Shown here: one piece after another, positions 1 through 64,000 of the stretch | How the letters are laid out: every line of letters begins with the position of its first letter | Position numbering within the stretch: position 1 is the first letter of the stretch | NCBI GenBank assembly: GCA_902362375.1 | Contig: CABIVS010000009.1 | Location: 62,001-126,000 of the forward strand | Direction: 5' to 3' | Source: Bacteroidaceae bacterium | GTDB taxonomy: Bacteria > Bacteroidota > Bacteroidia > Bacteroidales > Bacteroidaceae | Length of the DNA stretch: 64,000 nt | Program-made: the position numbers and the translations under genes | The notes under the pieces: generated by a model | Database searches by the model: none | Seen by the model: the letters and a program-made list of their open reading frames with translations, nothing else | Told to the model about the DNA's origin: nothing

Positions 1-406
1 TGCGTTGTCCTTGTTGCTTGTTCCAGTCGTACATTCCATCTGCATTGAGGAAACACTCGGCTCGCATCCAGGGAGAAGCAATCTGGCTGTGCTCCCCTTG
101 TTCCGCACTACCTGCTCCGACATTGAAACGCCAGAGGGACAGGCCGATGCCTTTCGGCTGTCCGTTCGCATCATTCTCCGTACTGAACAGCCAATCGGCT
201 ACCTGGTTGCGTTTTTCCTCCGGCCAAAGTCCGATAAACTGCATACTCCAAGCGTCTGAAGCGCTGAAATATGCCATCGTTTGACAGGGCTTATCCGTTT
301 CTATCTGATAACTTACATCAGGTACAGATTGAGAACATCCACCCGCCACACATACAAACAGAAAACCTAAAATCGCTACTCTCTTTTTACCTATAATCCT
401 ATTCAT
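1..406 (-). CDS. GH30-family endo-beta-1,6-galactanase-like lipoprotein, 3' part beyond the left edge
   Basis: The minus-strand reading frame is open from an ATG at 404-406 to the window edge, so only about the first 135 residues are visible. The N-terminus is a lipoprotein signal with lipobox AGGC. It is followed by a region beginning QTMAYFSASDAW and then GIGLSLWRFNVGAGSAEQG, which looks like the start of GH30 endo-beta-1,6-galactanases. Such enzymes cut beta-1,6-galactan side chains of arabinogalactan; that substrate is inferred from family resemblance. The catalytic glutamates lie outside the window. The gene is 84 bp downstream of the GH43 gene and is probably the last visible gene of the susC-led operon. 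The lipid anchor suggests a cell-surface enzyme. Confidence 0.8.
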   Translation of the reverse strand, partial: MNRIIGKKRVAILGFLFVCVAGGCSQSVPDVSYQIETDKPCQTMAYFSASDAWSMQFIGLWPEEKRNQVADWLFSTENDANGQPKGIGLSLWRFNVGAGSAEQGEHSQIASPWMRAECFLNADGMYDWNKQQGQR

Positions 407-490
407 CTATAATCTTCCATTATTCAAATCATACAATATAATTCCGTCCTGAAACAACCTGACCATCTACCAAAATCAAGAAAGATATTA

Positions 491-1489
491 TCAAGGAGTA
501 GGTATTACCTGCTTAATGCTCCCATCTTCATTAAATTCCATACGATCTATACATACTTCACGATGAACACCGGGATCACTTTTCAGATAATTCTTATTGA
601 TGCGATGATAAACAATATACCACTTATCAGTGCCGGGAATTTGCAAAACAGCATTATGAGCAGGACCATATATTTCCTTTTCCGGGTTTTGAATCAGCAC
701 AACTGGATTATCAGCCACTTTAATCGGTCCCAAAGGTGATGTTGAAGTGCCATAAGCTACATGATAATTGGGAGAACCAGTATCATCTACCGACCACATA
801 AAATAATAAAGCCCGTTACGGTAGAATACATAAGCCGCTTCACGATAAGCATAATCCTGCAAAGTACCTCCTACGGGAGTCATCACTGTGACTGTTTCCT
901 TCTTTATGGAAACCATATCCTCATTCAGCTCCGCACCTGCCATATAACCATTTCCCCAATACAGATAAGACTTCCCCGAAACCGGATCGGTAAACACATC
1001 CACATCTATTTGCTGACCGTTTCCGGTGGGTGAATCCGTTACGATGGGACGTCCCAAATCAACAAACGGCCCGGTGGGAGAATCGCTCGTAGCTACTCCG
1101 ATCTGTTTTCCTCCTCCTGCTTTCGGATGACCGCTGTAGTAAAAGAAGTATTTATATTCTCCTCCTATCAACTTCTCCTCAATACAAGGCGCCCACGCAT
1201 TACCATCCGCCCAAGGTACTTGGTCTGATTTCAGATCCAGCATTATCCCTTCATCCCTCCAATCCTTTAAGTCAACAGACGAAAAAACGGTAAAATACCA
1301 ACCACCCCATCCGGGCTGTCCGTCTGTGGTAGAATAGATATAGTATTTCTTAGTCCTGTTGGAATATAAAATTTCAGGATCAGCATGGAAACCTGGCAAC
1401 ACAGGATTACCAGACAACGAGAAAGCGGGCAGCGTCACTGCCAACATCAAGCCGATTGTAATCAAAGTTCGTTTAATAGGTACTATCAT
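491..1489 (-). CDS. GH43-family glycoside hydrolase (arabinofuranosidase/xylosidase/galactosidase type)
   Basis: This 332-residue protein has a signal peptide (about 1-26, no lipobox cysteine), so it is probably periplasmic. A single five-bladed-propeller GH43 domain follows. The expected acidic residues are visible: Asp37 in HADPE (base), Asp162 in the IDVDVFTDP segment (pKa modulator) and Glu217 in YREAAY (acid). GH43 enzymes remove arabinose, xylose or galactose units; the sequence alone does not settle which. Lying between the GH30-like enzyme and a SusCD pair, it plausibly trims arabinogalactan or arabinan side chains. It is 77 bp downstream of the DUF3823 gene in the same direction. Confidence 0.88.
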   Translation of the reverse strand: MIVPIKRTLITIGLMLAVTLPAFSLSGNPVLPGFHADPEILYSNRTKKYYIYSTTDGQPGWGGWYFTVFSSVDLKDWRDEGIMLDLKSDQVPWADGNAWAPCIEEKLIGGEYKYFFYYSGHPKAGGGKQIGVATSDSPTGPFVDLGRPIVTDSPTGNGQQIDVDVFTDPVSGKSYLYWGNGYMAGAELNEDMVSIKKETVTVMTPVGGTLQDYAYREAAYVFYRNGLYYFMWSVDDTGSPNYHVAYGTSTSPLGPIKVADNPVVLIQNPEKEIYGPAHNAVLQIPGTDKWYIVYHRINKNYLKSDPGVHREVCIDRMEFNEDGSIKQVIPTP

Positions 1490-1566
1490 ATTTTCATTAG
1501 TTGGATAAAAAGGGGAAATATCAGGTTGTGATACTCCCCCTCCGGTATTTACACTCTTGATACTAT

Positions 1567-2241
1567 TTATTTCAATGCTACTTTAATAGATTGACTGTAA
1601 CAATATTCCGATGATTTGTCTGATTTGACTCCTACACGGGCATAAAGATAGGATTCGTTTATCAAACCATTCGGGATCTCAATTTCAGCAGTGTTTTCCT
1701 GACCGAGTGATACTGTATTACCCAACTTCAACTCTGCTTCTTTCTGTTTCTCATCCGTCAAAACACCTGTACCCAGATAGATACCTACATTCTCCATATT
1801 GGCATCAGCAACCACTTTATTAATAGTAAACCGTGCGGCAACCTTGTTGCCGTTTCTGGCAAAAGATACGTTTCTAACAGAGAAATACGGTGTCACAGGA
1901 ATATCCTGCACAGTGTTTCCTTTCACTGTAATATAAATTGTGTCATTAGAAGGTCTTTCCCAAGGAGCATTACCCATACGCACCAATTTATAATCACCAT
2001 TGAAAAGGGACACGGAATAGCTTCCGTCCTGCGCAACATACACCGGAATAGAGCCATGCAAAGCATAACCGTCCTGGAATAAAGCAAACTCTGAACTTCC
2101 GCTTCTAACTCCTACTGCTTCACCGTCATAAATTGCTCTTCCGGTCAATGTAGCCTTAGGTTCCTCAAAGTTGTCGTAGCTGCAACTGCTTACTGCCAAC
2201 AAACAACATATCATAATAAAGAAAGGTATAATCTTTTTCAT
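1567..2241 (-). CDS. DUF3823-type lipoprotein in the SusE position
   Basis: This 224-residue protein starts with a lipoprotein signal (lipobox VSSC, about residue 20). It resembles DUF3823 proteins: an N-terminal beta-sandwich with GRAIYDGEAVGVRSG and a YSVSLFNGDYKL segment, then a second sandwich-like half. These proteins usually follow SusD in Bacteroides PULs and are thought to be surface glycan-binding or accessory lipoproteins; no enzymatic motif is seen. The gene starts 12 bp after susD ends, so the two are almost certainly co-transcribed and co-translated. Glycan binding is inferred from position, not from visible ligand residues. Confidence 0.85.
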   Translation of the reverse strand: MKKIIPFFIMICCLLAVSSCSYDNFEEPKATLTGRAIYDGEAVGVRSGSSEFALFQDGYALHGSIPVYVAQDGSYSVSLFNGDYKLVRMGNAPWERPSNDTIYITVKGNTVQDIPVTPYFSVRNVSFARNGNKVAARFTINKVVADANMENVGIYLGTGVLTDEKQKEAELKLGNTVSLGQENTAEIEIPNGLINESYLYARVGVKSDKSSEYCYSQSIKVALK

Positions 2242-2253
2242 AATCTCTTATTT

Positions 2254-4116
2254 TTATTGGAATGGATTCTTCACAATCGTCGGATTGTTATTAATTACAT
2301 CATCAGCAATGAATGAATAATAGTTAGACTGCTGGAAGGTTCTTGCCACCTTGAAACGTTCGGATTTTGTCTTTACAAAAATGTACTTGTCCTGATCCGA
2401 TGTTCCCGGTTTTGGTTTAGCAATACGATAAGGATATAAACCGTAAACGATCGCTTTATCGTTATCTGTATTTCCGTTCCAGGTGATATCAGCTATTCTC
2501 CATCGTTTCATATCAAAATAACGGTGATCTTCGAAAGCTAGTTCCACACGACGTTCGTTCTGAATCTTTTCTATTGTCAGGCTTGTCAGACTGTTGGCCG
2601 GGAAACCGGCACGCTGACGCAAGCGGTTGATGTAGGGTAAAGCTGTCGGCTCGTCATTCAATTCAAAAGCAGCTTCGGCAGCATTCAAATAGATTTCACC
2701 CAGACGGAACCAAGGCCACCAGTTTTCAGCGTAGTTACGGAGAGTGTAACCGGATGCCTCACTGATAAACTTACGGATATAAAATCCGGTATTGCTCACG
2801 TTAGGACTATTAGTCTGAGGACCGTCCTGGCCGACAAAAGTTTTATCATCGTCATAAGCACTTCCTAATTTCGAGTCTGTCAGTAAGTCGTAGGAACCGG
2901 TCTTATCATTCCATACTGCTACTCCTGCCTGAATATCCACATCCTGATTTCTGAACTTTGAGCCCGGATAGACGATCGTACCATACAAACGTGCATCTTT
3001 ATTGGCAAAGATATCGCTCGGAGTATCATATACTACATAGTCATTACCATTCTTATAATGTAAGGTCCCCGAAGTTCCATCCAAATAATCAAATGCTTCT
3101 ACCAATCCTAAAGACGGACCGATGCAAGAAGAATTATCGTTATCTTCTCTCAAATGATGAACTACATTATCATAACCGAAGCTATGCACTTTCAAAGGAT
3201 TCTTATAGTCTTTCACCCAAATAGCCTCCTTATTCAGCGTCTTGTCCACAAACATCTTATAGAAGTTCACTCCTTTATCTGACTCCTTCTCATAAAGTTC
3301 ATATCCACCGTTTTTAATGATTTCCTGCGAAGCTGTCAACGATTTACGATAATAATCGTCTGCCATATCAGCCGGAATACCTACTTCTCCGCCAGACGTT
3401 ACAATATTAGGAGTCTTCAGCGCATTATATTTGGCAATAGAACCGGCATACAGCATAGCACGGCTTTCCAATGCCAATGCAGTGTAATAGTTGGCACGAC
3501 TTTGACTGCCTTTATTGCCCAATTGTGACTTGATTGCTTCACATTCACTGTATACAAAGTCATATATTTCGTGCTCCTTGGCACGCGGATTACGTAAGTA
3601 AGAAGGATCTCCGCTGAAATCATACTCCAAAGTAGTTGTAATCAATGGTACACCACCCATACGTCTTACAAGCTCAAAATAAACGTAAGCGCGGATAAAG
3701 CGAAATTCAGCTTTGAACTGTAGCTTGGCATCTGCTGAAATATCTGTTCCATATTTGTCGATATTCTCAATAGACATATTGATGTCACGTATCAATCCAT
3801 AATCCCACCAACGTCCGTAGTCGTTGCCATAACGTAATTCATTACGATAATTCTGATCCAGCGTGCCACAGTACATAGCATCATCCGTTTCGCACATACC
3901 ACCGGTATTGAAGTCACCGTGCAACTGTGGAATACGATTATATAAATTGGCTAGCTGTGATTTAATCATGTTCGGATCGTTCCATACCAACTCATTGGTA
4001 AGAATATTTTTGGGATCTCTTTCGAACCAGCTGTCGCCACAACCCGATAACATGGAAGTAAGGACGGCTCCCAACAGAACTATTTTTATAGATTTGCTTT
4101 TCATGATAGCGTTCAT
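2254..4116 (-). CDS. susD homolog: SusD/RagB-family outer-membrane glycan-binding lipoprotein
   Basis: This 620-residue protein has a lipobox LSGC and then the SusD N-terminal pattern (GDSWFERDPKN). Helical TPR-like stretches follow, with the typical C-terminal signatures RLGEIYLNAAEAAFELND, INRLRQRAGFP and ERRVELAFEDHRYFDMKRW. SusD proteins cap the SusC channel and bind glycan at the cell surface. The gene starts 3 bp after the susC stop codon, which indicates a tight operon. A second in-frame ATG at 4104 gives an equally good signal peptide, so the exact start is uncertain by four codons. Confidence 0.95.
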   Translation of the reverse strand: MNAIMKSKSIKIVLLGAVLTSMLSGCGDSWFERDPKNILTNELVWNDPNMIKSQLANLYNRIPQLHGDFNTGGMCETDDAMYCGTLDQNYRNELRYGNDYGRWWDYGLIRDINMSIENIDKYGTDISADAKLQFKAEFRFIRAYVYFELVRRMGGVPLITTTLEYDFSGDPSYLRNPRAKEHEIYDFVYSECEAIKSQLGNKGSQSRANYYTALALESRAMLYAGSIAKYNALKTPNIVTSGGEVGIPADMADDYYRKSLTASQEIIKNGGYELYEKESDKGVNFYKMFVDKTLNKEAIWVKDYKNPLKVHSFGYDNVVHHLREDNDNSSCIGPSLGLVEAFDYLDGTSGTLHYKNGNDYVVYDTPSDIFANKDARLYGTIVYPGSKFRNQDVDIQAGVAVWNDKTGSYDLLTDSKLGSAYDDDKTFVGQDGPQTNSPNVSNTGFYIRKFISEASGYTLRNYAENWWPWFRLGEIYLNAAEAAFELNDEPTALPYINRLRQRAGFPANSLTSLTIEKIQNERRVELAFEDHRYFDMKRWRIADITWNGNTDNDKAIVYGLYPYRIAKPKPGTSDQDKYIFVKTKSERFKVARTFQQSNYYSFIADDVINNNPTIVKNPFQ

Positions 4117-4119
4117 TTT

Positions 4120-7100
4120 TTAGTATGTAATATTAAATCCAAGAAGGAATGTACGTTGTTGCGGGTATACCACTGCAGCTGCGGCAGTGATTTCAGGATC
4201 GACTCCAAACTTACCCACATTGTCAAACGAACACAAGTTAGAAACATTAGCATAAATACGTACTTTCTGTGCACGAATCGGTCTCAACAGTTGTACCGGC
4301 AGGCTATAACCCACTTCCAGATTCTTGATACGGAGATAACGCACATTGTGCAACCAGAAGTCACTATTCTTATTGTTATAGCTGAATTCACCTTTACGGA
4401 TGGCCGGATAACGTCCCGGTATCCATTCACTTTCCGGATCGTACAAGTCGGCACGATGCCAACGGTCTTCCAATAAATAAACCGGTGAGTTTCCATTTCC
4501 ATGATATGCATTAGCCAATTCATAGTTTTGTCTCCATCCTTGCATAGCCCCACCGGAAAGGTCGATATTCAAGTCAATCCCCTTCCATGCCAAACCGATA
4601 TTACCACCAAACGACATAATAGGTGCCCAACCTTCCGGATAACCGATAGGACGCTCATCCATACTGTTGATAATACCATCACCATTCACATCTTTATAGA
4701 TAAAGTCACCGGGGAGCAGTGTCCGGTTATTATTTCCATCCAAATTTACCGGATAATTACGAATTTCTTCTTCCGACTGGAACTGGCCAATTACCTGATA
4801 TCCCCAATAGATACCTCCCCAACGGCCTTCCGCAGAATTGCGGTATTCATCCCAAGAGTTATTAAAACGCGGTTTATAAGTCTCAATGCTCTTGTAACGT
4901 GAGAAAGTAAAGTTACCGCTTACGGTATAGTTCAAATCACCGATATGGTCGGTCCATGTAACCATACCTTCCGCACCGATATATGCTTGTTTGTTCAAGT
5001 TCTCATTAGGCAATGTATATCCCACTTCACTCGGAAGCAATACATCATAACGGGCAGCCGGTACACCGGTAATATCCTTGCGGAAAGCATCGGCGGTTAC
5101 CTTCAAACGATTATTGAACATAGTCAGGTCAAAACCGATATTCGATGTTGTATTCTTCGTCCAGGATAAGTTGGTAATAGGTAATCCTCTCTGGTTCAAT
5201 CCGGTCACCAGTTCACCATCCAATACAGCATTACCATTATTCCACGTATAACCACTCAAGTAATCAAACAGTTTTACATCCTTTTCTGTACCTGTCTGAC
5301 CAATAGAAGCACGAATCTTCAAATCATCTACAACAGGTCTCAACTTTTCAAAGAATTTCTCTTCCGAGATTCTCCAACCTATAGATACACCCGGGAAGAA
5401 TCCCCAACGATTATTTGCTGCATAGAGATAAGAACCGTCATAACGAGCCAATAATTCAATCAGATATTTGTGGGCAAAGTCGTAATTGATACGGCCAATC
5501 CATCCGGCACGCGCTTCGTAACTCCATTCATCAGCGAAACTGTTGAGCTCATCAAACTGCAATAACGGCAGATAGTCAGTAGAAGGTTCTGTACCATAAG
5601 TTTTCTTAGTCCAATCATAATCGGAGGCTTCATAACCCAAAACCGCCGAAATATTATGGTTTTTAATCTGTTTTGCATAATTCAGTTGCAATTGCATATA
5701 ACGCGCAGGCACACTACGATCTATTTGATTTCTCCAACGTCCTGCGGCAGATGTTCCGTTATAAGTATCTTTCTCCTTATCGTATGTATAGATTTGATAA
5801 GCATATTGATAACCGTCAAAACGGCTGTTGGTGTAATTGTACGAGAACGTAGCTTTTGCAGTCAAACCGAAAGAGAAATCATACTGCGCATAAGCATTGA
5901 TATTGGCATTACGAGTCAAATTATCTTTGTAACCGGCAATGTCACGACTGAATGCAGCCGGATTGTAACCATTCTCGTGTACATTATTGATATATTCCGG
6001 ATTATCATTGGCATAAGGGCTTTCGATAGGCTGCATTTTAAACATAGCCAATATAGCCGAATAATAACCGTCACCACCCGGCAAACCTACGTCTTCACTC
6101 TTTTCATACTTACCGCTAATCTGTGCACCTATTGTAAAACGGTCTGTTATCTTAGTATCAATATTCAACTGAAGATTGGTACGCTCATATTTAAAGTCAG
6201 GCATCATCGCATCTTGTCCGGTATGAGCTACAGAAAGATAATAGTTGGTCTTTTCAGAGCCACCTGTCACATTCGCATTGATGTGGTATTGAGGCACATT
6301 TTTTCTCATTACCATATCATAATAGTCATAGCTCTTATATCCCGGTTCGGTACCAGCTTCCCATTTAGCAAGTTCTTCGGGACTATATAATTTGCTTGGA
6401 TCTTCACCTCTATTCTGTGCTGCTTCGGCCAAACCTCTTACATATTGTCCTGCATTTGCCAATTCGGGGAAACGGGTCAGATTCTGCCAACCATAGTATC
6501 CATTGACATTGATGCTTACTTTATCATTCTTTTTACCTTTCTTGGTAGTTACCAGAACTACACCATTTGATGCACGCAGACCGTAAATAGCAGCAGAAGC
6601 ATCCTTCAAGACAGTGATACTCTCGATATCCTCGATATTCAGAGCATTAAACACATCGCTACCGGAAACATCCGATGCCTGCAACCAGTCGCGGCTGTTC
6701 ATTCCTCCGTAAGGAATGCCGTCGATTACAAACAGGGGGCTACCCATATTACGAATTTCAAGATTAATGCCTCTACCCGGACGGGCATCCACAGCACGCG
6801 TAGACACACCTGCTATCTTACCGGATAAAGCTCCCGCAGTAGTCGTAGAAACAGAACGCGTCAACGCATCAGACTTAACATCACTGATGGCTCCGGTCAG
6901 ACTTTTCTTGGTTTGTGTACCATAACCCACCACCACAACTTCATCCAAGGTTTCCGTATCTTCTTCAAGAACGATTTGAAGATGTGTCTTTCCATCCACC
7001 TTCACCTCTTTAGTCTTATAACCGATGAACGAAATTGCCAATGCGGCATTTTTACTATCTACATTAATTGTGAAATTACCATCGATATCCGTAATGGTTC

Positions 7101-7251
7101 CATTAGAAGTTCCTTTGACAGTAACATTGGCACCAATGATATCATCTCCTCTCACATCGGCCACATGTCCTGTAACTTGTGTTTGTGCAAATGCTGCAGC
7201 TGACAGAAGCAACTGTATGACACACATGCATAAGATTCTTACATACCTCAT
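4120..7251 (-). CDS. susC homolog: SusC/RagA-family TonB-dependent transporter
   Basis: This 1043-residue outer-membrane transporter has a signal peptide ending at AAAFAQ and a carboxypeptidase-regulatory-like domain (about 26-105). A TonB-box-like segment ETLDEVVVVGYG follows, then a plug with IESITVLKDASAAIYGLRASNG, a long beta-barrel, and the terminal aromatic strand GFNITY. It imports oligosaccharides captured with the adjacent SusD using TonB energy. It has no STN domain, so it is not expected to signal through an anti-sigma factor; the divergent HTCS at 7442 is the likely regulator. It is the first gene of the minus-strand operon, with a -7 box about 47 bp upstream of its ATG. Confidence 0.96.
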   Translation of the reverse strand: MRYVRILCMCVIQLLLSAAAFAQTQVTGHVADVRGDDIIGANVTVKGTSNGTITDIDGNFTINVDSKNAALAISFIGYKTKEVKVDGKTHLQIVLEEDTETLDEVVVVGYGTQTKKSLTGAISDVKSDALTRSVSTTTAGALSGKIAGVSTRAVDARPGRGINLEIRNMGSPLFVIDGIPYGGMNSRDWLQASDVSGSDVFNALNIEDIESITVLKDASAAIYGLRASNGVVLVTTKKGKKNDKVSINVNGYYGWQNLTRFPELANAGQYVRGLAEAAQNRGEDPSKLYSPEELAKWEAGTEPGYKSYDYYDMVMRKNVPQYHINANVTGGSEKTNYYLSVAHTGQDAMMPDFKYERTNLQLNIDTKITDRFTIGAQISGKYEKSEDVGLPGGDGYYSAILAMFKMQPIESPYANDNPEYINNVHENGYNPAAFSRDIAGYKDNLTRNANINAYAQYDFSFGLTAKATFSYNYTNSRFDGYQYAYQIYTYDKEKDTYNGTSAAGRWRNQIDRSVPARYMQLQLNYAKQIKNHNISAVLGYEASDYDWTKKTYGTEPSTDYLPLLQFDELNSFADEWSYEARAGWIGRINYDFAHKYLIELLARYDGSYLYAANNRWGFFPGVSIGWRISEEKFFEKLRPVVDDLKIRASIGQTGTEKDVKLFDYLSGYTWNNGNAVLDGELVTGLNQRGLPITNLSWTKNTTSNIGFDLTMFNNRLKVTADAFRKDITGVPAARYDVLLPSEVGYTLPNENLNKQAYIGAEGMVTWTDHIGDLNYTVSGNFTFSRYKSIETYKPRFNNSWDEYRNSAEGRWGGIYWGYQVIGQFQSEEEIRNYPVNLDGNNNRTLLPGDFIYKDVNGDGIINSMDERPIGYPEGWAPIMSFGGNIGLAWKGIDLNIDLSGGAMQGWRQNYELANAYHGNGNSPVYLLEDRWHRADLYDPESEWIPGRYPAIRKGEFSYNNKNSDFWLHNVRYLRIKNLEVGYSLPVQLLRPIRAQKVRIYANVSNLCSFDNVGKFGVDPEITAAAAVVYPQQRTFLLGFNITY

Positions 7252-7297
7252 AAATTAGAATTTAAAGATTAAACATTTTTTGTTGTTTTTTCCGATG

Positions 7298-7305
7298 CAA
7301 ATATA
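7298..7305 (-). promoter_or_regulatory. -7 box of the susC operon promoter
   Basis: Read on the minus strand this is TATATTTG, an exact match to the Bacteroides -7 consensus TAnnTTTG. It predicts transcription starting near 7291 and a leader of about 40 nt before the susC ATG at 7251. No perfect TTTG -33 element lies at the usual 19-21 nt spacing, which fits a promoter needing an activator such as the divergent HTCS. Confidence 0.6.
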
Positions 7306-7332
7306 GAGTATTGATATAAATCAATTAAGCAA

Positions 7333-7364
7333 AAATCATGCAGAAGAGCTATGCAAATCATTCA
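7333..7364. promoter_or_regulatory. Direct repeat AAATCATKCA, 22-bp period, candidate HTCS operator
   Basis: AAATCATGCA at 7333-7342 recurs as AAATCATTCA at 7355-7364 (9 of 10 identical). The start-to-start distance of 22 bp is about two helical turns, so both copies face the same side of the DNA. The pair lies just upstream of the susC -7 box and between the two divergent promoters, where an AraC-type DNA-binding domain would be expected to bind. Binding by the HTCS at 7442 is inference. Confidence 0.4.
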
Positions 7365-7402
7365 TTGCACGATTTACACACTCTAAATAAAATATTTATT
7401 CT

Positions 7403-7410
7403 TATTTTTG
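7403..7410 (+). promoter_or_regulatory. -7 box of the HTCS gene promoter
   Basis: The sequence TATTTTTG is an exact match to TAnnTTTG and lies 31 bp upstream of the HTCS ATG at 7442. No clear TTTG -33 element is seen at the usual distance. Confidence 0.5.
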
Positions 7411-7441
7411 AACTGGTAATTGAAACAAATAAGCACGAGTT

Positions 7442-10400
7442 ATGAAAAAACACATTGCTTCTACTTTATTTTTATCCTTGTTGTCTATTCTTCAATTGAC
7501 AGCCCAGTCTCATTCTGTAAAAAAACTGGGGATAGAACAAGGATTATCCAACAATTATGTAGTCAGTATTACACAGGATAAACAAGGCTTTTTATGGTTT
7601 GCTACAGAAGAAGGACTTAATAAGTTTGACGGTACCCGCTTCATTACTTATTATAAAAATGATTTGCCACATAACAATCAGGGAATCACCGGCAACGAAC
7701 TCAACCGGGTGTATGCTGATTCCAAACGTCCCATCATTTGGATAGCCACTCAGCGAGACGGACTAAATGCATACAATTATGACGAACAAACATTTACTGC
7801 CTACCAACATAACCCGGAAAATCCACACAGCCTGATTACAAATGACGTAACGGACATCTCTCCTTCCACCCAAAACGACGATGGTTTATGGGTCAGCACC
7901 TATTATAGAGGTATAGAATATCTAAATATTAATAACGGGCAATTCACACATTATAATAGGAGTACGGTGCCTAGTCTGCCCTCCAATCAGACATGGACAG
8001 TATTGGACGGAGGAGACAACAATTTGTATATCGGCCATGTCGGAAGCGGATTCAGTATTTTTTCTCTCAAAGACAAAAGTGTAAAGAATTTCCAGAATGA
8101 AACGGGAAATCCGACAAGCTTGCCCGGTAATGATGTGTTTTGTATCATAAAAGATGCAAACGGCAACATCTGGTTAGGAACGAATAATGGACTGGCTCTA
8201 TATAATGCTGCCAATGATAACTTTATCACATTCAGAAATAACAAGAATGACAAGTATGCTACTTTATGCAGTCGCATATTATCCATCCGGCAATTAAAAG
8301 ATAATAGACTTTGGATTGCTTCAGAGCTCAATGGCATTGCCATATTAAACCTGAAGCAAGGTATGTTTCTCTCACCAGAGGAGCTTTCTATTGAATACAT
8401 ACAGGAGGGTGATGATAGTCGAAGCCTCTCTAATGCAAGCGCTCGATGTATATTTCAGGATTCTTTCGACAATATCTGGATAGGAACATGGGGAGGAGGC
8501 ATCAACTTTATTAGTAGCAAACCTCCTTTGTTCACCACATTAAGCTATTCCCCGATTCCAAACAATGAAAACAGCCTGAACAACAAAGTAGCCAGCAGTC
8601 TTTGTATGGACAGACAAGGACGGATTTGGATCGGAACAGACGGAGGAGGTATTAATGTATTTGAAGGAGAGAAACGGATTGCCATTTATAAGAAAGAGAG
8701 TGGAGATATTCCTTCAAATTTTATATTAGCTTCTTTACAGGATTCAAAAGGGAATTTATGGTTCGGTTCCTACCAAGGAGGAATCAGCTATTATGATAGC
8801 CGGAATAAAAGATTCCGTTCCATCTCCCTCATGGGACAATCTAATCTAGACGTCCGTACGATCTATGAAGATGCCCAACATAACATTTGGGTTGGATATA
8901 GTGGAGGAATTGTTGTATTAAATCCTCTCACCATGAAAATTATCCAACATTACAATACAGATAATAGCGAACTGCACAGTGATTTTATACGTTCTATAGC
9001 TCAAGATGAGAAAGGACGTTTTTGGATTGGAACTTTCGGAGACGGACTTGGCATATACACCCCGAACTTACAGAAAATCAAGACGTTCACTCAAAGAGAT
9101 GGCTTTTGTTCTAACACCATCAATCAGATCATACAGGATAAACAAAAAAGAATGTGGATAGGAACGGGGGAAGGATTAGTTTGTTTCCTGTCGACTGATG
9201 AGCTGAATTACAAAACTTACCAACGGAAAGACGGGCTGATCAATACGAATATTTGTGCCATAACAGAAGATAAAAAAGGGAATATCTGGTTTAGCAATAA
9301 TAAAGGTATCAGTTGTTATGTCACGAATAAAGGCTGTTTTTATAACTATGACCACTCTGACGATGTTCCGGCAGGAAGTTTTTCAAGCAGTTGTGTCACA
9401 CAAAGCAAGAATGGACAGATTTATTTCGGTTCTATCAATGGAGTATGTTGTTTCAATCCAGACATTACTATGAATGAACAACCGGCCCCGGCAGCAGTTG
9501 TCACAGAGATGAAAATACTGGGACGGTTGAGTAATCTGGAAAACAATGACATGATTATCAATCTCTCCAAAGGACAAAACGTTGAGTTGAGTCATGCACA
9601 AAATAGCTTCGGATTGACATTCAATGTACAAAACTACTCACTTGTCAATCAGGTAGAATATGTGTATATGCTGAAAGGACTCGAAAATTCCTGGTATACC
9701 GTCAACGAAAATAATAGTGTCACTTTCCGAAACATTCCTCCGGGAAAATATGAGTTCCTTATCAAAGCACGAATTCATAATCAAAAATGGCCGGAAGAAG
9801 CCACTTCCCTGACCATCCGTATCAATCCTCCTCTCTGGTTGACGTGGTGGGCAAAACTTATCTACATCTTGGTATCTATCAGCATCACTTATCTTATCTT
9901 GCATGCTTACAAAAAGAAGTTAGATCTGGAGAGTCTCTATACGTTGGAAAAGAAAAACCATGAGCAGGAACAGGAGTTAAATCAGGAACGCTTGCGTTTC
10001 TATACCAATATCACGCATGAGCTGCGTACACCGTTGACCTTAATCCTCGGTCCTCTCGAAGATATGCAAAAAGAAGCATCACTTCCTGCAAAACAAGCCC
10101 AGAAACTATCAGTTATCCATCAGAGCGCACTACGTTTGCTCAATCTGATCAATCAGATACTGGAATTCCGAAAGACGGAGACACAAAACAAGAAATTGTG
10201 TGTCAGCAAAGGAAACATTGCCCCTCTGATTTATGAAATAGGGCTTAAATACAAAGAATTAAATCAAAATACCAAAATAGATTTCCGGATTCAGATAGAA
10301 AAAGAAGAAATGTTTCTTTTCTTCGATAAAGAAATCATCACGATTGTTTTGGACAATCTGATTTCCAACGCTATCAAATATACGGAACAAGGGTGTGTAA

Positions 10401-11560
10401 CGCTAAGTTTGCATCAGACCATGCGTAATGAGGTAGCTTATACGGAAATAAAAGTCAGTGATACAGGGTACGGAATTTCCGCCGAGGCCCTGCCACATAT
10501 TTTCGACCGCTATTATCAGGAAAGCAGCAAGCATCAGGCATCCGGTACAGGTATCGGACTGGCCTTGGTGAAGAATCTCGTCACCTTACATGAAGGGGAA
10601 ATTCGTGCAGAAAGCATCCAAAATGAAGGAAGTACGTTCTATATCAGTTTACTGACGGATAATATCTACCCCAATGCCTTACACGCAGACTCAACGGAAC
10701 CGGTTCAAGAAGAGATGAACCAGAATACGGAACTGGAATATTCACAAGAAGCGACATTAGATACCAGTAAACCAATCCTATTGATTGTAGAAGACAATGA
10801 AGAAATACAGAAATATATAGTTGAATCCTTCACCGACTCGTTTGAGGTAATCACGGCCAACAACGGAGAAGAAGGTAAGCAACAAGCTCTTAGCCGTATC
10901 CCCGATATTGTAGTCAGCGACATTATGATGCCTGTGATGGATGGCATCACTTTATGCAAGCAATTAAAAGATGATGTGCGCACCAGCCATATTCCTATTA
11001 TTCTGCTGACAGCCAAAGATTCTCTCCAAGATAAAGAAGAAGGATATGAAGTAGGAGCCGATTCTTATCTGACGAAACCTTTCAGTGCTTCTCTGTTACG
11101 TAGCCGAATCAATAATCTGCTCGATTCAAGGAAAAAGTTAGTAGCCCAATTCCAGGCGCAATCTACTCCGGGGAGTCAAATAGATTTAAGTGAAAAGCGT
11201 ATAGTAATTGCCGAAGCTTTGAGCAAATTAGATAATGAGTTTATTGAAAAAATTACCCTTTTAATCGAAGAAAACCTTTCTTCAGAGAAGATTGATATTA
11301 ACTATCTATCTGATAAAATGTGCATGAGCGGTTCCACTCTTTACCGAAAAATGAAAGCACTTACGGGACTCTCGACTAACGAATATATCCGAAAAGTGAA
11401 AATGGAGAATGCAGAACGTTTGCTGCTTGAAGGGAAGTTCAATATCTCTGAAATAGCCTATAAAGTAGGAATGAACAGTACGGGATATTTCCGTCAATGC
11501 TTTAAGGAAGAATTTGGTGTCTCTCCTTCAGATTACCTGAAGCAAATTAAACAATCTTGA
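7442..11560 (+). CDS. Hybrid two-component system regulator (HTCS)
   Basis: This 1372-residue one-piece sensor-regulator has a signal peptide, then two seven-bladed propellers built of repeats such as GFLWFATEEGLNKFDG and RIWIGTDGGGINVF (about 30-700), and a Y_Y_Y domain (about 735-795). After a transmembrane helix (about 803-822) come a histidine kinase with phospho-acceptor His859 in NITHELRTPL, an ATPase with NLISNAIKYT and GTGIGLAL, a receiver with phospho-acceptor Asp1160 in SDIMMP, and a C-terminal AraC-type helix-turn-helix. HTCS proteins bind oligosaccharide in the periplasm and activate their PUL. Divergent placement 190 bp from susC makes the adjacent SusCD operon the likely target. 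Confidence 0.96.
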   Translation: MKKHIASTLFLSLLSILQLTAQSHSVKKLGIEQGLSNNYVVSITQDKQGFLWFATEEGLNKFDGTRFITYYKNDLPHNNQGITGNELNRVYADSKRPIIWIATQRDGLNAYNYDEQTFTAYQHNPENPHSLITNDVTDISPSTQNDDGLWVSTYYRGIEYLNINNGQFTHYNRSTVPSLPSNQTWTVLDGGDNNLYIGHVGSGFSIFSLKDKSVKNFQNETGNPTSLPGNDVFCIIKDANGNIWLGTNNGLALYNAANDNFITFRNNKNDKYATLCSRILSIRQLKDNRLWIASELNGIAILNLKQGMFLSPEELSIEYIQEGDDSRSLSNASARCIFQDSFDNIWIGTWGGGINFISSKPPLFTTLSYSPIPNNENSLNNKVASSLCMDRQGRIWIGTDGGGINVFEGEKRIAIYKKESGDIPSNFILASLQDSKGNLWFGSYQGGISYYDSRNKRFRSISLMGQSNLDVRTIYEDAQHNIWVGYSGGIVVLNPLTMKIIQHYNTDNSELHSDFIRSIAQDEKGRFWIGTFGDGLGIYTPNLQKIKTFTQRDGFCSNTINQIIQDKQKRMWIGTGEGLVCFLSTDELNYKTYQRKDGLINTNICAITEDKKGNIWFSNNKGISCYVTNKGCFYNYDHSDDVPAGSFSSSCVTQSKNGQIYFGSINGVCCFNPDITMNEQPAPAAVVTEMKILGRLSNLENNDMIINLSKGQNVELSHAQNSFGLTFNVQNYSLVNQVEYVYMLKGLENSWYTVNENNSVTFRNIPPGKYEFLIKARIHNQKWPEEATSLTIRINPPLWLTWWAKLIYILVSISITYLILHAYKKKLDLESLYTLEKKNHEQEQELNQERLRFYTNITHELRTPLTLILGPLEDMQKEASLPAKQAQKLSVIHQSALRLLNLINQILEFRKTETQNKKLCVSKGNIAPLIYEIGLKYKELNQNTKIDFRIQIEKEEMFLFFDKEIITIVLDNLISNAIKYTEQGCVTLSLHQTMRNEVAYTEIKVSDTGYGISAEALPHIFDRYYQESSKHQASGTGIGLALVKNLVTLHEGEIRAESIQNEGSTFYISLLTDNIYPNALHADSTEPVQEEMNQNTELEYSQEATLDTSKPILLIVEDNEEIQKYIVESFTDSFEVITANNGEEGKQQALSRIPDIVVSDIMMPVMDGITLCKQLKDDVRTSHIPIILLTAKDSLQDKEEGYEVGADSYLTKPFSASLLRSRINNLLDSRKKLVAQFQAQSTPGSQIDLSEKRIVIAEALSKLDNEFIEKITLLIEENLSSEKIDINYLSDKMCMSGSTLYRKMKALTGLSTNEYIRKVKMENAERLLLEGKFNISEIAYKVGMNSTGYFRQCFKEEFGVSPSDYLKQIKQS

Positions 11561-11564
11561 GAAA

Positions 11565-11647
11565 GGGAGATGTATCAGAAGTAGAATCTACCTTCATGTT
11601 GTTCTATTATTCAGAACGATAATGAAGAATCTCTTCTGATACCTCCC
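11565..11647. terminator. Large nested hairpin between convergent genes
   Basis: The outer arms are GGGAG-AT-GTATCAGAAG (11565-11581) and CTTCTGATACCTCCC (11633-11647), fully complementary apart from a 2-nt bulge. Inside are CTTCAT/ATGAAG (11592-11597 with 11622-11627) and GTTCT/AGAAC (11601-11605 with 11613-11617), forming one extended nested stem. It starts 5 bp after the HTCS stop and lies 30 bp from the end of the convergent GH18 gene, so it probably ends both transcripts. There is no strong T-run, so a purely intrinsic terminator is not certain. Confidence 0.55.
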
Positions 11648-11677
11648 AATAGGAAATTCAGCGACCTGTAGGGGAGG

Positions 11678-12640
11678 TCATTTCCTTAATTCTTCAACCA
11701 TCACTTTGAGCAATGATTTAGAATCATCCAGCGGCAAATCCGTGGCCAAATCCCAACTCATCATGCCTTTTAGTCCTTGCTCCATCGCATAACGGGTCTT
11801 AGTACGGATATTGTCCTGTCCGTCAAACACATATTTCTCTCCCTTATATATTACTTCATTTTGTGCAGGCTCAGTAATCAATCCCTCTTGTACAAAACTG
11901 AAATAAGCCTCTGTCTTCTTTGAATTATCCTTTGTCACACCATAGAAAGGAACTCCCGCTACCAGTTTCTCTTTGGGAATACCATACTTCAATACCATCT
12001 GAATATCCGAATCATATTTCTCTACCGGAAAACGAACCGGCGAAGGACCGTAGCATTGAAGTGAAATAAAATCAACTGCATCAATAGCTTTCCTGCTAAT
12101 TTTATAGCAAACAGGATGCAGAGAAACACTGAAAATATACTTATCGCCCAACACCTCCCTCATCTTCACGATAGCCAGACTATAATCTTCATACTCTTTC
12201 TCATTCTCCGCCCATTCAAAGTCAAGGTCAATGCCATCCAATTTATTCTTTTCCAGCACTTTCTTTATGTTTCTTGCAAATGCCGTACGAGCAGTCTCAT
12301 CAGCCACCATTGCCTTCCATTCACCACTGGAAGCTCCTAAACGTATTTTCGCTTTTGTTCCTTTTACTTTTGCACGAACCGATTTAATCAATCCTTCCCA
12401 AGTTGTCACCCCCTTTCCCTGAAATGCACGTGGGTTCTCGAATGAAAGCGATCCATCTTTATCAGGATGAACATTCAAGAAAATAAGGTCGTCACTCGCC
12501 CGCAGACTTTCAGTAGAAATACGTCCGCGATTGTAAAAATTACCCCGCACATAAGAACTCACCATATAGTTTTGTTGTGCAAATAACGATAACCCTACAA
12601 ACAAAAAAAAGAAGAATACAATTTTTCTTAGCATTAGCAT
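11678..12640 (-). CDS. GH18-family glycoside hydrolase (chitinase/endo-N-acetylglucosaminidase type), secreted
   Basis: This 320-residue protein has a signal peptide ending LSLFAQQ without a lipobox, so it is probably periplasmic. It is a single GH18 TIM barrel with the catalytic motif DxxDxDxE intact as DGIDLDFE (135-142, Glu142 acid). Other GH18-like parts are FISLQCYGPSP and the C-terminal MMSWDLATDLP. GH18 enzymes cut beta-1,4 bonds after N-acetylglucosamine by substrate-assisted catalysis. The gene is divergent from the sigma factor gene and belongs by position and chemistry with the sigma-controlled glycan locus. Whether it acts on chitin-like oligosaccharides or N-glycan cores cannot be told. 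Confidence 0.9.
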   Translation of the reverse strand: MLMLRKIVFFFFLFVGLSLFAQQNYMVSSYVRGNFYNRGRISTESLRASDDLIFLNVHPDKDGSLSFENPRAFQGKGVTTWEGLIKSVRAKVKGTKAKIRLGASSGEWKAMVADETARTAFARNIKKVLEKNKLDGIDLDFEWAENEKEYEDYSLAIVKMREVLGDKYIFSVSLHPVCYKISRKAIDAVDFISLQCYGPSPVRFPVEKYDSDIQMVLKYGIPKEKLVAGVPFYGVTKDNSKKTEAYFSFVQEGLITEPAQNEVIYKGEKYVFDGQDNIRTKTRYAMEQGLKGMMSWDLATDLPLDDSKSLLKVMVEELRK

Positions 12641-12669
12641 AATGATTGATAATTAATGAATTTAGATCA

Positions 12670-12677
12670 CAAAAATA
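12670..12677 (-). promoter_or_regulatory. -7 box upstream of the GH18 gene
   Basis: On the minus strand this is TATTTTTG, matching TAnnTTTG, 30 bp upstream of the GH18 ATG at 12640. No good -33 partner was found at 19-21 nt. Confidence 0.4.
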
Positions 12678-12855
12678 CGCATGACAAATAGAAATAGATG
12701 TTCAATAATTACTATAATACTTCCAAAAATCAACATAAAGTTTTCTCAATAACAGAGAAAAAACAAACACCACTCATAAAAACGTTAGGAAAAACAAAAT
12801 AAAGTCTGTTTCTTTGTACGCCAAACCACAATCTTTTACCAGAAGAGAAGAATCT

Positions 12856-13425
12856 ATGAGTAATAAACAACGTATAAGCAATGAACAAGAGATACTGAAA
12901 TTAGTATCTGAAGGGGATTCGAAAGCTTTTCGTACGTTATATATGCATTATTACGACCGCCTTTTCAATTTCGCGATGCTGTTTCTTCATTCGGAAGCTG
13001 CGTGCGAGGACGTTATAGGAGACGTATTTTTTGTTTTGTGGAAAGACAGAAGCATGCTTACGGCTATCCCTAATTTTCACCCTTACATTTATCAAGCAGT
13101 ACGCAACGGATGCCTCAATGTACTGAAAAGTGGATATATCTCCAAAAGGGATGATCTTCCTGAGACCGAACTGCAAATAAACATCACTACCCAGAATCCT
13201 CTGGACGAATTATCCTACAAAGAATTGCATCAAGCAGTAAAACAGGCAATCTCCTCATTGCCCGAACGTTGCCGTGTCATCTTTCAAATGGCGAAAGAAG
13301 ATGAAATGAATCATCGCGAAATAGCAGAGGCTTTAAACGTGAAACTTTGTACCGTAGAACGCCAGCTTTTACTCGCCAAAGCTAAAATAAAGGAATCAAT
13401 AAAACCGTTTCTAGAAAAATTTTAA
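12856..13425 (+). CDS. ECF-type RNA polymerase sigma factor
   Basis: This protein of about 189 residues has sigma region 2 (FRTLYMHYYDRLFNFAMLFL, then ACEDVIGDVFFVLWKD) and a region 4 helix-turn-helix (HREIAEALNVKLCTVERQL). I chose the ATG at 12856 because a purine-rich AGAAGAGAAG sits just upstream. An upstream in-frame TTG at 12814 would add 14 residues without similarity. In Bacteroides, such sigma factors paired with FecR and an STN-domain SusC drive PULs for host glycans. The fecR-like gene follows after 79 bp, so this is the start of the regulatory pair. It should recognise a promoter of the susC operon, which I could not identify. Confidence 0.94.
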   Translation: MSNKQRISNEQEILKLVSEGDSKAFRTLYMHYYDRLFNFAMLFLHSEAACEDVIGDVFFVLWKDRSMLTAIPNFHPYIYQAVRNGCLNVLKSGYISKRDDLPETELQINITTQNPLDELSYKELHQAVKQAISSLPERCRVIFQMAKEDEMNHREIAEALNVKLCTVERQLLLAKAKIKESIKPFLEKF

Positions 13426-13504
13426 AAAAAAGTTCTTTTTCCTTTTAGTAGTTTTACCACTTGAGTTTTCTATATAGTATAAAGCTTTAGAAAACAAGAA
13501 AAAA

Positions 13505-14401
13505 ATGCGCATTGAAAAAGAAAAAACAAATGAAATGGATGAGTTGATTGCCGGTATCAAACTGCGATCTCCGGGACCAAGTAAAGAACACTCAGCAGAA
13601 AAGTCTTTCTCCCGGCTGATGACACGAATCCAAACTGACAGCAACTCTATTGACATTTTCCGCCGCCGTAACAAGCAGTACCGAATATGGCTCGCAGCAG
13701 CTACGGTGGCTTTGTTAATTGCAATGAGCGGGTGGCTGTACATGATGTTGGATACAGATCCTTCGTTCATCATAAAGACCAACAACAGTGGGATCGTACA
13801 GAAAGTGCCATTGCCCGATGGAACCATGATTCAGTTGAACAATCATTCCAAGCTGATTTATCCGGAGCATTTTTCGGGCGATTCAAGAGAAATCTTTCTG
13901 GAAGGGGAAGCCTACTTTGATGTAAAGCATGATAAGAAACATCCATTCATTGTACGTGCCGGTGAATTAAAGATCAGAGTGTTGGGAACAAAGTTCACTG
14001 TAAATGCCAGTTCGCAGTCTCCGCAGATTACAGCGACCTTACTGGAAGGCTCTATTGAAGTAAGCAATGAAAAGAAACAGATGTTGATGAAACCCAGTCA
14101 GCAACTGAAGTACGATGTTAACAGCGGAAATATGCTGCTCACAGAATTAAACAATGCCATCCGTGAGATACGTTGGACCCAGAATGTATGGGTATTGTCA
14201 GATACTCCTTTGCTCGACATCTGCCAACGCCTGGAACAACTGTTTAATGTGAAATTTATCATCATGAATGATGAGCTGATAGGAAAATCCTTTACTGGAG
14301 AGTTTTATACCAATGAGCCGCTTGAGTCTATTTTAAAAATAATGCAGATAAGCACCCCGTTCAAGTATGAACGAAAAGGAAAAAATATAATACTAAAATA
14401 A
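13505..14401 (+). CDS. FecR-family anti-sigma factor
   Basis: This 298-residue inner-membrane protein has an N-terminal cytoplasmic part (about 1-60) that would hold the sigma factor and one transmembrane helix (about 61-82). Its periplasmic FecR domain carries VPLPDGTMIQLNNHSKLIYP and FLEGEAYFDV (about 95-195), and the C-terminal part is of DUF4974 type (about 228-298). It would release the ECF sigma factor when the STN domain of the neighbouring SusC reports substrate transport. Position between the sigma factor and susC supports this. The cytoplasmic N-terminus has no clear conserved anti-sigma motif beyond length and position. Confidence 0.93.
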   Translation: MRIEKEKTNEMDELIAGIKLRSPGPSKEHSAEKSFSRLMTRIQTDSNSIDIFRRRNKQYRIWLAAATVALLIAMSGWLYMMLDTDPSFIIKTNNSGIVQKVPLPDGTMIQLNNHSKLIYPEHFSGDSREIFLEGEAYFDVKHDKKHPFIVRAGELKIRVLGTKFTVNASSQSPQITATLLEGSIEVSNEKKQMLMKPSQQLKYDVNSGNMLLTELNNAIREIRWTQNVWVLSDTPLLDICQRLEQLFNVKFIIMNDELIGKSFTGEFYTNEPLESILKIMQISTPFKYERKGKNIILK

Positions 14402-14455
14402 CCCATATTGTAAAACTTAAAAAACGAATAGCCTATGACATAGTACTGTAAAAAA

Positions 14456-14560
14456 CACAGAAAAAGCGAGAAAATAGTACCAATATTTTCCCGCTTCTGA
14501 GACTTTGCAAAAATCATGACGATGCCCATCGTCACAATCCTTAATTTCTAATTTATAAAA
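14456..14560 (-). ncRNA. Predicted cis-antisense small RNA over the susC leader (DonS-like)
   Basis: The gap between fecR and susC carries the signals of an independent minus-strand transcript. A promoter lies at 14567-14599. A first hairpin sits at 14517-14534 (TGACGAT/ATCGTCA, 4-nt loop). A second at 14465-14495 (AGCG, 1-nt mismatch, GAAAATA paired to its complement) is followed on the minus strand by a T-run, like an intrinsic terminator. The predicted RNA is about 100 nt and fully complementary to the 5' leader of the susC mRNA. Known background: Bacteroides PULs run by ECF sigma/anti-sigma pairs often carry antisense repressor RNAs at susC, such as DonS in B. fragilis. Existence here is inference from sequence signals. 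Confidence 0.65.
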
Positions 14561-14562
14561 GT

Positions 14563-17500
14563 ATGACAAACTTAAGAAAGTACCAAATTTCTTATCAAAA
14601 ATATTGCCACACTTCCACACAAGAGCTCAAAAAAGACCTCTTTTTGGCAATATTACTTTTAATGATTCCCTATTTTGCTCTCGCACAGACCGTGAAACGG
14701 GATGTCAAGCTAGACTTTACGAATACCTCCATTGCCAAAGTAATCGAAAGTATTGAGAAACAAAGTGGATATTCTTTCTTTTACAACAGTGACATCAACA
14801 CTAATCAGAAGACGTCAATAAAGATGACATCGAATGATATTAATCAAATCGTAACCTCTTTACTGAAAAACACTTCCATAGATTATCGGATTACAGACAA
14901 ACGGATTGTTTTGTTTATCAAAAAATCAGGAACGGAACAACAGAAATCCTATGCCGTTTCGGGTGTAATAAATGATTCCTCCGGTCCTGTTATCGGAGCT
15001 TCCATCTCCACTAAAAACGGACAGGGAACCATTACTTCTATTGACGGTGATTTCCGTTTGGAAAATATACACGTCGGTGATGTGCTGACTGTTTCTTATA
15101 TCGGTTATCAGACACAGAACATTGTTTTCAACGGTCAGACGAGACTGAACATCGTCCTGTCGGAAGAAGCAACTGAACTGGAGCAGGTGGTTGTAACCGC
15201 TTTGGGTATCAAACGTTCGGAGAAAGCGTTGAGCTACAATGTACAACAGTTAAGCTCTGACGATATCACTACTGTAAAGGATGCGAATTTTATGAACTCG
15301 CTGAATGGTAAGGTTGCAGGTGTGACAATCAATTCTTCGGCATCCGGTGCGGGTTCTGCAGCGCGTGTGGTAATGCGTGGCGTGAAGTCAATTACCAAAT
15401 CTAATAATGCCCTTTACGTTATCGACGGTATTCCGATGTTCAACGTTGTGAACGAAGGGACCGATACGGGTATCACAGCCGACCAGCCTGGTAGTGACGC
15501 CGTTGCGGATATCAACCCGGAAGATATTGAGTCCATCAACATGCTGACAGGTCCCGCTGCAGCGGCACTTTATGGTAATGCTGCTGCTTCCGGTGTAGTA
15601 CTTATCAACACCAAGAAAGGAACAAAAGATAAAACGAATATCAGTGTATCGAGCAGTACTACTTTCTCTACTCCCACCATGTTACCCAAAATGCAAAGTA
15701 AATATGGAAATAAAGATGGAGTATTCGCCAGCTGGGGTGACCTTGTGAACAGCAACTATGACCCTGAAAAGTTTTTCCGCACAGGTGTAAATACCATTAA
15801 TTCGGTATCGCTCTCTACTGGTACGTCAAAAAACCAGACGTATGTTTCCGTCTCGGCAACTAACTCAAACGGTATTCTGCCCAACAACAAATACGAACGT
15901 TATAACGTATCAGGACGCAATACCGCTAGTTTCCTGAACGACAAACTGGTTCTGGACTTCGGTGCCAACCTGATTTTCCAGAATGACAGAAATATGACCG
16001 CACAGGGACGTTATTTCAACCCGCTTACCGCTTTATACCTGTTCCCACGCGGAGAAAACTTCGATGCAATCCGTATGTACGAACGCTACAACGAAGGTTT
16101 GGGCATTTATGAACAATACTGGCCGTACGAAACTCAAAGTATGGAACTGCAAAATCCTTACTGGACCATGAACCGCATTGTCCGTGAGAATAAAAAGAAA
16201 CGTTTCATGACCAATGCATCGTTAAAATGGAACATCATCGACGGAATTGACATTACCGGTCGTCTGAAATATGACAAAACAGATATGCGTTCCACCGATA
16301 AGCGCTACGCTTCTACTATCGAGCAGTTTGCCAGCGATTATGGTGGTTACTATGACAACCGCAAAGAGTACAGCAGTTTCTACGGTGACATCATGCTGAA
16401 CATTGCCAAATCATTCAACGAAAACATGTGGTCCGTAAATGCCAATATCGGAGCTTCTATCAACGACCAGAGAGAAGAGCAGATAGGTCATGGCGGTAAC
16501 CTGGAAGGTATTTATAACTTCTTTGCCGTACACAACATTGACACATCTGCCAAATACAGAAGAATCCAATCGGGATATATCCAGCAGTCGCAAGGTGTTT
16601 TCATCAATGCGGAAGTCGGCTACAAGAGTATGTTTTACTTAACCGCTACCGGACGTAACGACTGGGAATCACAACTTGCCTTTTCCGAAGCATCTTCTTT
16701 CTTCTATCCATCCGTAGGTTTGTCCGGTGTCATTTCCAGCATGGCCAGACTACCCGAATGGATTTCATTCCTGAAAGTGCGCGGTTCATATACAGAAGTA
16801 GGTACTTCTTTCGAGCGTTTCATCACACGTCCGACATACGAATTCAATATAGCTTCCGGTAAATGGTCTTCCACATCCATTTACCCGATGCGTAACCTGA
16901 AACCGGAAAAGACCCGTTCATGGGAATTCGGTCTGAACTCAAAATGGTTGGACAACCGTCTTTCTTTCGATTTGACTTATTATAAGTCGAACACGATCAA
17001 CCAGACTTTCACCGCCGACCTATCTATCTCGTCCGGATACTCCAAAGCGTATATCCAAAGTGGTAATGTCCGCAATGAAGGTATAGAAATGGCATTAGGA
17101 TATAGCGACAAGTGGAACGGTTTTGCATGGGACAGCCACCTGACTCTCTCTTGGAACAAGAATAAAATTATCAAGCTGACCGAAGGTTCCATTAACCCGA
17201 TGACCGGAGAGCCAATTACCAAAGATAATTACGATATGGGACAATTAGGCAATCTCGATGCACGTGTAAAATTATACAAAGGCGGTTCTATCGGTGACGT
17301 ATATGCTACTCACCGTATCAAGAGAGACGGTAATGGTAACGTCTTCGTTTCACAGGAAGGAAAGATTGAAATCGAATCGGTAGACGAATTCAAACTAGGT
17401 TCGATCCTGCCGAAGACAAACATGGGATGGAGCAACAACTTCTCTTACAAAGGTGTCAATCTGGGTATGACGCTTACTGCTCGTTTCGGTGGTATTGCCT

Positions 17501-17895
17501 TGTCCGGTACACAAAGTGTGCTTGACCAGTACGGAGTTTCACAAGTAACTGCCAACTACCGTGATACTGGTGGCGTGCCTATCAATCATGGATATGTAGA
17601 TACGGAAAAATACTTTGACACTGTGAAAGGATACGCTGCATATTATACATACAGCGCCACCAATGTGCGTCTGGCGGAATTGAGCCTGAGCTACACTTTG
17701 CCTAAAGAATGGTTCCGTGACAAACTAAGAATGACCGTCGGATTAGTAGGTAAGAATCTCTGGATGATTTATTGCAAGGCACCTTTCGACCCAGAAGCAA
17801 CCGCATCAACACAGTCGAACTACTATCAAAGTTATGACTACTTTATGCAGCCCACTACACGTAATCTCGGATTTAGCGTAAAACTCAATTTCTAA
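14563..17895 (+). CDS. susC homolog: SusC-family TonB-dependent transporter with N-terminal STN signalling domain
   Basis: This 1110-residue transporter has a signal peptide ending FALAQ and an STN domain (about 48-120, LDFTNTSIAKVIESIEKQSG). It continues with a carboxypeptidase-regulatory-like domain (about 130-200), a TonB-box-like TELEQVVVTALG, a plug with IESINMLTGPAAAALYGNAA, and a barrel ending FSVKLNF. The STN domain is known to contact FecR-type anti-sigma factors, so this protein should both import the glycan and trigger its own operon through the sigma/FecR pair just upstream. No TAnnTTTG box was seen on the plus strand in its leader, which fits control by an alternative sigma factor. 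Confidence 0.96.
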   Translation: MTNLRKYQISYQKYCHTSTQELKKDLFLAILLLMIPYFALAQTVKRDVKLDFTNTSIAKVIESIEKQSGYSFFYNSDINTNQKTSIKMTSNDINQIVTSLLKNTSIDYRITDKRIVLFIKKSGTEQQKSYAVSGVINDSSGPVIGASISTKNGQGTITSIDGDFRLENIHVGDVLTVSYIGYQTQNIVFNGQTRLNIVLSEEATELEQVVVTALGIKRSEKALSYNVQQLSSDDITTVKDANFMNSLNGKVAGVTINSSASGAGSAARVVMRGVKSITKSNNALYVIDGIPMFNVVNEGTDTGITADQPGSDAVADINPEDIESINMLTGPAAAALYGNAAASGVVLINTKKGTKDKTNISVSSSTTFSTPTMLPKMQSKYGNKDGVFASWGDLVNSNYDPEKFFRTGVNTINSVSLSTGTSKNQTYVSVSATNSNGILPNNKYERYNVSGRNTASFLNDKLVLDFGANLIFQNDRNMTAQGRYFNPLTALYLFPRGENFDAIRMYERYNEGLGIYEQYWPYETQSMELQNPYWTMNRIVRENKKKRFMTNASLKWNIIDGIDITGRLKYDKTDMRSTDKRYASTIEQFASDYGGYYDNRKEYSSFYGDIMLNIAKSFNENMWSVNANIGASINDQREEQIGHGGNLEGIYNFFAVHNIDTSAKYRRIQSGYIQQSQGVFINAEVGYKSMFYLTATGRNDWESQLAFSEASSFFYPSVGLSGVISSMARLPEWISFLKVRGSYTEVGTSFERFITRPTYEFNIASGKWSSTSIYPMRNLKPEKTRSWEFGLNSKWLDNRLSFDLTYYKSNTINQTFTADLSISSGYSKAYIQSGNVRNEGIEMALGYSDKWNGFAWDSHLTLSWNKNKIIKLTEGSINPMTGEPITKDNYDMGQLGNLDARVKLYKGGSIGDVYATHRIKRDGNGNVFVSQEGKIEIESVDEFKLGSILPKTNMGWSNNFSYKGVNLGMTLTARFGGIALSGTQSVLDQYGVSQVTANYRDTGGVPINHGYVDTEKYFDTVKGYAAYYTYSATNVRLAELSLSYTLPKEWFRDKLRMTVGLVGKNLWMIYCKAPFDPEATASTQSNYYQSYDYFMQPTTRNLGFSVKLNF
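14567..14599 (-). promoter_or_regulatory. Complete -33/-7 promoter, minus strand, inside the start of susC
   Basis: On the minus strand TTTG (14599-14596) is followed after 21 nt by TAAGTTTG (14574-14567), matching both Bacteroides consensus elements at correct spacing. It points away from susC into the leader and would start an RNA near 14560. It overlaps the first dozen codons of susC, so these bases serve two purposes. Confidence 0.65.
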
Positions 17896-17907
17896 ACAAA
17901 AAGAATT

Positions 17908-19461
17908 ATGAAAAAAGTAACCCAAATAATATGTTCGGTACTATTGACAGTACTCATGTGTAATTGTACGGGAAAATTTGAGGAATTCAACACCAATCAG
18001 TATCAGCCACCTACATTGAACTCCCGTCTGCTGTTTGCACAACTTATCACGTGTATGTCTTCTACCGAAGAGAACCCCGCCCAACGTAACATCACTTTCT
18101 GGGCAGGTCCGTTCGGTGGCATGCTGACTCCTTCCAGCAGTTGGAGCCGGTCGCAACATTTCTATACTTATAATGTAGACGACAACTGGAATAAATGGTC
18201 GGTTGACTGGTATTTCAAAAATTTCTACCCCAACTATTTCTCCATCGAGCGTTTCAGCGAAGCCTCGGGACACTATTATGCATTAGCTAAAATCATGCGG
18301 GTATATATCATGCAGATTATAGCTACCATGCAAGGTCCGCTTCCTTACACAAAAGTTGAAAGCGGACAATACTCCGTAGGATACGATAATGAAGAGACTG
18401 CATGGAAAGCAATGATGGACGATTTGGATTACAGCATCGGCGTACTCACCGCATTGATGAATACCGACCCGTCCTTTAACGAGTTGACCACAGAAGACCG
18501 TATCTATCAGGGAGATTATAAGAAATGGATTAAATTCGCCAATTCCCTGAAACTACGTATCGCTATCCGCATCAGTAATGCAGTACCCGAATATGCACAG
18601 GAAAAAGCAGAAGAAGCCGTATCGCATCCATACGGAGTGATGGACAGTAACGACTGCGACGCCTACGACAACATCACTGCAACGAACTATAAGAATGGTC
18701 TTGCCAGTGTGAACTCTTGGGGGGAGGTTCGTGCCAATGCCTGCATCGTCTCCTTTATGAACGGATATCAGGATCCTCGTTGCGAAGCCTACTTTACTAA
18801 ATCATCCGCATCCGGAGATTATGATTATATCGGCGTGCGCTCCGGCATACAAGGTATTACCACCAGTATGTTCTCAACCTATTCTACCGTCAAAGTAGAA
18901 ACGAAAACTCCCATGTTGATATTCAACGCAGCAGAAGTAGCTTTCCTACGGGCTGAAGGCGCACTGAAAAAGTGGAACATGGGCGGAACGGCAGAAGAAT
19001 TCTACAAAGAAGGTATCCGCCTGTCATTCAACGAGCACGGAATATCAGGTGCCGATGCATACATTGCCAACAATACGAACGTACCGGCTGATTACATATG
19101 TCCGTTGAACGCTGCCTACAACTACACAAACCCATGCAAATTAACGGTAGCTTGGGATAAGACAGGTGCTAATGCAGACGAAGATAACCTGCAACGCATC
19201 CTGACACAAAAGATGATTGCCAACTTCCCGATTGGAAACGAAACTTGGGCTGACTTCCGTCGCACCGGATATCCGGCTGTATTCCCCGCACATGACAACC
19301 TTTCCACACAAGGTGTCACTAAAGAACGCCAGCAACGCCGTCTGCGTTTCTCGGAAGATGAATACAACAGTAATGGAGCCAACGTTACAGAGGCTTGTAC
19401 TTTCTTGTCGAACGGACAGGATACGGATGCTACTGATTTATGGTGGGCAAAGAAGGATTAA
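17908..19461 (+). CDS. susD homolog: SusD-family outer-membrane glycan-binding lipoprotein
   Basis: This 517-residue lipoprotein (lipobox MCNC, Cys20) is of the SusD-like type found next to STN-SusC proteins: an early YYALAKIMRVYIMQ helix, IYQGDYKKWIKFANSLKLRI in the middle, and FNAAEVAFLRAEGAL before the C-terminus. It would cap the SusC barrel and capture glycan. It starts 12 bp after susC ends, so the two are translated from one mRNA. Its ligand residues cannot be identified from sequence alone. The downstream GH18 gene follows after 28 bp in the same operon. Confidence 0.94.
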   Translation: MKKVTQIICSVLLTVLMCNCTGKFEEFNTNQYQPPTLNSRLLFAQLITCMSSTEENPAQRNITFWAGPFGGMLTPSSSWSRSQHFYTYNVDDNWNKWSVDWYFKNFYPNYFSIERFSEASGHYYALAKIMRVYIMQIIATMQGPLPYTKVESGQYSVGYDNEETAWKAMMDDLDYSIGVLTALMNTDPSFNELTTEDRIYQGDYKKWIKFANSLKLRIAIRISNAVPEYAQEKAEEAVSHPYGVMDSNDCDAYDNITATNYKNGLASVNSWGEVRANACIVSFMNGYQDPRCEAYFTKSSASGDYDYIGVRSGIQGITTSMFSTYSTVKVETKTPMLIFNAAEVAFLRAEGALKKWNMGGTAEEFYKEGIRLSFNEHGISGADAYIANNTNVPADYICPLNAAYNYTNPCKLTVAWDKTGANADEDNLQRILTQKMIANFPIGNETWADFRRTGYPAVFPAHDNLSTQGVTKERQQRRLRFSEDEYNSNGANVTEACTFLSNGQDTDATDLWWAKKD

Positions 19462-19489
19462 CCGGATAAATTACCAAAGAATAAACAAT

Positions 19490-20422
19490 ATGAAAAATAT
19501 ATTCAACCTATTATTTGTGATGCTCATAGCTATGAATTTCCATAGCTGCGATGACTGGACTGAAATGGAAACCAAGAATTTCGAACCTGAACCGCTGTCT
19601 GAAGAATATTATGCAGCACTCAGGGAATATAAAAAAAGTGATCACCCCCTCACATTCGGATGGTTCGGAAGCTGGTCACCGCAAGGGGCAGCCTCGTTAT
19701 ACTACAGTCTGAAAAGTATTCCGGACAGTGTAGATATCGTTTCTATCTGGGGATCATACGGCAGTCTGACGCAATTCCAGAAAGACGACCTGAAATATGT
19801 TCAGGAAGTGTTGGGAACACGTGTTACATTCACCCTATTCTCACACAACATGGCCAATCTTCCCGGTAACTTCGAGAACGTAGCGGAAAATATTCCGAAA
19901 GCTGCACAAGCGATAGCCGACAGTATACACAAATACGGCTATGACGGAATTGATTTCGACCACGAATGTACCAGCAAAGACTTGCTGTACAAAGAAGAAA
20001 ACATGACTACCCTGTTAAGGGAAATGCGTCAAAGATTAGGTCCGGACAAGTTGATTATTGTAGACGGCTTTGTAGATCTCATCTCGGAAGAGGGTTGGAA
20101 ATATGCCAATTATGCAGTATCGCAAGCATACGGAGCAACTTCCGCCACAAGATTAAAACAACGGTTCGACTGGATAAAAGAATATATAGGTCCCGAACGT
20201 TACATCGTAACGGAAAACTTTGAAAGTTGGGCCGCAACCGGTGGAGTTACTTTCCGTGACCCGGAACGAGGAGAAATGCCTTCCTTGCTCGGAATGGCTT
20301 ACTGGAACCCTGTTGAAGGACGCAAAGGGGGACTGGGTACATTCCACATGGAATACGAATTCTCCAACAATTACAAATACTTGCGCCAAGCTATCCAAAT
20401 AATGAACCCAGCTAAAAAATAA
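19490..20422 (+). CDS. Surface GH18 lipoprotein, endo-beta-N-acetylglucosaminidase type
   Basis: The start is the ATG at 19490, which gives a 310-residue lipoprotein (lipobox FHSC, Cys20). An upstream frame overlapping susD is open but has no signal peptide, so I reject it. The catalytic motif is DGIDFDHE (152-159, Glu159 acid), with FDFxxE-like spacing typical of GH18. The lipid anchor and place right after SusD are typical of surface endoglycosidases that release N-glycans or chitooligosaccharide-like chains before uptake, as in known Bacteroides GH18 PUL enzymes. The exact substrate is inferred. The residue after the third motif Asp is His, as in several endo-N-acetylglucosaminidase-type GH18 proteins. 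Confidence 0.88.
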   Translation: MKNIFNLLFVMLIAMNFHSCDDWTEMETKNFEPEPLSEEYYAALREYKKSDHPLTFGWFGSWSPQGAASLYYSLKSIPDSVDIVSIWGSYGSLTQFQKDDLKYVQEVLGTRVTFTLFSHNMANLPGNFENVAENIPKAAQAIADSIHKYGYDGIDFDHECTSKDLLYKEENMTTLLREMRQRLGPDKLIIVDGFVDLISEEGWKYANYAVSQAYGATSATRLKQRFDWIKEYIGPERYIVTENFESWAATGGVTFRDPERGEMPSLLGMAYWNPVEGRKGGLGTFHMEYEFSNNYKYLRQAIQIMNPAKK

Positions 20423-20428
20423 TATATT

Positions 20429-21574
20429 ATGAGAAAGAATAAAGCATATACATTATTTGCCGGATTATTGACTTTGTTAGCCTTAACCGGTTGTAAGGAA
20501 GAATATGACCCGATAGGAAACCGCATTTACATCAATGAAGCTGCTTTCAAGAATGTAAAGAGCGTGCCTGTCAATGTAGGTGAAAAGACAGTAACAGATT
20601 TTACGGTCCGCATCGCCGACATCATGTCTAAAGACGTCAACGCCACATTGGTGGTGGATGAAACCATACTGAACGAGTACAATGAAAAGACGCTGGCCAA
20701 CTATTCATTATTGCCGGCGGACAAACATTCATTCAACAAAGAAGTGACCATCGCAAGCGGCAAGACAATGGCTCAACCGACTGTTGTGACCATTAGCCCT
20801 TATGACGCGGCAGAAGGCGTAAAATATGCATTGCCCATCAGAGTGATAGGCGACGGCAGTGTCCCCGAAGAAAAACTGGGTTCCAAATATCTTTTGTTAC
20901 TCGACAAGCCGTGGACTCAGTATACACCTTATATGAGTACTCTAGGTGGCTTCAAGTCGGAAAATGTAAACACTATTTCGGTAGAAAACTTCACAATCGA
21001 ATTCTGGCTGTGGATGGACGGCTTCAATTACAACAACCAGTGTGTTATCGACTGTTCTGCCTTCTACATTCGTTTGGGTAATGCCAACAACCAGATTACC
21101 AAAGACCAGATGCAGATTAATATCTTCGGAACGCAAGCCGAAAATAACAAAGGGTTCTTCAACAAGTTCTCCTTCCAGAAACGGACCTGGACACATGTCG
21201 CTCTTGTCTACGACCAAGTGAAATGTTATTTCTATGCCAACGGAGAAAAAGTACAAGACGTTGAAGCAAGCGGCATACCTGTTCCTATCACATCCATTGC
21301 ATTCTTCAACACCAATACGATAAATGAGCACATGATGGGACAGGCACGACTCTGGAACAAAGCTCTCACGCAGTCTGAAATCCAAAACAACATGGCAGGT
21401 CCAGTCACTGTAAACTCCAATCTTGTCGGTTACTGGAAAATGGATGAAGGTCCGGTCGAGGAAGGTAAAGACGAAATTCTGTATGACAGTTCAGGAAACA
21501 ATAACCATGCAACGTTAGTATCCGGAAGTGTCAAGGAATGGAAAGCCGACCAATGCTTTACAAAGACAAACTAA
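20429..21574 (+). CDS. DUF1735/LamG-domain surface lipoprotein
   Basis: This 381-residue lipoprotein (lipobox LTGC, Cys22) has an N-terminal DUF1735-like sandwich (about 30-160, ending GVKYALPIRVIGDG). A C-terminal LamG/concanavalin-type domain follows (about 185-370, with FTIEFWLWMDG, WTHVALVYD, GQARLWNKALTQSEI and LVGYWKMDEG). LamG folds usually bind carbohydrate, so it is a likely surface glycan-binding protein that works with the SusCD pair and the GH18 enzyme. It starts 6 bp after the GH18 gene and is the last gene of the tight cluster; a strong inverted repeat lies 42 bp after its stop. Confidence 0.88.
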   Translation: MRKNKAYTLFAGLLTLLALTGCKEEYDPIGNRIYINEAAFKNVKSVPVNVGEKTVTDFTVRIADIMSKDVNATLVVDETILNEYNEKTLANYSLLPADKHSFNKEVTIASGKTMAQPTVVTISPYDAAEGVKYALPIRVIGDGSVPEEKLGSKYLLLLDKPWTQYTPYMSTLGGFKSENVNTISVENFTIEFWLWMDGFNYNNQCVIDCSAFYIRLGNANNQITKDQMQINIFGTQAENNKGFFNKFSFQKRTWTHVALVYDQVKCYFYANGEKVQDVEASGIPVPITSIAFFNTNTINEHMMGQARLWNKALTQSEIQNNMAGPVTVNSNLVGYWKMDEGPVEEGKDEILYDSSGNNNHATLVSGSVKEWKADQCFTKTN

Positions 21575-21615
21575 CTTTTGTTGAAAAATAAATAGCGCAA
21601 ATTACATTCATTATC

Positions 21616-21685
21616 TTTAGACGTGAATTAAGTGACCTTACGAATTTCTTCCCGGTTCGTTCTACAAACTTAATTCACGTCTAAA
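21616..21685. repeat. 18-bp perfect inverted repeat with 34-bp spacer
   Basis: TTTAGACGTGAATTAAGT (21616-21633) is the exact reverse complement of 21668-21685. Inside the spacer a second short stem, ACGAA (21640-21644) with TTCGT (21656-21660), lets the whole block fold as one two-part hairpin. It lies between the LamG gene stop and the sulfatase start. No T-run follows either arm, so a classic intrinsic terminator is not obvious. It could be a processing/attenuation hairpin or a protein-binding palindrome. Confidence 0.7.
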
Positions 21686-21732
21686 ACATAATAAACCTTT
21701 TAAAGGTAACTTTAAATACAGCCATTGTCAAC

Positions 21733-23226
21733 ATGAAACAAATCATCCAACATTCATTAAATATCTGCTATCTCCCATTCATTTTTACGCCATTAGTCAC
21801 CGGATGTCAGCCGAACACAGAAAATACTCCGAAGCATCCCAACCTCTTATTCATTTTAACAGATGATTTACAAGCTTCTTCTATTCATGCTCTAGGTAAT
21901 AATGACGTGTGCACTCCTGCAATCGACAGCCTCATCGCCGCAGGTATCACCTTTACAAATACTTATACGAATGGTGCGTTGTGTGGAGCATTATCCATGC
22001 CAAGCCGCGCCATGTTGATGACCGGACGCGGAATCTATGATATTCAGGCGGACGGGATGAAAATTCCCGAAACACACACCACTTTCCCGCAACAATTCAA
22101 ACGGAATGGTTACCGCACCTTTGCCACAGGAAAATGGCATTCGGACAAGGCCTCCTTCAACCGCTCATTTCAGGAAGGAGACAACATCTATTTCGGTGGT
22201 ATGCATCCGTATGAACTGAACGGGCATTGTTCACCTCATCTGAACCATTACGACTCGACAGGTGTATATGGAAAAGAGACTGAATTTACAGGAAAAGAAT
22301 TCTCATCAAAAATGTATGCCGACGCAGCTATCCGTTTTTTGCAAAGGCGTAAAGATGAAAAGCAGCCTTTCCTTGCTTATGTCGCATTTACTTCACCTCA
22401 CGACCCGCGCAACCAACTCCCTGCTTACGGTCAGAAATACGCTCCGGACACTCTTAACCTGCCGGCCAATTTTCTCCCCCGCCACCCATTTGATAATGGA
22501 GAGATGAACGTGCGTGACGAATTACTGGTACCTGTCCCACGGACAGGCGGGCAGATACAAAAAGAACTCTCCGATTATTACGGGATGATTAGCGAAGTGG
22601 ATGTACAGATAGGACGTATTATGCAGGCATTGCAAGAAACGGGACAGGCGGACAACACGATTGTCGTCTTTGCCTCCGACAACGGTCTGGCAATGGGACG
22701 TCACGGATTACTGGGAAAGCAGAACCTTTACGACCACAGCGTGAAAGTACCGCTCACCCTTATCGCTCCCGCCTACAAAGTACAGAAAGGGAGAAAGAGT
22801 AACGCCCTGTGCTATCTGCACGACATTGCCCCGACACTTTGTGAACTGGCAAACATTGCCTTACCGGAAAGTATGACGGCACAATCTCTCTGTCATGTGT
22901 TGGAAGACTCTACCGCCACACACCGCAGCGATTTATTTCTCGCCTACTCCAACCTGCAACGGGGATTCGTCAGCGGAAAATACAAATACCTTATTTACAA
23001 TGTAGGCGGAACAATTACCGAACAATTATTCGACCTGCAGAAAGATCCATCGGAACAACATAATCTATTACCCGGACAGGAAAAAACAGCGCACGACCTG
23101 AAAGAACAATTAGCCTTCCGTATGGAAGAAGAAAAAGATTTCTGCAACTTATCCGACTCCCACTGGTGGCAAGACGGGCACAAACTGACATTTGAGGAAA
23201 TGCAACACTTATATATCTATGAATAA
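21733..23226 (+). CDS. Serine-type S1-family sulfatase lipoprotein
   Basis: This 497-residue protein has a signal with lipobox VTGC (Cys25). The sulfatase signature SMPSRAMLMTG starts at Ser88, which must be oxidised to formylglycine by an anaerobic sulfatase-maturating enzyme (not in this window). Metal ligands are suggested by LTDD (Asp44, Asp45) and by the later ASDNGLAMGRHG. It would remove sulfate esters from glycans so that exo- and endo-glycosidases can act. It follows the GH18/LamG cluster on the same strand after a 158-bp gap containing an 18-bp inverted repeat, so it may be transcribed from the same operon or separately. The sulfate position attacked cannot be told. Confidence 0.93.
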   Translation: MKQIIQHSLNICYLPFIFTPLVTGCQPNTENTPKHPNLLFILTDDLQASSIHALGNNDVCTPAIDSLIAAGITFTNTYTNGALCGALSMPSRAMLMTGRGIYDIQADGMKIPETHTTFPQQFKRNGYRTFATGKWHSDKASFNRSFQEGDNIYFGGMHPYELNGHCSPHLNHYDSTGVYGKETEFTGKEFSSKMYADAAIRFLQRRKDEKQPFLAYVAFTSPHDPRNQLPAYGQKYAPDTLNLPANFLPRHPFDNGEMNVRDELLVPVPRTGGQIQKELSDYYGMISEVDVQIGRIMQALQETGQADNTIVVFASDNGLAMGRHGLLGKQNLYDHSVKVPLTLIAPAYKVQKGRKSNALCYLHDIAPTLCELANIALPESMTAQSLCHVLEDSTATHRSDLFLAYSNLQRGFVSGKYKYLIYNVGGTITEQLFDLQKDPSEQHNLLPGQEKTAHDLKEQLAFRMEEEKDFCNLSDSHWWQDGHKLTFEEMQHLYIYE

Positions 23227-23342
23227 AACGATACTTACCGGTCTGTCGGCAGACTATGCCTGTAATAGCAACATCCGCCGACTGACAACTACTCTGCAAG
23301 CCAATGGCTACAGTACGGGACTTGCCGGAAGAAGTAGTAGTA

Positions 23343-25724
23343 CTAATAGATTCTTATTTCATCAATAAATAGAAAAGGGGGTTCGTTTTCACCGGAATGT
23401 CCTTTAGGCAAGCTTTTAAAAGGCTCCGCCACAATCTTTACATAACGCGCAGACGTTGCATCAAAAGAAAGCCGGTTCAGATCACTCTGTTTTTCTCCCA
23501 TAGCGTCTGTCGGCGCATTGTATATTTGGCGGGATACTGCTGCATACTTCTCTCCATCCGTAGATACGAATACGGAAATAGACTGTGGCCCCATAATCCA
23601 GGCACTTAAATCAGTCAAAGCAGAGACTTCCACCGAAGAAATAGATTGCAAAGACTCCAAATCTATCACTACGCTCAGATCAGAGGAGTGGTTCCCTACC
23701 CACAAACCTGTATTATGAAAGTTTATGCTTCGGATTCCATCTACCAGTACTCTCCCATTTTCCCCCTGATAACGTTCGGAAGGGGCATTTAATAACCGGA
23801 CAGGTCTGAATGTGGCTTTATTCACAAAGATTTCCTGACGCAATTCATCACTGGAAAGTCCGTCAGATAAATAGGAAACAGCCCTCAAGACACAACTCTT
23901 ATCTATCCGGAAGGCAGATTTATATAAGGAAGAAGTAGATTTAATTGGTTGACTGCCATCCAACGTGTAGTAAATTTCCGTATTGGGCAAACTTTCCAAC
24001 GAAATCTGCAAGTTCCTTTCTTCAGGAACGGACTGATAGGCTGCGGAAATAGTAAAAAAGTGATTCGCATGTCCATATCCCAACCGGTTATAACAATTCA
24101 GAAGACCGGGCAAACGGTGCAAGAAATGATCGTAAGTGCCACGCCTCCCTTCACACCATGCAGCTTCTGCAAAAGCAGCCAGACGCGGAAGGAGCATATA
24201 ATCCAATAATGAGTCATTGTCGATAAATGAAGTCCACAAACATGCTTCCGCCCCTAGCACTCTTTCCTTTTCGGTCGTTGAAAGTTGCAGGGAGAAAAAA
24301 GGAGTCTCAAATACTTTCTTCATCTCCACCAGTCCGCCGGTTGCACGAGGTTCCTGTTCCGAGTTTATTGTCTGATAATGATTCAAATACAAATGAGAAT
24401 CCGCAGATACAATCACAGAGTGACCTTTGCGGAGCGCAGCCGTGGCACGTCCTAGCCCACGCCAGGACATAATAGTAACCTCCCTGCTCAAACTATCGGA
24501 AAGCACTTCATCCCAGCCAATCATCCGCTTTCCCAATCCATGCAGATAACCAGCTATTTCTTCATTAAAAGCACTTTGCAAAAACTCCTCTGCCGTATGC
24601 CGACCAGCATCTTTCAAACCATGTTTCGTGATTGCCTTCTGGCAAGCATCACATTGCTGCCAACGGTCTTTAGGCACTTCGTCCCCTCCGATATGAATAA
24701 ACACCCCCGGAAATAACCCGGCAACTTCTTTCAAAACGTCCTTTACAAAAGGCAGGGTAAAATCATTTCCCAGGCACATCACATCTTTATGAACTCCACC
24801 AACTTCCGTAGCCACTTCATAATTCTTCCCCATACAACCTAATTCCGGATATGCCGCCAAAGCAGCCTGTGTATGACCGGGCATATCTATTTCCGGAATA
24901 ATCGTTATAAATCTTTCGGCTGCATAAGCCACTACTTCTTTTATATCTTCATGGGTATAATAACCACCATATTTGTCCGCCCCTCTCCATGCACCGACTT
25001 TAGTCAGATTCGGGTATTTTTCTATTTCTATCCTCCATCCCTGGTCGTCCGTCAGATGCCAGTGAAAATGATTCAAACGATGAAAAGCCAATAAGTCGAT
25101 ATAACGTTTCACCTGCGCAACGGAAAAGAAATGACGGCTCACATCAAGCATGGCCCCTCTATATGACATGGAAGGATAATCTTCCAACGCCACAGGAGGA
25201 AAACTTAACTCCTTCCCCGATACGATTACTTCTCCTATTCTTTTTTCCTGTTCCGCCGGTCTTTCCCACCCAAGAAGTAATAACTGCCGCAACATCTGAA
25301 CAGCATAAAACGCTCCCGCCAAGTCTGCCGCCTCGATAATCATATAATCTTCCGTAACTTCTAACTTAAACCCTTCTTTCGGCAGTTGGAAATTCCTTTC
25401 AAAAATAATTTCATTACTACGCTGCAGCTTTGAGAACTTTCCAATAGTCAACGGATATCCGGTACTTTCCGAGAGATAAGCAGCCAGTAAATCCGCAACA
25501 GATTTCCATTCAGGATAGTTCCCCGAATAAATCACCTTCGTCTGCTCATTCACGACGAATGGTCTCCCATCTTTTTCTACTATCGACACTGGTTCGGGAA
25601 TCAAGTTCCGATAAGAAACCGATGCCACAGAATCCACCGTAAACAAAGAGAAGCCTACAAAAATGAATAGAAATAATGATATAGGTGGAAGTAATGCACT
25701 CCGGCAGATATTGACTTTAACCAT
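23343..25724 (-). CDS. GH20 beta-N-acetylhexosaminidase with C-terminal accessory domains
   Basis: This 793-residue secreted enzyme has a GH20b-like N-terminal domain (about 40-180) and a GH20 catalytic barrel (about 185-530) with HWHLTDDQGWRIEI and the catalytic pair Asp348-Glu349 in HIGGDEVPKDRW. A short beta-hexosaminidase C-terminal-like piece follows (about 590-650), then an F5/8-type carbohydrate-binding-like domain (about 655-793). It removes terminal GlcNAc or GalNAc by substrate-assisted catalysis. It is convergent with the first sulfatase and 30 bp downstream of the second one, so sulfatase and hexosaminidase are co-transcribed. That pairing suggests desulfation followed by removal of the amino sugar. 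Confidence 0.94.
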   Translation of the reverse strand: MVKVNICRSALLPPISLFLFIFVGFSLFTVDSVASVSYRNLIPEPVSIVEKDGRPFVVNEQTKVIYSGNYPEWKSVADLLAAYLSESTGYPLTIGKFSKLQRSNEIIFERNFQLPKEGFKLEVTEDYMIIEAADLAGAFYAVQMLRQLLLLGWERPAEQEKRIGEVIVSGKELSFPPVALEDYPSMSYRGAMLDVSRHFFSVAQVKRYIDLLAFHRLNHFHWHLTDDQGWRIEIEKYPNLTKVGAWRGADKYGGYYTHEDIKEVVAYAAERFITIIPEIDMPGHTQAALAAYPELGCMGKNYEVATEVGGVHKDVMCLGNDFTLPFVKDVLKEVAGLFPGVFIHIGGDEVPKDRWQQCDACQKAITKHGLKDAGRHTAEEFLQSAFNEEIAGYLHGLGKRMIGWDEVLSDSLSREVTIMSWRGLGRATAALRKGHSVIVSADSHLYLNHYQTINSEQEPRATGGLVEMKKVFETPFFSLQLSTTEKERVLGAEACLWTSFIDNDSLLDYMLLPRLAAFAEAAWCEGRRGTYDHFLHRLPGLLNCYNRLGYGHANHFFTISAAYQSVPEERNLQISLESLPNTEIYYTLDGSQPIKSTSSLYKSAFRIDKSCVLRAVSYLSDGLSSDELRQEIFVNKATFRPVRLLNAPSERYQGENGRVLVDGIRSINFHNTGLWVGNHSSDLSVVIDLESLQSISSVEVSALTDLSAWIMGPQSISVFVSTDGEKYAAVSRQIYNAPTDAMGEKQSDLNRLSFDATSARYVKIVAEPFKSLPKGHSGENEPPFLFIDEIRIY

Positions 25725-25754
25725 ATATATTCTGAATCTATTAGGTTATCTTAT

Positions 25755-27173
25755 CTACTTGGCAGCCTTATCCGACTTACCGGCTTCCCTTCGTGCTTTT
25801 CCCTGACGCCCGGTCAGATCATCTCCCAGTTCATCACGCCACACATCGGCCTCTCTCATCAAATCTTTCACAATTTCCGGGTACTGCGTAATCACATTCA
25901 CACGTTCACCCATATCCCGTCTCAAATCATAAAGTTCGCACTCCTTCACTTCACCCTTTCCCAACGCTCCGGGAAGTCCGTCATTACCAGGCACCTGGCT
26001 GTCATAAGACACATATTTGTGAGGAAAAACCAGCTTATAACTTCCATCAGTAATAGCCTCCAGCGAATTCTTATGATAATAAAAACAAAGATATTTGCGG
26101 GCAGCAATCGTAGGATCAACCGTCAATGCTGGCAACATACTAATTCCATCTATTTTTTGTTTCGGTTTTTCAGCTCCCGCTATCTCAACCAAAGTAGGCA
26201 GAATATCGATATTGGAATATAAACTGTTGCACACTGTAGCCGGTTGAATCTTCCCTTTCCAATAGAAGAAACAAGGAACACGGGTACCTCCATTAAATGT
26301 ATTCGCCTTTGCTTCCCGAAGTCCGCCGGACGACCCTGCATGATTGCCATAATTCGCCCACGGCCCATTATCCGAAGTGAGAATCACTATCGTATTGTCC
26401 TCTATCCCCTCCTCACGAATGGTTCGGAGAATCTCCCCCACACTCCAATCTATCTCCATCATCACATCACCATACAACCCCTGCTTGCTTTTTCCTTTAA
26501 ACTTATCAGATACAGCCAAAGGTACATGAGGCATCGAATGGGCCAGATACAAAAAGAACGGCTTACTCCTTGCATTGCGATGAATAAAGTCGACTGCATA
26601 ATTGGTATAGTCGGTAGTCAGCCTTGTTTGATCCGTATTATAACCGATAATATCATTCCCCTTAATTAAAGGCAGATCCGGGAACTTGTACTGGGGATGA
26701 TGAGGCCACATATCATTCGAATAAGGCAGCCCATAATATTCATCGAAACCATGCTGAAGCGGAAGAAACTTTTTCTCATCTCCCAGATGCCACTTCCCGA
26801 AAATAGCCGTTGCATATCCTTTGTCGCGCAATAATTCCGCAACCGTTTCTTCCTCCGCACTGATCCCATAAGGAGAACCGGGATTCAGAGCGTAAGCAAA
26901 TCCGATACGATTCGGATAGCATCCTGTCATTAACCCCGCCCTCGAAGCACCACTAATAGGCTGAACCGCATAAAAATTGTTCATTGCCATCCCATTGGCA
27001 GCCATCCAGTCAATATGTGGAGTCTGATAACCAACTGCTCCACGACAAGAGAAATCTCCGTTTCCAGCATCGTCCAGGTTGATAAGTATGATATTAGCCG
27101 GTTTCTGTGCGATAGCTTCGGCAGACAATACAGCCATGCCCGCCATTCCTATTAATACCTTTTTGTTCTTCAT
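25755..27173 (-). CDS. Serine-type S1-family sulfatase (arylsulfatase-like)
   Basis: Starting at the ATG at 27173 gives 472 residues with a signal peptide ending AEAIAQ and no lipobox, so it is probably periplasmic; an ATG four codons upstream (27185) is also possible. The active-site signature is SGASRAGLMTG, with Ser74 as the formylglycine precursor and Ala in the usual proline position, an allowed variant of the C/S-x-P/A-x-R motif. LDDAGNGDFSC near the N-terminus and TSDNGPWANYGNHAGSSGG supply metal-site residues. The C-terminus is rich in Lys/Arg. It is the first gene of a two-gene operon with the GH20 hexosaminidase and divergent from an AraC regulator gene. Confidence 0.93.
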   Translation of the reverse strand: MKNKKVLIGMAGMAVLSAEAIAQKPANIILINLDDAGNGDFSCRGAVGYQTPHIDWMAANGMAMNNFYAVQPISGASRAGLMTGCYPNRIGFAYALNPGSPYGISAEEETVAELLRDKGYATAIFGKWHLGDEKKFLPLQHGFDEYYGLPYSNDMWPHHPQYKFPDLPLIKGNDIIGYNTDQTRLTTDYTNYAVDFIHRNARSKPFFLYLAHSMPHVPLAVSDKFKGKSKQGLYGDVMMEIDWSVGEILRTIREEGIEDNTIVILTSDNGPWANYGNHAGSSGGLREAKANTFNGGTRVPCFFYWKGKIQPATVCNSLYSNIDILPTLVEIAGAEKPKQKIDGISMLPALTVDPTIAARKYLCFYYHKNSLEAITDGSYKLVFPHKYVSYDSQVPGNDGLPGALGKGEVKECELYDLRRDMGERVNVITQYPEIVKDLMREADVWRDELGDDLTGRQGKARREAGKSDKAAK

Positions 27174-27288
27174 AATATAGTTCATAATTTTAGTTATAAA
27201 TTCATTCCACTATAATAAAGACAATCGTACAAAGCTTTCTACTAAAACATAAATGAAAGAAAGAATGTCATTTTCCGCAAAAAAATTA

Positions 27289-27296
27289 TATCTTTG
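27289..27296 (+). promoter_or_regulatory. -7 box of the first AraC regulator gene
   Basis: TATCTTTG matches TAnnTTTG and lies 32 bp upstream of the ATG at 27329, within the 155-bp gap shared with the divergent sulfatase gene. No clear -33 element is present. Confidence 0.5.
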
Positions 27297-27328
27297 TTCC
27301 CCGTAAATAACAATTCACGAATAACTTC

Positions 27329-28198
27329 ATGCCAGGAGATTCATTTTGCATACAATATACCAACTGTACAGGATGTCCCAAAGCTGTTGAGAATATCCTT
27401 ATATACAGAAACTTACCCAAAGGGGAACATATCCCCAAGGATAAGTGTACGCAGAATTGTATGCTTTTCATGATAAAGGGTGAGTTACTTATCAATAGTG
27501 AGGAGTATCCCGGAAATACACTGCGTGAAAGACAGTTTATCCTGCAAGCTATTGGTTCCAAGGTCGAAATACTAGCATTGACAGATGTTGAATACGTTGT
27601 CTACTGGTTCAACGAGCTGCCTCTGCTCTGCGAAGACCGGTACAAGGAAATGATGGAACACACAGAGGTCCCGGTGACCTACACTCCACTGATTATGAGT
27701 GAAAGGTTATACCACCTTGTCACCAGCATGCCCGAATTCCTCAACAAAGAAACTCCTTGCGGCAAGTATATCGACTTAAAATGTAAGGAACTTGTCTTCT
27801 TGATCACCAATTTCTATCCTCTGCCCCAGCTAAGTTCATTCTTCTATCCCATCAGCACTTATACGGAAAGTTTCCACTATTTCGTCATGCAGAATTACAG
27901 TAATGTAAAGAATGTGGAAGAATTTGCGCATCTGGGAGGATACACGACCACTACCTTCCGCCGCCTTTTCAAAAACTTGTATGGCATGCCCGTATATGAA
28001 TGGATACTGGAAAAGAAACGGGAAGGAATACTGGAAGACCTGCAACACACCAAAATGCGAATCACTGAAATCTGCAACAAATACGGATTCGACTCCCTGT
28101 CTCACTTCGCCCACTTCTGCAAAGACTCTTTTGGCGATACCCCACGCGCTTTACGCAAGAAAGCAGCCAGTGGTGAGAAAATCGGAAAGATACAATAA
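27329..28198 (+). CDS. AraC-family transcriptional regulator with N-terminal CxxCP motif
   Basis: This 289-residue protein has a cupin-like N-terminal half with CTGCPKAVEN (CxxCP near residues 13-17), LFMIKGELLINSEEY and FILQAIGSKVEIL. The C-terminal AraC helix-turn-helix pair carries VEEFAHLGGYTTTTFRRLF and MRITEICNKYGFDSLSHFAHFCKDSFG. It is clearly paralogous to the AraC protein encoded at 32047-32886. It sits between the sulfatase/GH20 operon (divergent) and frdCAB (same strand, 211 bp upstream of frdC), so either could be its target. No ligand is known. Conserved cysteines hint at a redox or metal input, which is inference. Confidence 0.9.
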   Translation: MPGDSFCIQYTNCTGCPKAVENILIYRNLPKGEHIPKDKCTQNCMLFMIKGELLINSEEYPGNTLRERQFILQAIGSKVEILALTDVEYVVYWFNELPLLCEDRYKEMMEHTEVPVTYTPLIMSERLYHLVTSMPEFLNKETPCGKYIDLKCKELVFLITNFYPLPQLSSFFYPISTYTESFHYFVMQNYSNVKNVEEFAHLGGYTTTTFRRLFKNLYGMPVYEWILEKKREGILEDLQHTKMRITEICNKYGFDSLSHFAHFCKDSFGDTPRALRKKAASGEKIGKIQ

Positions 28199-28214
28199 AT
28201 AGTCCCATAATACC

Positions 28215-28260
28215 AATATGCCAATCAGTTGCGCCATGCATGCATACTGGCTGGCATATT
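28215..28260. repeat. Hairpin between the AraC gene and frdC
   Basis: AATATGCCA (28215-28223) pairs with TGGCATATT (28252-28260). After a 2-by-2 internal loop, CAGT (28226-28229) pairs with ACTG (28246-28249). It starts 16 bp after the AraC stop. There is no T-run, so it is either a weak terminator or an RNA/DNA regulatory element upstream of the frd promoter. Confidence 0.5.
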
Positions 28261-28309
28261 GACACATTAGCACATTGATTCATTATTAAAGAATTATTTC
28301 TTTAATTCC

Positions 28310-28340
28310 TTGCTCAATCAATCTATTTCCCCTATTTTTG
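28310..28340 (+). promoter_or_regulatory. frdCAB promoter
   Basis: The -7 box TATTTTTG (28333-28340) is an exact consensus match, and TTG at 28310-28312 (preceded by C) stands 20 nt upstream as a near-perfect -33 element. It predicts transcription from about 28346 and a leader of about 64 nt before frdC. This is one of the best promoter matches in the window, as expected for a strongly expressed central-metabolism operon. Confidence 0.65.
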
Positions 28341-28409
28341 CAGTCCGTAAGAGGTGTAAAACGTCGAAATTTTAGTTCTAACAATTAAATAATTTAAATT
28401 CAATCATTT

Positions 28410-29114
28410 ATGTGGTTAAGTAATTCATCTGTAGGAAGGAAAGTGGTGATGAGCGTTACCGGTATCGCCCTTGTCCTGTTTCTAACATTTCACATGGCGA
28501 TGAACTTGGTTGCGATCATCTCGGCTGATGGTTACAACATGATTTGTGAGTTCCTGGGAGCAAACTGGTATGCATTAGTGGCTACCGCAGGACTGGCTGC
28601 TCTTTTCGTAATTCACATTATCTACGCATTCTGGCTGACAATGCAGAATCGCAAAGCGCGTGGTAGCGAACGCTATGCAGTGACAGACAAACCGAAAACT
28701 GTAGAATGGGCATCTCAAAACATGTTGGTGCTGGGTCTTATCGTTATCGTAGGTCTTGGTTTGCACCTCTTCAACTTCTGGGCAAAAATGCAGTTGCCGG
28801 AACTGATGCACAACATGGGCATGCATGCTGACACACTGACACTGGCTTATGCTGCTAACGGTGCTTATCACATCCAGCAGACTTTCTCTTGCCCGGTTTA
28901 CGTAGTTCTTTACCTCGTTTGGCTGTTTGCTTTGTGGTTCCACCTGACTCATGGTTTCTGGAGTTCAATGCAATCACTGGGATGGAACAACAAAGTATGG
29001 ATCAATCGTTGGAAATGTATTTCTAACATCTATTCTACGATTGTTGTACTCGGTTTCGCACTGGTAGTAGTGGTATTCTTTGTGAAAACACTGATTTGTG
29101 GCGGTGCTTGCTAA
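28410..29114 (+). CDS. frdC: Fumarate reductase/succinate dehydrogenase cytochrome b subunit
   Basis: This 234-residue integral membrane protein has five hydrophobic helices (starting near GRKVVMSVTGIALVLFLTF, ALVATAGLAALFVIHII, NMLVLGLIVIVGLGLHL, VYVVLYLVWLFALWFHL and IYSTIVVLGFALVVVVFF). The conserved histidines in LTFHMAMN, FVIHI, LGLHLF, GAYHIQ and LWFHLTHG fit a di-heme, single-subunit cytochrome b of the Wolinella/Bacteroidota type. It anchors the FrdAB pair to the membrane and takes electrons from menaquinol. It begins the conserved frdCAB operon, 37 bp before frdA. In anaerobic Bacteroides this enzyme makes succinate by fumarate respiration. Confidence 0.96.
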   Translation: MWLSNSSVGRKVVMSVTGIALVLFLTFHMAMNLVAIISADGYNMICEFLGANWYALVATAGLAALFVIHIIYAFWLTMQNRKARGSERYAVTDKPKTVEWASQNMLVLGLIVIVGLGLHLFNFWAKMQLPELMHNMGMHADTLTLAYAANGAYHIQQTFSCPVYVVLYLVWLFALWFHLTHGFWSSMQSLGWNNKVWINRWKCISNIYSTIVVLGFALVVVVFFVKTLICGGAC

Positions 29115-29151
29115 ATAGTAAATTGTAAATGATTAAATTGTAAATAATATT

Positions 29152-31131
29152 ATGATCAAGATAGATTCAAAAATTCCAGAAGGCCCGGTGGCTGAGAAAT
29201 GGACCAACTATAAAGCTCACCAGAAATTGGTGAACCCCGCTAATAAACGCCGTTTGGACATCATCGTTGTGGGTACGGGTCTGGCAGGTGCTTCTGCCGC
29301 TGCTTCACTCGGTGAAATGGGTTTCAGAGTATTCAATTTCTGTATTCAGGATTCTCCCCGTCGTGCGCACTCTATCGCTGCACAGGGTGGTATCAATGCT
29401 GCAAAGAATTATCAAAATGACGGTGACTCCGTTTACCGTTTGTTCTACGATACTGTAAAAGGTGGTGACTATCGTGCCCGTGAAGCTAACGTATATCGTC
29501 TGGCTGAAGTATCTAACGCTATCATCGACCAATGTGTGGCACAAGGTGTTCCTTTCGCTCGCGAATATGGTGGCACACTGGACAACCGCTCTTTCGGTGG
29601 TGCACAGGTATCCCGTACTTTCTATGCTAAAGGCCAGACTGGTCAGCAGTTGTTGCTGGGTGCTTACTCTGCATTGAGCCGTCAGGTAAACGTAGGTACT
29701 GTAAAACTGTACACTCGTTATGAAATGCAAGACGTGGTAATCGTTGACGGACGTGCCCGCGGTATCATCGCTAAAAACCTTGTAACAGGTGAACTGGAAC
29801 GCTTTGCCGCTCACGCTGTAGTTATCGCTACCGGTGGTTATGGCAATGCTTACTTCCTGTCTACCAACGCTATGGGATGTAACTGTACAGCTGCTATCTC
29901 TTGCTACCGCAAGGGTGCTGTATTCGCTAACCCCGCTTACGTTCAGATTCACCCGACTTGTATTCCGGTACACGGTGACAAGCAGTCTAAACTGACTTTG
30001 ATGTCTGAATCTCTCCGTAACGACGGTCGTATCTGGGTTCCGAAGAAGAAAGAAGATGCTGTGAAACTTCAGAAAGGCGAAATCAAAGGAAGTGATATTC
30101 CTGAAGAAGACCGCGACTATTACTTGGAACGACGCTATCCGGCATTCGGTAACCTGGTTCCGCGTGACGTTGCCAGCCGTGCTGCCAAAGAACGTTGCGA
30201 CGCAGGTTTCGGTGTAAACAACACCGGCTTAGCCGTATTCCTCGATTTCTCTGAAGCTATCAACCGTTTGGGTATCGACATCGTTCTCCAACGTTATGGT
30301 AACCTCTTCGATATGTATGAAGAAATCACTGACGTTAATCCGGGAGAACTGGCAAAAGAAATCAATGGCGTAAAATATTATAATCCGATGATGATTTATC
30401 CGGCTATCCACTATACAATGGGTGGTATCTGGGTAGACTACGAACTGCAAACCACTATCAAGGGTCTGTTCGCTATCGGTGAATGTAACTTCTCCGACCA
30501 CGGTGCAAACCGCCTCGGTGCTTCTGCATTGATGCAAGGTTTGGCTGACGGTTACTTCGTATTGCCTTATACAATCCAGAATTATCTGGCAGATCAAATC
30601 ACTGTTCCTCGTTTCTCTACTGATCTTCCTGAGTTTGCAGAAGCAGAAAAGGCAGTTCAAGCTAAGATCGACAAGTTCATGAGCATCCAGGGTAAAGAAT
30701 CTGTTGATTCTATCCACAAGAAACTGGGTCATGTTATGTGGGAATATGTAGGTATGGGACGTACAGCAGAAGGCTTGAAGAAAGGTATTGCCGAACTGAA
30801 AGAAATCCGCAAGGAATTCGAAACGAATCTGTTTATCCCCGGTTCTAAAGAAGGCATGAACGTAGAGCTTGACAAAGCAATCCGTCTGTACGACTTCATC
30901 ACAATGGGTGAGCTTGTTGCTTACGATGCATTGAACCGTAACGAAAGTTGTGGTGGTCACTTCCGTGAAGAATACCAGACTGAAGAAGGAGAAGCTAAAC
31001 GTGATGACGAAAACTTCTTCTATGTAGCATGCTGGGAATATCAAGGTGACGATGAAAAAGCTCCGGTGTTGTACAAAGAACCGCTGGTATACGAAGCTAT
31101 CAAGGTTCAAACCCGTAACTACAAGAGCTAA
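29152..31131 (+). CDS. frdA: Fumarate reductase/succinate dehydrogenase flavoprotein subunit
   Basis: This 659-residue flavoprotein has an N-terminal FAD-binding segment [19 protein letters not shown] and [17 protein letters not shown], where His73 is the expected covalent FAD attachment site. Substrate-site segments such as [10 protein letters not shown] and [24 protein letters not shown] follow. It holds the dicarboxylate site and reduces fumarate to succinate at the cytoplasmic face. Gene order frdC-frdA-frdB, the good upstream promoter and a terminator after frdB show a complete operon. Codon use is strongly biased (many GGT, CGT, GCT), as in highly expressed genes, unlike the PUL genes around it. 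Confidence 0.98.
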
Positions 31132-31167
31132 TCGGTGAAGTTAAACATTTAAAAGAATTAGAAGAAA

Positions 31168-31923
31168 ATGGATAAAAATATATCATTTACACTGAAGGTA
31201 TGGCGCCAAGCTGGTCCGAAAGCTAAAGGTGCTTTTGAAACCTACCAAATGAAAGATATCCCCGGCGATACTTCCTTCCTCGAAATGCTGGATATTCTGA
31301 ACGAACAGCTCATCAGCGAAAGAAAAGAACCGGTAGTATTCGACCACGACTGCCGCGAAGGTATCTGCGGTATGTGTTCTCTTTACATCAACGGACACCC
31401 GCACGGTCCTGCAACAGGTGCTACTACTTGTCAGATCTATATGCGTCGTTTCCAGGATGGTGATACGATTACTGTTGAACCTTGGCGTTCGGCCGGTTTC
31501 CCTGTAATCAAGGACTTGATGGTAGACCGTACTGCTTATGACAAGATTATGCAGGCTGGTGGTTACGTGAGCGTACGTACAGGTGCTCCGCAGGATGCTA
31601 ACGCTATCCTGATTCCGAAGCCTATCGCTGACGAAGCTATGGATGCTGCTTCTTGTATCGGTTGTGGTGCTTGTGTAGCTGCATGTAAGAATGGTTCTGC
31701 TATGTTATTCGTTTCTGCAAAAGTTAGCCAGTTGAACTTGCTGCCGCAAGGTAAACCGGAAGCTTTGCGTCGTGCAAAAGCTATGTTGTCAAAGATGGAC
31801 GAACTGGGATTCGGTAACTGTACCAACACTCGTGCTTGTGAGGCTGAATGTCCGAAGAACATCTCTATCAGCAACATCGCCCGCTTGAACCGTGACTTCA
31901 TCATCGCAAAATTAAAAGACTAG
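31168..31923 (+). CDS. frdB: Fumarate reductase/succinate dehydrogenase iron-sulfur subunit
   Basis: This 251-residue protein has an N-terminal [2Fe-2S] ferredoxin domain with CREGICGMC and a later TTCQIY cysteine. The C-terminal ferredoxin-like part has [16 protein letters not shown] and [15 protein letters not shown] for the other iron-sulfur clusters. It passes electrons from the heme subunit FrdC to the flavin in FrdA. It lies 36 bp downstream of frdA and is the last gene of the operon; a strong hairpin terminator follows 49 bp after its stop. Confidence 0.98.
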
Positions 31924-31971
31924 AAATTGCTAGATTTCAAGATAGCGAGAGCTTAATTTGATTAATGACAG

Positions 31972-32007
31972 AATCCCCTGCCGGCTAGTCCGACAGGGGA
32001 TTTCTTT
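31972..32007 (+). terminator. Terminator of frdCAB
   Basis: AATCCCCTGCCGG (31972-31984) pairs with CCGACAGGGGATT (31990-32002) with a single mismatch and a 5-nt loop, followed by TTCTTT. The GC-rich stem and T-rich tail fit an intrinsic terminator for frdB; it also lies 40 bp from the end of the convergent AraC gene. Confidence 0.85.
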
Positions 32008-32046
32008 ATGTATGAATAGATCACGGTTATTCCAAATAATCAATCA

Positions 32047-32886
32047 TCATGAACGGTTTTGTCCACGCAAATTACGTGGAGAAGCACCGAAAGATTTCTT
32101 ACAGAAATTAGAAAAATGCGGCAAGGACTCAAAACCATATTTATAGCATATCTCGGAAATACTATAAGCAGAATTACTCAAATCATCGAGAATGCCCTCT
32201 TTACGGCGTGCCAGCATCCATTCATAAACTGGTTCATGGAAGACATTGTTGAAAATACGACGAAATGTGCTAAGGGTATATCCACCTAATTGAGCCAGCT
32301 CTTCTACTGTCTTTACTTTCTTATAATTTTTAATAACAAAGTAGTGGAAACTGTTTATGTACTTAGAGAGCGGATGCACCAGACTCGAGAGGTCATAATC
32401 AGAATAATAATACCCCAACACAAATGCCAGTTCTTTCCGCTTGAGAGACAACAAATCCCGGCAGACTTTATTTCCTTTTAAATAAGTGATGGAACCTTTC
32501 AAAAAATATTGTAGTTCAGGAACTATCTTTATTGGGGAATAGATAAGTGGAGGTGATACATCTTTCATTATATGATTGAAACGAGAATCACAAAATAATT
32601 CCGGTTGAATAAAACGATAATAAATGCACTCACATTCAAGCATGGCAAGCATCTCAAATGTAGAATCAATAGCTTGAAGTATAAATTCACCTTCTTTGAG
32701 CATGGTACCTGCATATTCCTTACTATTAATCAGCATTTCTCCCTTCATCAGAAAAAGGATAAAATTTTCCTCACACCTTTGAGCTGGTTTATGAAAACCA
32801 CGCTGATAAATCACATGAGTAATAGCATTGCTCACTGCTTTCGGACATATCTGACAATCCCAAGTTCCTTGACAAATAGATGGCAT
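32047..32886 (-). CDS. AraC-family transcriptional regulator, paralog of the one at 27329
   Basis: I set the start at the ATG at 32886 (279 residues). The predicted -7 box at 32922-32929 leaves no room for the longer frame up to 33045, and the new N-terminus aligns with the paralog (MPS...CQICPKAVSN against CTGCPKAVEN). The N-terminal half has LFLMKGEMLINSKEY and FILQAIDSTFEML. The C-terminal helix-turn-helix pair has VEELAQLGGYTLSTFRRIF and YSISEICYKYGFESLPHFSNFCKKSFG. It points towards the end of frdB, so frdCAB is bracketed by two related regulators. The target is not shown by the sequence. Confidence 0.9.
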   Translation of the reverse strand: MPSICQGTWDCQICPKAVSNAITHVIYQRGFHKPAQRCEENFILFLMKGEMLINSKEYAGTMLKEGEFILQAIDSTFEMLAMLECECIYYRFIQPELFCDSRFNHIMKDVSPPLIYSPIKIVPELQYFLKGSITYLKGNKVCRDLLSLKRKELAFVLGYYYSDYDLSSLVHPLSKYINSFHYFVIKNYKKVKTVEELAQLGGYTLSTFRRIFNNVFHEPVYEWMLARRKEGILDDLSNSAYSISEICYKYGFESLPHFSNFCKKSFGASPRNLRGQNRS

Positions 32887-32921
32887 AAGCTGGCTGTGTT
32901 TGTTTTTGTTTATGCTGCCAG

Positions 32922-32929
32922 CAAAAATA
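32922..32929 (-). promoter_or_regulatory. -7 box of the second AraC regulator gene
   Basis: On the minus strand this is TATTTTTG, an exact match to TAnnTTTG, 35 bp upstream of the ATG at 32886. It supports that start over the longer open frame. Confidence 0.55.
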
Positions 32930-33082
32930 GATGAAAGATTCCATATTGCCATAAAAATGGGAAGAAAAGTGAAAAAGAAGTTATATGGAAAGAAATAGAA
33001 GTACTCAAAAAATGCAAGTTTAGCTCTCAAACAGAAAGCCCCCACTTTTCTTGAAAAACTGAAAAACCAAAAATACTTATAT

Positions 33083-33128
33083 AAAAAACAGAATCCAGAT
33101 ATAAACCAAAATATCTGAATTCTGTTTT
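33083..33128 (-). terminator. Terminator of the fimbrillin operon
   Basis: AAAACAGAATCCAGATA (33085-33101) pairs with its near-complement at 33112-33128 (16 of 17 pairs). Read on the minus strand the hairpin is followed by a run of six T. It lies 38 bp after the stop of the fimbrillin gene. Confidence 0.8.
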
Positions 33129-33165
33129 CTCATTTATGCAAAATCATAGACAGTGTCACATTTTA

Positions 33166-34164
33166 TCATTTAGCAGTCTCCTCTTTTTCGTCTGCAGTAT
33201 TCCATTCGCTAACCTCTGTATTAAGCCCAACTTTAGCAGCACCGGCAGGTAATGTTAATACATATAGTACATTCTGACCAACTGCCCATTTGGCATCACT
33301 AGGAAGAGTTACTTTTTTAGTTCCTGAAAAGACTTCCATCGTACCCTGTTTCGTTGAATATGTTATTGATATAACCTTACCATTTACTTCTTGAGGAAAT
33401 AGCATCCAAGATGCATTAGTATCAGCCAAAGAATAATAATTCTTATTTTCAACCTTATCTGCTGATTGTTTAACAGTATAACTATATGATGAAGTAGCAT
33501 CAGCAGCCAAATTCCATTCACCATCACCTGCATTAAAACTATATTTACCTGTTCCACCTTTAATATCAGCTATACTAACAGCAGTCACTGCATAAGTAAG
33601 CAAAGGATCATCAGGAATAAATGCAAAATTTATACGGGTTAGAACATGTTTAAAATCTAGGGTCAGTGTACCGCCAGCTACTTTACTCGACTCTGAGGTA
33701 ACATTAGTTGCATGTGCAACTACCAAATCTTTTTGGTTTGCAGGAGTACCATCAACAGTGAAAGATATTGTAGGATAGCCAGTAGATGGAAGAGAGTAAG
33801 ATGTAGGTTCCGTTGTCGGGTATGCAAAGAATTGTACTTTTTTTCCTGAACTTATTGATGGCCAATAATACGTTCCTTTATCGGTAGTAGTCCAAGGTGC
33901 AGCAGCATTATCTTTCGTATATGAGATTCCATCCATGTATGCAGCTCCTAAAGCACCTGTTTCGCTATAGTCATCATCTGTAATATAGGAACTTACAGTG
34001 AACCCTAAAAAGTTATTACTATTTGTATCTGTAGCTCTTGTAGCTTTCCTTACTACTGAAGTAAAATCAATCTTTGTTTGTTGATTTGGAGCCTCAAATT
34101 CTTCATTCTGTGAGCAACTCGTAATTGCTAAAGCAGCTGTAACTGCCAATAAAATTTTCTTCAT
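33166..34164 (-). CDS. Fimbrillin-family lipoprotein (Mfa-like)
   Basis: This 332-residue lipoprotein (lipobox ITSC) has the fimbrillin pattern: IDFTSVVRKATRATDTNSNNFLGFTV after the signal, then TYYWPSISSGKKVQFFAYP, DLVVAHATN and LTLDFKHVLTRINFAF in the middle, and a C-terminal VGQNVLYVLTL strand followed by SEWNTADE. Fimbrillins of this group are exported as lipoproteins, and some polymerise into type V-like fimbriae after protease cleavage at an Arg/Lys site; KATRATD is a possible site. It is the last gene of the DUF3575-DUF5119 operon. It could be a pilin or a tip component; the sequence does not decide this. Confidence 0.85.
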   Translation of the reverse strand: MKKILLAVTAALAITSCSQNEEFEAPNQQTKIDFTSVVRKATRATDTNSNNFLGFTVSSYITDDDYSETGALGAAYMDGISYTKDNAAAPWTTTDKGTYYWPSISSGKKVQFFAYPTTEPTSYSLPSTGYPTISFTVDGTPANQKDLVVAHATNVTSESSKVAGGTLTLDFKHVLTRINFAFIPDDPLLTYAVTAVSIADIKGGTGKYSFNAGDGEWNLAADATSSYSYTVKQSADKVENKNYYSLADTNASWMLFPQEVNGKVISITYSTKQGTMEVFSGTKKVTLPSDAKWAVGQNVLYVLTLPAGAAKVGLNTEVSEWNTADEKEETAK

Positions 34165-34217
34165 AACTGTATTTTTTAAGTTTATAATATTGTTATATTT
34201 TGTTTATAGCTTCTATT

Positions 34218-35219
34218 TTATGTAACAGGTAACTCAACATTATCTTCGGGCCCCCATCCATCAACATTTCCTCCCATGCCTCCACCTCCATCAGGATTTG
34301 GCGGTGTTTCCGGTTTTTCTACCTCAATCTTATCATCAGGCGGTAGCTCAATCTCGGGTGGTGGGGTTGGCTTTCCATCTTCCCGCGTTCCAGTATCTTC
34401 AAGTGTACCTATTATTCCAGTAACATCAATCGCCGCTTCTTGCATCGTATTGTCCGTTCTGATAAATCTCAAGATCAACTGAACATTGCCTACACTGCGG
34501 GAAGCTACACTTCCAGATTCTGACATTCGTGTCGGTACTGACATTTCCTTTTCAGGTTTGAAAGCTGTGAAATACGCCACTACCTTATTACCATCTTTCT
34601 TTACCTCAAAATAGATAGGTTGTGAGGAAGATGCTCCATAACCTTTGCCAATGTGGTAACAATCAGATAGCCCGTTAATACACCCTATGATTGCTGTTAC
34701 GTACTCCAAACCTTTGACCTCTACCGCAAAAGAATACTTCTTCACTACCGATTCCAGTTTCCAATCCAAAGAAAGTACCTCTTCACTCTTATCTATTTTC
34801 AGTTCATCAATATTCAGCACATACAATGAATCCGGTGACCAAACCATCTTTTCCGTTCCTGCAATCCCTAAGCCATTGCAGTTTCCTGTATAAGCTTCTA
34901 TCGTTTCATAGGACTCTTCTCCTCGGATACGTATGGACTCCGTATTATAGTTGTAAGCTACAACCGAATATCGTCCCGGAGGAACTTTCATTTCTCCACC
35001 TCGTACCGAAAGGTACCTATCTACCTTTTTACCTTCACCATCCTTTGGATAAAATATAACCCGAATACCTTCTGGTAATTTATCTGTTACTCCATCCCAG
35101 TTTAATGATATTTCTACCCCACTTACAGGATAATCATCCAATATATCGCGACGGCTACACCCGTTTAGCACCAGTAGCGAGGACAGAAGCACAAGAAGTA
35201 TGAATCTTGCATTTCGCAT
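34218..35219 (-). CDS. DUF5119-type lipoprotein of the fimbrial operon
   Basis: This 333-residue lipoprotein (lipobox LNGC) matches the DUF5119 pattern: VEISLNWDGVTDKLPEGIRVIFYP near the start, MKVPPGRYSVVAYNYNTE, and LILRFIRTDN. The C-terminus from about 280 is a proline- and acid-rich tail (TPPPEIELPPDDKIEV, ending with Gly/Asn/Asp-rich residues) that looks unstructured. Such proteins occur beside fimbrillins in Bacteroides and resemble anchor or accessory fimbrial proteins (Mfa2/FimB-like folds). It starts 9 bp after the DUF3575 gene and precedes fimbrillin by 53 bp. The role as anchor is inference. Confidence 0.8.
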   Translation of the reverse strand: MRNARFILLVLLSSLLVLNGCSRRDILDDYPVSGVEISLNWDGVTDKLPEGIRVIFYPKDGEGKKVDRYLSVRGGEMKVPPGRYSVVAYNYNTESIRIRGEESYETIEAYTGNCNGLGIAGTEKMVWSPDSLYVLNIDELKIDKSEEVLSLDWKLESVVKKYSFAVEVKGLEYVTAIIGCINGLSDCYHIGKGYGASSSQPIYFEVKKDGNKVVAYFTAFKPEKEMSVPTRMSESGSVASRSVGNVQLILRFIRTDNTMQEAAIDVTGIIGTLEDTGTREDGKPTPPPEIELPPDDKIEVEKPETPPNPDGGGGMGGNVDGWGPEDNVELPVT

Positions 35220-35228
35220 AACGCCCTC

Positions 35229-36506
35229 CTATCTCTTTGTTGTTATCAACCATACCAAAGAAACTTTTGCTTTGGTAGGACCAATAAAGTTATAACGCCC
35301 ACTATTTGTCCATATAATATCCCCCTCATAAGGAGTATATTTCTTATATTCTGTTGTCAAATATCCTATGCCAAGACTGAATTCAAGGGAAAAGTGCTGT
35401 GCTAATTGCTTTGCATATCCATAAGTCACTCCAGCAGCTCCATAATACTTACCCTGATATCCATCTCCACGTAACTGGAAATCGTATATTCCACCTTCAG
35501 CATAAAGTCCAATAAAATGTCCGGTCAATCGGTTGCGTTTCTGCCGGTTTCCCAGCCAACAACGTCCTTCCATCCCTCCAGAAAGGAGCTGATAACAGAA
35601 ATCGTGTTTACTATTCAGCCACCACGGACATTTATATTCAGTATTCAAAGACCACCTCTTACCTATCGGAATTTCTACTTCTATATTCGGCGCCAATGCC
35701 AAATCATATAATAGATTGTTCTTTACCGCAAGCACTGTTTTGCTTTTCACCGGCTCTTCTGCCTCCGACACATCGACCTCACAGGTCTGTTTTTCTTCAC
35801 TTTCTCCCACAGGCTTATCAGGTTGATTCTTCGGAAGCGCCTCTTCCTGATTCGAAACAAACAACCCGGAGACAGAAGATACCGGTTCAAAAGCCTCTCT
35901 ATCTATTATCGTGGTTTCCCCGACAATCATTATAACAGACCGCCTCAATTCCGGAAATATATTGCGAACCATATATCGGTAGGCGGCTCCCCGATTTAGC
36001 TTTCGCAACAGTTGCTTTCTTTTGGCGATATCATCCTTATGATAGTCGATCAACATCAGCACTTCTTCCCGGTCGGGTAAGTTGGTGTCAGATGCCACCA
36101 ACTTACGAAACTCCAACCAATCCTCTCCCTTTGAACAAAAATGAATCTTATCAACATTATTAACTAATTCATATCGCCGCAGGAATTCCTTTATCGAGTC
36201 ATTTCTCTTAGTAACCAAACTTTTATTATAAGACTCATCACCATCAGGAGAAACAAAACTCACTACATTTAACGATGTTATATTTTTCGTATCCAAGTTT
36301 CCGGACAACAAGGAATCCAATGCAATAATTGCTTGATTATTACCCTTATAACAAGGATCCACATTCGTCTTATTCGCATCGAAATATATCACCACCCGGC
36401 GGATTGTATCATTTACAACAGTAAAAAATGGTACCGCAGCATACCCACTTTCTGAAAGGCTTAATAAAACCATAAGAATAGCCAATATATAGATACCATG
36501 TTTCAT
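35229..36506 (-). CDS. DUF3575-containing outer-membrane protein, first gene of the fimbrial operon
   Basis: Starting at the ATG at 36506 gives 425 residues with a signal peptide; a longer open frame to 36578 lies upstream of the predicted promoter and is rejected. The N-terminal half (about 30-190) has an OmpA-like-looking segment (VVIYFDANKTNVDP, LNVVSFVSPDGDESYNKSLVTKRNDSI). After an acidic linker the C-terminal half is a DUF3575 beta-barrel-like domain (VLAVKNNLLYDLALAPNIEVEIPIGK, WLNSKHDF, GIGYLTTEYKKY). DUF3575 proteins commonly open Bacteroides fimbrial clusters and may help assembly or anchoring in the outer membrane. The next gene starts 9 bp downstream. Confidence 0.82.
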   Translation of the reverse strand: MKHGIYILAILMVLLSLSESGYAAVPFFTVVNDTIRRVVIYFDANKTNVDPCYKGNNQAIIALDSLLSGNLDTKNITSLNVVSFVSPDGDESYNKSLVTKRNDSIKEFLRRYELVNNVDKIHFCSKGEDWLEFRKLVASDTNLPDREEVLMLIDYHKDDIAKRKQLLRKLNRGAAYRYMVRNIFPELRRSVIMIVGETTIIDREAFEPVSSVSGLFVSNQEEALPKNQPDKPVGESEEKQTCEVDVSEAEEPVKSKTVLAVKNNLLYDLALAPNIEVEIPIGKRWSLNTEYKCPWWLNSKHDFCYQLLSGGMEGRCWLGNRQKRNRLTGHFIGLYAEGGIYDFQLRGDGYQGKYYGAAGVTYGYAKQLAQHFSLEFSLGIGYLTTEYKKYTPYEGDIIWTNSGRYNFIGPTKAKVSLVWLITTKR

Positions 36507-36525
36507 TGTCGTTCGTTTCTGTTGA

Positions 36526-36533
36526 CAAATATA
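36526..36533 (-). promoter_or_regulatory. -7 box of the DUF3575-fimbrillin operon
   Basis: On the minus strand this is TATATTTG, an exact match to TAnnTTTG, 19 bp upstream of the ATG at 36506. TTTG at 36554-36551 stands 17 nt further upstream, slightly closer than the usual 19-21 nt. Confidence 0.55.
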
Positions 36534-36650
36534 GAAGTTAGAAAACAAATCAAACCATACTTTCAGGAGAAAAGACAAGCTCTGAAAGGTTCTGTGAAAC
36601 GATTGAAACGATTTTGCAAGTTTGAGAAGTATAAAAGCAGAAAATTATAT

Positions 36651-36695
36651 AAAAAAATGCACAGATTACCGATTAAGAATCGATTCTCTGTGCAT
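36651..36695 (-). terminator. Terminator after the HU-like gene
   Basis: ATGCACAGA (36657-36665) pairs with TCTGTGCAT (36687-36695) and, after a 4-by-4 internal loop, CGATT pairs with AATCG. On the minus strand seven T follow (36657-36651). It separates the HU-like gene from the fimbrial operon, so the two are separate transcription units. Confidence 0.8.
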
Positions 36696-36736
36696 TCACT
36701 AATTAAAAACTTGCTTTCATACAAAGCCCAATCCAA

Positions 36737-37225
36737 TTATGCAGCCGGGTCCGGTGCTTCCCCTTTGCCATCATCGCCCGAATCAGGGTTACCCCCATTA
36801 TTCCCCCCATTACTACTTCCGTCCGTATAATCCGTTTCAATTTCCGCACGGCGGGTAATACTCATATCCTCCAGCATATTTTTGAAGATTTTCCCCGGAT
36901 AGAATAAGATCTTTCTCTGAACGATCGACTTGGATGAGACCTCTTTCTCGTCATCCGTACTTTTAGCACGGATAGTAGGAGTGAAGATACCAAACTCACC
37001 CATCTGCACGCTCTTTCCATCATCAATATCCTCCGCCATCTTATCCACCAGACCACTGACGACCAAATCTACCACCTTACGATGGACACCACAAAGCTCA
37101 CTCACTTTCCGACACATCTTTGCAAAATTCACCTTACCGGAACGAACCGATTTTGCCACATACTTTTCGTTTTTGTCCTTGTCAAAACCGAACACTCTTT
37201 TTGTTACTACGTACTCTAAACCCAT
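36737..37225 (-). CDS. HU-like DNA-binding protein with disordered acidic tail
   Basis: This 162-residue protein starts with a segment typical of the Bacteroidota HU-related family (VTKRVFGFDKDKNEKYVAKSV). The HU-like core follows (about 30-125: VNFAKMCRKVSELCGVHRKVVDLVVSGLVDKM, SVQMGEFGIFTPTIRA and the arm-like RKILFYPGKIFKNML). The last 30 residues are Gly/Asn/Asp/Ser-rich and probably unstructured. HU-type proteins bend DNA. In many Bacteroides genomes such genes are followed by a small 'smalltalk' protein and an amidase; neither is seen here. Its promoter carries three phased repeats. It might shape expression of the adjacent fimbrial operon, but this is speculation. Confidence 0.88.
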   Translation of the reverse strand: MGLEYVVTKRVFGFDKDKNEKYVAKSVRSGKVNFAKMCRKVSELCGVHRKVVDLVVSGLVDKMAEDIDDGKSVQMGEFGIFTPTIRAKSTDDEKEVSSKSIVQRKILFYPGKIFKNMLEDMSITRRAEIETDYTDGSSNGGNNGGNPDSGDDGKGEAPDPAA

Positions 37226-37297
37226 AATTGTTAAAGTTTAATTGGTTAAAAAAATAAAGGTTATCTGTTTGCCATTCTCTTTGTTTGAATGACTCTG

Positions 37298-37305
37298 CAA
37301 AGGTA
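37298..37305 (-). promoter_or_regulatory. -7 box of the HU-like gene
   Basis: On the minus strand this is TACCTTTG, an exact match to TAnnTTTG, about 73 bp upstream of the ATG at 37225. No good -33 TTTG is present at the standard spacing, so an activator may be needed. Confidence 0.55.
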
Positions 37306-37324
37306 TATCAACCGTGAAATGTCC

Positions 37325-37355
37325 AGTCCCCTTTTGTCTCCTTTATGTCTCCTTT
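37325..37355. repeat. Three phased 10-bp repeats upstream of the HU-like gene promoter
   Basis: AGTCCCCTTT (37325-37334), TGTCTCCTTT (37335-37344) and TGTCTCCTTT (37346-37355) follow one another at 10-11 bp steps, one helical turn. They lie just upstream of the -33 position of the HU promoter, a typical place for an activator or autoregulator. The last two copies are identical. Confidence 0.6.
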
Positions 37356-37606
37356 CATCGTTTGGAATCAATTATTATCGGAAGAGAATATTGTTAGTTA
37401 TCAATAGAATATATCAAAGAATTATTTTTTTTCATAGAATACATTCATTTCATATAAAACCAATAAAATCACCAACAGGTAACTATCATTTTTTTGCAAA
37501 AATATTAATTATTATAAATCTCATATCTGTCTGTTAAATCAAGCAATATATACAAAGAAGAGCCCAAATCTATATTGTTCAATAAATGTGTTAAGCATTA
37601 TATAGT

Positions 37607-40600
37607 TCAACTCTTCATATCGTTATCTGTTTCTCTCTTTATAGGTTCTTTTCTATACTGTAATGGAGATTTCCCAAACGACTTCTTAAAGCATCTGCTA
37701 AAATAGAAAGGATCATTAATACCAACCTGGAAACCAATCTCTGCTATATTCAAATCAGTAGTAAGCAACAATTCTGCAGCCTTTTTCATCCTAAGGATAC
37801 GCACATATTCACTAGGAGCACATCCTACAATACTCTTCAACTTACCATAGAAAGTAGTACGACCTATTCCTATTGTAGAAGCATATGTCTCCAACTTAAA
37901 TTCAGCGTCCCCCATATTTTTCTGTATAACAGCATCCAATTTATCCATGAAAGCTCTATCCCTGTCAGTAGTATTAATGAACGGTTGAAGTGCACCCGGT
38001 TCGGTTGCAAACTTTCTTTGCAATTTTTCACGCTGTTCTATCAACTTCACAATACGCATCAATAAATATTTCACACTAAAAGGCTTTGTAATATAAGAAT
38101 CAGCTCCTGCCCGTATCCCTTTTAACTGATGTTCTTCTGAAGAATAAGCAGTAAGCAGAATCACCGGAATATGACTAATATTAAAATTACCTTTCAGCCT
38201 CTTTGTTAATTCAAAACCATCCATCTCAGGCATCATTACATCGCAGACAACAAGATCCGGTTGCTCATCACCCAACTTCTCAAGTCCTTCTGCTCCATTG
38301 GCTGCCGTTGATACAGTAAAATAGTTGCCAAGTTGAGTTTCAAGCAGCCCGCGTACATCGTCATCATCGTCAATCACCATCACCTTATATTCCTTAAAAG
38401 GCTTATTGACTGAAGCTTCTGATATATCCGTCACTTCTTCAGGTGTCAGCAAATCCGTAGTTATTTCTTTAGCAACAGATGAAAGTTCTGTAGAATTCTC
38501 TTCAATAATATCTGCCTTGTCATAATTTACATCAGACAATGGTATAGAAACAGAGAAACAAGCCCCACCCATCTCCGAATCTGTATATGCTATATTCCCT
38601 TTATGAACCTTTGCCAATTCAGAAGTCAAATGCAACCCTACACCTGTACCATCTGAAGCATAATGTATCTGCTCAAAACGTACAAATAACATATTCCGCT
38701 TTTCATAAGGCACCCCCGCACCATTATCTGAAACACTTAGTGTAAAGTTATCTTCCGCTGTCGAAAAATGAAGCCTCATCACGATCTTTCCTCCCACCGG
38801 GGTATTCTTAAAAGCATTTGACAATAAGTTATAAGCAATCTTATCCATTTTACTTCTGTCGAGTAACATTTTCTGTTTGTACTCATTCGATTCAAACAGA
38901 AACTCTATCTTTTTCTTTTCAGCCATTTCCTTAAATGTCAGATAGATATCGTAAAAGAAATGTTCAGCTTCCGTCCATTCCAGTTTCAATTCCATCTTAT
39001 TATTCTGTAATCTCCGGAACTCCAGAAGCTGATCAATCAACCTAAGCAAACGGGTGGAACTTTTAGTCAGCAATGTGAGCTGTTTATTAATCAATGGTGC
39101 TATTTGTTCTTGACCAGCCAAATCCTCAATAGCCCCTCTGATAATGGTGAGCGGAGTACGAAATTCGTGCGATATATTAGTAAAGAATCGCAACTTATAC
39201 TCCGTCAATTGCTTTTCTATTTCAACAGCCATATTTAGCCGGTGCATTTTAATCACTACTCTCGAAACAAAGAAAGTTATGATTATACCTGATATAATAT
39301 AAAGAATGATAGCCTGCCAGGATTTCCACCAGGGAGGAAGAATTATTATCTCCAAGTCAGTTTCCTGTTCACTCCATACTCCAAAACTATTGCACCCTTT
39401 CACTTTAAAAACGTAAGTTCCGGGAGGAACATTACGATAGGTTGCCATATTATTCCGTGATACAGAATTCCAATCCTGCTCATAACCTTGCAGATAATAA
39501 GCGTATTGATTAAATTCCGGAGCATGAAAATTCAACATGGTACACTCAAGGTTGAATGAATTCTGATTATGATCCAGAACAATCTTCTTCGTCCCTGTTA
39601 TACTTTCTTTCAAAGGAGAGTCCTCCGTTCCGGGACGTACATCAGTTCCGTTAACCCATAAGCCGGTAATCATAACCGGAGGCGCATAAGTATCAAAAGT
39701 AACCTCCGAAGGATTAAGAGTATACACTCCATTAAAACTTCCGAACATCAATTCTCCAGTCTTTTTTTTCCATCCTGACAGTTCATTAAAAACAGCCGGA
39801 TGACGGTTGTTGGAAAATATAAAATTCTCAAACCGCTCTTTTTTCAAATCAAATCGAGATATGCCACTCTCCGTACTAACCCATATATCCCCATAATTAT
39901 CTTCCAAAATAGTTTGAACTGTTTTATTCGACAGACCGTTATCTCCTCCAAAATGCTTAAACCTAGATTGCGTCAAGTTCTCTTTTCGTTCCAATAAATG
40001 AAGTCCTCTTCCTGTAGTTCCCATCCAAATGCGTCCTTTACTATCTTCGAATATGACTTTCACCTCATCATAGCTCAACAATTGCCGATTGTGAGAATAT
40101 ACACGCAAAACAGTATATTTACTTCTATCCCGTAGTAGTTCGTCCGGATCGAAAACAACCACCCCGTCATTAGTTCCAATCCATATAAGTCCGTCCCTAT
40201 CCTGAATCATGGAACGCATCATATTCAAGTGATCGTTATCAAACAAGAATTGCCGGAAAGTCAACTTTCCCGAGTTCCGTTCCGCCAATTGTAAACCTCC
40301 CCCGAAAGTAGCCATCCACATCCGGTTCTTATTATCACGCAACACTGTGAAAATATTATTGCGCGATGAGGGTTGGCCTGCACTATTAGGCAACATATAT
40401 TTCTCAATCAAACGATCCCCCCGTTCCGAGAAGAGAAACAAACCGGCTCCTTTCGTTCCCAGCCATTTATATCCAAGTGTATCTTCAGCCATCGTGAATG
40501 GCAACCCACCTTCTATTCTTTGTGTAGAAAGCCGATGATAATTCTCATCACAAATATACAAGTTACCATCACGTGTGCCAAACCAGTAATATCCTTTCTT

Positions 40601-41902
40601 ATCTTCAAACATCAAACGAACAGCATTACCACGTTCCATGCCATCTCCCAACGCCGGATAATACATCTCAAACGGATAATTGGATAAGGAGATTTTCACC
40701 ACCCCTCCCAATTCCGTTCCTACCCAAATTTCACCGGACTTATCTTCTGTCACACAAAACAAATAATTGGTAGGCAAATCTTTACCTACAGTGAAATGCT
40801 GGATTCTTCCTGTATTGTAAATTGCAAATAACCCATTACCAAATGTTGTGATCCAAACAATATCCCGCGAGTCATGGTAAATCATGAACTGTTCCTGATC
40901 AATCAATGAAAGCACTTCCGAAGGAATCAGGTTCAACGGTTCGAACGTATTATTCGAATGATGCCTCCACAATATACCAGTTTTATTATAAACCCACACA
41001 TGGCCTTTGTTATCCATAATAAAATTAGCCCGCAGCATCTTCTTCCCTTGAAAGAAACTCTCAGTAGGTAAGAGTTTTTTTTCTTTTGTGTCGAACAAAT
41101 ACAAATCCCTGTTCGTCGTCAACATCAGAAGTCCGTCATTCAATAAGCAAGAACGGACATATTCCATTTTTGTTGTACGGGTAATTGGAATAAACGATAC
41201 AAATGAAGACTGTTGATTACTAAAAATATCAAGCCCACTTTCATTGACAAAATACATTTCATCTCCTATTTCCTGTACATCCCAGAAAGTTATCCCTTTC
41301 CGCACGGAAATCACCTGATTGTTTTCAACACGAAATAATTCCTCTTTGGTTCCAATCCATATTCGATGTAGTGAATCCTCAAACATGAATAATATATTTT
41401 TCTCGGCCAACACCTCATTGTCAGGTTTCCATGCTTCCGGTTTTCCATTCACATAGCGTACCCGGCAACATCCATTCTTCCCCCATAACCACACATCTTT
41501 ATTCGAGACAACTTTAATATTAGAAAATATTTTATCCGAATCTTGCGGAGCATAATCAATCATCGTTTCGAGTTGTGGGTCATAACAAAACAATGTATTC
41601 GAAAAAGTACGTACCCAAATAAAGCCATTCTTATCTTCCACAATTTCACGGATACGGCTATCCGATAGTGCATGAGAACCATCTAACTGGGGATGAATAA
41701 TAGTAAAGTCTTTTCCATTAAAGCGATTCAGCCCATTAATTGTTCCTAGCCAGATAAAATTCCGGCTATCCTGCATCATGCAACGAGTGGTGTTTTGTGA
41801 CAATCCGTTACGGTCTGTGACAGTAACAATATCCAAAATATCGAAAGCAACCATCTTGCTTCCCAATAATAACAGGATAAATAAGAATACAAATTTCCGC
41901 AT
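37607..41902 (-). CDS. Hybrid two-component system regulator (HTCS) of the RG-I-type PUL
   Basis: This 1431-residue protein has a signal peptide, a periplasmic double propeller of repeats such as GFIWVRTFSNTLFCYD and GRIWMGTTGRGLHLL (about 25-790), and a Y_Y_Y domain (about 790-855). A transmembrane helix follows (about 863-885), then a histidine kinase with His912 in NISHEFRTPL, an ATPase with NLLSNAFKNTP and GTGVGLHL, a receiver with Asp1221 in CDVMMP, and a C-terminal AraC helix-turn-helix ending GKSPLQYRKEP. It would sense a pectin oligosaccharide and activate the PUL upstream. It lies downstream of PL11 on the same strand but has its own promoter behind a terminator. Confidence 0.96.
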   Translation of the reverse strand: MRKFVFLFILLLLGSKMVAFDILDIVTVTDRNGLSQNTTRCMMQDSRNFIWLGTINGLNRFNGKDFTIIHPQLDGSHALSDSRIREIVEDKNGFIWVRTFSNTLFCYDPQLETMIDYAPQDSDKIFSNIKVVSNKDVWLWGKNGCCRVRYVNGKPEAWKPDNEVLAEKNILFMFEDSLHRIWIGTKEELFRVENNQVISVRKGITFWDVQEIGDEMYFVNESGLDIFSNQQSSFVSFIPITRTTKMEYVRSCLLNDGLLMLTTNRDLYLFDTKEKKLLPTESFFQGKKMLRANFIMDNKGHVWVYNKTGILWRHHSNNTFEPLNLIPSEVLSLIDQEQFMIYHDSRDIVWITTFGNGLFAIYNTGRIQHFTVGKDLPTNYLFCVTEDKSGEIWVGTELGGVVKISLSNYPFEMYYPALGDGMERGNAVRLMFEDKKGYYWFGTRDGNLYICDENYHRLSTQRIEGGLPFTMAEDTLGYKWLGTKGAGLFLFSERGDRLIEKYMLPNSAGQPSSRNNIFTVLRDNKNRMWMATFGGGLQLAERNSGKLTFRQFLFDNDHLNMMRSMIQDRDGLIWIGTNDGVVVFDPDELLRDRSKYTVLRVYSHNRQLLSYDEVKVIFEDSKGRIWMGTTGRGLHLLERKENLTQSRFKHFGGDNGLSNKTVQTILEDNYGDIWVSTESGISRFDLKKERFENFIFSNNRHPAVFNELSGWKKKTGELMFGSFNGVYTLNPSEVTFDTYAPPVMITGLWVNGTDVRPGTEDSPLKESITGTKKIVLDHNQNSFNLECTMLNFHAPEFNQYAYYLQGYEQDWNSVSRNNMATYRNVPPGTYVFKVKGCNSFGVWSEQETDLEIIILPPWWKSWQAIILYIISGIIITFFVSRVVIKMHRLNMAVEIEKQLTEYKLRFFTNISHEFRTPLTIIRGAIEDLAGQEQIAPLINKQLTLLTKSSTRLLRLIDQLLEFRRLQNNKMELKLEWTEAEHFFYDIYLTFKEMAEKKKIEFLFESNEYKQKMLLDRSKMDKIAYNLLSNAFKNTPVGGKIVMRLHFSTAEDNFTLSVSDNGAGVPYEKRNMLFVRFEQIHYASDGTGVGLHLTSELAKVHKGNIAYTDSEMGGACFSVSIPLSDVNYDKADIIEENSTELSSVAKEITTDLLTPEEVTDISEASVNKPFKEYKVMVIDDDDDVRGLLETQLGNYFTVSTAANGAEGLEKLGDEQPDLVVCDVMMPEMDGFELTKRLKGNFNISHIPVILLTAYSSEEHQLKGIRAGADSYITKPFSVKYLLMRIVKLIEQREKLQRKFATEPGALQPFINTTDRDRAFMDKLDAVIQKNMGDAEFKLETYASTIGIGRTTFYGKLKSIVGCAPSEYVRILRMKKAAELLLTTDLNIAEIGFQVGINDPFYFSRCFKKSFGKSPLQYRKEPIKRETDNDMKS

Positions 41903-41929
41903 GTGTTTTTATCATTTAAAGGCACCATG

Positions 41930-41937
41930 CAAAATTA
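41930..41937 (-). promoter_or_regulatory. -7 box of the RG-I HTCS gene
   Basis: On the minus strand this is TAATTTTG, an exact match to TAnnTTTG, 28 bp upstream of the ATG at 41902. CTTG at 41963-41960 lies 22 nt further upstream as a possible -33 element. Confidence 0.55.
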
Positions 41938-41987
41938 GCAAATAAATTTATAGTTCCCACAAGACAAGTTACTTAATATCTTGAATA

Positions 41988-42025
41988 AAAAAATCACGGA
42001 AACATTTCTACTTCCGTGATTTTTT
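41988..42025 (-). terminator. Terminator of the PL11-containing operon
   Basis: AAAAAATCACGGAA (41988-42001) is perfectly complementary to 42012-42025 with a 10-nt loop. The A/T ends provide a T-run on either strand, so it can end the long PUL transcript 50 bp after the PL11 stop. The HTCS promoter begins just beyond it. Confidence 0.85.
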
Positions 42026-42074
42026 ACTACATCGACTTATTATAAGCGCCTGATTTCCACTAGGTAGCCTATGA

Positions 42075-44042
42075 TTATGGGTTAGCCTTTTCCAAATCAG
42101 AGCCAATATAATATCCTGTATGGGTAGATTGATTATATCCTATATTCTGATGTGTAGCACTCATTCGATATATGTGATCATCCATCAACGGGCGGAAACG
42201 ATGACTCGTCTCTATGTTGGTCGTAAAAATACGTAACTCCGAAGCGCCACCCACATTACGTTCTCCAACCACATAAATCATTTCCTCGCGCCAGTCTCCC
42301 CAGATATCTCCATAGAAACAAGGAGTTCTCTTTGTCCCGTTGATTGAGGCTACTCCGTAATTACTACATGAAAATATTCTATCTCCACCTTCACCGTTGC
42401 GGTACGCCAGCACCAGCTCATCATCGATATTTTGCCGGGTTAAACTACCATCCCACCAGATGCCCATGTTATAAGAATAAACACCACCTTTAATCATCGG
42501 GGCAGACTTACTTAACAGTTCTCCTTTGCAAGAATACATCTTTCCAATGGGCCAGGAAGCCCAGACTTCACATCCCGGAGTATCCGGGTCCATATCTCCC
42601 ACCATACAACGCCCTACATCTTCACCATCTCCCGGAATTCCCCAAATCAACTCTCCGGTAGCAGCGTCACGGAACTCTAAACCGGCATTTCCATACGATT
42701 TCGGCTCCTCATGACAAGCCACTACTTGTAACCCTTCACGGGAAGGATCGAATTTTCCCAGATGAAGAGCATCACCATGGCCCAGTCCAGTTGTATACAG
42801 ACCTTTGCCATTGTGATCGAAAGCACATGCCCCATAAATCAATTCGTCTTTGCCATCATTATCCACATCGCCTACTGCCAAGTTATGATTTCCCTGACCA
42901 GCATAATCCGTCCATCCCGGGTAAGTGTCAAAATGCCAGCGCTGCGTCAGAGTACCATTAGAATAGTCTAATGCAGTCAACTGGAAATTAACATAATAAC
43001 CACGGCACATCACAATACTTGGGGTTCTATCCTTACCAGAGAAATGTGCTACTGCCATCAGGAAACGATCCGAACGGTTTCCATAAGCATCCCCCCAATA
43101 ATCATTCCAATCTTCCTTATCGCCTCTGGGGATATAATCCGTACGAGCCAGTTCTTTTCCTGTCATACCATCTACAACCGACAGAAACTCCGGTCCAGCC
43201 TGTACCCGTCCAGTTTCCGGATTACGATAATCCGTAATTCCATCCTGATTAACATCACCAATCGTCGTTCCGTTTCCAAAGGTAGTACCTTCCGAAGTTT
43301 TGAGTACAACCTCCGCTTTCCCATCACCGTCCAAATCATACACTATAAACGAAGCATAATGATCACCCTGCGGTACATTAATTCCGGTATCGACTCTCCA
43401 CAAAAAAGCCCCTGTTTTCAAATCATAAGCTTCATATAAAGTAGAGCCTTTTTCTTTCCCTACCCAGTTTTCTGCAGGCCCCGGGTCGCGGGGCTCCACA
43501 TCTCTTCTGATAACTAATTCATATTTTCCGTCTCCATCCAAATCACCGACAGCAGCATCTCCAGCATTATAAGCCAATGTCGGATCCGGCAAATTACTAT
43601 TGTTCAGGAAAATACTTTTATAAAAAGTCTGCTCGGCTTTGTCCGGATCAAACGTATACGTTGCCAAGACATCATTCGCTCCGGAAAAACGCAGTTGATA
43701 CTCATTCTTCTTAGCAGGGTCGAATGTTTTATCCCGATAATTGGTACTTGTAGTAATCGGTTCCATATTCAGTTTCTCCCATGCATTATCACCTGTTTTC
43801 CGATAAATATCATAGGCTGCATCATCCGGATCACTCTTAAACCATTTCCAGCTGACCAAGGCATTCAAGTCTGGCTGTCTACTATCATAACTAACCACCA
43901 GTCCTCTATCATCATAGCTCGCGGTAATAGGATTTCCCTCAATTTCCGCCGGATTATCCGGACCATTAGGATTCACAATCTTATCATCGGAGCAGGCAGC
44001 CAGAAAAATGACTGCACTAAATATAAAAGCTAATCTTCTCAT
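42075..44042 (-). CDS. PL11-family rhamnogalacturonan lyase
   Basis: This 655-residue lipoprotein (lipobox LAAC, about residue 17) has an N-terminal fibronectin-like part (about 40-130) and an eight-bladed propeller of PL11 type. Calcium-site repeats are visible: VGDLDGDGKYELV, YDLDGDGKAEVV, GDVDNDGKDELI and GDMDPDTPGCEVW. Other family stretches are GDIWGDWREEMIY and YRMSATHQNIGYNQ. PL11 enzymes cleave the rhamnose-galacturonic acid backbone of rhamnogalacturonan I by beta-elimination. The lipid anchor suggests action at the cell surface. The gene is 26 bp downstream of a susD, at the end of the long operon. Confidence 0.95.
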   Translation of the reverse strand: MRRLAFIFSAVIFLAACSDDKIVNPNGPDNPAEIEGNPITASYDDRGLVVSYDSRQPDLNALVSWKWFKSDPDDAAYDIYRKTGDNAWEKLNMEPITTSTNYRDKTFDPAKKNEYQLRFSGANDVLATYTFDPDKAEQTFYKSIFLNNSNLPDPTLAYNAGDAAVGDLDGDGKYELVIRRDVEPRDPGPAENWVGKEKGSTLYEAYDLKTGAFLWRVDTGINVPQGDHYASFIVYDLDGDGKAEVVLKTSEGTTFGNGTTIGDVNQDGITDYRNPETGRVQAGPEFLSVVDGMTGKELARTDYIPRGDKEDWNDYWGDAYGNRSDRFLMAVAHFSGKDRTPSIVMCRGYYVNFQLTALDYSNGTLTQRWHFDTYPGWTDYAGQGNHNLAVGDVDNDGKDELIYGACAFDHNGKGLYTTGLGHGDALHLGKFDPSREGLQVVACHEEPKSYGNAGLEFRDAATGELIWGIPGDGEDVGRCMVGDMDPDTPGCEVWASWPIGKMYSCKGELLSKSAPMIKGGVYSYNMGIWWDGSLTRQNIDDELVLAYRNGEGGDRIFSCSNYGVASINGTKRTPCFYGDIWGDWREEMIYVVGERNVGGASELRIFTTNIETSHRFRPLMDDHIYRMSATHQNIGYNQSTHTGYYIGSDLEKANP

Positions 44043-44068
44043 ATTTCATCTCAATTAAAAATTAAAAA

Positions 44069-45793
44069 CTACCACCCCGGATTCTGGGCCAGATTCGTAT
44101 TACACATCAGTTCTGTTTGCGGAATCGGGAAGAAGTACATCTTATCATCCCAGGAACGTATACTTTTCTCCCGACTATAATTATACGTACCATTGTTATT
44201 CTGCGTAATCTTCATAAGAGTAACCTCTTTAAAAGTTTCTCCTTCTTTCCAACGGCGTACATCCCAAAAGCGATGGCCTTCAAAAGCCAGTTCTACCATA
44301 CGCTCATTCTTATACCGCTTCCAGAAAACTTTCGGGTCATTTACATCTTCAGCTTTCAATTCCGGCATTTTCACTCCCGTACGCTGACGAATCACATTGA
44401 TAGCCTGACGTGCTGTAAGCGGTGATTTATCACCGGGCAAAGCTTGCTCCACATCGCCCGTATAACGGAACATTGCTTCTGCATAATTCAAATAGAATTC
44501 GCCCAGACGAAATATAATCCAGGAATGAAATTTCTTACTCGAACCGGAAGCTGTCAGGTTAATGGAAGCATCGCAATATTTTTTCAGATAATAACCAGTG
44601 GGAGTAGCACCTTCCAAAGGCTGTCCATTAGCACCTCCATAATAAATCTGCAAAGGACTTTTATTATAGGACGGCCAATTCGTATCACCATTCTTCGCTA
44701 TTGTCATGGCTAAACGAGGATCACGGTTTGCATACGGATCACTTCCCGGTTCCTCCGAATAACCACTACCCGGTTCATTCCAGAACTTACCGTTTGTCAT
44801 TTCATAAGCATCAACCAATGTCTGGGTAGGACAATTACCACCTTTTCCTCCTTCCACTCCTATCGGAAAATTATTCGTTTCAAACGAATTGCTCTCTTTT
44901 TCTGCACGACAAAGGAAAATCATCTCATTTTCCCGATAACTGTCCGCTCCCCACAACTTATCATAATTGCCTAGCTTATACCCATATTTGGCACACGAAT
45001 CAATAACCGCCTTATTAGCTTCAGCTGCTTTCTTCCACAAATCCTTTTTTTGTTCCGGATTGAAAAGTTCACTGGCTGCATACAAAGCTGTACGCGCTTT
45101 CAGAGCTAACACTGCCAATCGATTTGCCCGTCCTGTTTCCGGCTGTTCCGTGGGTAGGGCATAGTCTCCCAACTTAGTATAGTCAGCGGGAATCTTATTC
45201 ATTATGTCATCACATTCGTTCTCGATAAACTGAAATACTTCTTGTACAGATGTACGTTTCAACGAATTTACCTCATCCCCTGAAGGTACTTTTGTCACCA
45301 AAGGTACACCTCCATACTGACGGGCTAAATTAAAATAAAAATATGCACGTAAAAAGCGGACTTCATGTTCGTAATTATTATAACGGAACATTTGCGCATC
45401 ATAATCCGAGTTTAAACGAAGGTCAGGGAATGTCAACCCCAGAAATTCCTCCAGATACATATTACATTGTTGAATAGCCAGATAATTCTTACTCCAGTTT
45501 GAAATAGTATTCGTCGCACTCCAAGAACCGTTGTAAAAATCATGAACAGAACTAGAGGTCCACGCATATTCAGCCTCATCGCAGGCTGAAGCCAGTGTCG
45601 CTCCACCGTAATTTCCCCAATCCGAATCCAATTGTGCATATATGCTGGTAACCAGTCCTCCTACATTCTCATAAGATTCCATCATATAGTTTTTATCATA
45701 ATTGGCATATTCGTTAAAGTCCAATTGGTCTTGACAAGCAGTCAGTCCTCCAAAACCAATCATACTTCCTATGAACAAATATTTAAGTTTCAT
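44069..45793 (-). CDS. susD homolog: SusD/RagB-family glycan-binding lipoprotein (second pair of the RG-I PUL)
   Basis: This 574-residue lipoprotein (lipobox LTAC, Cys20) has the SusD pattern: FLRAYFYFNLARQYGGVPLV in the helical core, then FRLGEFYLNYAEAMFRYTG, INVIRQRTGVKMP, ERMVELAFEGHRFWDVRRW, and the terminal NLAQNPGW. It pairs with the SusC 26 bp upstream. Being one of two SusD proteins in this operon, it may bind a different part or size of the pectin-derived glycan from its neighbour at 48646. Confidence 0.95.
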   Translation of the reverse strand: MKLKYLFIGSMIGFGGLTACQDQLDFNEYANYDKNYMMESYENVGGLVTSIYAQLDSDWGNYGGATLASACDEAEYAWTSSSVHDFYNGSWSATNTISNWSKNYLAIQQCNMYLEEFLGLTFPDLRLNSDYDAQMFRYNNYEHEVRFLRAYFYFNLARQYGGVPLVTKVPSGDEVNSLKRTSVQEVFQFIENECDDIMNKIPADYTKLGDYALPTEQPETGRANRLAVLALKARTALYAASELFNPEQKKDLWKKAAEANKAVIDSCAKYGYKLGNYDKLWGADSYRENEMIFLCRAEKESNSFETNNFPIGVEGGKGGNCPTQTLVDAYEMTNGKFWNEPGSGYSEEPGSDPYANRDPRLAMTIAKNGDTNWPSYNKSPLQIYYGGANGQPLEGATPTGYYLKKYCDASINLTASGSSKKFHSWIIFRLGEFYLNYAEAMFRYTGDVEQALPGDKSPLTARQAINVIRQRTGVKMPELKAEDVNDPKVFWKRYKNERMVELAFEGHRFWDVRRWKEGETFKEVTLMKITQNNNGTYNYSREKSIRSWDDKMYFFPIPQTELMCNTNLAQNPGW

Positions 45794-45819
45794 AATTTAT
45801 TTCCTTTTTTAGTTACAAC

Positions 45820-48597
45820 TTAAAATCCGATAGTCAATCCGGCAACCACACTACGTGTCAACGGATTTTTCACTCCATACGATTCAGGGTCAGCAATCTT
45901 GATATGGTCGAAGCAAAGCAAATCATTACCGCGCACATATATTTTTGCATTATTCATGATCTTTGTACGCTTCATCCAAGTTTCCGGCAATTTGTAATAG
46001 ATCTCCACATTACGTAATTTCAGGAACGAACGGTCGGCAAGCCACAACGTATTGTTCTGAAAATTATTATTATTACTTTGACTGGTCAGTCTCGGATATT
46101 TTGCATCCAATGTCTCCGGTGTCCAACGATTTTCATAGTAATGTTGCGAGATTGTTGTATTATTAATCAACGGCCAGTACAGACTTTGTGTATTCAACAT
46201 AGCGGAATAATGTCCCGTTCCCTGAAATAATGCATTAAATCCCAACCCCTTCCATTCAGCTCCGAAGTTAAATGAATAATAGATTTCAGGAGCCGCCGTA
46301 CTGTAACCAATAGCTGTTTTATCATTGGCATCAATCTTCTTATCTCCATTCACATCACGATATTTGATATCTCCCGGTTTAACCGTACTAAAGGTTTGTT
46401 TCGGACTCTCGTCAATATCCTTCTGATCTTTGAAAAGGCCAATCACTTCCAACCCCATCAACTGATTTAATGAACCACCAGTTGTCACCAAATTATCATA
46501 TAGTTGCGGAGCTTCATACTGTTCTACGATTTTATTCTTTGCCAACGTGAAGTTTCCACCGATATTAAAAGTTACATTACCTACTGTTTTGACATAGTTG
46601 GCACCAACTTCCAAACCCCAGCTATCCACAATACCTCCATTCTCATAAGGTGCATCAAAACCGATGACAGAAGAATACTTTCCTTTAGTGGCAACCCATA
46701 TATCACTTCTTCTCTGATAATATCCCTCCAGAGTGAGGTTAAGTCCTCCGAAAAGTACAGCATCAATACCAGCATTATATTTATAGGCTTTTTCATGTGT
46801 GGAGTTTTCTGCAGCCAGTTTGCTCAACTTCCAGCTTCCCAAAGAGGAAGCATAACTACTATTGAAGTTATATAAACTACCTCCCGTATAAATTTCCTGC
46901 CAATAAGCTTCTTCCGGAATATTATCGATATTAATCATACCGGCCGACGCACGCAATTTCAGAAAATCAATAAAATGCACTCCTTTCATAAATTTCTCTT
47001 TCGAGATAGCCCATGCCAAAGAAAGTGTCGGTGAAAAAGCCCACTTATGTCCGGGTGCCAACTTATTGGAAGAAGAAACAGCCATACTTAAATCTGCATA
47101 ATAACGTCCTTTGAAACCATAATGCGTATAAGAAGTAAAGTTTTCGCGGAACCACGTATTATTCACTCCATTGATATTGCGATATTCATGATTCCATTTT
47201 AATTGCGTATAAACAGAATGAATCTCATTTTCAAACTTGTAATCCACTGCAAGAGCCATATTAAAATTACGTTTCCAGGCAGAAAGTTCCGACCCCGTAT
47301 TCATTTCACTCTCTGTTCCCGCGGTATATTGGGAAACGGCAACAGGCTTGCCACTCTTCCATTGCACATTATCACTTCCATACCGATACGTTTTGGAGTG
47401 ATTTTCCACATACGAAGCCCAGTTATCATAAGCTAGCATAAAACCTGCCCCCAATCCCGGCAGAATAGATGACAAATCCTGCTTGAGCGTCATATCGGCA
47501 TACAATGAACGGTTATGTCCTTTGGTATAAGCAGCGGCCTGCGATTGCGCCACCGGATTTTTCGTTCCATCCCAAGTCGTATTACCACCCCATAAGCCAT
47601 TTTCCGTCTTTACAGGGAAAGCGGTTGCGGGCAGACTGTAAATCATAGACCATAAATCAGCCGAATCACCCGGTTTGTTCGTTTCTGCCAATGTTCCTAA
47701 CAAATTCAATGTCATCTTCGTTGAAGGAGTCAAATCTATATCCAGATTTGTACGTAAATTAGCTTTCGAAGACTTGTTTTGAGTAGAATAACCGTCATTT
47801 GCTTTTGCATTCGCAATAAATCCGTTATCTGTTACCCAATTAAACATCGCAAAATAACGGAACTTCGAACCGCCTCCCCGTAAACTCATATTCGCTATAT
47901 TTGTTGCAGCCGCATCTTTAAAGACCTCATCCACCCAATTTACATTCGGGTAATATTGCGGATAAGCACCTGTCTTAAATGCATTCATCTCATATTCATG
48001 ATAGCGTGGCTTCCGGATGCCATCATTAGCATAAGCCTCATTAATCGCACTAGCATATGTATAAGCATCTGCAAATTCCGGACGGCGGACTTCCCAATTA
48101 ATAAGATGATCGAAAGTGAATTTGATTTCCTTCGTGTTGTACTTACCTCGTTTAGTAATGATATTAATTACCCCGTTTGCCCCCTTATATCCATAAAGAG
48201 CCACAGCAGCTGCATCTTTCAAAATTTGCACGGATTCCACCTCTTCCGAAGTGACCAATGTAATATCACGCTCGATGCCATCCACCAGCATCAACGGTGT
48301 ACTGCTTGATAACGTCTGCAATCCGCGAATATAGAGAGTCGGTTCTTGTGAAGAATAGGAACCTGAATTTTGCAATGTAGTCAGCCCCAATCCATAACCA
48401 AATAAGGAATTAGTGACATTCTTTGCACTCCGTTTTGTCAAGTCTTCACCGGAGATTAGTGATATCGAAGCTGTGGATTCCTTGACATCCTGGTCAATAC
48501 CGGCGATATTGACCGTTTTTACTTTATCGGCTTCTTGAGCATGTCCGCAAACTCCCCCAAATGCCAACAAAGTAATTATCCATATTTTCTTTTTCAT
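45820..48597 (-). CDS. susC homolog: Short SusC-family transporter lacking the N-terminal carboxypeptidase-like domain
   Basis: The chosen ATG at 48597 gives 925 residues; the open frame extends only to a TTG at 48615. After the signal (ending GHAQ) the protein goes almost directly into the plug (ASISLISGEDLTKRSAKNV, LMLVDGIERDITLV, VESVQILKDAAAVALYGYKGANG). The usual carboxypeptidase-regulatory-like domain and the DEVVVVGYG TonB-box region are absent. The barrel looks complete and ends VVAGLTIGF. It pairs with the SusD at 44069. Such short SusC proteins occur as second transporters in complex PULs. Confidence 0.93.
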   Translation of the reverse strand: MKKKIWIITLLAFGGVCGHAQEADKVKTVNIAGIDQDVKESTASISLISGEDLTKRSAKNVTNSLFGYGLGLTTLQNSGSYSSQEPTLYIRGLQTLSSSTPLMLVDGIERDITLVTSEEVESVQILKDAAAVALYGYKGANGVINIITKRGKYNTKEIKFTFDHLINWEVRRPEFADAYTYASAINEAYANDGIRKPRYHEYEMNAFKTGAYPQYYPNVNWVDEVFKDAAATNIANMSLRGGGSKFRYFAMFNWVTDNGFIANAKANDGYSTQNKSSKANLRTNLDIDLTPSTKMTLNLLGTLAETNKPGDSADLWSMIYSLPATAFPVKTENGLWGGNTTWDGTKNPVAQSQAAAYTKGHNRSLYADMTLKQDLSSILPGLGAGFMLAYDNWASYVENHSKTYRYGSDNVQWKSGKPVAVSQYTAGTESEMNTGSELSAWKRNFNMALAVDYKFENEIHSVYTQLKWNHEYRNINGVNNTWFRENFTSYTHYGFKGRYYADLSMAVSSSNKLAPGHKWAFSPTLSLAWAISKEKFMKGVHFIDFLKLRASAGMINIDNIPEEAYWQEIYTGGSLYNFNSSYASSLGSWKLSKLAAENSTHEKAYKYNAGIDAVLFGGLNLTLEGYYQRRSDIWVATKGKYSSVIGFDAPYENGGIVDSWGLEVGANYVKTVGNVTFNIGGNFTLAKNKIVEQYEAPQLYDNLVTTGGSLNQLMGLEVIGLFKDQKDIDESPKQTFSTVKPGDIKYRDVNGDKKIDANDKTAIGYSTAAPEIYYSFNFGAEWKGLGFNALFQGTGHYSAMLNTQSLYWPLINNTTISQHYYENRWTPETLDAKYPRLTSQSNNNNFQNNTLWLADRSFLKLRNVEIYYKLPETWMKRTKIMNNAKIYVRGNDLLCFDHIKIADPESYGVKNPLTRSVVAGLTIGF

Positions 48598-48645
48598 AAA
48601 TTCTTTCTTTTTCAATTGTTAGTAGAATCAATCACATTATATGAA

Positions 48646-50595
48646 TCACCATCCCGGATTCTGTTCCAGACCATACCCCTTGTTCACTTCTGCCTGTGGA
48701 AATGGAGACAAATACCATTTCGGATCAAAACCATTCTTCCACCAGTAACGCTCTACATTTGTCAAAGAGAACTTTTCATATTCAAAATGGGTAGGTTGGG
48801 CAACTCCATTGGCTTTATCTCCACCAAACCAGGGACAAGAAGTCAGAATACGCTCACCATTAGCATTCAGGCGGTAAATATGCAAACCATGTAAAGGTGT
48901 CTCAAAACGTGTTTTCATCTTATAGCGAATCATATCGAAGAAACGGGCATCCTCCATTCCTAATTCACAAGCACGCTCTCGTAGAATTTCATTCAGTAAA
49001 ACGTCCTTAGAACTCAAATCTTTATCCGGATTACATTCTTCCAAACCATTTAACCCCACACGTTTACGAACCTCATCTACCTTAGCGATTGCATCTGAAT
49101 GGCTTCCACCAGTCTGCACAATCGCTTCCGCATAAATCAAATAAATCTCCGGCAAACGCAAATATGACCATAAGGCATACTTCCCATCATAATCTGTACC
49201 CATATAGAATTTATTGTTAGCATAGCCAGTGGCATATTTACCATCCTCATTGGCAGGGTCAGTTTTGGCATCTGTACCTCCTCTCCATAACTCATAGCTG
49301 GTTCCCGACATATTACCCGTATTCCAATCCATTTGCTTGGGCATTCCATTAACAATTACCGACTCATACAAACGGGGGTCACGAGTCAACTCTACACCGG
49401 CAGCAATCGTCCCTTTAGAAAACATTTCATCCAACTTTCCGGCATCCTTTAATTCTTCCCAGTTAAAAGGTTTTCCATCTTTCCATGGGAACATTTCTAC
49501 GTACTCCTGTGTCGGAGTGTAGTTCAATCGACGAACATCATCATTTTGCCAATACCACCAATTATATTTTCTACCAACTTTATCATACACACGAGTCGAA
49601 TGAATCATTTCCTTTCCATGAGTAGAATATCCTTTACGATAAGCCAGCCGATAGTCTTCAGGGCGACTTCCGGCAGCCCGTTCTAATTGATAATAACCTT
49701 CATTATTCCATTCCCTGAAAAACTCCTCGCAGGCTTCCAGACAATTGTTCCAAAGCTCCGGTTTACGAGCGCCATACCAAATAGCCAAACTAGTTGCTCC
49801 GGGATAATAAGCCTCATTATCATTAAATAAAGGAGAAGCGGCAAAATTCCAGATTTTACACTTTACCCCAATTGCTCCGGCTTTAGTCCAACGTCCGGCA
49901 TCATTCTGCATATCCTCATAAACCCAAGGCAAATCGTTTTTAGCTTCATCTAACAGCTGAATCATAAATTTCACGGTTTCTTCCACTGTACCACGTGGTA
50001 TATCATTACTTGTTCCCTCGAATGAGGAACGAATAATAGGCAATCCACCGTAATGACGGAATGTGTCAAAATAACGAGCGGCAATGATACACTTCGCTTC
50101 GGCAACCATTCGTTTCTTCTCCTCCCCCGATAAGTCAGGAACTCCATCAATATTCTCAATCAACAGCCAACTTGCACGAACTGCCTCCCATACATTACTT
50201 CTCAAAAAATCAAATTTCTCTTGATGAGCATCATAGTTTGCCGAATGTGTACCGGAATAATACACCTTTGTTAAAGCACTATTCGCCCAATGATTATGCC
50301 AGCAATCCGACAAGACATCAAACTTCCCTATATATGTATCATTCGGATAAGGAATCTGTGTAAAGAGATTATCATAAGGAAGCCCATAATACTGCAAGGC
50401 ATAAATACCCGTCAAGAATTCACGCGTATATTTCGCACTGTTAAAAACTGTATCTTTAGTCGACTGCCCACCCGGTGCTTTTTCCAAAAAAGAATTTCCA
50501 AACTTCCATTCATCCGTACAAGATGAAAAGGGAACTGCCATCATCATTCCAACTAAAACGGGAACTATTATCTTATTTCGTATCTTCATTTTCAT
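48646..50595 (-). CDS. susD homolog: SusD/RagB-family glycan-binding lipoprotein (first pair of the RG-I PUL)
   Basis: This 649-residue lipoprotein (lipobox FSSC, about Cys26) has SusD signatures: RYFDTFRHYGGLPII in the core, RLPEIYLIYAEAIVQTGG, KVDEVRKRVGLNG, LRERACELGMEDARFFDMIRY and the terminal GLEQNPGW. It belongs with the full-length SusC 12 bp upstream. It is a large SusD with a tryptophan-rich middle (KYNWWYWQND) that may contribute to glycan stacking; this is inference. Confidence 0.95.
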   Translation of the reverse strand: MKMKIRNKIIVPVLVGMMMAVPFSSCTDEWKFGNSFLEKAPGGQSTKDTVFNSAKYTREFLTGIYALQYYGLPYDNLFTQIPYPNDTYIGKFDVLSDCWHNHWANSALTKVYYSGTHSANYDAHQEKFDFLRSNVWEAVRASWLLIENIDGVPDLSGEEKKRMVAEAKCIIAARYFDTFRHYGGLPIIRSSFEGTSNDIPRGTVEETVKFMIQLLDEAKNDLPWVYEDMQNDAGRWTKAGAIGVKCKIWNFAASPLFNDNEAYYPGATSLAIWYGARKPELWNNCLEACEEFFREWNNEGYYQLERAAGSRPEDYRLAYRKGYSTHGKEMIHSTRVYDKVGRKYNWWYWQNDDVRRLNYTPTQEYVEMFPWKDGKPFNWEELKDAGKLDEMFSKGTIAAGVELTRDPRLYESVIVNGMPKQMDWNTGNMSGTSYELWRGGTDAKTDPANEDGKYATGYANNKFYMGTDYDGKYALWSYLRLPEIYLIYAEAIVQTGGSHSDAIAKVDEVRKRVGLNGLEECNPDKDLSSKDVLLNEILRERACELGMEDARFFDMIRYKMKTRFETPLHGLHIYRLNANGERILTSCPWFGGDKANGVAQPTHFEYEKFSLTNVERYWWKNGFDPKWYLSPFPQAEVNKGYGLEQNPGW

Positions 50596-50607
50596 AACTT
50601 CTACCGA

Positions 50608-53600
50608 TTAAAATCCTAATTTCAAACTCAAAGAATAAGTCTTTGTCAATGGATAAGTAGGTGCACCGGCTACTTTTGATTCCGGATCGCCCCATTTAAA
50701 TCCGGTAAACGTAAGCAAGTTATATCCACTAAACGTTAATTGACATGTATTCATCTTCAATTTCTTCATTAGAGGGAACTGAAAATTATATGCAACCTGC
50801 AGAGTTTTCAAACGTAAATAACTGGAATTGACTTCATACAAACCCGAATCGGCATAGTTGTTCTCGGCATTTGCCCATGTAGCACGTGGATAGGCAGCAC
50901 TCTGCGACGGATTTTGCGGTGTCCAGGTACTCTCATACTGATACAGTAACAAACCACCCGTCGTCGTATCTGCATTACTCGTAAATGGGGTACGGAAACC
51001 CTCATCCAACATACGGCTTACATTCCAGGCTCCTGTCCATTGCATACTGAATTCGAAATTTTTCCAACTAAATCCCATATTCAATCCGGCAATATATTCC
51101 GGATCATCCGTGTAACCCAGTTCACGAGTCATATCATTAGAATCAATTACACCATTTCCGTCCAAATCAACATAAACACAATCTCCCGGTTGCAAATCAG
51201 TTCTATGATCGGGAAAAGGCTTTCCAAAAGTCTGTTCATATAGAGCGGGAGTTCCTTCATCATAATACCGCCAGAACTTATACAATGAACGTGCTCCGAT
51301 ACGATGTCCTTTCTCATACTGATAATTATTATTCAGCGGTGCCTCTTTCTTTTCAATAATCTCATTTTCATTATTAGATAAATTCAGTCCAACCCAATAG
51401 CGGAATTTATCACCGATTTTATCATTCCATTTCATGGATAGTTCCCATCCCCAACTGTTTACACGTCCCATATTATAATAAGGAGTAATAAATCCAAGTA
51501 TACCTGCTGCCGTGTAGTCACGTAACAAAATATCCCGGCGTTTTTCCTTATAATAATCAACACTCACATTCAATCGTTCATTCATCAAAGTAAAATCTAC
51601 TCCATAGTTCTGCTTAAACGCCTTTTCCCAAGTCACATTCTGATTATTCTTAGCTTTCTCAAAAGCTCCCATGGAAGCAGTAGAGTTCTCTATTCCAAAG
51701 AAGTACCCATGTCCGAATTTTCCACCGCCTGCAGGAAGAGCATCATCCACAGAATATGGGTCAGAAGTATATAAGAAGCGGGAATTATCAGCCTTGTCAT
51801 TACCGACAAGTCCCATAGACACACGGAATTTCATATAATTGATAACTTTCTTGACAGGATTCCAGAATTTCTCTTCACTGACTACCCAGCCAATAGAGGC
51901 AGCCGGAAAAGTACCAAAACGTTTATCCGGAGCAAAATTTTCAGAACCATTATAACCGACATTAAATTCTGCCATGTAGCGGGTATTCCAGTCATAGGTC
52001 AGACGTCCTACAAGACCGACATACCCCGACGGAATATCTGAATATACCGACGGATAATAAGTTTTGGACTGATTATACAATACCAATGCCCCCACATTAT
52101 GTTTGCCAAACGAACGATTGTAGTTCAAACCGGCTTCCATATACCAGTTACGACCTTTTCCAGATTTCTCACTATAAGTCAAACGACCGGCATCCTTCGT
52201 TTTACGATACCCTAATGTGCCGTCTGCCAACACCCAAGGCGTATAAGTAGCAATGTCTTGTTCACCATTCTTCGTAATAGTGAAATCACTGTTATAAGAT
52301 CCTTTCGCATTGAAAGACAACCCTTTGGTAATCATATCCAGTTTCTGCTTCAAGATTAAATCAGCACTCAACTTGTTTTTACTTCTGGATTGATAACCAC
52401 GTGAAATATAAGACATACCGGTACTTCCCGTGAAAGGCAATGCCAAATCAGTATAGTCCGTTGATGTCTGCACCAACTTGCCATCAATAAATCCCGGGCT
52501 GGAAAACGGGGTCGAAGTATATAAATCACGTACCAAATCAGAAGTATCCCCTCCACTAAACGGACGGTTCTGATTATCAATACTTCCTGCCAAATTAAAT
52601 GATATAGTCGTCGTTTTTGTTACATCAATATCTAAATTGGAACGATAATTAAAACGTTTGTATTGAAACGACACATTATGTGGCGTATCGAATTGTTTAA
52701 ACAGTCCCCCTTGGGTATAAGCACCGGCAGAGACGAAGTAACGGACATTACTGGTTCCTCCACTGATATTGATATTGTGCTGGCTCTGCAATGCCGCATC
52801 TTTCAAACAATAATCCACCCAATCTACATCTGGGAAACGTATCGGATCAGAATGATCCTTAAATCTTTGCATTATATCATCAGAGAACATCGGAGTAGCA
52901 TTCGGGTTATCATTACGTTGCATCTGATTATAGTAATCCGCATATTGGTAAGCGTTGGCTTTCTTTGCTGTCTTGGTCGGCATCAATACACTGGCAGAAG
53001 TCGTAAATGAGATTTTTGCTTTCCCCTCTGTTCCCCGCCGGGTAGTAATCAAAACAACACCGTTCGCACCACGTACACCGAATACAGCAGTAGCCGACGC
53101 ATCCTTCAACACCGTAATGCTTTCAATTTCATTGGGATCGATTTCATTGAAAGTACGTTCCACACCATCCACCTGAATTAATGGAGCCGAATTGTTCCAG
53201 GTTCCTTGTCCACGGACAAAAATTTCAGCCACATCCGCCCCCGGTTCACCGGAATACTGTACCGTAGTGATACCAGTCAATTGTCCGGATAGGACATTCG
53301 TTACAGAACCAGTCGGTGTCTTCAACAAATCACTTCCTTTCACACCAGAAACCGCACCAGTCACTGTCACCTTCTTCTGCGCTCCATAGGCTACAATTTG
53401 CACCTCATCCAATACATTTGAATCATCGGCAAGAACAATACTCATCTTAGCGTTTTTCACAACTACCGTTTGTGTTTCATATCCAATAAAAGATATTTTT
53501 AACTTTGCCCCCATCGGAACTGAAAGTTTGAAATTGCCATCAATATCCGTAATAGTTCCTTGTGTAGTATTATCTACCACCACATTTGCACCTATTACAG

Positions 53601-53781
53601 GTTCTCCATGACTATCGAGTACGGTTCCCTTTACATTCACTGTCTGCTGTTGCACCAGCTGGACAGATGAAGCCGCCTGTGTTTTTTCTATCGGCATTAG
53701 ACCTGCAGCAAGTCCCAGTAACAAAAGATATTGTGTGATTTTCTTAGGACTATACCACTTGAATATTATTATTCCACTCAT
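50608..53781 (-). CDS. susC homolog: Full-length SusC/RagA-family TonB-dependent transporter
   Basis: This 1057-residue protein has a signal peptide ending EKTQAA, a carboxypeptidase-regulatory-like domain (about 48-125, GEPVIGANVVVDNTTQGTI), a TonB-box-like VLDEVQIVAYGAQ, and a plug with IESITVLKDASATAVFGVRGANG. The full barrel ends YSLSLKLGF. No STN domain is present, so control should come from the HTCS. It lies 39 bp downstream of the lipoprotein gene at 53821 with no room for a strong promoter, so it is inside the long operon rather than at its head. Confidence 0.96.
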   Translation of the reverse strand: MSGIIIFKWYSPKKITQYLLLLGLAAGLMPIEKTQAASSVQLVQQQTVNVKGTVLDSHGEPVIGANVVVDNTTQGTITDIDGNFKLSVPMGAKLKISFIGYETQTVVVKNAKMSIVLADDSNVLDEVQIVAYGAQKKVTVTGAVSGVKGSDLLKTPTGSVTNVLSGQLTGITTVQYSGEPGADVAEIFVRGQGTWNNSAPLIQVDGVERTFNEIDPNEIESITVLKDASATAVFGVRGANGVVLITTRRGTEGKAKISFTTSASVLMPTKTAKKANAYQYADYYNQMQRNDNPNATPMFSDDIMQRFKDHSDPIRFPDVDWVDYCLKDAALQSQHNINISGGTSNVRYFVSAGAYTQGGLFKQFDTPHNVSFQYKRFNYRSNLDIDVTKTTTISFNLAGSIDNQNRPFSGGDTSDLVRDLYTSTPFSSPGFIDGKLVQTSTDYTDLALPFTGSTGMSYISRGYQSRSKNKLSADLILKQKLDMITKGLSFNAKGSYNSDFTITKNGEQDIATYTPWVLADGTLGYRKTKDAGRLTYSEKSGKGRNWYMEAGLNYNRSFGKHNVGALVLYNQSKTYYPSVYSDIPSGYVGLVGRLTYDWNTRYMAEFNVGYNGSENFAPDKRFGTFPAASIGWVVSEEKFWNPVKKVINYMKFRVSMGLVGNDKADNSRFLYTSDPYSVDDALPAGGGKFGHGYFFGIENSTASMGAFEKAKNNQNVTWEKAFKQNYGVDFTLMNERLNVSVDYYKEKRRDILLRDYTAAGILGFITPYYNMGRVNSWGWELSMKWNDKIGDKFRYWVGLNLSNNENEIIEKKEAPLNNNYQYEKGHRIGARSLYKFWRYYDEGTPALYEQTFGKPFPDHRTDLQPGDCVYVDLDGNGVIDSNDMTRELGYTDDPEYIAGLNMGFSWKNFEFSMQWTGAWNVSRMLDEGFRTPFTSNADTTTGGLLLYQYESTWTPQNPSQSAAYPRATWANAENNYADSGLYEVNSSYLRLKTLQVAYNFQFPLMKKLKMNTCQLTFSGYNLLTFTGFKWGDPESKVAGAPTYPLTKTYSLSLKLGF

Positions 53782-53820
53782 TACTTATATTATTAAGTTA
53801 AACAAAAGCCATTAAAACTT

Positions 53821-55458
53821 CTAAAAGGCAAACGAGAAACGGAAATATCCCAAGTTCCATACATATCCATTGATACTATCACCTTCTTTCCCATCTTTCA
53901 CCATATAGAAAAGATAACCGGCACGTAATGATGAACTCCAGTATCCGTTAAACCGACCTCTCGGGTCATTTGCAGCCTCCGTTCCATTGAGATACCATAA
54001 TGCCAAGCCATTAGCTTTCGCTATCGAAGCATTAATTGTTTCAGTTTCATTAATCAACATTCTCATTTCTTCAATAGAAGGCAAATACCATCCGGAAGTC
54101 AATCCTGACGGAAGTACTTTCTGTTTATTATATGAATCCAGACAAGATACCATATTCAACAGATCCCAATCCGCACTATTTTCAATTGCATAATCAGCAA
54201 GTTTCTTCAATACTTCAGTATTATTATAGCCTAAAATACTTTTATAATGAGGTTCCCGGCTACCACTCTTACATAAATATGAACTTGTATAAGCAGAGGC
54301 TATACCCTCCATATCAGGCTTATTTCCTTTGGTTCCAAAAAGTTTAATCACATCATTTGCATAATCCAACGCATAAACCAATCCATGCACACATGAAGGG
54401 TGATCACGTCTCAATGCATCGTGTGCCTCATCAAAAGGCTGCGAACCATCCGTACTTACCTTTTCCGGATACAATACCGAAGGCTGTGGATTTCCTACAT
54501 AATAGACAATACCTATACAATTTTCCGGTACTTCTTCTGCATTCCCCGAAACGATACTACCGTCCGAACAATAGAAATCACCCACTTTCAGCTCATGTTC
54601 AACAATCTTCTTTCCACCACCTAATAAAAATCGTTGGTATTTCCCCTCATTTATAGAAGCTGTAAATTCATACTTTTTATCATTGTAAGTGCCTTGGGTA
54701 ACAATCAGACTGTTTGCATCAGACGGTTTTATAATCAAGCGATAAGAACCATCATCAGCCAGATAAGGTCTCACTACATTTTCATCACTCACAGAAGTCA
54801 TATAAAACATAGATGCATGCTCTTTGGCAATATAAGGAATCTCATTCAATGTCTCATCCGAGAATTTATATTCCGTTTCAGGCATTACCAACACACTCAT
54901 AGCCATACGATGCTTCATAGACAAACGAATTGTAAACTGTCCGCTTCCTTCCTGAATAACTGATGAAGGTTCAGTTGTCGTCATCAAGTCAGAGGCAGCG
55001 AATTTATCTTTATCCGATTGGTCTGCTGCCGGAGTCCATTTATTTGCCATTTTCGTAAGAAAATTCTCTATCGTACCAGATTGATAAGTTTTGCCATCCT
55101 GATAAGGATAATAGGCATAATAAGCAACTCCTTCCTGCTCGTCATCATATTGCAGCGCAATCTCCGAAGCCCAGGTCCCGTTTTCAGTATAAGTTACTTT
55201 GACATTATTCATATTATTCCAGACCGCCCCGTCCTTTATGGCAAAAAGTCCGATACAATCTCCTGTTTCAAATACAGTAGTATAATTTTCGTCTGTCACA
55301 GCACGTGAATTTCCGCCAACAGCTTCCATTCCGGCATCATACACATTGATAACCATATTTCCATTAGCGTCCGGAAAGTTATCTTCTTGCGAGCAACCAC
55401 CAGCAGCCAAAGTCAGGGCAAACAAAACAGCCAATGATAAGTATTTATAGAATTTCAT
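53821..55458 (-). CDS. Fimbrillin-like lipoprotein with C-terminal lectin-like domain
   Basis: This 545-residue lipoprotein (lipobox AGGC, about Cys22) has an N-terminal fimbrillin-like domain (about 35-300: VFETGDCIGLFAI, VAYYAYYPYQ, FTIRLSMKHRMAMSVLVM). The C-terminal domain of about 230 residues has GWYLPSIEEMRMLINE, GYWSSS and a final YVWNLGYFRFSF, similar to DUF1566/Lcl-type C-terminal domains seen in surface adhesins. No catalytic motif was found. It is the third of three consecutive fimbrillin-like genes located where a PUL would carry SusE/F-like surface glycan-binding proteins. Confidence 0.75.
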   Translation of the reverse strand: MKFYKYLSLAVLFALTLAAGGCSQEDNFPDANGNMVINVYDAGMEAVGGNSRAVTDENYTTVFETGDCIGLFAIKDGAVWNNMNNVKVTYTENGTWASEIALQYDDEQEGVAYYAYYPYQDGKTYQSGTIENFLTKMANKWTPAADQSDKDKFAASDLMTTTEPSSVIQEGSGQFTIRLSMKHRMAMSVLVMPETEYKFSDETLNEIPYIAKEHASMFYMTSVSDENVVRPYLADDGSYRLIIKPSDANSLIVTQGTYNDKKYEFTASINEGKYQRFLLGGGKKIVEHELKVGDFYCSDGSIVSGNAEEVPENCIGIVYYVGNPQPSVLYPEKVSTDGSQPFDEAHDALRRDHPSCVHGLVYALDYANDVIKLFGTKGNKPDMEGIASAYTSSYLCKSGSREPHYKSILGYNNTEVLKKLADYAIENSADWDLLNMVSCLDSYNKQKVLPSGLTSGWYLPSIEEMRMLINETETINASIAKANGLALWYLNGTEAANDPRGRFNGYWSSSLRAGYLFYMVKDGKEGDSINGYVWNLGYFRFSFAF

Positions 55459-55496
55459 AATGATTCTTTTTTCTGATTACTAAAACATGTGGATTC

Positions 55497-56396
55497 TTAT
55501 TCATGGGTCATATCAACAATCTGGTCTTCTCCTTCCTGTCCCCATTGCAGACCGCCTCTTTCGACTACAACAGAAATGCCCGGTTTACCGACTGTCACAT
55601 AATAAATATTCTGATAGGTCCCTTCAAGCAATCCTTCATTACCTTTGGGCTTATAAGTAAAAGTCTTACCGCCGGTCGTCTTTATTTCAATAAAGACTTT
55701 ATCTTTTACCAACTGTGGTATCAACAATGCTTCATAAGACGCCAAATAGTCTTTCATTGGAGATACGGCTTTAGGATTCACATCCTCAACCCCAGCCTGT
55801 TCGTTTCGGATCAAAGCACCTTCGTTTACATTTCCCTGAAGTGCTACATTTTTAATTGTCACCGTTGCTCCGGCAAGTTCTTCAGCCATCACCTCATTTT
55901 TAAGTAAATGCACAATCACTTTAGCTGTCTGATGGCGGAAAGGCAACACATGGCTTCCCTGTAAAGCCACCTTTGTATTAGCATACATCATGTCCGACTG
56001 TTGATAACCGTCACCCGACTGATCACTTTTAACAGTCCAACTTTCCCATAACTTATTATCCGCAGTAGCAGGATACCAGGCAGTTACCGTCTGCTCTTCT
56101 GTAGCTGACGCCCAGTACAGCTGATTGTTCTCATCGGAACATTGAAGCTCTCCATTCTCATTTACCACCGTATAAGTAGCAGCATCACTTCCATCGCTGA
56201 CAGAAACGTGTTCCGTACCATCACCTATCCATTGATTATCTGAACTGGCACGCGACTGCACCGATTGCTTCACTTGTACAGCGGTCAGATTCAGCGGAGA
56301 ATCAGTCTTCATATAGGAAAACTCTTGCTCATTATTACAGGATACCAGACAGGCCATCCCCATCAGGCACAAAGCCCATACATTCTGTTTTCTCAT
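55497..56396 (-). CDS. Fimbrillin-like lipoprotein
   Basis: This 299-residue lipoprotein (lipobox LVSC) has an Mfa-like pattern: VQSRASSDNQWIGDG, NQLYWASATEEQTVTAWYPA, SDMMYANTKVAL, HVLPFRHQTAKVIVHLL and the C-terminal YQNIYYVTVGKPG strand. The HVLPFRHQTAKV segment corresponds to the conserved strand of fimbrillin N-terminal domains. It is flanked by two similar genes, 27 and 38 bp away. It may serve as a surface glycan-binding protein in this PUL rather than as a pilin; that is inferred from position. Confidence 0.78.
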   Translation of the reverse strand: MRKQNVWALCLMGMACLVSCNNEQEFSYMKTDSPLNLTAVQVKQSVQSRASSDNQWIGDGTEHVSVSDGSDAATYTVVNENGELQCSDENNQLYWASATEEQTVTAWYPATADNKLWESWTVKSDQSGDGYQQSDMMYANTKVALQGSHVLPFRHQTAKVIVHLLKNEVMAEELAGATVTIKNVALQGNVNEGALIRNEQAGVEDVNPKAVSPMKDYLASYEALLIPQLVKDKVFIEIKTTGGKTFTYKPKGNEGLLEGTYQNIYYVTVGKPGISVVVERGGLQWGQEGEDQIVDMTHE

Positions 56397-56423
56397 AATA
56401 TTTTCGTTTATAATTAACTTACC

Positions 56424-57356
56424 TTATTCACTTTCACCGGCAATCACATAATGGTCACTATTTTCACCCCATATCCAATCCTCTATCTTGGCCGGACTGA
56501 CAGTCATCGATTGAGGAGCAATCGTTACATCAAAAATATACGTATTACCAGAAATCAGATCAATACCATTCCCAATAGGCTGGGCATAAGTTTTACCTCC
56601 CATAGCCAGTTCAAGAAGAAGAGTAGAAGCCAGTTTCTGTGGAAAAACGATCACCGAAGAGTTCATCTCTTTACCTTTAGCCAACGACATATTGATATTC
56701 CCTGTAGTCTTACCTGAAGCGACACTTCCGGCAGATGTATCAAAAGAACCGTCCAATATGATATTTTTCAATGTATAAGAGATATCATCCAACTCAAGAC
56801 CGCCACCCGCTTTGAAAGCCAACACCAATTGAGACATCTTATGAAAGAATTGAAACTCAACTCTCGGATTCGTTTGAGAGCCGCCACCTTCGGCATACAG
56901 GAAATCAATAGTAGCCCGTGCCGTACCAACTTGTTTCTCGGATGTGGTGGAAGCTTGTATCACTCCTGCCAACGTTCCTCTCTCACCAGTATAGGGAGCA
57001 TATGCTGTCATACTCATCGTATAAGGACCTTTAAAATAAATAGTATGATCCTCTCCCTCTTTACTGACTACCTGAAAAACATCTTTTTCTGCATTATACG
57101 CATATTTGACATTACGGTCATCTGTCATGATGTAAGAAATCTTAGAGATTCCTGCAGCCGTAGTCACACCGATTGCGTCTCCTTCAGTCCAAATGGAAGA
57201 GACGGTTTTAGTAGTTTCAGTGGCAGCATAATCTTTCACCACTCCACGAATTTCAGCTGGATAGTCCATCGGATCCGTGCTCACTGCTTCGTCTTCATTA
57301 TTGCAAGCGGCCAAAAACATCAAAGATATTGCCACCCATAAATACATGTTTTTCAT
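56424..57356 (-). CDS. Fimbrillin-like lipoprotein
   Basis: This 310-residue lipoprotein (lipobox LAAC) has fimbrillin-like strands: IWTEGDAIGVTTAAG, YTMSMTAYAPY, TIDFLYAEGGGSQTNPRVEFQFFHKMSQLVLAF and a C-terminal SGNTYIFDVTI, ending with an IEDWIWGENSD segment. The final IxxW pattern resembles the last strand of fimbrillin-family proteins such as the neighbour at 55497 (LQWGQEGEDQ). It starts 27 bp after the GH28-GH43 gene. I see no enzyme motif. Confidence 0.8.
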   Translation of the reverse strand: MKNMYLWVAISLMFLAACNNEDEAVSTDPMDYPAEIRGVVKDYAATETTKTVSSIWTEGDAIGVTTAAGISKISYIMTDDRNVKYAYNAEKDVFQVVSKEGEDHTIYFKGPYTMSMTAYAPYTGERGTLAGVIQASTTSEKQVGTARATIDFLYAEGGGSQTNPRVEFQFFHKMSQLVLAFKAGGGLELDDISYTLKNIILDGSFDTSAGSVASGKTTGNINMSLAKGKEMNSSVIVFPQKLASTLLLELAMGGKTYAQPIGNGIDLISGNTYIFDVTIAPQSMTVSPAKIEDWIWGENSDHYVIAGESE

Positions 57357-57383
57357 ACATTCACATTATAAATTAAACAAAAT

Positions 57384-60011
57384 TTAATTCTCATAATCTT
57401 CGATCTTCCATTCATCAAGCCATTCTATCTGCGGCACGCCATCCTTAAATGTAATAGGTAAAAATACATAGGTTGCATTGAAAGTCACATCCCATTTAGT
57501 ACGCCGTAGATTACGCTTGTCTCTTGTCTTAGGTTCACTAAAGTCTTTGGGAAACGGCTGGTGATTGACATAATGCTTTTCCTTATTCTTTGCCGTTCGT
57601 ATGGGAATATCCGTATCGGTCAGTTCTGGTAACCAACGATCAGCCAAAGCCACATACAGATTTTTTCCCGGAATTTTAATCACATCGGTAATCTGTGAAA
57701 AGAATGAAGATTCATATTTATCAGCAGGATGCGGATTACCAAGATCAACGTATTCTCCATGAAAATCATCAAACGACGTAACCAGCGATTTATTCGGTAC
57801 ATACCCGGTGGTACCCGATGTAAAGAGGTAGTGTTTACCTTCGTGCATGAAATGAGTAGGTGCCTCACGAGTGAAAGGCGGACGAAGTCCGACAAAATGC
57901 TTGGAATAGCCGGAAGTTATGTTCAGGAAATCGTCAGTAAGTTGAGCACATATCATCTCCCAATGAGGACGTTCGAACCATACATAACCCTTCCCTGTCT
58001 CCGGATCGGCATACATATCAAAGTCACCCACACCATAGCCTCCGGGTTTCAGCGAACGCACATATTCATAAGGCCCCAGAAAATCATCAGCCTGAAGAAT
58101 GACAAAATACCCGTCAGTATCCATACTCTTTATCCAACATACGTATTTACCGGTTTTCTCATTATATATGATATGAGGACGGTCGAGCGTCTGCGAATAG
58201 TGTAGCGGAGACAATGGATTTACCGTATCAGGTTTAATAATCAGTCCACAATCTTCCCAATTGTAGAAATCGCGCGAACGATAACAACGGATGCCATAAG
58301 TCCAGACATTACTGCCCAAAGTGGTGTATTCTTTATTCTCACCATACCAATAATAGGTCCCTTCTTTCTCGAACATCTGGAAACCATGTGCCTGAATGGG
58401 GTTACCATTGGTATCAAGCCATAACTGACCGGGCTTTATCGAATGATAAGTCAACGGATAATCCTGCATTAACACCGAATCCTGTTTCTCACCCTCATAG
58501 TTAATTTGAATAGGCTTGTTTGAATCCATATTTTTAACGTCGAGCAATATCACACCATTGCAACCATCGACTGTCAAAACCGGATCAACAGTTGTAATCC
58601 TTGCATTCTTGATTGTGAACGATGATACATCACGCATTTTTCCAAAATTTTTGCAGTTAGCGGTGATACCGCTGATGTATACATTGGCGAGCGGACGTTC
58701 GGGTAATGCATCCACATCAATCAGATTGCAACAGTCCTCAATTATAACATCATTTATTTTTATTGCACGAAAATCAGGTGTAAATTCATCTATCTTGCGT
58801 GCGGGGAAGCGTTTAGCCAAATCTCCTCCCCATTTGATGGAGCCAAGCATATTGCAATAGAAAGCGGCACCATTCAGTCTGGCCCTCACCCGTTCTATAT
58901 AGATCTGCTCTGCACCGCCTCCACGCGGACGAAGCGTCTTGAAACGGAACGCCTGGTCAGTTCCGTCAAACACACAATCGTGCATATATACATTACGGAT
59001 GCCTCCGGCCGTTTCTGTCCCACAAACAATGCCACCGGCACCACGATTCGCAATACTATAACGGATAACAATATTCTCGGATGGCTGTCCTATTTTCACT
59101 CCATCCTCACCACGTCCCGACTTGATTGTATAACAATCATCCGAACAATCCAAAGAGCAATATTCTATCAATACATTACGGCTCGACTCCACATCAATGC
59201 CATCCGTACGTCCATGTCCAAAACTCGTTACAGTGACACCCCGGATAATCACATTCTCACAATATTGCGGAACGATATTCCAATAAAGTCCCTGGTCAAG
59301 AGTAACTCCCTCAATCAGTACATTCTTACAGTTGATAGGAGCAATGGTCTTCGGTAAAAACACTTCTGCGTTTTTGATGCCATCGTAAATACGCTCCGCT
59401 AAAAGTTTGTCACCTACAACCTTTTCAATATGCAAAGCTTTCTCCTTATTGATACGGAAAATCTCACAGTCTGTTGAAGGACCAATAATACGCCCTTTAC
59501 CGGTAATAGCTACATTCTCGGCATCACAAGCATAAATAAATGCGCCAAGAGAATAGATTTCAATACCCTCATCACGGGTAAAAACCACAGGCAGATAATC
59601 CTTAATAAATCCACTAAATTCCAACTCTGCCCCCTCTTGAATTTCAAGATTGATATTACTCTTGAGAATAATTCTCCCTGTTTTCCATTTACCACATGGT
59701 ATAACCACAGTTCCGCCACCATCATCCGCCAACTTGTCTATCACATTTTGGATATCCGAAGTGGAAAGTCCACGTTTCTTCATCTTCACCACCATCTTGC
59801 GGTCAGGAAACTGCGGTCGCTGCAATTGCGGCATATGGAATGGTGCGTCAATTCTTCCAATAGTATCGGTCATAAAAGATGGACCGACATTGTTCTTGGT
59901 TGGTATTTCGACAGCATGAAGTAGATAGGACGCCATCAAACAAATAATAAATAGGAACGCAAACTTAAACGGCACATGCCAAACGCTCCTTTGCTCTTCA
60001 TTGTTTCTCAT
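57384..60011 (-). CDS. GH28-GH43 two-domain pectin-degrading enzyme
   Basis: This 875-residue secreted protein has a signal/anchor helix (about 15-32) and a right-handed beta-helix of GH28 type (about 65-520) with RTDGID (Asp270, Asp273), SDDCYTIKSG (Asp291-Asp292) and RFK (356-358). The usual GHG motif is GAG at 324-326, so the conserved His is missing. From about 525 a GH43-like propeller begins (NGNPIQAHGFQMFEKEGTYYWYGENKE, DFDMYADPETGKGYVWFERP, REAPTHFMHEG), most like exo-beta-1,3-galactanase-type GH43. It lacks the canonical Asp base motif, as known members of that subfamily do. It probably cuts galacturonic acid and galactose linkages in rhamnogalacturonan. Confidence 0.85.
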   Translation of the reverse strand: MRNNEEQRSVWHVPFKFAFLFIICLMASYLLHAVEIPTKNNVGPSFMTDTIGRIDAPFHMPQLQRPQFPDRKMVVKMKKRGLSTSDIQNVIDKLADDGGGTVVIPCGKWKTGRIILKSNINLEIQEGAELEFSGFIKDYLPVVFTRDEGIEIYSLGAFIYACDAENVAITGKGRIIGPSTDCEIFRINKEKALHIEKVVGDKLLAERIYDGIKNAEVFLPKTIAPINCKNVLIEGVTLDQGLYWNIVPQYCENVIIRGVTVTSFGHGRTDGIDVESSRNVLIEYCSLDCSDDCYTIKSGRGEDGVKIGQPSENIVIRYSIANRGAGGIVCGTETAGGIRNVYMHDCVFDGTDQAFRFKTLRPRGGGAEQIYIERVRARLNGAAFYCNMLGSIKWGGDLAKRFPARKIDEFTPDFRAIKINDVIIEDCCNLIDVDALPERPLANVYISGITANCKNFGKMRDVSSFTIKNARITTVDPVLTVDGCNGVILLDVKNMDSNKPIQINYEGEKQDSVLMQDYPLTYHSIKPGQLWLDTNGNPIQAHGFQMFEKEGTYYWYGENKEYTTLGSNVWTYGIRCYRSRDFYNWEDCGLIIKPDTVNPLSPLHYSQTLDRPHIIYNEKTGKYVCWIKSMDTDGYFVILQADDFLGPYEYVRSLKPGGYGVGDFDMYADPETGKGYVWFERPHWEMICAQLTDDFLNITSGYSKHFVGLRPPFTREAPTHFMHEGKHYLFTSGTTGYVPNKSLVTSFDDFHGEYVDLGNPHPADKYESSFFSQITDVIKIPGKNLYVALADRWLPELTDTDIPIRTAKNKEKHYVNHQPFPKDFSEPKTRDKRNLRRTKWDVTFNATYVFLPITFKDGVPQIEWLDEWKIEDYEN

Positions 60012-60104
60012 TAAAAAATAAGGTAGGTTCTGTCAGTTCATTCCAAAAGCCGACTATTGACATCAGAACCATTTAAAATGCCAAAGTTGCTTATAATCAC
60101 TGCA

Positions 60105-60112
60105 CAAAAGTA
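60105..60112 (-). promoter_or_regulatory. -7 box upstream of the GH28-GH43 gene
   Basis: On the minus strand this is TACTTTTG, an exact match to TAnnTTTG, in the 188-bp gap between the GH106 gene and the GH28-GH43 gene. That gap is the largest within the minus-strand gene train, so this may be the main promoter for the fimbrillin/SusCD/PL11 part of the PUL. No -33 TTTG at standard spacing was seen. Confidence 0.45.
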
Positions 60113-60199
60113 ACCGCTATGCATAAAATTGAGCTGGATTCAGATACCAATGTATGGACAAAAGTTCGGAAATACACACTCCTGCGCGGCTTAATTTGT

Positions 60200-62980
60200 C
60201 TATTGACAATTAATGGGAATCAACTTCACCATCCCGTTCAGCCCCGAAGGTAATGATTGCCAATTGCTATAAGGATTATGGTTATTATTCAAGCCTACCA
60301 TATTGATGTCATGGAAGATACGCCAGTTTTCTCCCCGGCGATCCATATCACTGATACGATTAGCGGGTAAGTTGGTCACTGCTATCTCAATGATATTTTT
60401 ACCGGGTTTAAGCCACTTCCCCACTTTTAGCCGGAAAGGAACAGCCCAGACTACTCCTGCTTCCTGACCGTTGATACGTACACGGGCACTTTCACGCACA
60501 TCGCCCAAGTCCAGTATCCAGTCGTCAGCAGAGATTTCCGGAAGTTGTATTTCATTGGTATAGACTCCGGTAGCCATCGTAACAGCAGCATCCGGATGCC
60601 CTATCTCCGTCCATGAAGAAGGAGTATCTATTGAAAACTCTCCTTCTATTGCAGGAATGCTTTCTATGAAATGCAATTTCCAATTATGGTCGAGACAGAG
60701 GCTGACAGGTTGTTCCTGAATATAATTCCATTTTTCCACCTGATTGAGCGGTTGATTGAAAGTTTGCAGGATGACGCTTTCTCCGGAGCGTAATTGCAAT
60801 CGTACTTGTATCCGCCCGTTTTGTATCCGGGTCTGTGCTTTTCCTTTTTCTCCGGTCAACGGATTGAATAACATTACATCTTCGGCAGATACGCTAAGCG
60901 TTACCCAATCATCAACTCCCCGGCTTTGTAAGGAAGATATAAAATAATGATAACCTTTATCATTGGAACGACGGATATATTGCAGACCATGGAGAACTTT
61001 CATTTCTTCAGGAAAAACAAGGCTCTTAGCCAATGCAGACCCATAATCTTTCCCTGTAATAATCGTCCCCTTCTGATAAGGTGTGGAAAGCGTACTGTCA
61101 AAAGTAGAAATAGACGGAAGTTGTTTTCTCCATCCGGCAAAGTTCTTTCTACGTTTCTCCAATTGACCATAGCCCGGTACATCCTCGGGATAGTTCTCTA
61201 TAAAAATAAGGGTCGCCCCTTCCTCTGCCAATTTCAGAAGATGCTGAAGCACACGTTCCGGCATAAGTTTGACAGCCGGAATAATAAGTGCTTTGTAAGA
61301 CGCTCCACCTTCTGTAATCAGCTTTCCATCCCGACAACGGGTACTTTGAACGAAAGCATCGGATATGTAATCTACATCATATCCATTTTTTGTAATCGTA
61401 TGGACTGTTTCGATAAACTTCGGCGCACGTTTGGCCATATGGTGGATAGTAAAAAGTAACAAACGGTCGGGCTGCTCCTGCCATATATCGTATAAAGGAA
61501 GATAAAGCAGAAAATCATTATCCGGTTTTCCCATCTGAAGGAAAGACTGACAGCGTGTGATGTATTCAAAAAAAGCAGGAGCATCTTTCCAAATGCTGTT
61601 GGCGGGTGACATATTAATAGAAGCATAAAACTTCCATCCCGGCCATTTAGCCTCTTTAGGACTATAAGGCGTACCATGAAAGAACATATGGTTAACTCCC
61701 GACAGGAACATCAGATCCATATCCGGCTTACACTGTGAAAGCGAAGTACGGAAATGATCGGTGAGCCAAGTAAATGTCTCCGAGGAAGTAAGCGGTTTTC
61801 CGGCAATATGTGCGGCAGAAGAAGCATACTTCAACATCGACAGGTCGGAATCATTGGTACGGGTCAATGAATCCTGGCGTAATCCTTGGATATGGAATTG
61901 AGAAAGTCCGAAACCCTCACACTCGGGAATATCCACAGAAGCATATGTATCAATCAGATTAGCAGGAGAACCATGCGCCTGATTGCGGGTAATGCTTCCA
62001 TGACTATGTGCCCAGGCAGTCCACTGCTTGCTGAAATTCTCGATGAGAAGTTCGGATATTGTCTCGCGATAATCGGAAACAATGCGGGCAGTAATATCCG
62101 GACGACCCTGATCCAGAAACTCGAGGAAATGGTTTTCCAGTTTATAACCACGCCGTCTGGCGAATTGCTCCAGAAAATCGGGCGTCCAGTCTGCTCCATA
62201 TACTTCATAAGAGTCATTAAAGAATGTATGTGGATAAACCATCTTGTTCTCCCGGAAAGCCCTGTCGAATTTAGAGAAATACCGCTTGACCGCATCCCGG
62301 TCCAAATGATTCATTACATACCCTTCTCCACCCGGTGCAGCACGTTTCACCTTCTGAAAAGTCTTGCCCACATAGAGCACGACAATCTCCCATTTACCTT
62401 CGGGAACCTGCCATTGCAGTATTCCATCATGTACGTAGGAAGTCAGATTCAGACAATGTTTTTTGTCGGAATAAGCCATGGCGCAACTCAAATGAGCCAC
62501 TGGCTTTTGTCTTTTATCCCGAACACTGACATCAAGACTGACTGCCTCACCTCCTTTCACCTGATAAGACTGAAAGATAGCCTTGGTGGCCGCATCCTTC
62601 ATATCGACCTCCGGTCCGCCGAACGGCCATCCCGTCCCGGTATTCATATCTATCTCTATTCCCAGTCGTTTTCCCTCATCTTGGGTATGCCGGAGCATCT
62701 TCATCCATTCAGGACTTAAAAAAGAGAGATTATTGGCATCATTACCTTGTACCCCATAGATTGGAGTGATTTCCACCCCTCCCAATCCGGCTTTAGCATA
62801 TTCTTCTAAGTTATAGGTTAGATTAACCTCATCTACTGCACTCCCCATCCACCACCAACGGGTAGCGGGACGGGCTTCAGGTTGTATTTCCGGCCATTCT
62901 TGTGCAGTAAGCGTATACCAACTCGTCAGAAGCAAACAGAATGTTGTAATGTATTTTCTATTCAAGCACACATTTTTCAT
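60200..62980 (-). CDS. GH106-family alpha-L-rhamnosidase
   Basis: The ATG at 62980 gives 926 residues with a normal signal peptide ending WYTLTAQ; an ATG nine codons upstream (63007) is also possible, and sits 3 bp after the previous stop. The N-terminal barrel has the GH106 opening TRWWWMGSAVDEVNLTYNLEEY and GGVEITPIYGVQG, then GIEIDMNTGTGWPFGG. Later come SSETFTWLTDHF and a C-terminal sugar-binding sandwich (DLGDVRESARVRINGQEAGVVWA). GH106 enzymes remove alpha-L-rhamnose, here from rhamnogalacturonan side or main chain. No lipobox, so probably periplasmic. Confidence 0.93.
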   Translation of the reverse strand: MKNVCLNRKYITTFCLLLTSWYTLTAQEWPEIQPEARPATRWWWMGSAVDEVNLTYNLEEYAKAGLGGVEITPIYGVQGNDANNLSFLSPEWMKMLRHTQDEGKRLGIEIDMNTGTGWPFGGPEVDMKDAATKAIFQSYQVKGGEAVSLDVSVRDKRQKPVAHLSCAMAYSDKKHCLNLTSYVHDGILQWQVPEGKWEIVVLYVGKTFQKVKRAAPGGEGYVMNHLDRDAVKRYFSKFDRAFRENKMVYPHTFFNDSYEVYGADWTPDFLEQFARRRGYKLENHFLEFLDQGRPDITARIVSDYRETISELLIENFSKQWTAWAHSHGSITRNQAHGSPANLIDTYASVDIPECEGFGLSQFHIQGLRQDSLTRTNDSDLSMLKYASSAAHIAGKPLTSSETFTWLTDHFRTSLSQCKPDMDLMFLSGVNHMFFHGTPYSPKEAKWPGWKFYASINMSPANSIWKDAPAFFEYITRCQSFLQMGKPDNDFLLYLPLYDIWQEQPDRLLLFTIHHMAKRAPKFIETVHTITKNGYDVDYISDAFVQSTRCRDGKLITEGGASYKALIIPAVKLMPERVLQHLLKLAEEGATLIFIENYPEDVPGYGQLEKRRKNFAGWRKQLPSISTFDSTLSTPYQKGTIITGKDYGSALAKSLVFPEEMKVLHGLQYIRRSNDKGYHYFISSLQSRGVDDWVTLSVSAEDVMLFNPLTGEKGKAQTRIQNGRIQVRLQLRSGESVILQTFNQPLNQVEKWNYIQEQPVSLCLDHNWKLHFIESIPAIEGEFSIDTPSSWTEIGHPDAAVTMATGVYTNEIQLPEISADDWILDLGDVRESARVRINGQEAGVVWAVPFRLKVGKWLKPGKNIIEIAVTNLPANRISDMDRRGENWRIFHDINMVGLNNNHNPYSNWQSLPSGLNGMVKLIPINCQ

Positions 62981-63010
62981 AAACAATAGTAAATCAAATA
63001 TTATCATCTT

Positions 63011-64000
63011 TTATTTATCAGAAGAATTGGACGCAGACATCTGCCGAACCAACTGTACAGATCCTATAATACCTGAAGGTATCAATGACATTCCGGGTGT
63101 TGCTATAGAAGTAGCAGAATAAGTGATACGTTGATCTTCAGGCAGCATAGAATCTCCAATCATGCGATTCATCAGAGAATTTGCTACATAAATCTCCAGT
63201 TTATTTTCCCCTGTCTCCAGAGCTTCCGTAATATCTATTTCCCAAGGCGAACACCACACCGTACCGACTTCCCGCCCGTTCAACACGATGCGTGCAATGG
63301 AGGCAAGCTTGTCAAAACGCAGCAAATACCGCGATTCAGACCGCTTGTCGTCCATCATCAGATTATGGCGATAAACAGCCGTACCGGAATAATACTTGAT
63401 ACGTTCATCCTTATGGCTAGTCCAATCCGTCAACGCAGTAAAAACAACCTTACCGGGACCACCGAGCTTTTCGGAAAAGTCTACAGTCCAATCTCCTTGA
63501 ATAAAAGTTGTCTTCTCCTGCATATTCCACTCTTTCACGGGCAATTGGCCTGTGCTCTGCGCATCACTGAAAATGACAAAGTAAGATTCGCGGGCAGCCA
63601 TCTGCAAAGGGACTGAAATACGACCGTCAGCTGTAAGAGTACTCTGTAATGAATAACGCTTTCCTGTCACAGGATTCCATAGTTCAGCATACCTTTTACT
63701 AGTACGGAAAATAAATGTATGCGCCAAAGGAGTATCTTCATGATTATCCAGAAAATAAATTTCTCCATCCCAAAGAGTGCGATGGGCATAATAAAACTTC
63801 CTTTTTTCAGGTACAGTAACATCCGGCATCATCCCCGCTTTCGATACTGCATCAGTCAAAGACATCCCCCAATAAACAGTTCCTTTGCCATAATGACTAC
63901 ATCCTTGAGGAGTGTTATTCCTTCCCCACATCATATTGACCAATTCTTCATATTCAACCATATGTTCCAAATCATGCAATGTACCTGAACGTTGTGGACG
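63011..64000 (-). CDS. GH106-like rhamnosidase, C-terminal part, 5' end beyond the right edge
   Basis: The minus-strand frame is open from the window edge (codon-aligned at 64000) to a stop at 63011, giving about 329 C-terminal residues. YGKGTVYWGMSLTDAVSKAG and FYYAHRTLWDGEIYFLDNHED are like the region before the sugar-binding end of GH106 enzymes. IQGDWTVDF, YSGTAVYRHN and LNGREVGTVWCSPWEIDIT form the final beta-sandwich. It ends 3 bp before a possible start of the next GH106 gene, so the two enzymes are translationally coupled. The catalytic region lies outside the window, so activity cannot be judged. Confidence 0.8.
   Translation of the reverse strand, partial: RPQRSGTLHDLEHMVEYEELVNMMWGRNNTPQGCSHYGKGTVYWGMSLTDAVSKAGMMPDVTVPEKRKFYYAHRTLWDGEIYFLDNHEDTPLAHTFIFRTSKRYAELWNPVTGKRYSLQSTLTADGRISVPLQMAARESYFVIFSDAQSTGQLPVKEWNMQEKTTFIQGDWTVDFSEKLGGPGKVVFTALTDWTSHKDERIKYYSGTAVYRHNLMMDDKRSESRYLLRFDKLASIARIVLNGREVGTVWCSPWEIDITEALETGENKLEIYVANSLMNRMIGDSMLPEDQRITYSATSIATPGMSLIPSGIIGSVQLVRQMSASNSSDK

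Follow-up and report, generated by a model that had tools for sequence, protein, structure and literature searches.

A predicted DonS-like antisense RNA opposite the leader of a FecR-linked susC gene

A DonS-like cis-antisense RNA of about 93–104 nt is quite likely encoded opposite the leader of a susC gene in the window (the whole stretch of DNA analysed, 64,000 nucleotides in length), as judged from promoter and terminator geometry. This predicted RNA, which would start at the susC ATG or within about a dozen letters of it, probably hides the susC translation start and probably keeps the glycan importer off. An antisense RNA had been proposed in the initial annotation of the same DNA, and the proposal gained support from comparison with other genomes, in the form of a conserved terminator, wobble pairs confined to the minus strand and recurrence at other FecR-susC junctions.

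Gut Bacteroides choose host and dietary glycans through dozens of SusC systems, and ECF sigma/anti-sigma PULs of Bacteroides carry DonS-type antisense repressors at susC. DonS of Bacteroides fragilis, which Cao et al. are said to have described in 2016, is reportedly a PUL-associated cis-antisense RNA that represses a susC system. The kind of element reported here is thus already known and the present locus is a new example; the possibly novel points are that it occurs with near-regularity at FecR-susC leaders, that it is also present outside Bacteroides, that the antisense promoter is fused to the start codon, and that a mini-ORF accompanies it. The hairpin carries a strand-specific evolutionary signature, and the same layout was noted at the majority of leader-bearing FecR-susC junctions in the genomes under study, so that these junctions provide a ready set of loci for testing translation-start blocking.

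The locus and the predicted transcript

ECF sigma factor and FecR genes lie directly 5' of susC, which is the sigma/anti-sigma setting of DonS-type systems, and the gap between fecR and susC is 161 nt (Table 1). Genes 3' of that for the SusD-like protein encode a BT1044-like GH18 (19217-20422, in agreement with that family), a BT_3987-like protein, two sulfatases and a GH20, and this content suggests that the substrate of the PUL is a host glycan such as N-glycan. Orthology with PUL16 of B. thetaiotaomicron was also considered, prompted by the available sections of PMC11180146. Comparisons were made in the nearest relatives of the window's genome, the nearest one found being G015 (genus of Bacteroides congonensis), with a leader 93% identical to that of the window and a SusC 96% identical over the first 526 residues. 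No relative was found among viral contigs and plasmids, and a search of Rfam 15 with the whole window gave no match at gathering score and, for the leader, one chance match (E 0.31). Among the genes of a second PUL in the window (2254-7251 on the minus strand and 7442-11560 on the plus strand) are one of SusC size (4120-7251), one for a SusD-like protein and one for a hybrid two-component regulator; neither a minus-strand terminator nor a -7 box was found near the start of this SusC-sized gene or near the start at 53781.

Table 1. Features of the fecR-susC junction and adjoining genes (positions in the window)
Feature	Position	Strand	Basis
ECF sigma factor	12814..13425	+	Pfam
FecR-type anti-sigma factor	13505..14401	+	Pfam FecR and FecR_C
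Candidate ECF-sigma promoter of susC, conserved element ATTGTAAAAC...GCCTATGACATAG	14407..14443	+	conservation
Start-stop mini-ORF ATG ACA TAG, overlapping the candidate ECF promoter, just upstream of the antisense terminator	14435..14443	+	alignment
T-rich tail TCTGTGTTTTTTACAG after the terminator stem	14446..14461	-	sequence
Predicted antisense RNA	14457..14561	-	promoter and terminator geometry; length about 104 nt (P1) or 93 nt (P2)
Intrinsic terminator stem-loop, 15 pairs, 7-nt loop UUGGUAC	14462..14498	-	fold, covariation, G.U wobbles
Middle hairpin of the antisense RNA, 8 pairs	14517..14534	-	covariation
Block TCCTTAATTTCTAATTTATAAAAGTATG ending in the susC start codon	14538..14565	+	1 of 28 columns varies among 9 orthologs
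Alternative antisense promoter P2, TTTG-20-TACTTTTA, one mismatch	14556..14587	-	near-consensus
SusC-type TonB-dependent receptor with STN domain	14563..17895	+	Pfam Plug, CarbopepD_reg_2, STN
Antisense promoter P1, -33 TTTG (14599-14596), 21 nt, -7 TAAGTTTG (14574-14567)	14567..14599	-	exact match
SusD-like protein	17908..19461	+	Pfam

The minus-strand promoter of the initial annotation, TTTG separated by 21 nt from TAAGTTTG, was confirmed as an exact match (P1) that sits within susC codons 2-13. Such a match is by itself weak evidence because five exact patterns with a spacing of 19-22 were noted in the 64-kb window as opposed to 1.76 expected in shuffles; P1 alone among the five was followed within 160 nt by a terminator (-10 kcal/mol or better). 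The alternative promoter P2 lies 11 nt downstream of P1, and its -7 box shares the A of the susC ATG. This P2-type slot (-7) is the one used most often among FecR-susC leaders, while the -7 box of P1 ends at +4, 11 nt further into susC.

If transcription is taken to begin 6 nt past the -7 box and the tail to be 5 nt long, the predicted RNA would cover about 104 of the 161 nt of the leader rather than the whole of it, as had been claimed at first; the upstream part, which would hold the susC promoter, is uncovered. The stem-loop previously placed at 14465-14495 was indeed present, with a T-run on the minus strand, although its extent proved to be that given in Table 1. It was the only terminator-like site found between 14300 and 14800 (0.3 expected), and the sequence that follows the stem on the minus strand is TCTGTGTTTTTT. 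Through G.U pairs the stem is fully paired on the minus strand, whereas A.C mismatches occur at these places on the plus strand, and the corresponding folding energies are -15.0 and -11.4 kcal/mol. Minus-strand RNA from 14561 to 14446 folds at -34.5 kcal/mol, compared with -19.5 +/- 3.0 for 200 shuffles (z = -5.0), none of which was as low. The nearly invariant block TCCTTAATTTCTAATTTATAAAAGTATG comprises both the susC translation start and the 5' part of the predicted antisense RNA.

A peptide encoded by the antisense RNA was considered and rejected. In the window an ATG-led frame is open, and L083 has it in a similar form, but it is closed early in L081, L084, L085, L086 and L088, and the peptide it encodes in L082 and in L087 is unrelated; no antisense-RNA frames of at least 5 codons were found in L089-L091. 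As a separate observation, the terminator loop GTACCAA (14477-14483, plus strand) recurs at 14580-14586 on the same strand, in susC codons 6-8 and inside a second small inverted repeat. This duplication is retained in close relatives, and no co-variation of the two copies was seen in L084, L085 and L088.

Conservation, covariation and recurrence at FecR-susC junctions

A search with positions 14402-14640 against 158 genomes of the genus Bacteroides gave matches in 13, which comprised eight orthologous junctions (L081-L088), three junctions from a different PUL (L089-L091) with SusC and FecR about 30% identical to those of the window, and two chance matches (L092 and L093) that were dropped from the alignment, the match being only to a stretch in an unrelated gene. 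The window and L081-L088 are referred to as the nine orthologs; addition of L089-L091 gave an alignment of 12 sequences, 11 of them distinct. The three junctions from the different PUL share the CCTATGACATAG element and the hairpin with the window at 73% DNA identity.

The two parts of the predicted transcription unit differed in conservation among these loci, on which the initial annotation had proposed that its reading be judged. The terminator hairpin was retained, with compensatory changes, in all 12 aligned leaders, whereas P1 was exact in only four of the nine orthologs (the window, L081, L082 and L083) and was degraded in the other five, having one mismatch in L084, two in L085 and L086 and no counterpart within two mismatches in L087 and L088. 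For P2, a single mismatch was counted in the window, L081-L083, L087 and L088 and two in L084-L086, and all five orthologs with a degraded P1 retain a promoter with one or two mismatches at the start codon (TTTG or CTTG, 20 nt, TACTTTTA or TACATTTA). No promoter within two mismatches was found in the examined slots of L089-L091. Across the four P1 sequences, 39 of the first 40 nt of susC are invariant, a number reached by none of 1459 other 40-nt windows. Identity of susC codons 2-13 was 12/12, 12/12 and 11/12, as opposed to 339/456, 198/388 and 188/380 in the rest compared. This freezing of codons under P1 points to a constraint beyond the protein, one that could also serve the translation start.

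Covariation in the gap, proposed earlier as a check, was found for both the terminator and the middle hairpin, each with a score reached by 0 of 500 shuffles; these shuffles leave relatedness in, and related sequences can exceed them without structure. In the terminator helix (12 sequences), 92.7% of cells are paired and five pairs have changed on both sides, while 34 of 500 shuffles had at least as many further pair types. The 180 cells of this helix are made up of 139 Watson-Crick pairs, 28 that are G.U on the minus strand, none that are G.U on the plus strand and 13 other mismatches, confined to the two outermost pairs. Since the wobbles are G.U on the minus strand in 28 cells and on the plus strand in none, the helix is maintained as minus-strand RNA. 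In the middle hairpin (nine orthologs, eight distinct sequences), 93.5% of cells are paired and four pairs have changed on both sides, as in 22 of 500 shuffles, with further pair types reached by 205 of 500; its wobbles (five on the minus and three on the plus strand) indicate no clear strand preference.

Strand preference was also evident when the best DNA inverted repeat of each leader was taken with G.T and A.C scored equally. Among the 60 of 83 FecR-susC leaders that passed the repeat threshold, wobbles were G.U on the minus strand in 69 cases and on the plus strand in 7, and a T-tract adjoined the repeat on the minus strand in 49 and on the plus strand in 2; related leaders in this test are not independent. 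Corresponding wobble counts for control genes were 12 and 10 (12 repeats of 63 genes), with T-tracts in 1 and 3, or 23 and 16 at a lower threshold (24 repeats). Base composition accounts for only a 1.7-fold bias, since shuffled leaders gave 257 minus-strand and 151 plus-strand wobbles.

The frequency of this layout was determined for FecR-susC leaders (gap of at least 60 nt), with the most upstream ATG as start codon and -10 kcal/mol or better as terminator threshold, and terminator and slot counts were compared by Fisher and sign tests. The leader sets overlap (L001, L002, L006 and orthologs) and are therefore not independent. In G015, minus-strand terminators were noted at 23 of 28 FecR-susC leaders, 0 of 11 short gaps and 5 of 63 genes without FecR, compared with 1, 2 and 7, respectively, for plus-strand terminators. 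TAnnTTTG was found in slot -7 at 13 of the 28 leaders and 1 of the 63 controls, and because it ends at -7 from the ATG, this box contains the A of the start codon. The controls were 70 Plug loci minus 7 that were FecR-linked, with some non-SusC TonB receptors among them. Ten of 49 FecR matches in G015 were left out, i.e., L099 and L116 (no following ORF), L100, L104, L105, L121, L122, L205 and L207 (judged not SusC from the N-terminus, without a domain search) and L094, a SusC-like locus with a gap of -4 and a weak minus-strand match (-10.6 kcal/mol) inside the fecR side, inclusion of which would raise the short-gap count to 1 of 12.

Similar results were obtained with other genomes. Minus-strand terminators, plus-strand terminators and slot -7 boxes were noted, respectively, at 15, 1 and 13 of 18 leaders in G019 (from B. 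fragilis S82), at 15, 0 and 8 of 20 in G002, at 12, 1 and 9 of 18 in G159 (Dysgonomonas), where next genes were unscreened for SusC identity, and at 29, 2 and 19 of 37 in a wide set that includes Alistipes and Dysgonomonas. In the wide set, the corresponding counts for loci in which no FecR was found were 4, 3 and 0 of 28, some of which (e.g., L033 and L067) are maybe FecR-linked on broken contigs. The 26 FecR matches of G019 included L232, which had no following ORF, and L230 and L236, which were judged not SusC and both had a minus-strand match near -11.7. Loci were available for 30 of 51 FecR matches in G002, three without a following ORF, six with a short gap and one (L267) judged not SusC, while the 23 matches of G159 included five short gaps, two of them (L240 and L259) with a weak minus-strand match. 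FecR was upstream in 38 of the 80 wide-set loci, 37 of which had an ATG start (L037 was dropped), and 28 of the remaining 42 had an ATG and 250 nt upstream and served as controls.

A box in slots -15 to +8 occurred together with a terminator in 18 of 28 leaders of G015, 13 of 18 of G019 and 24 of 37 of the wide set; the terminator was absent from 5, 3 and 8 leaders of these sets, respectively. The -33 element is loose, since just 17 of 55 leaders combine an exact TTTG with the -7 box. Predicted antisense RNA lengths across leaders ranged from 67 to 134 nt (median 92), with 40 of 55 in the range of 78-128 nt. Five FecR-linked susC leaders of at least 300 nt (L005, L006, L031, L066 and L217) had neither a minus-strand terminator nor a -7 box and represent natural contrasts.

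Mode of action and alternative explanations

Blocking of the susC translation start is pointed to because the RNA would begin at or near the ATG, its signature is strand-specific and the layout is recurrent, and such blocking together with duplex decay would be the simplest reading of its action. Without glycan, the housekeeping sigma factor would make the antisense RNA from the promoter at the susC start, and this RNA would pair with the leader of leaky susC mRNA, hide the A-rich translation start and leave an RNA duplex exposed to cleavage, while its terminator would keep the antisense polymerase from reaching the ECF promoter presumed for susC. Activation of the ECF sigma factor by glycan would then allow strong sense transcription to cross the antisense promoter and shut it down, and the sense transcript would titrate the remaining antisense RNA, with a sharp switch as the expected outcome. 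As a target, the susC translation start is plausible because pairing of the trans-acting sRNA FopS near susC start codons blocks susC translation, as stated in the available sections of PMC11697453; the same sections describe the mechanism of DonS repression as unknown. An A-rich start, with A at -3, -6 and -11 to -15, is favoured by Bacteroidota ribosomes according to passages of PMC7366714.

Alternative explanations differ in what they would make of the promoter and the hairpin. Convergent transcription alone might matter, with antisense polymerases that collide with or block susC polymerases and an RNA that is a by-product. The antisense promoter does point toward the presumed susC promoter, slightly more than 100 nt away, and the terminator ends just short of the latter, but covariation of the middle hairpin, which is not a terminator, suggests selection on the RNA product or on the mirrored mRNA leader, and this explanation is considered unlikely. 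It is far less likely that the antisense promoter is spurious and functionless in A+T-rich DNA. Although the five exact patterns in the window (1.76 expected) agree with that view, as does the caution in passages of PMC7366714 that some antisense starts may be random, the terminator is conserved and covarying and recurrence is concentrated at FecR-susC leaders.

Two further explanations concern the inverted repeat itself. As a sense-strand structure, it could terminate or attenuate transcription of sigma-fecR or of the susC leader, in keeping with a fold on the plus strand as well (-11.4 versus -15.0 kcal/mol on the minus strand) and with a fecR end only 60 nt upstream. This is very improbable: of 60 leaders, 49 have a T-tract on the minus strand and 2 on the plus strand; plus-strand terminators were noted at 1 of 28 leaders in G015; the wobbles become A.C mismatches on the plus strand; and short fecR-susC gaps have a minus-strand terminator in 0 of 11 cases (1 of 12 with L094). 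A DNA operator for a regulator would be compatible with the palindromic core and its conserved position; however, a palindrome gives no reason for one-strand preference of G.T over A.C (69:7) or for a one-sided T-tract, and the arm sequences vary from leader to leader, so that an operator seems scarcely credible.

Like members of the DonS family, which are 78-128 nt long according to passages of PMC7366714, the RNA predicted in the window would be antisense to a susC leader, have its own promoter and, at 93-104 nt, fall within the reported range; the family is reported, in the text available, for host- or mucosal-glycan PULs, and the window PUL has GH18, GH20 and sulfatases. Unlike them, the exact promoter of the window is inside coding sequence and its RNA is predicted. 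The same passages of PMC7366714 report a canonical promoter in 52% of cis-antisense candidates. In B. thetaiotaomicron, 32 PUL-associated antisense RNAs are annotated, and both negative and positive correlations occur between an antisense RNA and its susC (PMC10994844, available sections). These RNAs also lie opposite PUL operons at susC homologs, but were annotated from RNA-seq, whereas that of the window is predicted, in another genome. Among the FopS/GibS sRNAs, FopS resembles the window element in acting at the susC translation start and in carrying an intrinsic terminator (PMC11697453, available sections), but is one of 14 paralogs whose 5' seed is single-stranded, whereas a search with the window element found one match in each matching genome (13 of 158 genomes, two by chance, with at most five candidates scored per genome and every candidate in G001 and G002). 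No report of a fusion of antisense promoter with start codon was found in the literature searched, as far as its text was available; the primary DonS paper lies outside that literature and may describe parts of it.

A start-stop mini-ORF in the leader

Alignment indicated a mini-ORF of the form ATG-NNN-TAG or ATG-NNN-TAA in all nine orthologs. In 64 of 67 leaders with a minus-strand terminator, an ATG, often as GCCTATG, was present within 75 nt upstream of the hairpin, and an in-frame stop followed within 7 codons in 53 of these 64 as opposed to 11 and 18 in the other two frames. The same bias was noted in the CCTATG subset (31 of 32 versus 7 and 9) and, without redundant leaders, in 42 of 52 (versus 11 and 13). 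It was also seen when upstream context was the sole criterion for the ATG, which could then be assigned in 57 of 67 leaders; of the 46 that were non-redundant, 40 had the early stop, versus 11 and 10. Early stops after 137 upstream ATGs of control genes numbered 52, 56 and 39 by frame. CCTATG was found in 32 of 67 terminator-bearing leaders; elsewhere it was seen in none of 16 others with a gap of at least 60 nt, in 1 of 17 with a short gap and in 3 of 63 controls. By eye, some leaders that have no terminator (L217) also had an ATG and early stop. A replicate in G002, mostly orthologs of G015 loci, gave 11 of 15 for frame 0 versus 1 and 4. Frame bias was seen in Bacteroides and Alistipes leaders; none was evident in the Dysgonomonas genome (7, 3 and 8 of 11).

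In the 46 leaders, 25 AACC elements occur 15-20 nt before the ATG (partly due to the choice rule); an ECF -10 element would put the ATG at this place too, so that the mini-ORF ATG may precede the mRNA start. Position -3 of this ATG is mostly C, not the favoured A. No upstream ORF in Bacteroides polysaccharide utilization leaders was reported in the literature searched, and among the leader-peptide titles listed, none was evidently on a susC-leader mini-ORF. FecR-controlled susC leaders are tentatively regarded as a composite cassette of ECF promoter, mini-ORF of 1-7 codons, minus-only terminator hairpin and start codon/-7 box, in which the mini-ORF would be translated and would couple what ribosomes do at the 5' end of the mRNA to antisense pairing; this reading, as a whole, is possible but somewhat doubtful. 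As part of it, the cassette layout may be traceable in Bacteroides and Alistipes, and its antisense part also in Dysgonomonas.

A subgroup of mini-ORFs was noted to end in Pro or Pro-Pro before the stop (e.g., MKDRPP* and MNYYKPP*). This subgroup comprises L107, L117, L197, L199, L229, L231 and L233, as well as L274, L280 and L282, and the ending is kept between related genomes while other residues change.
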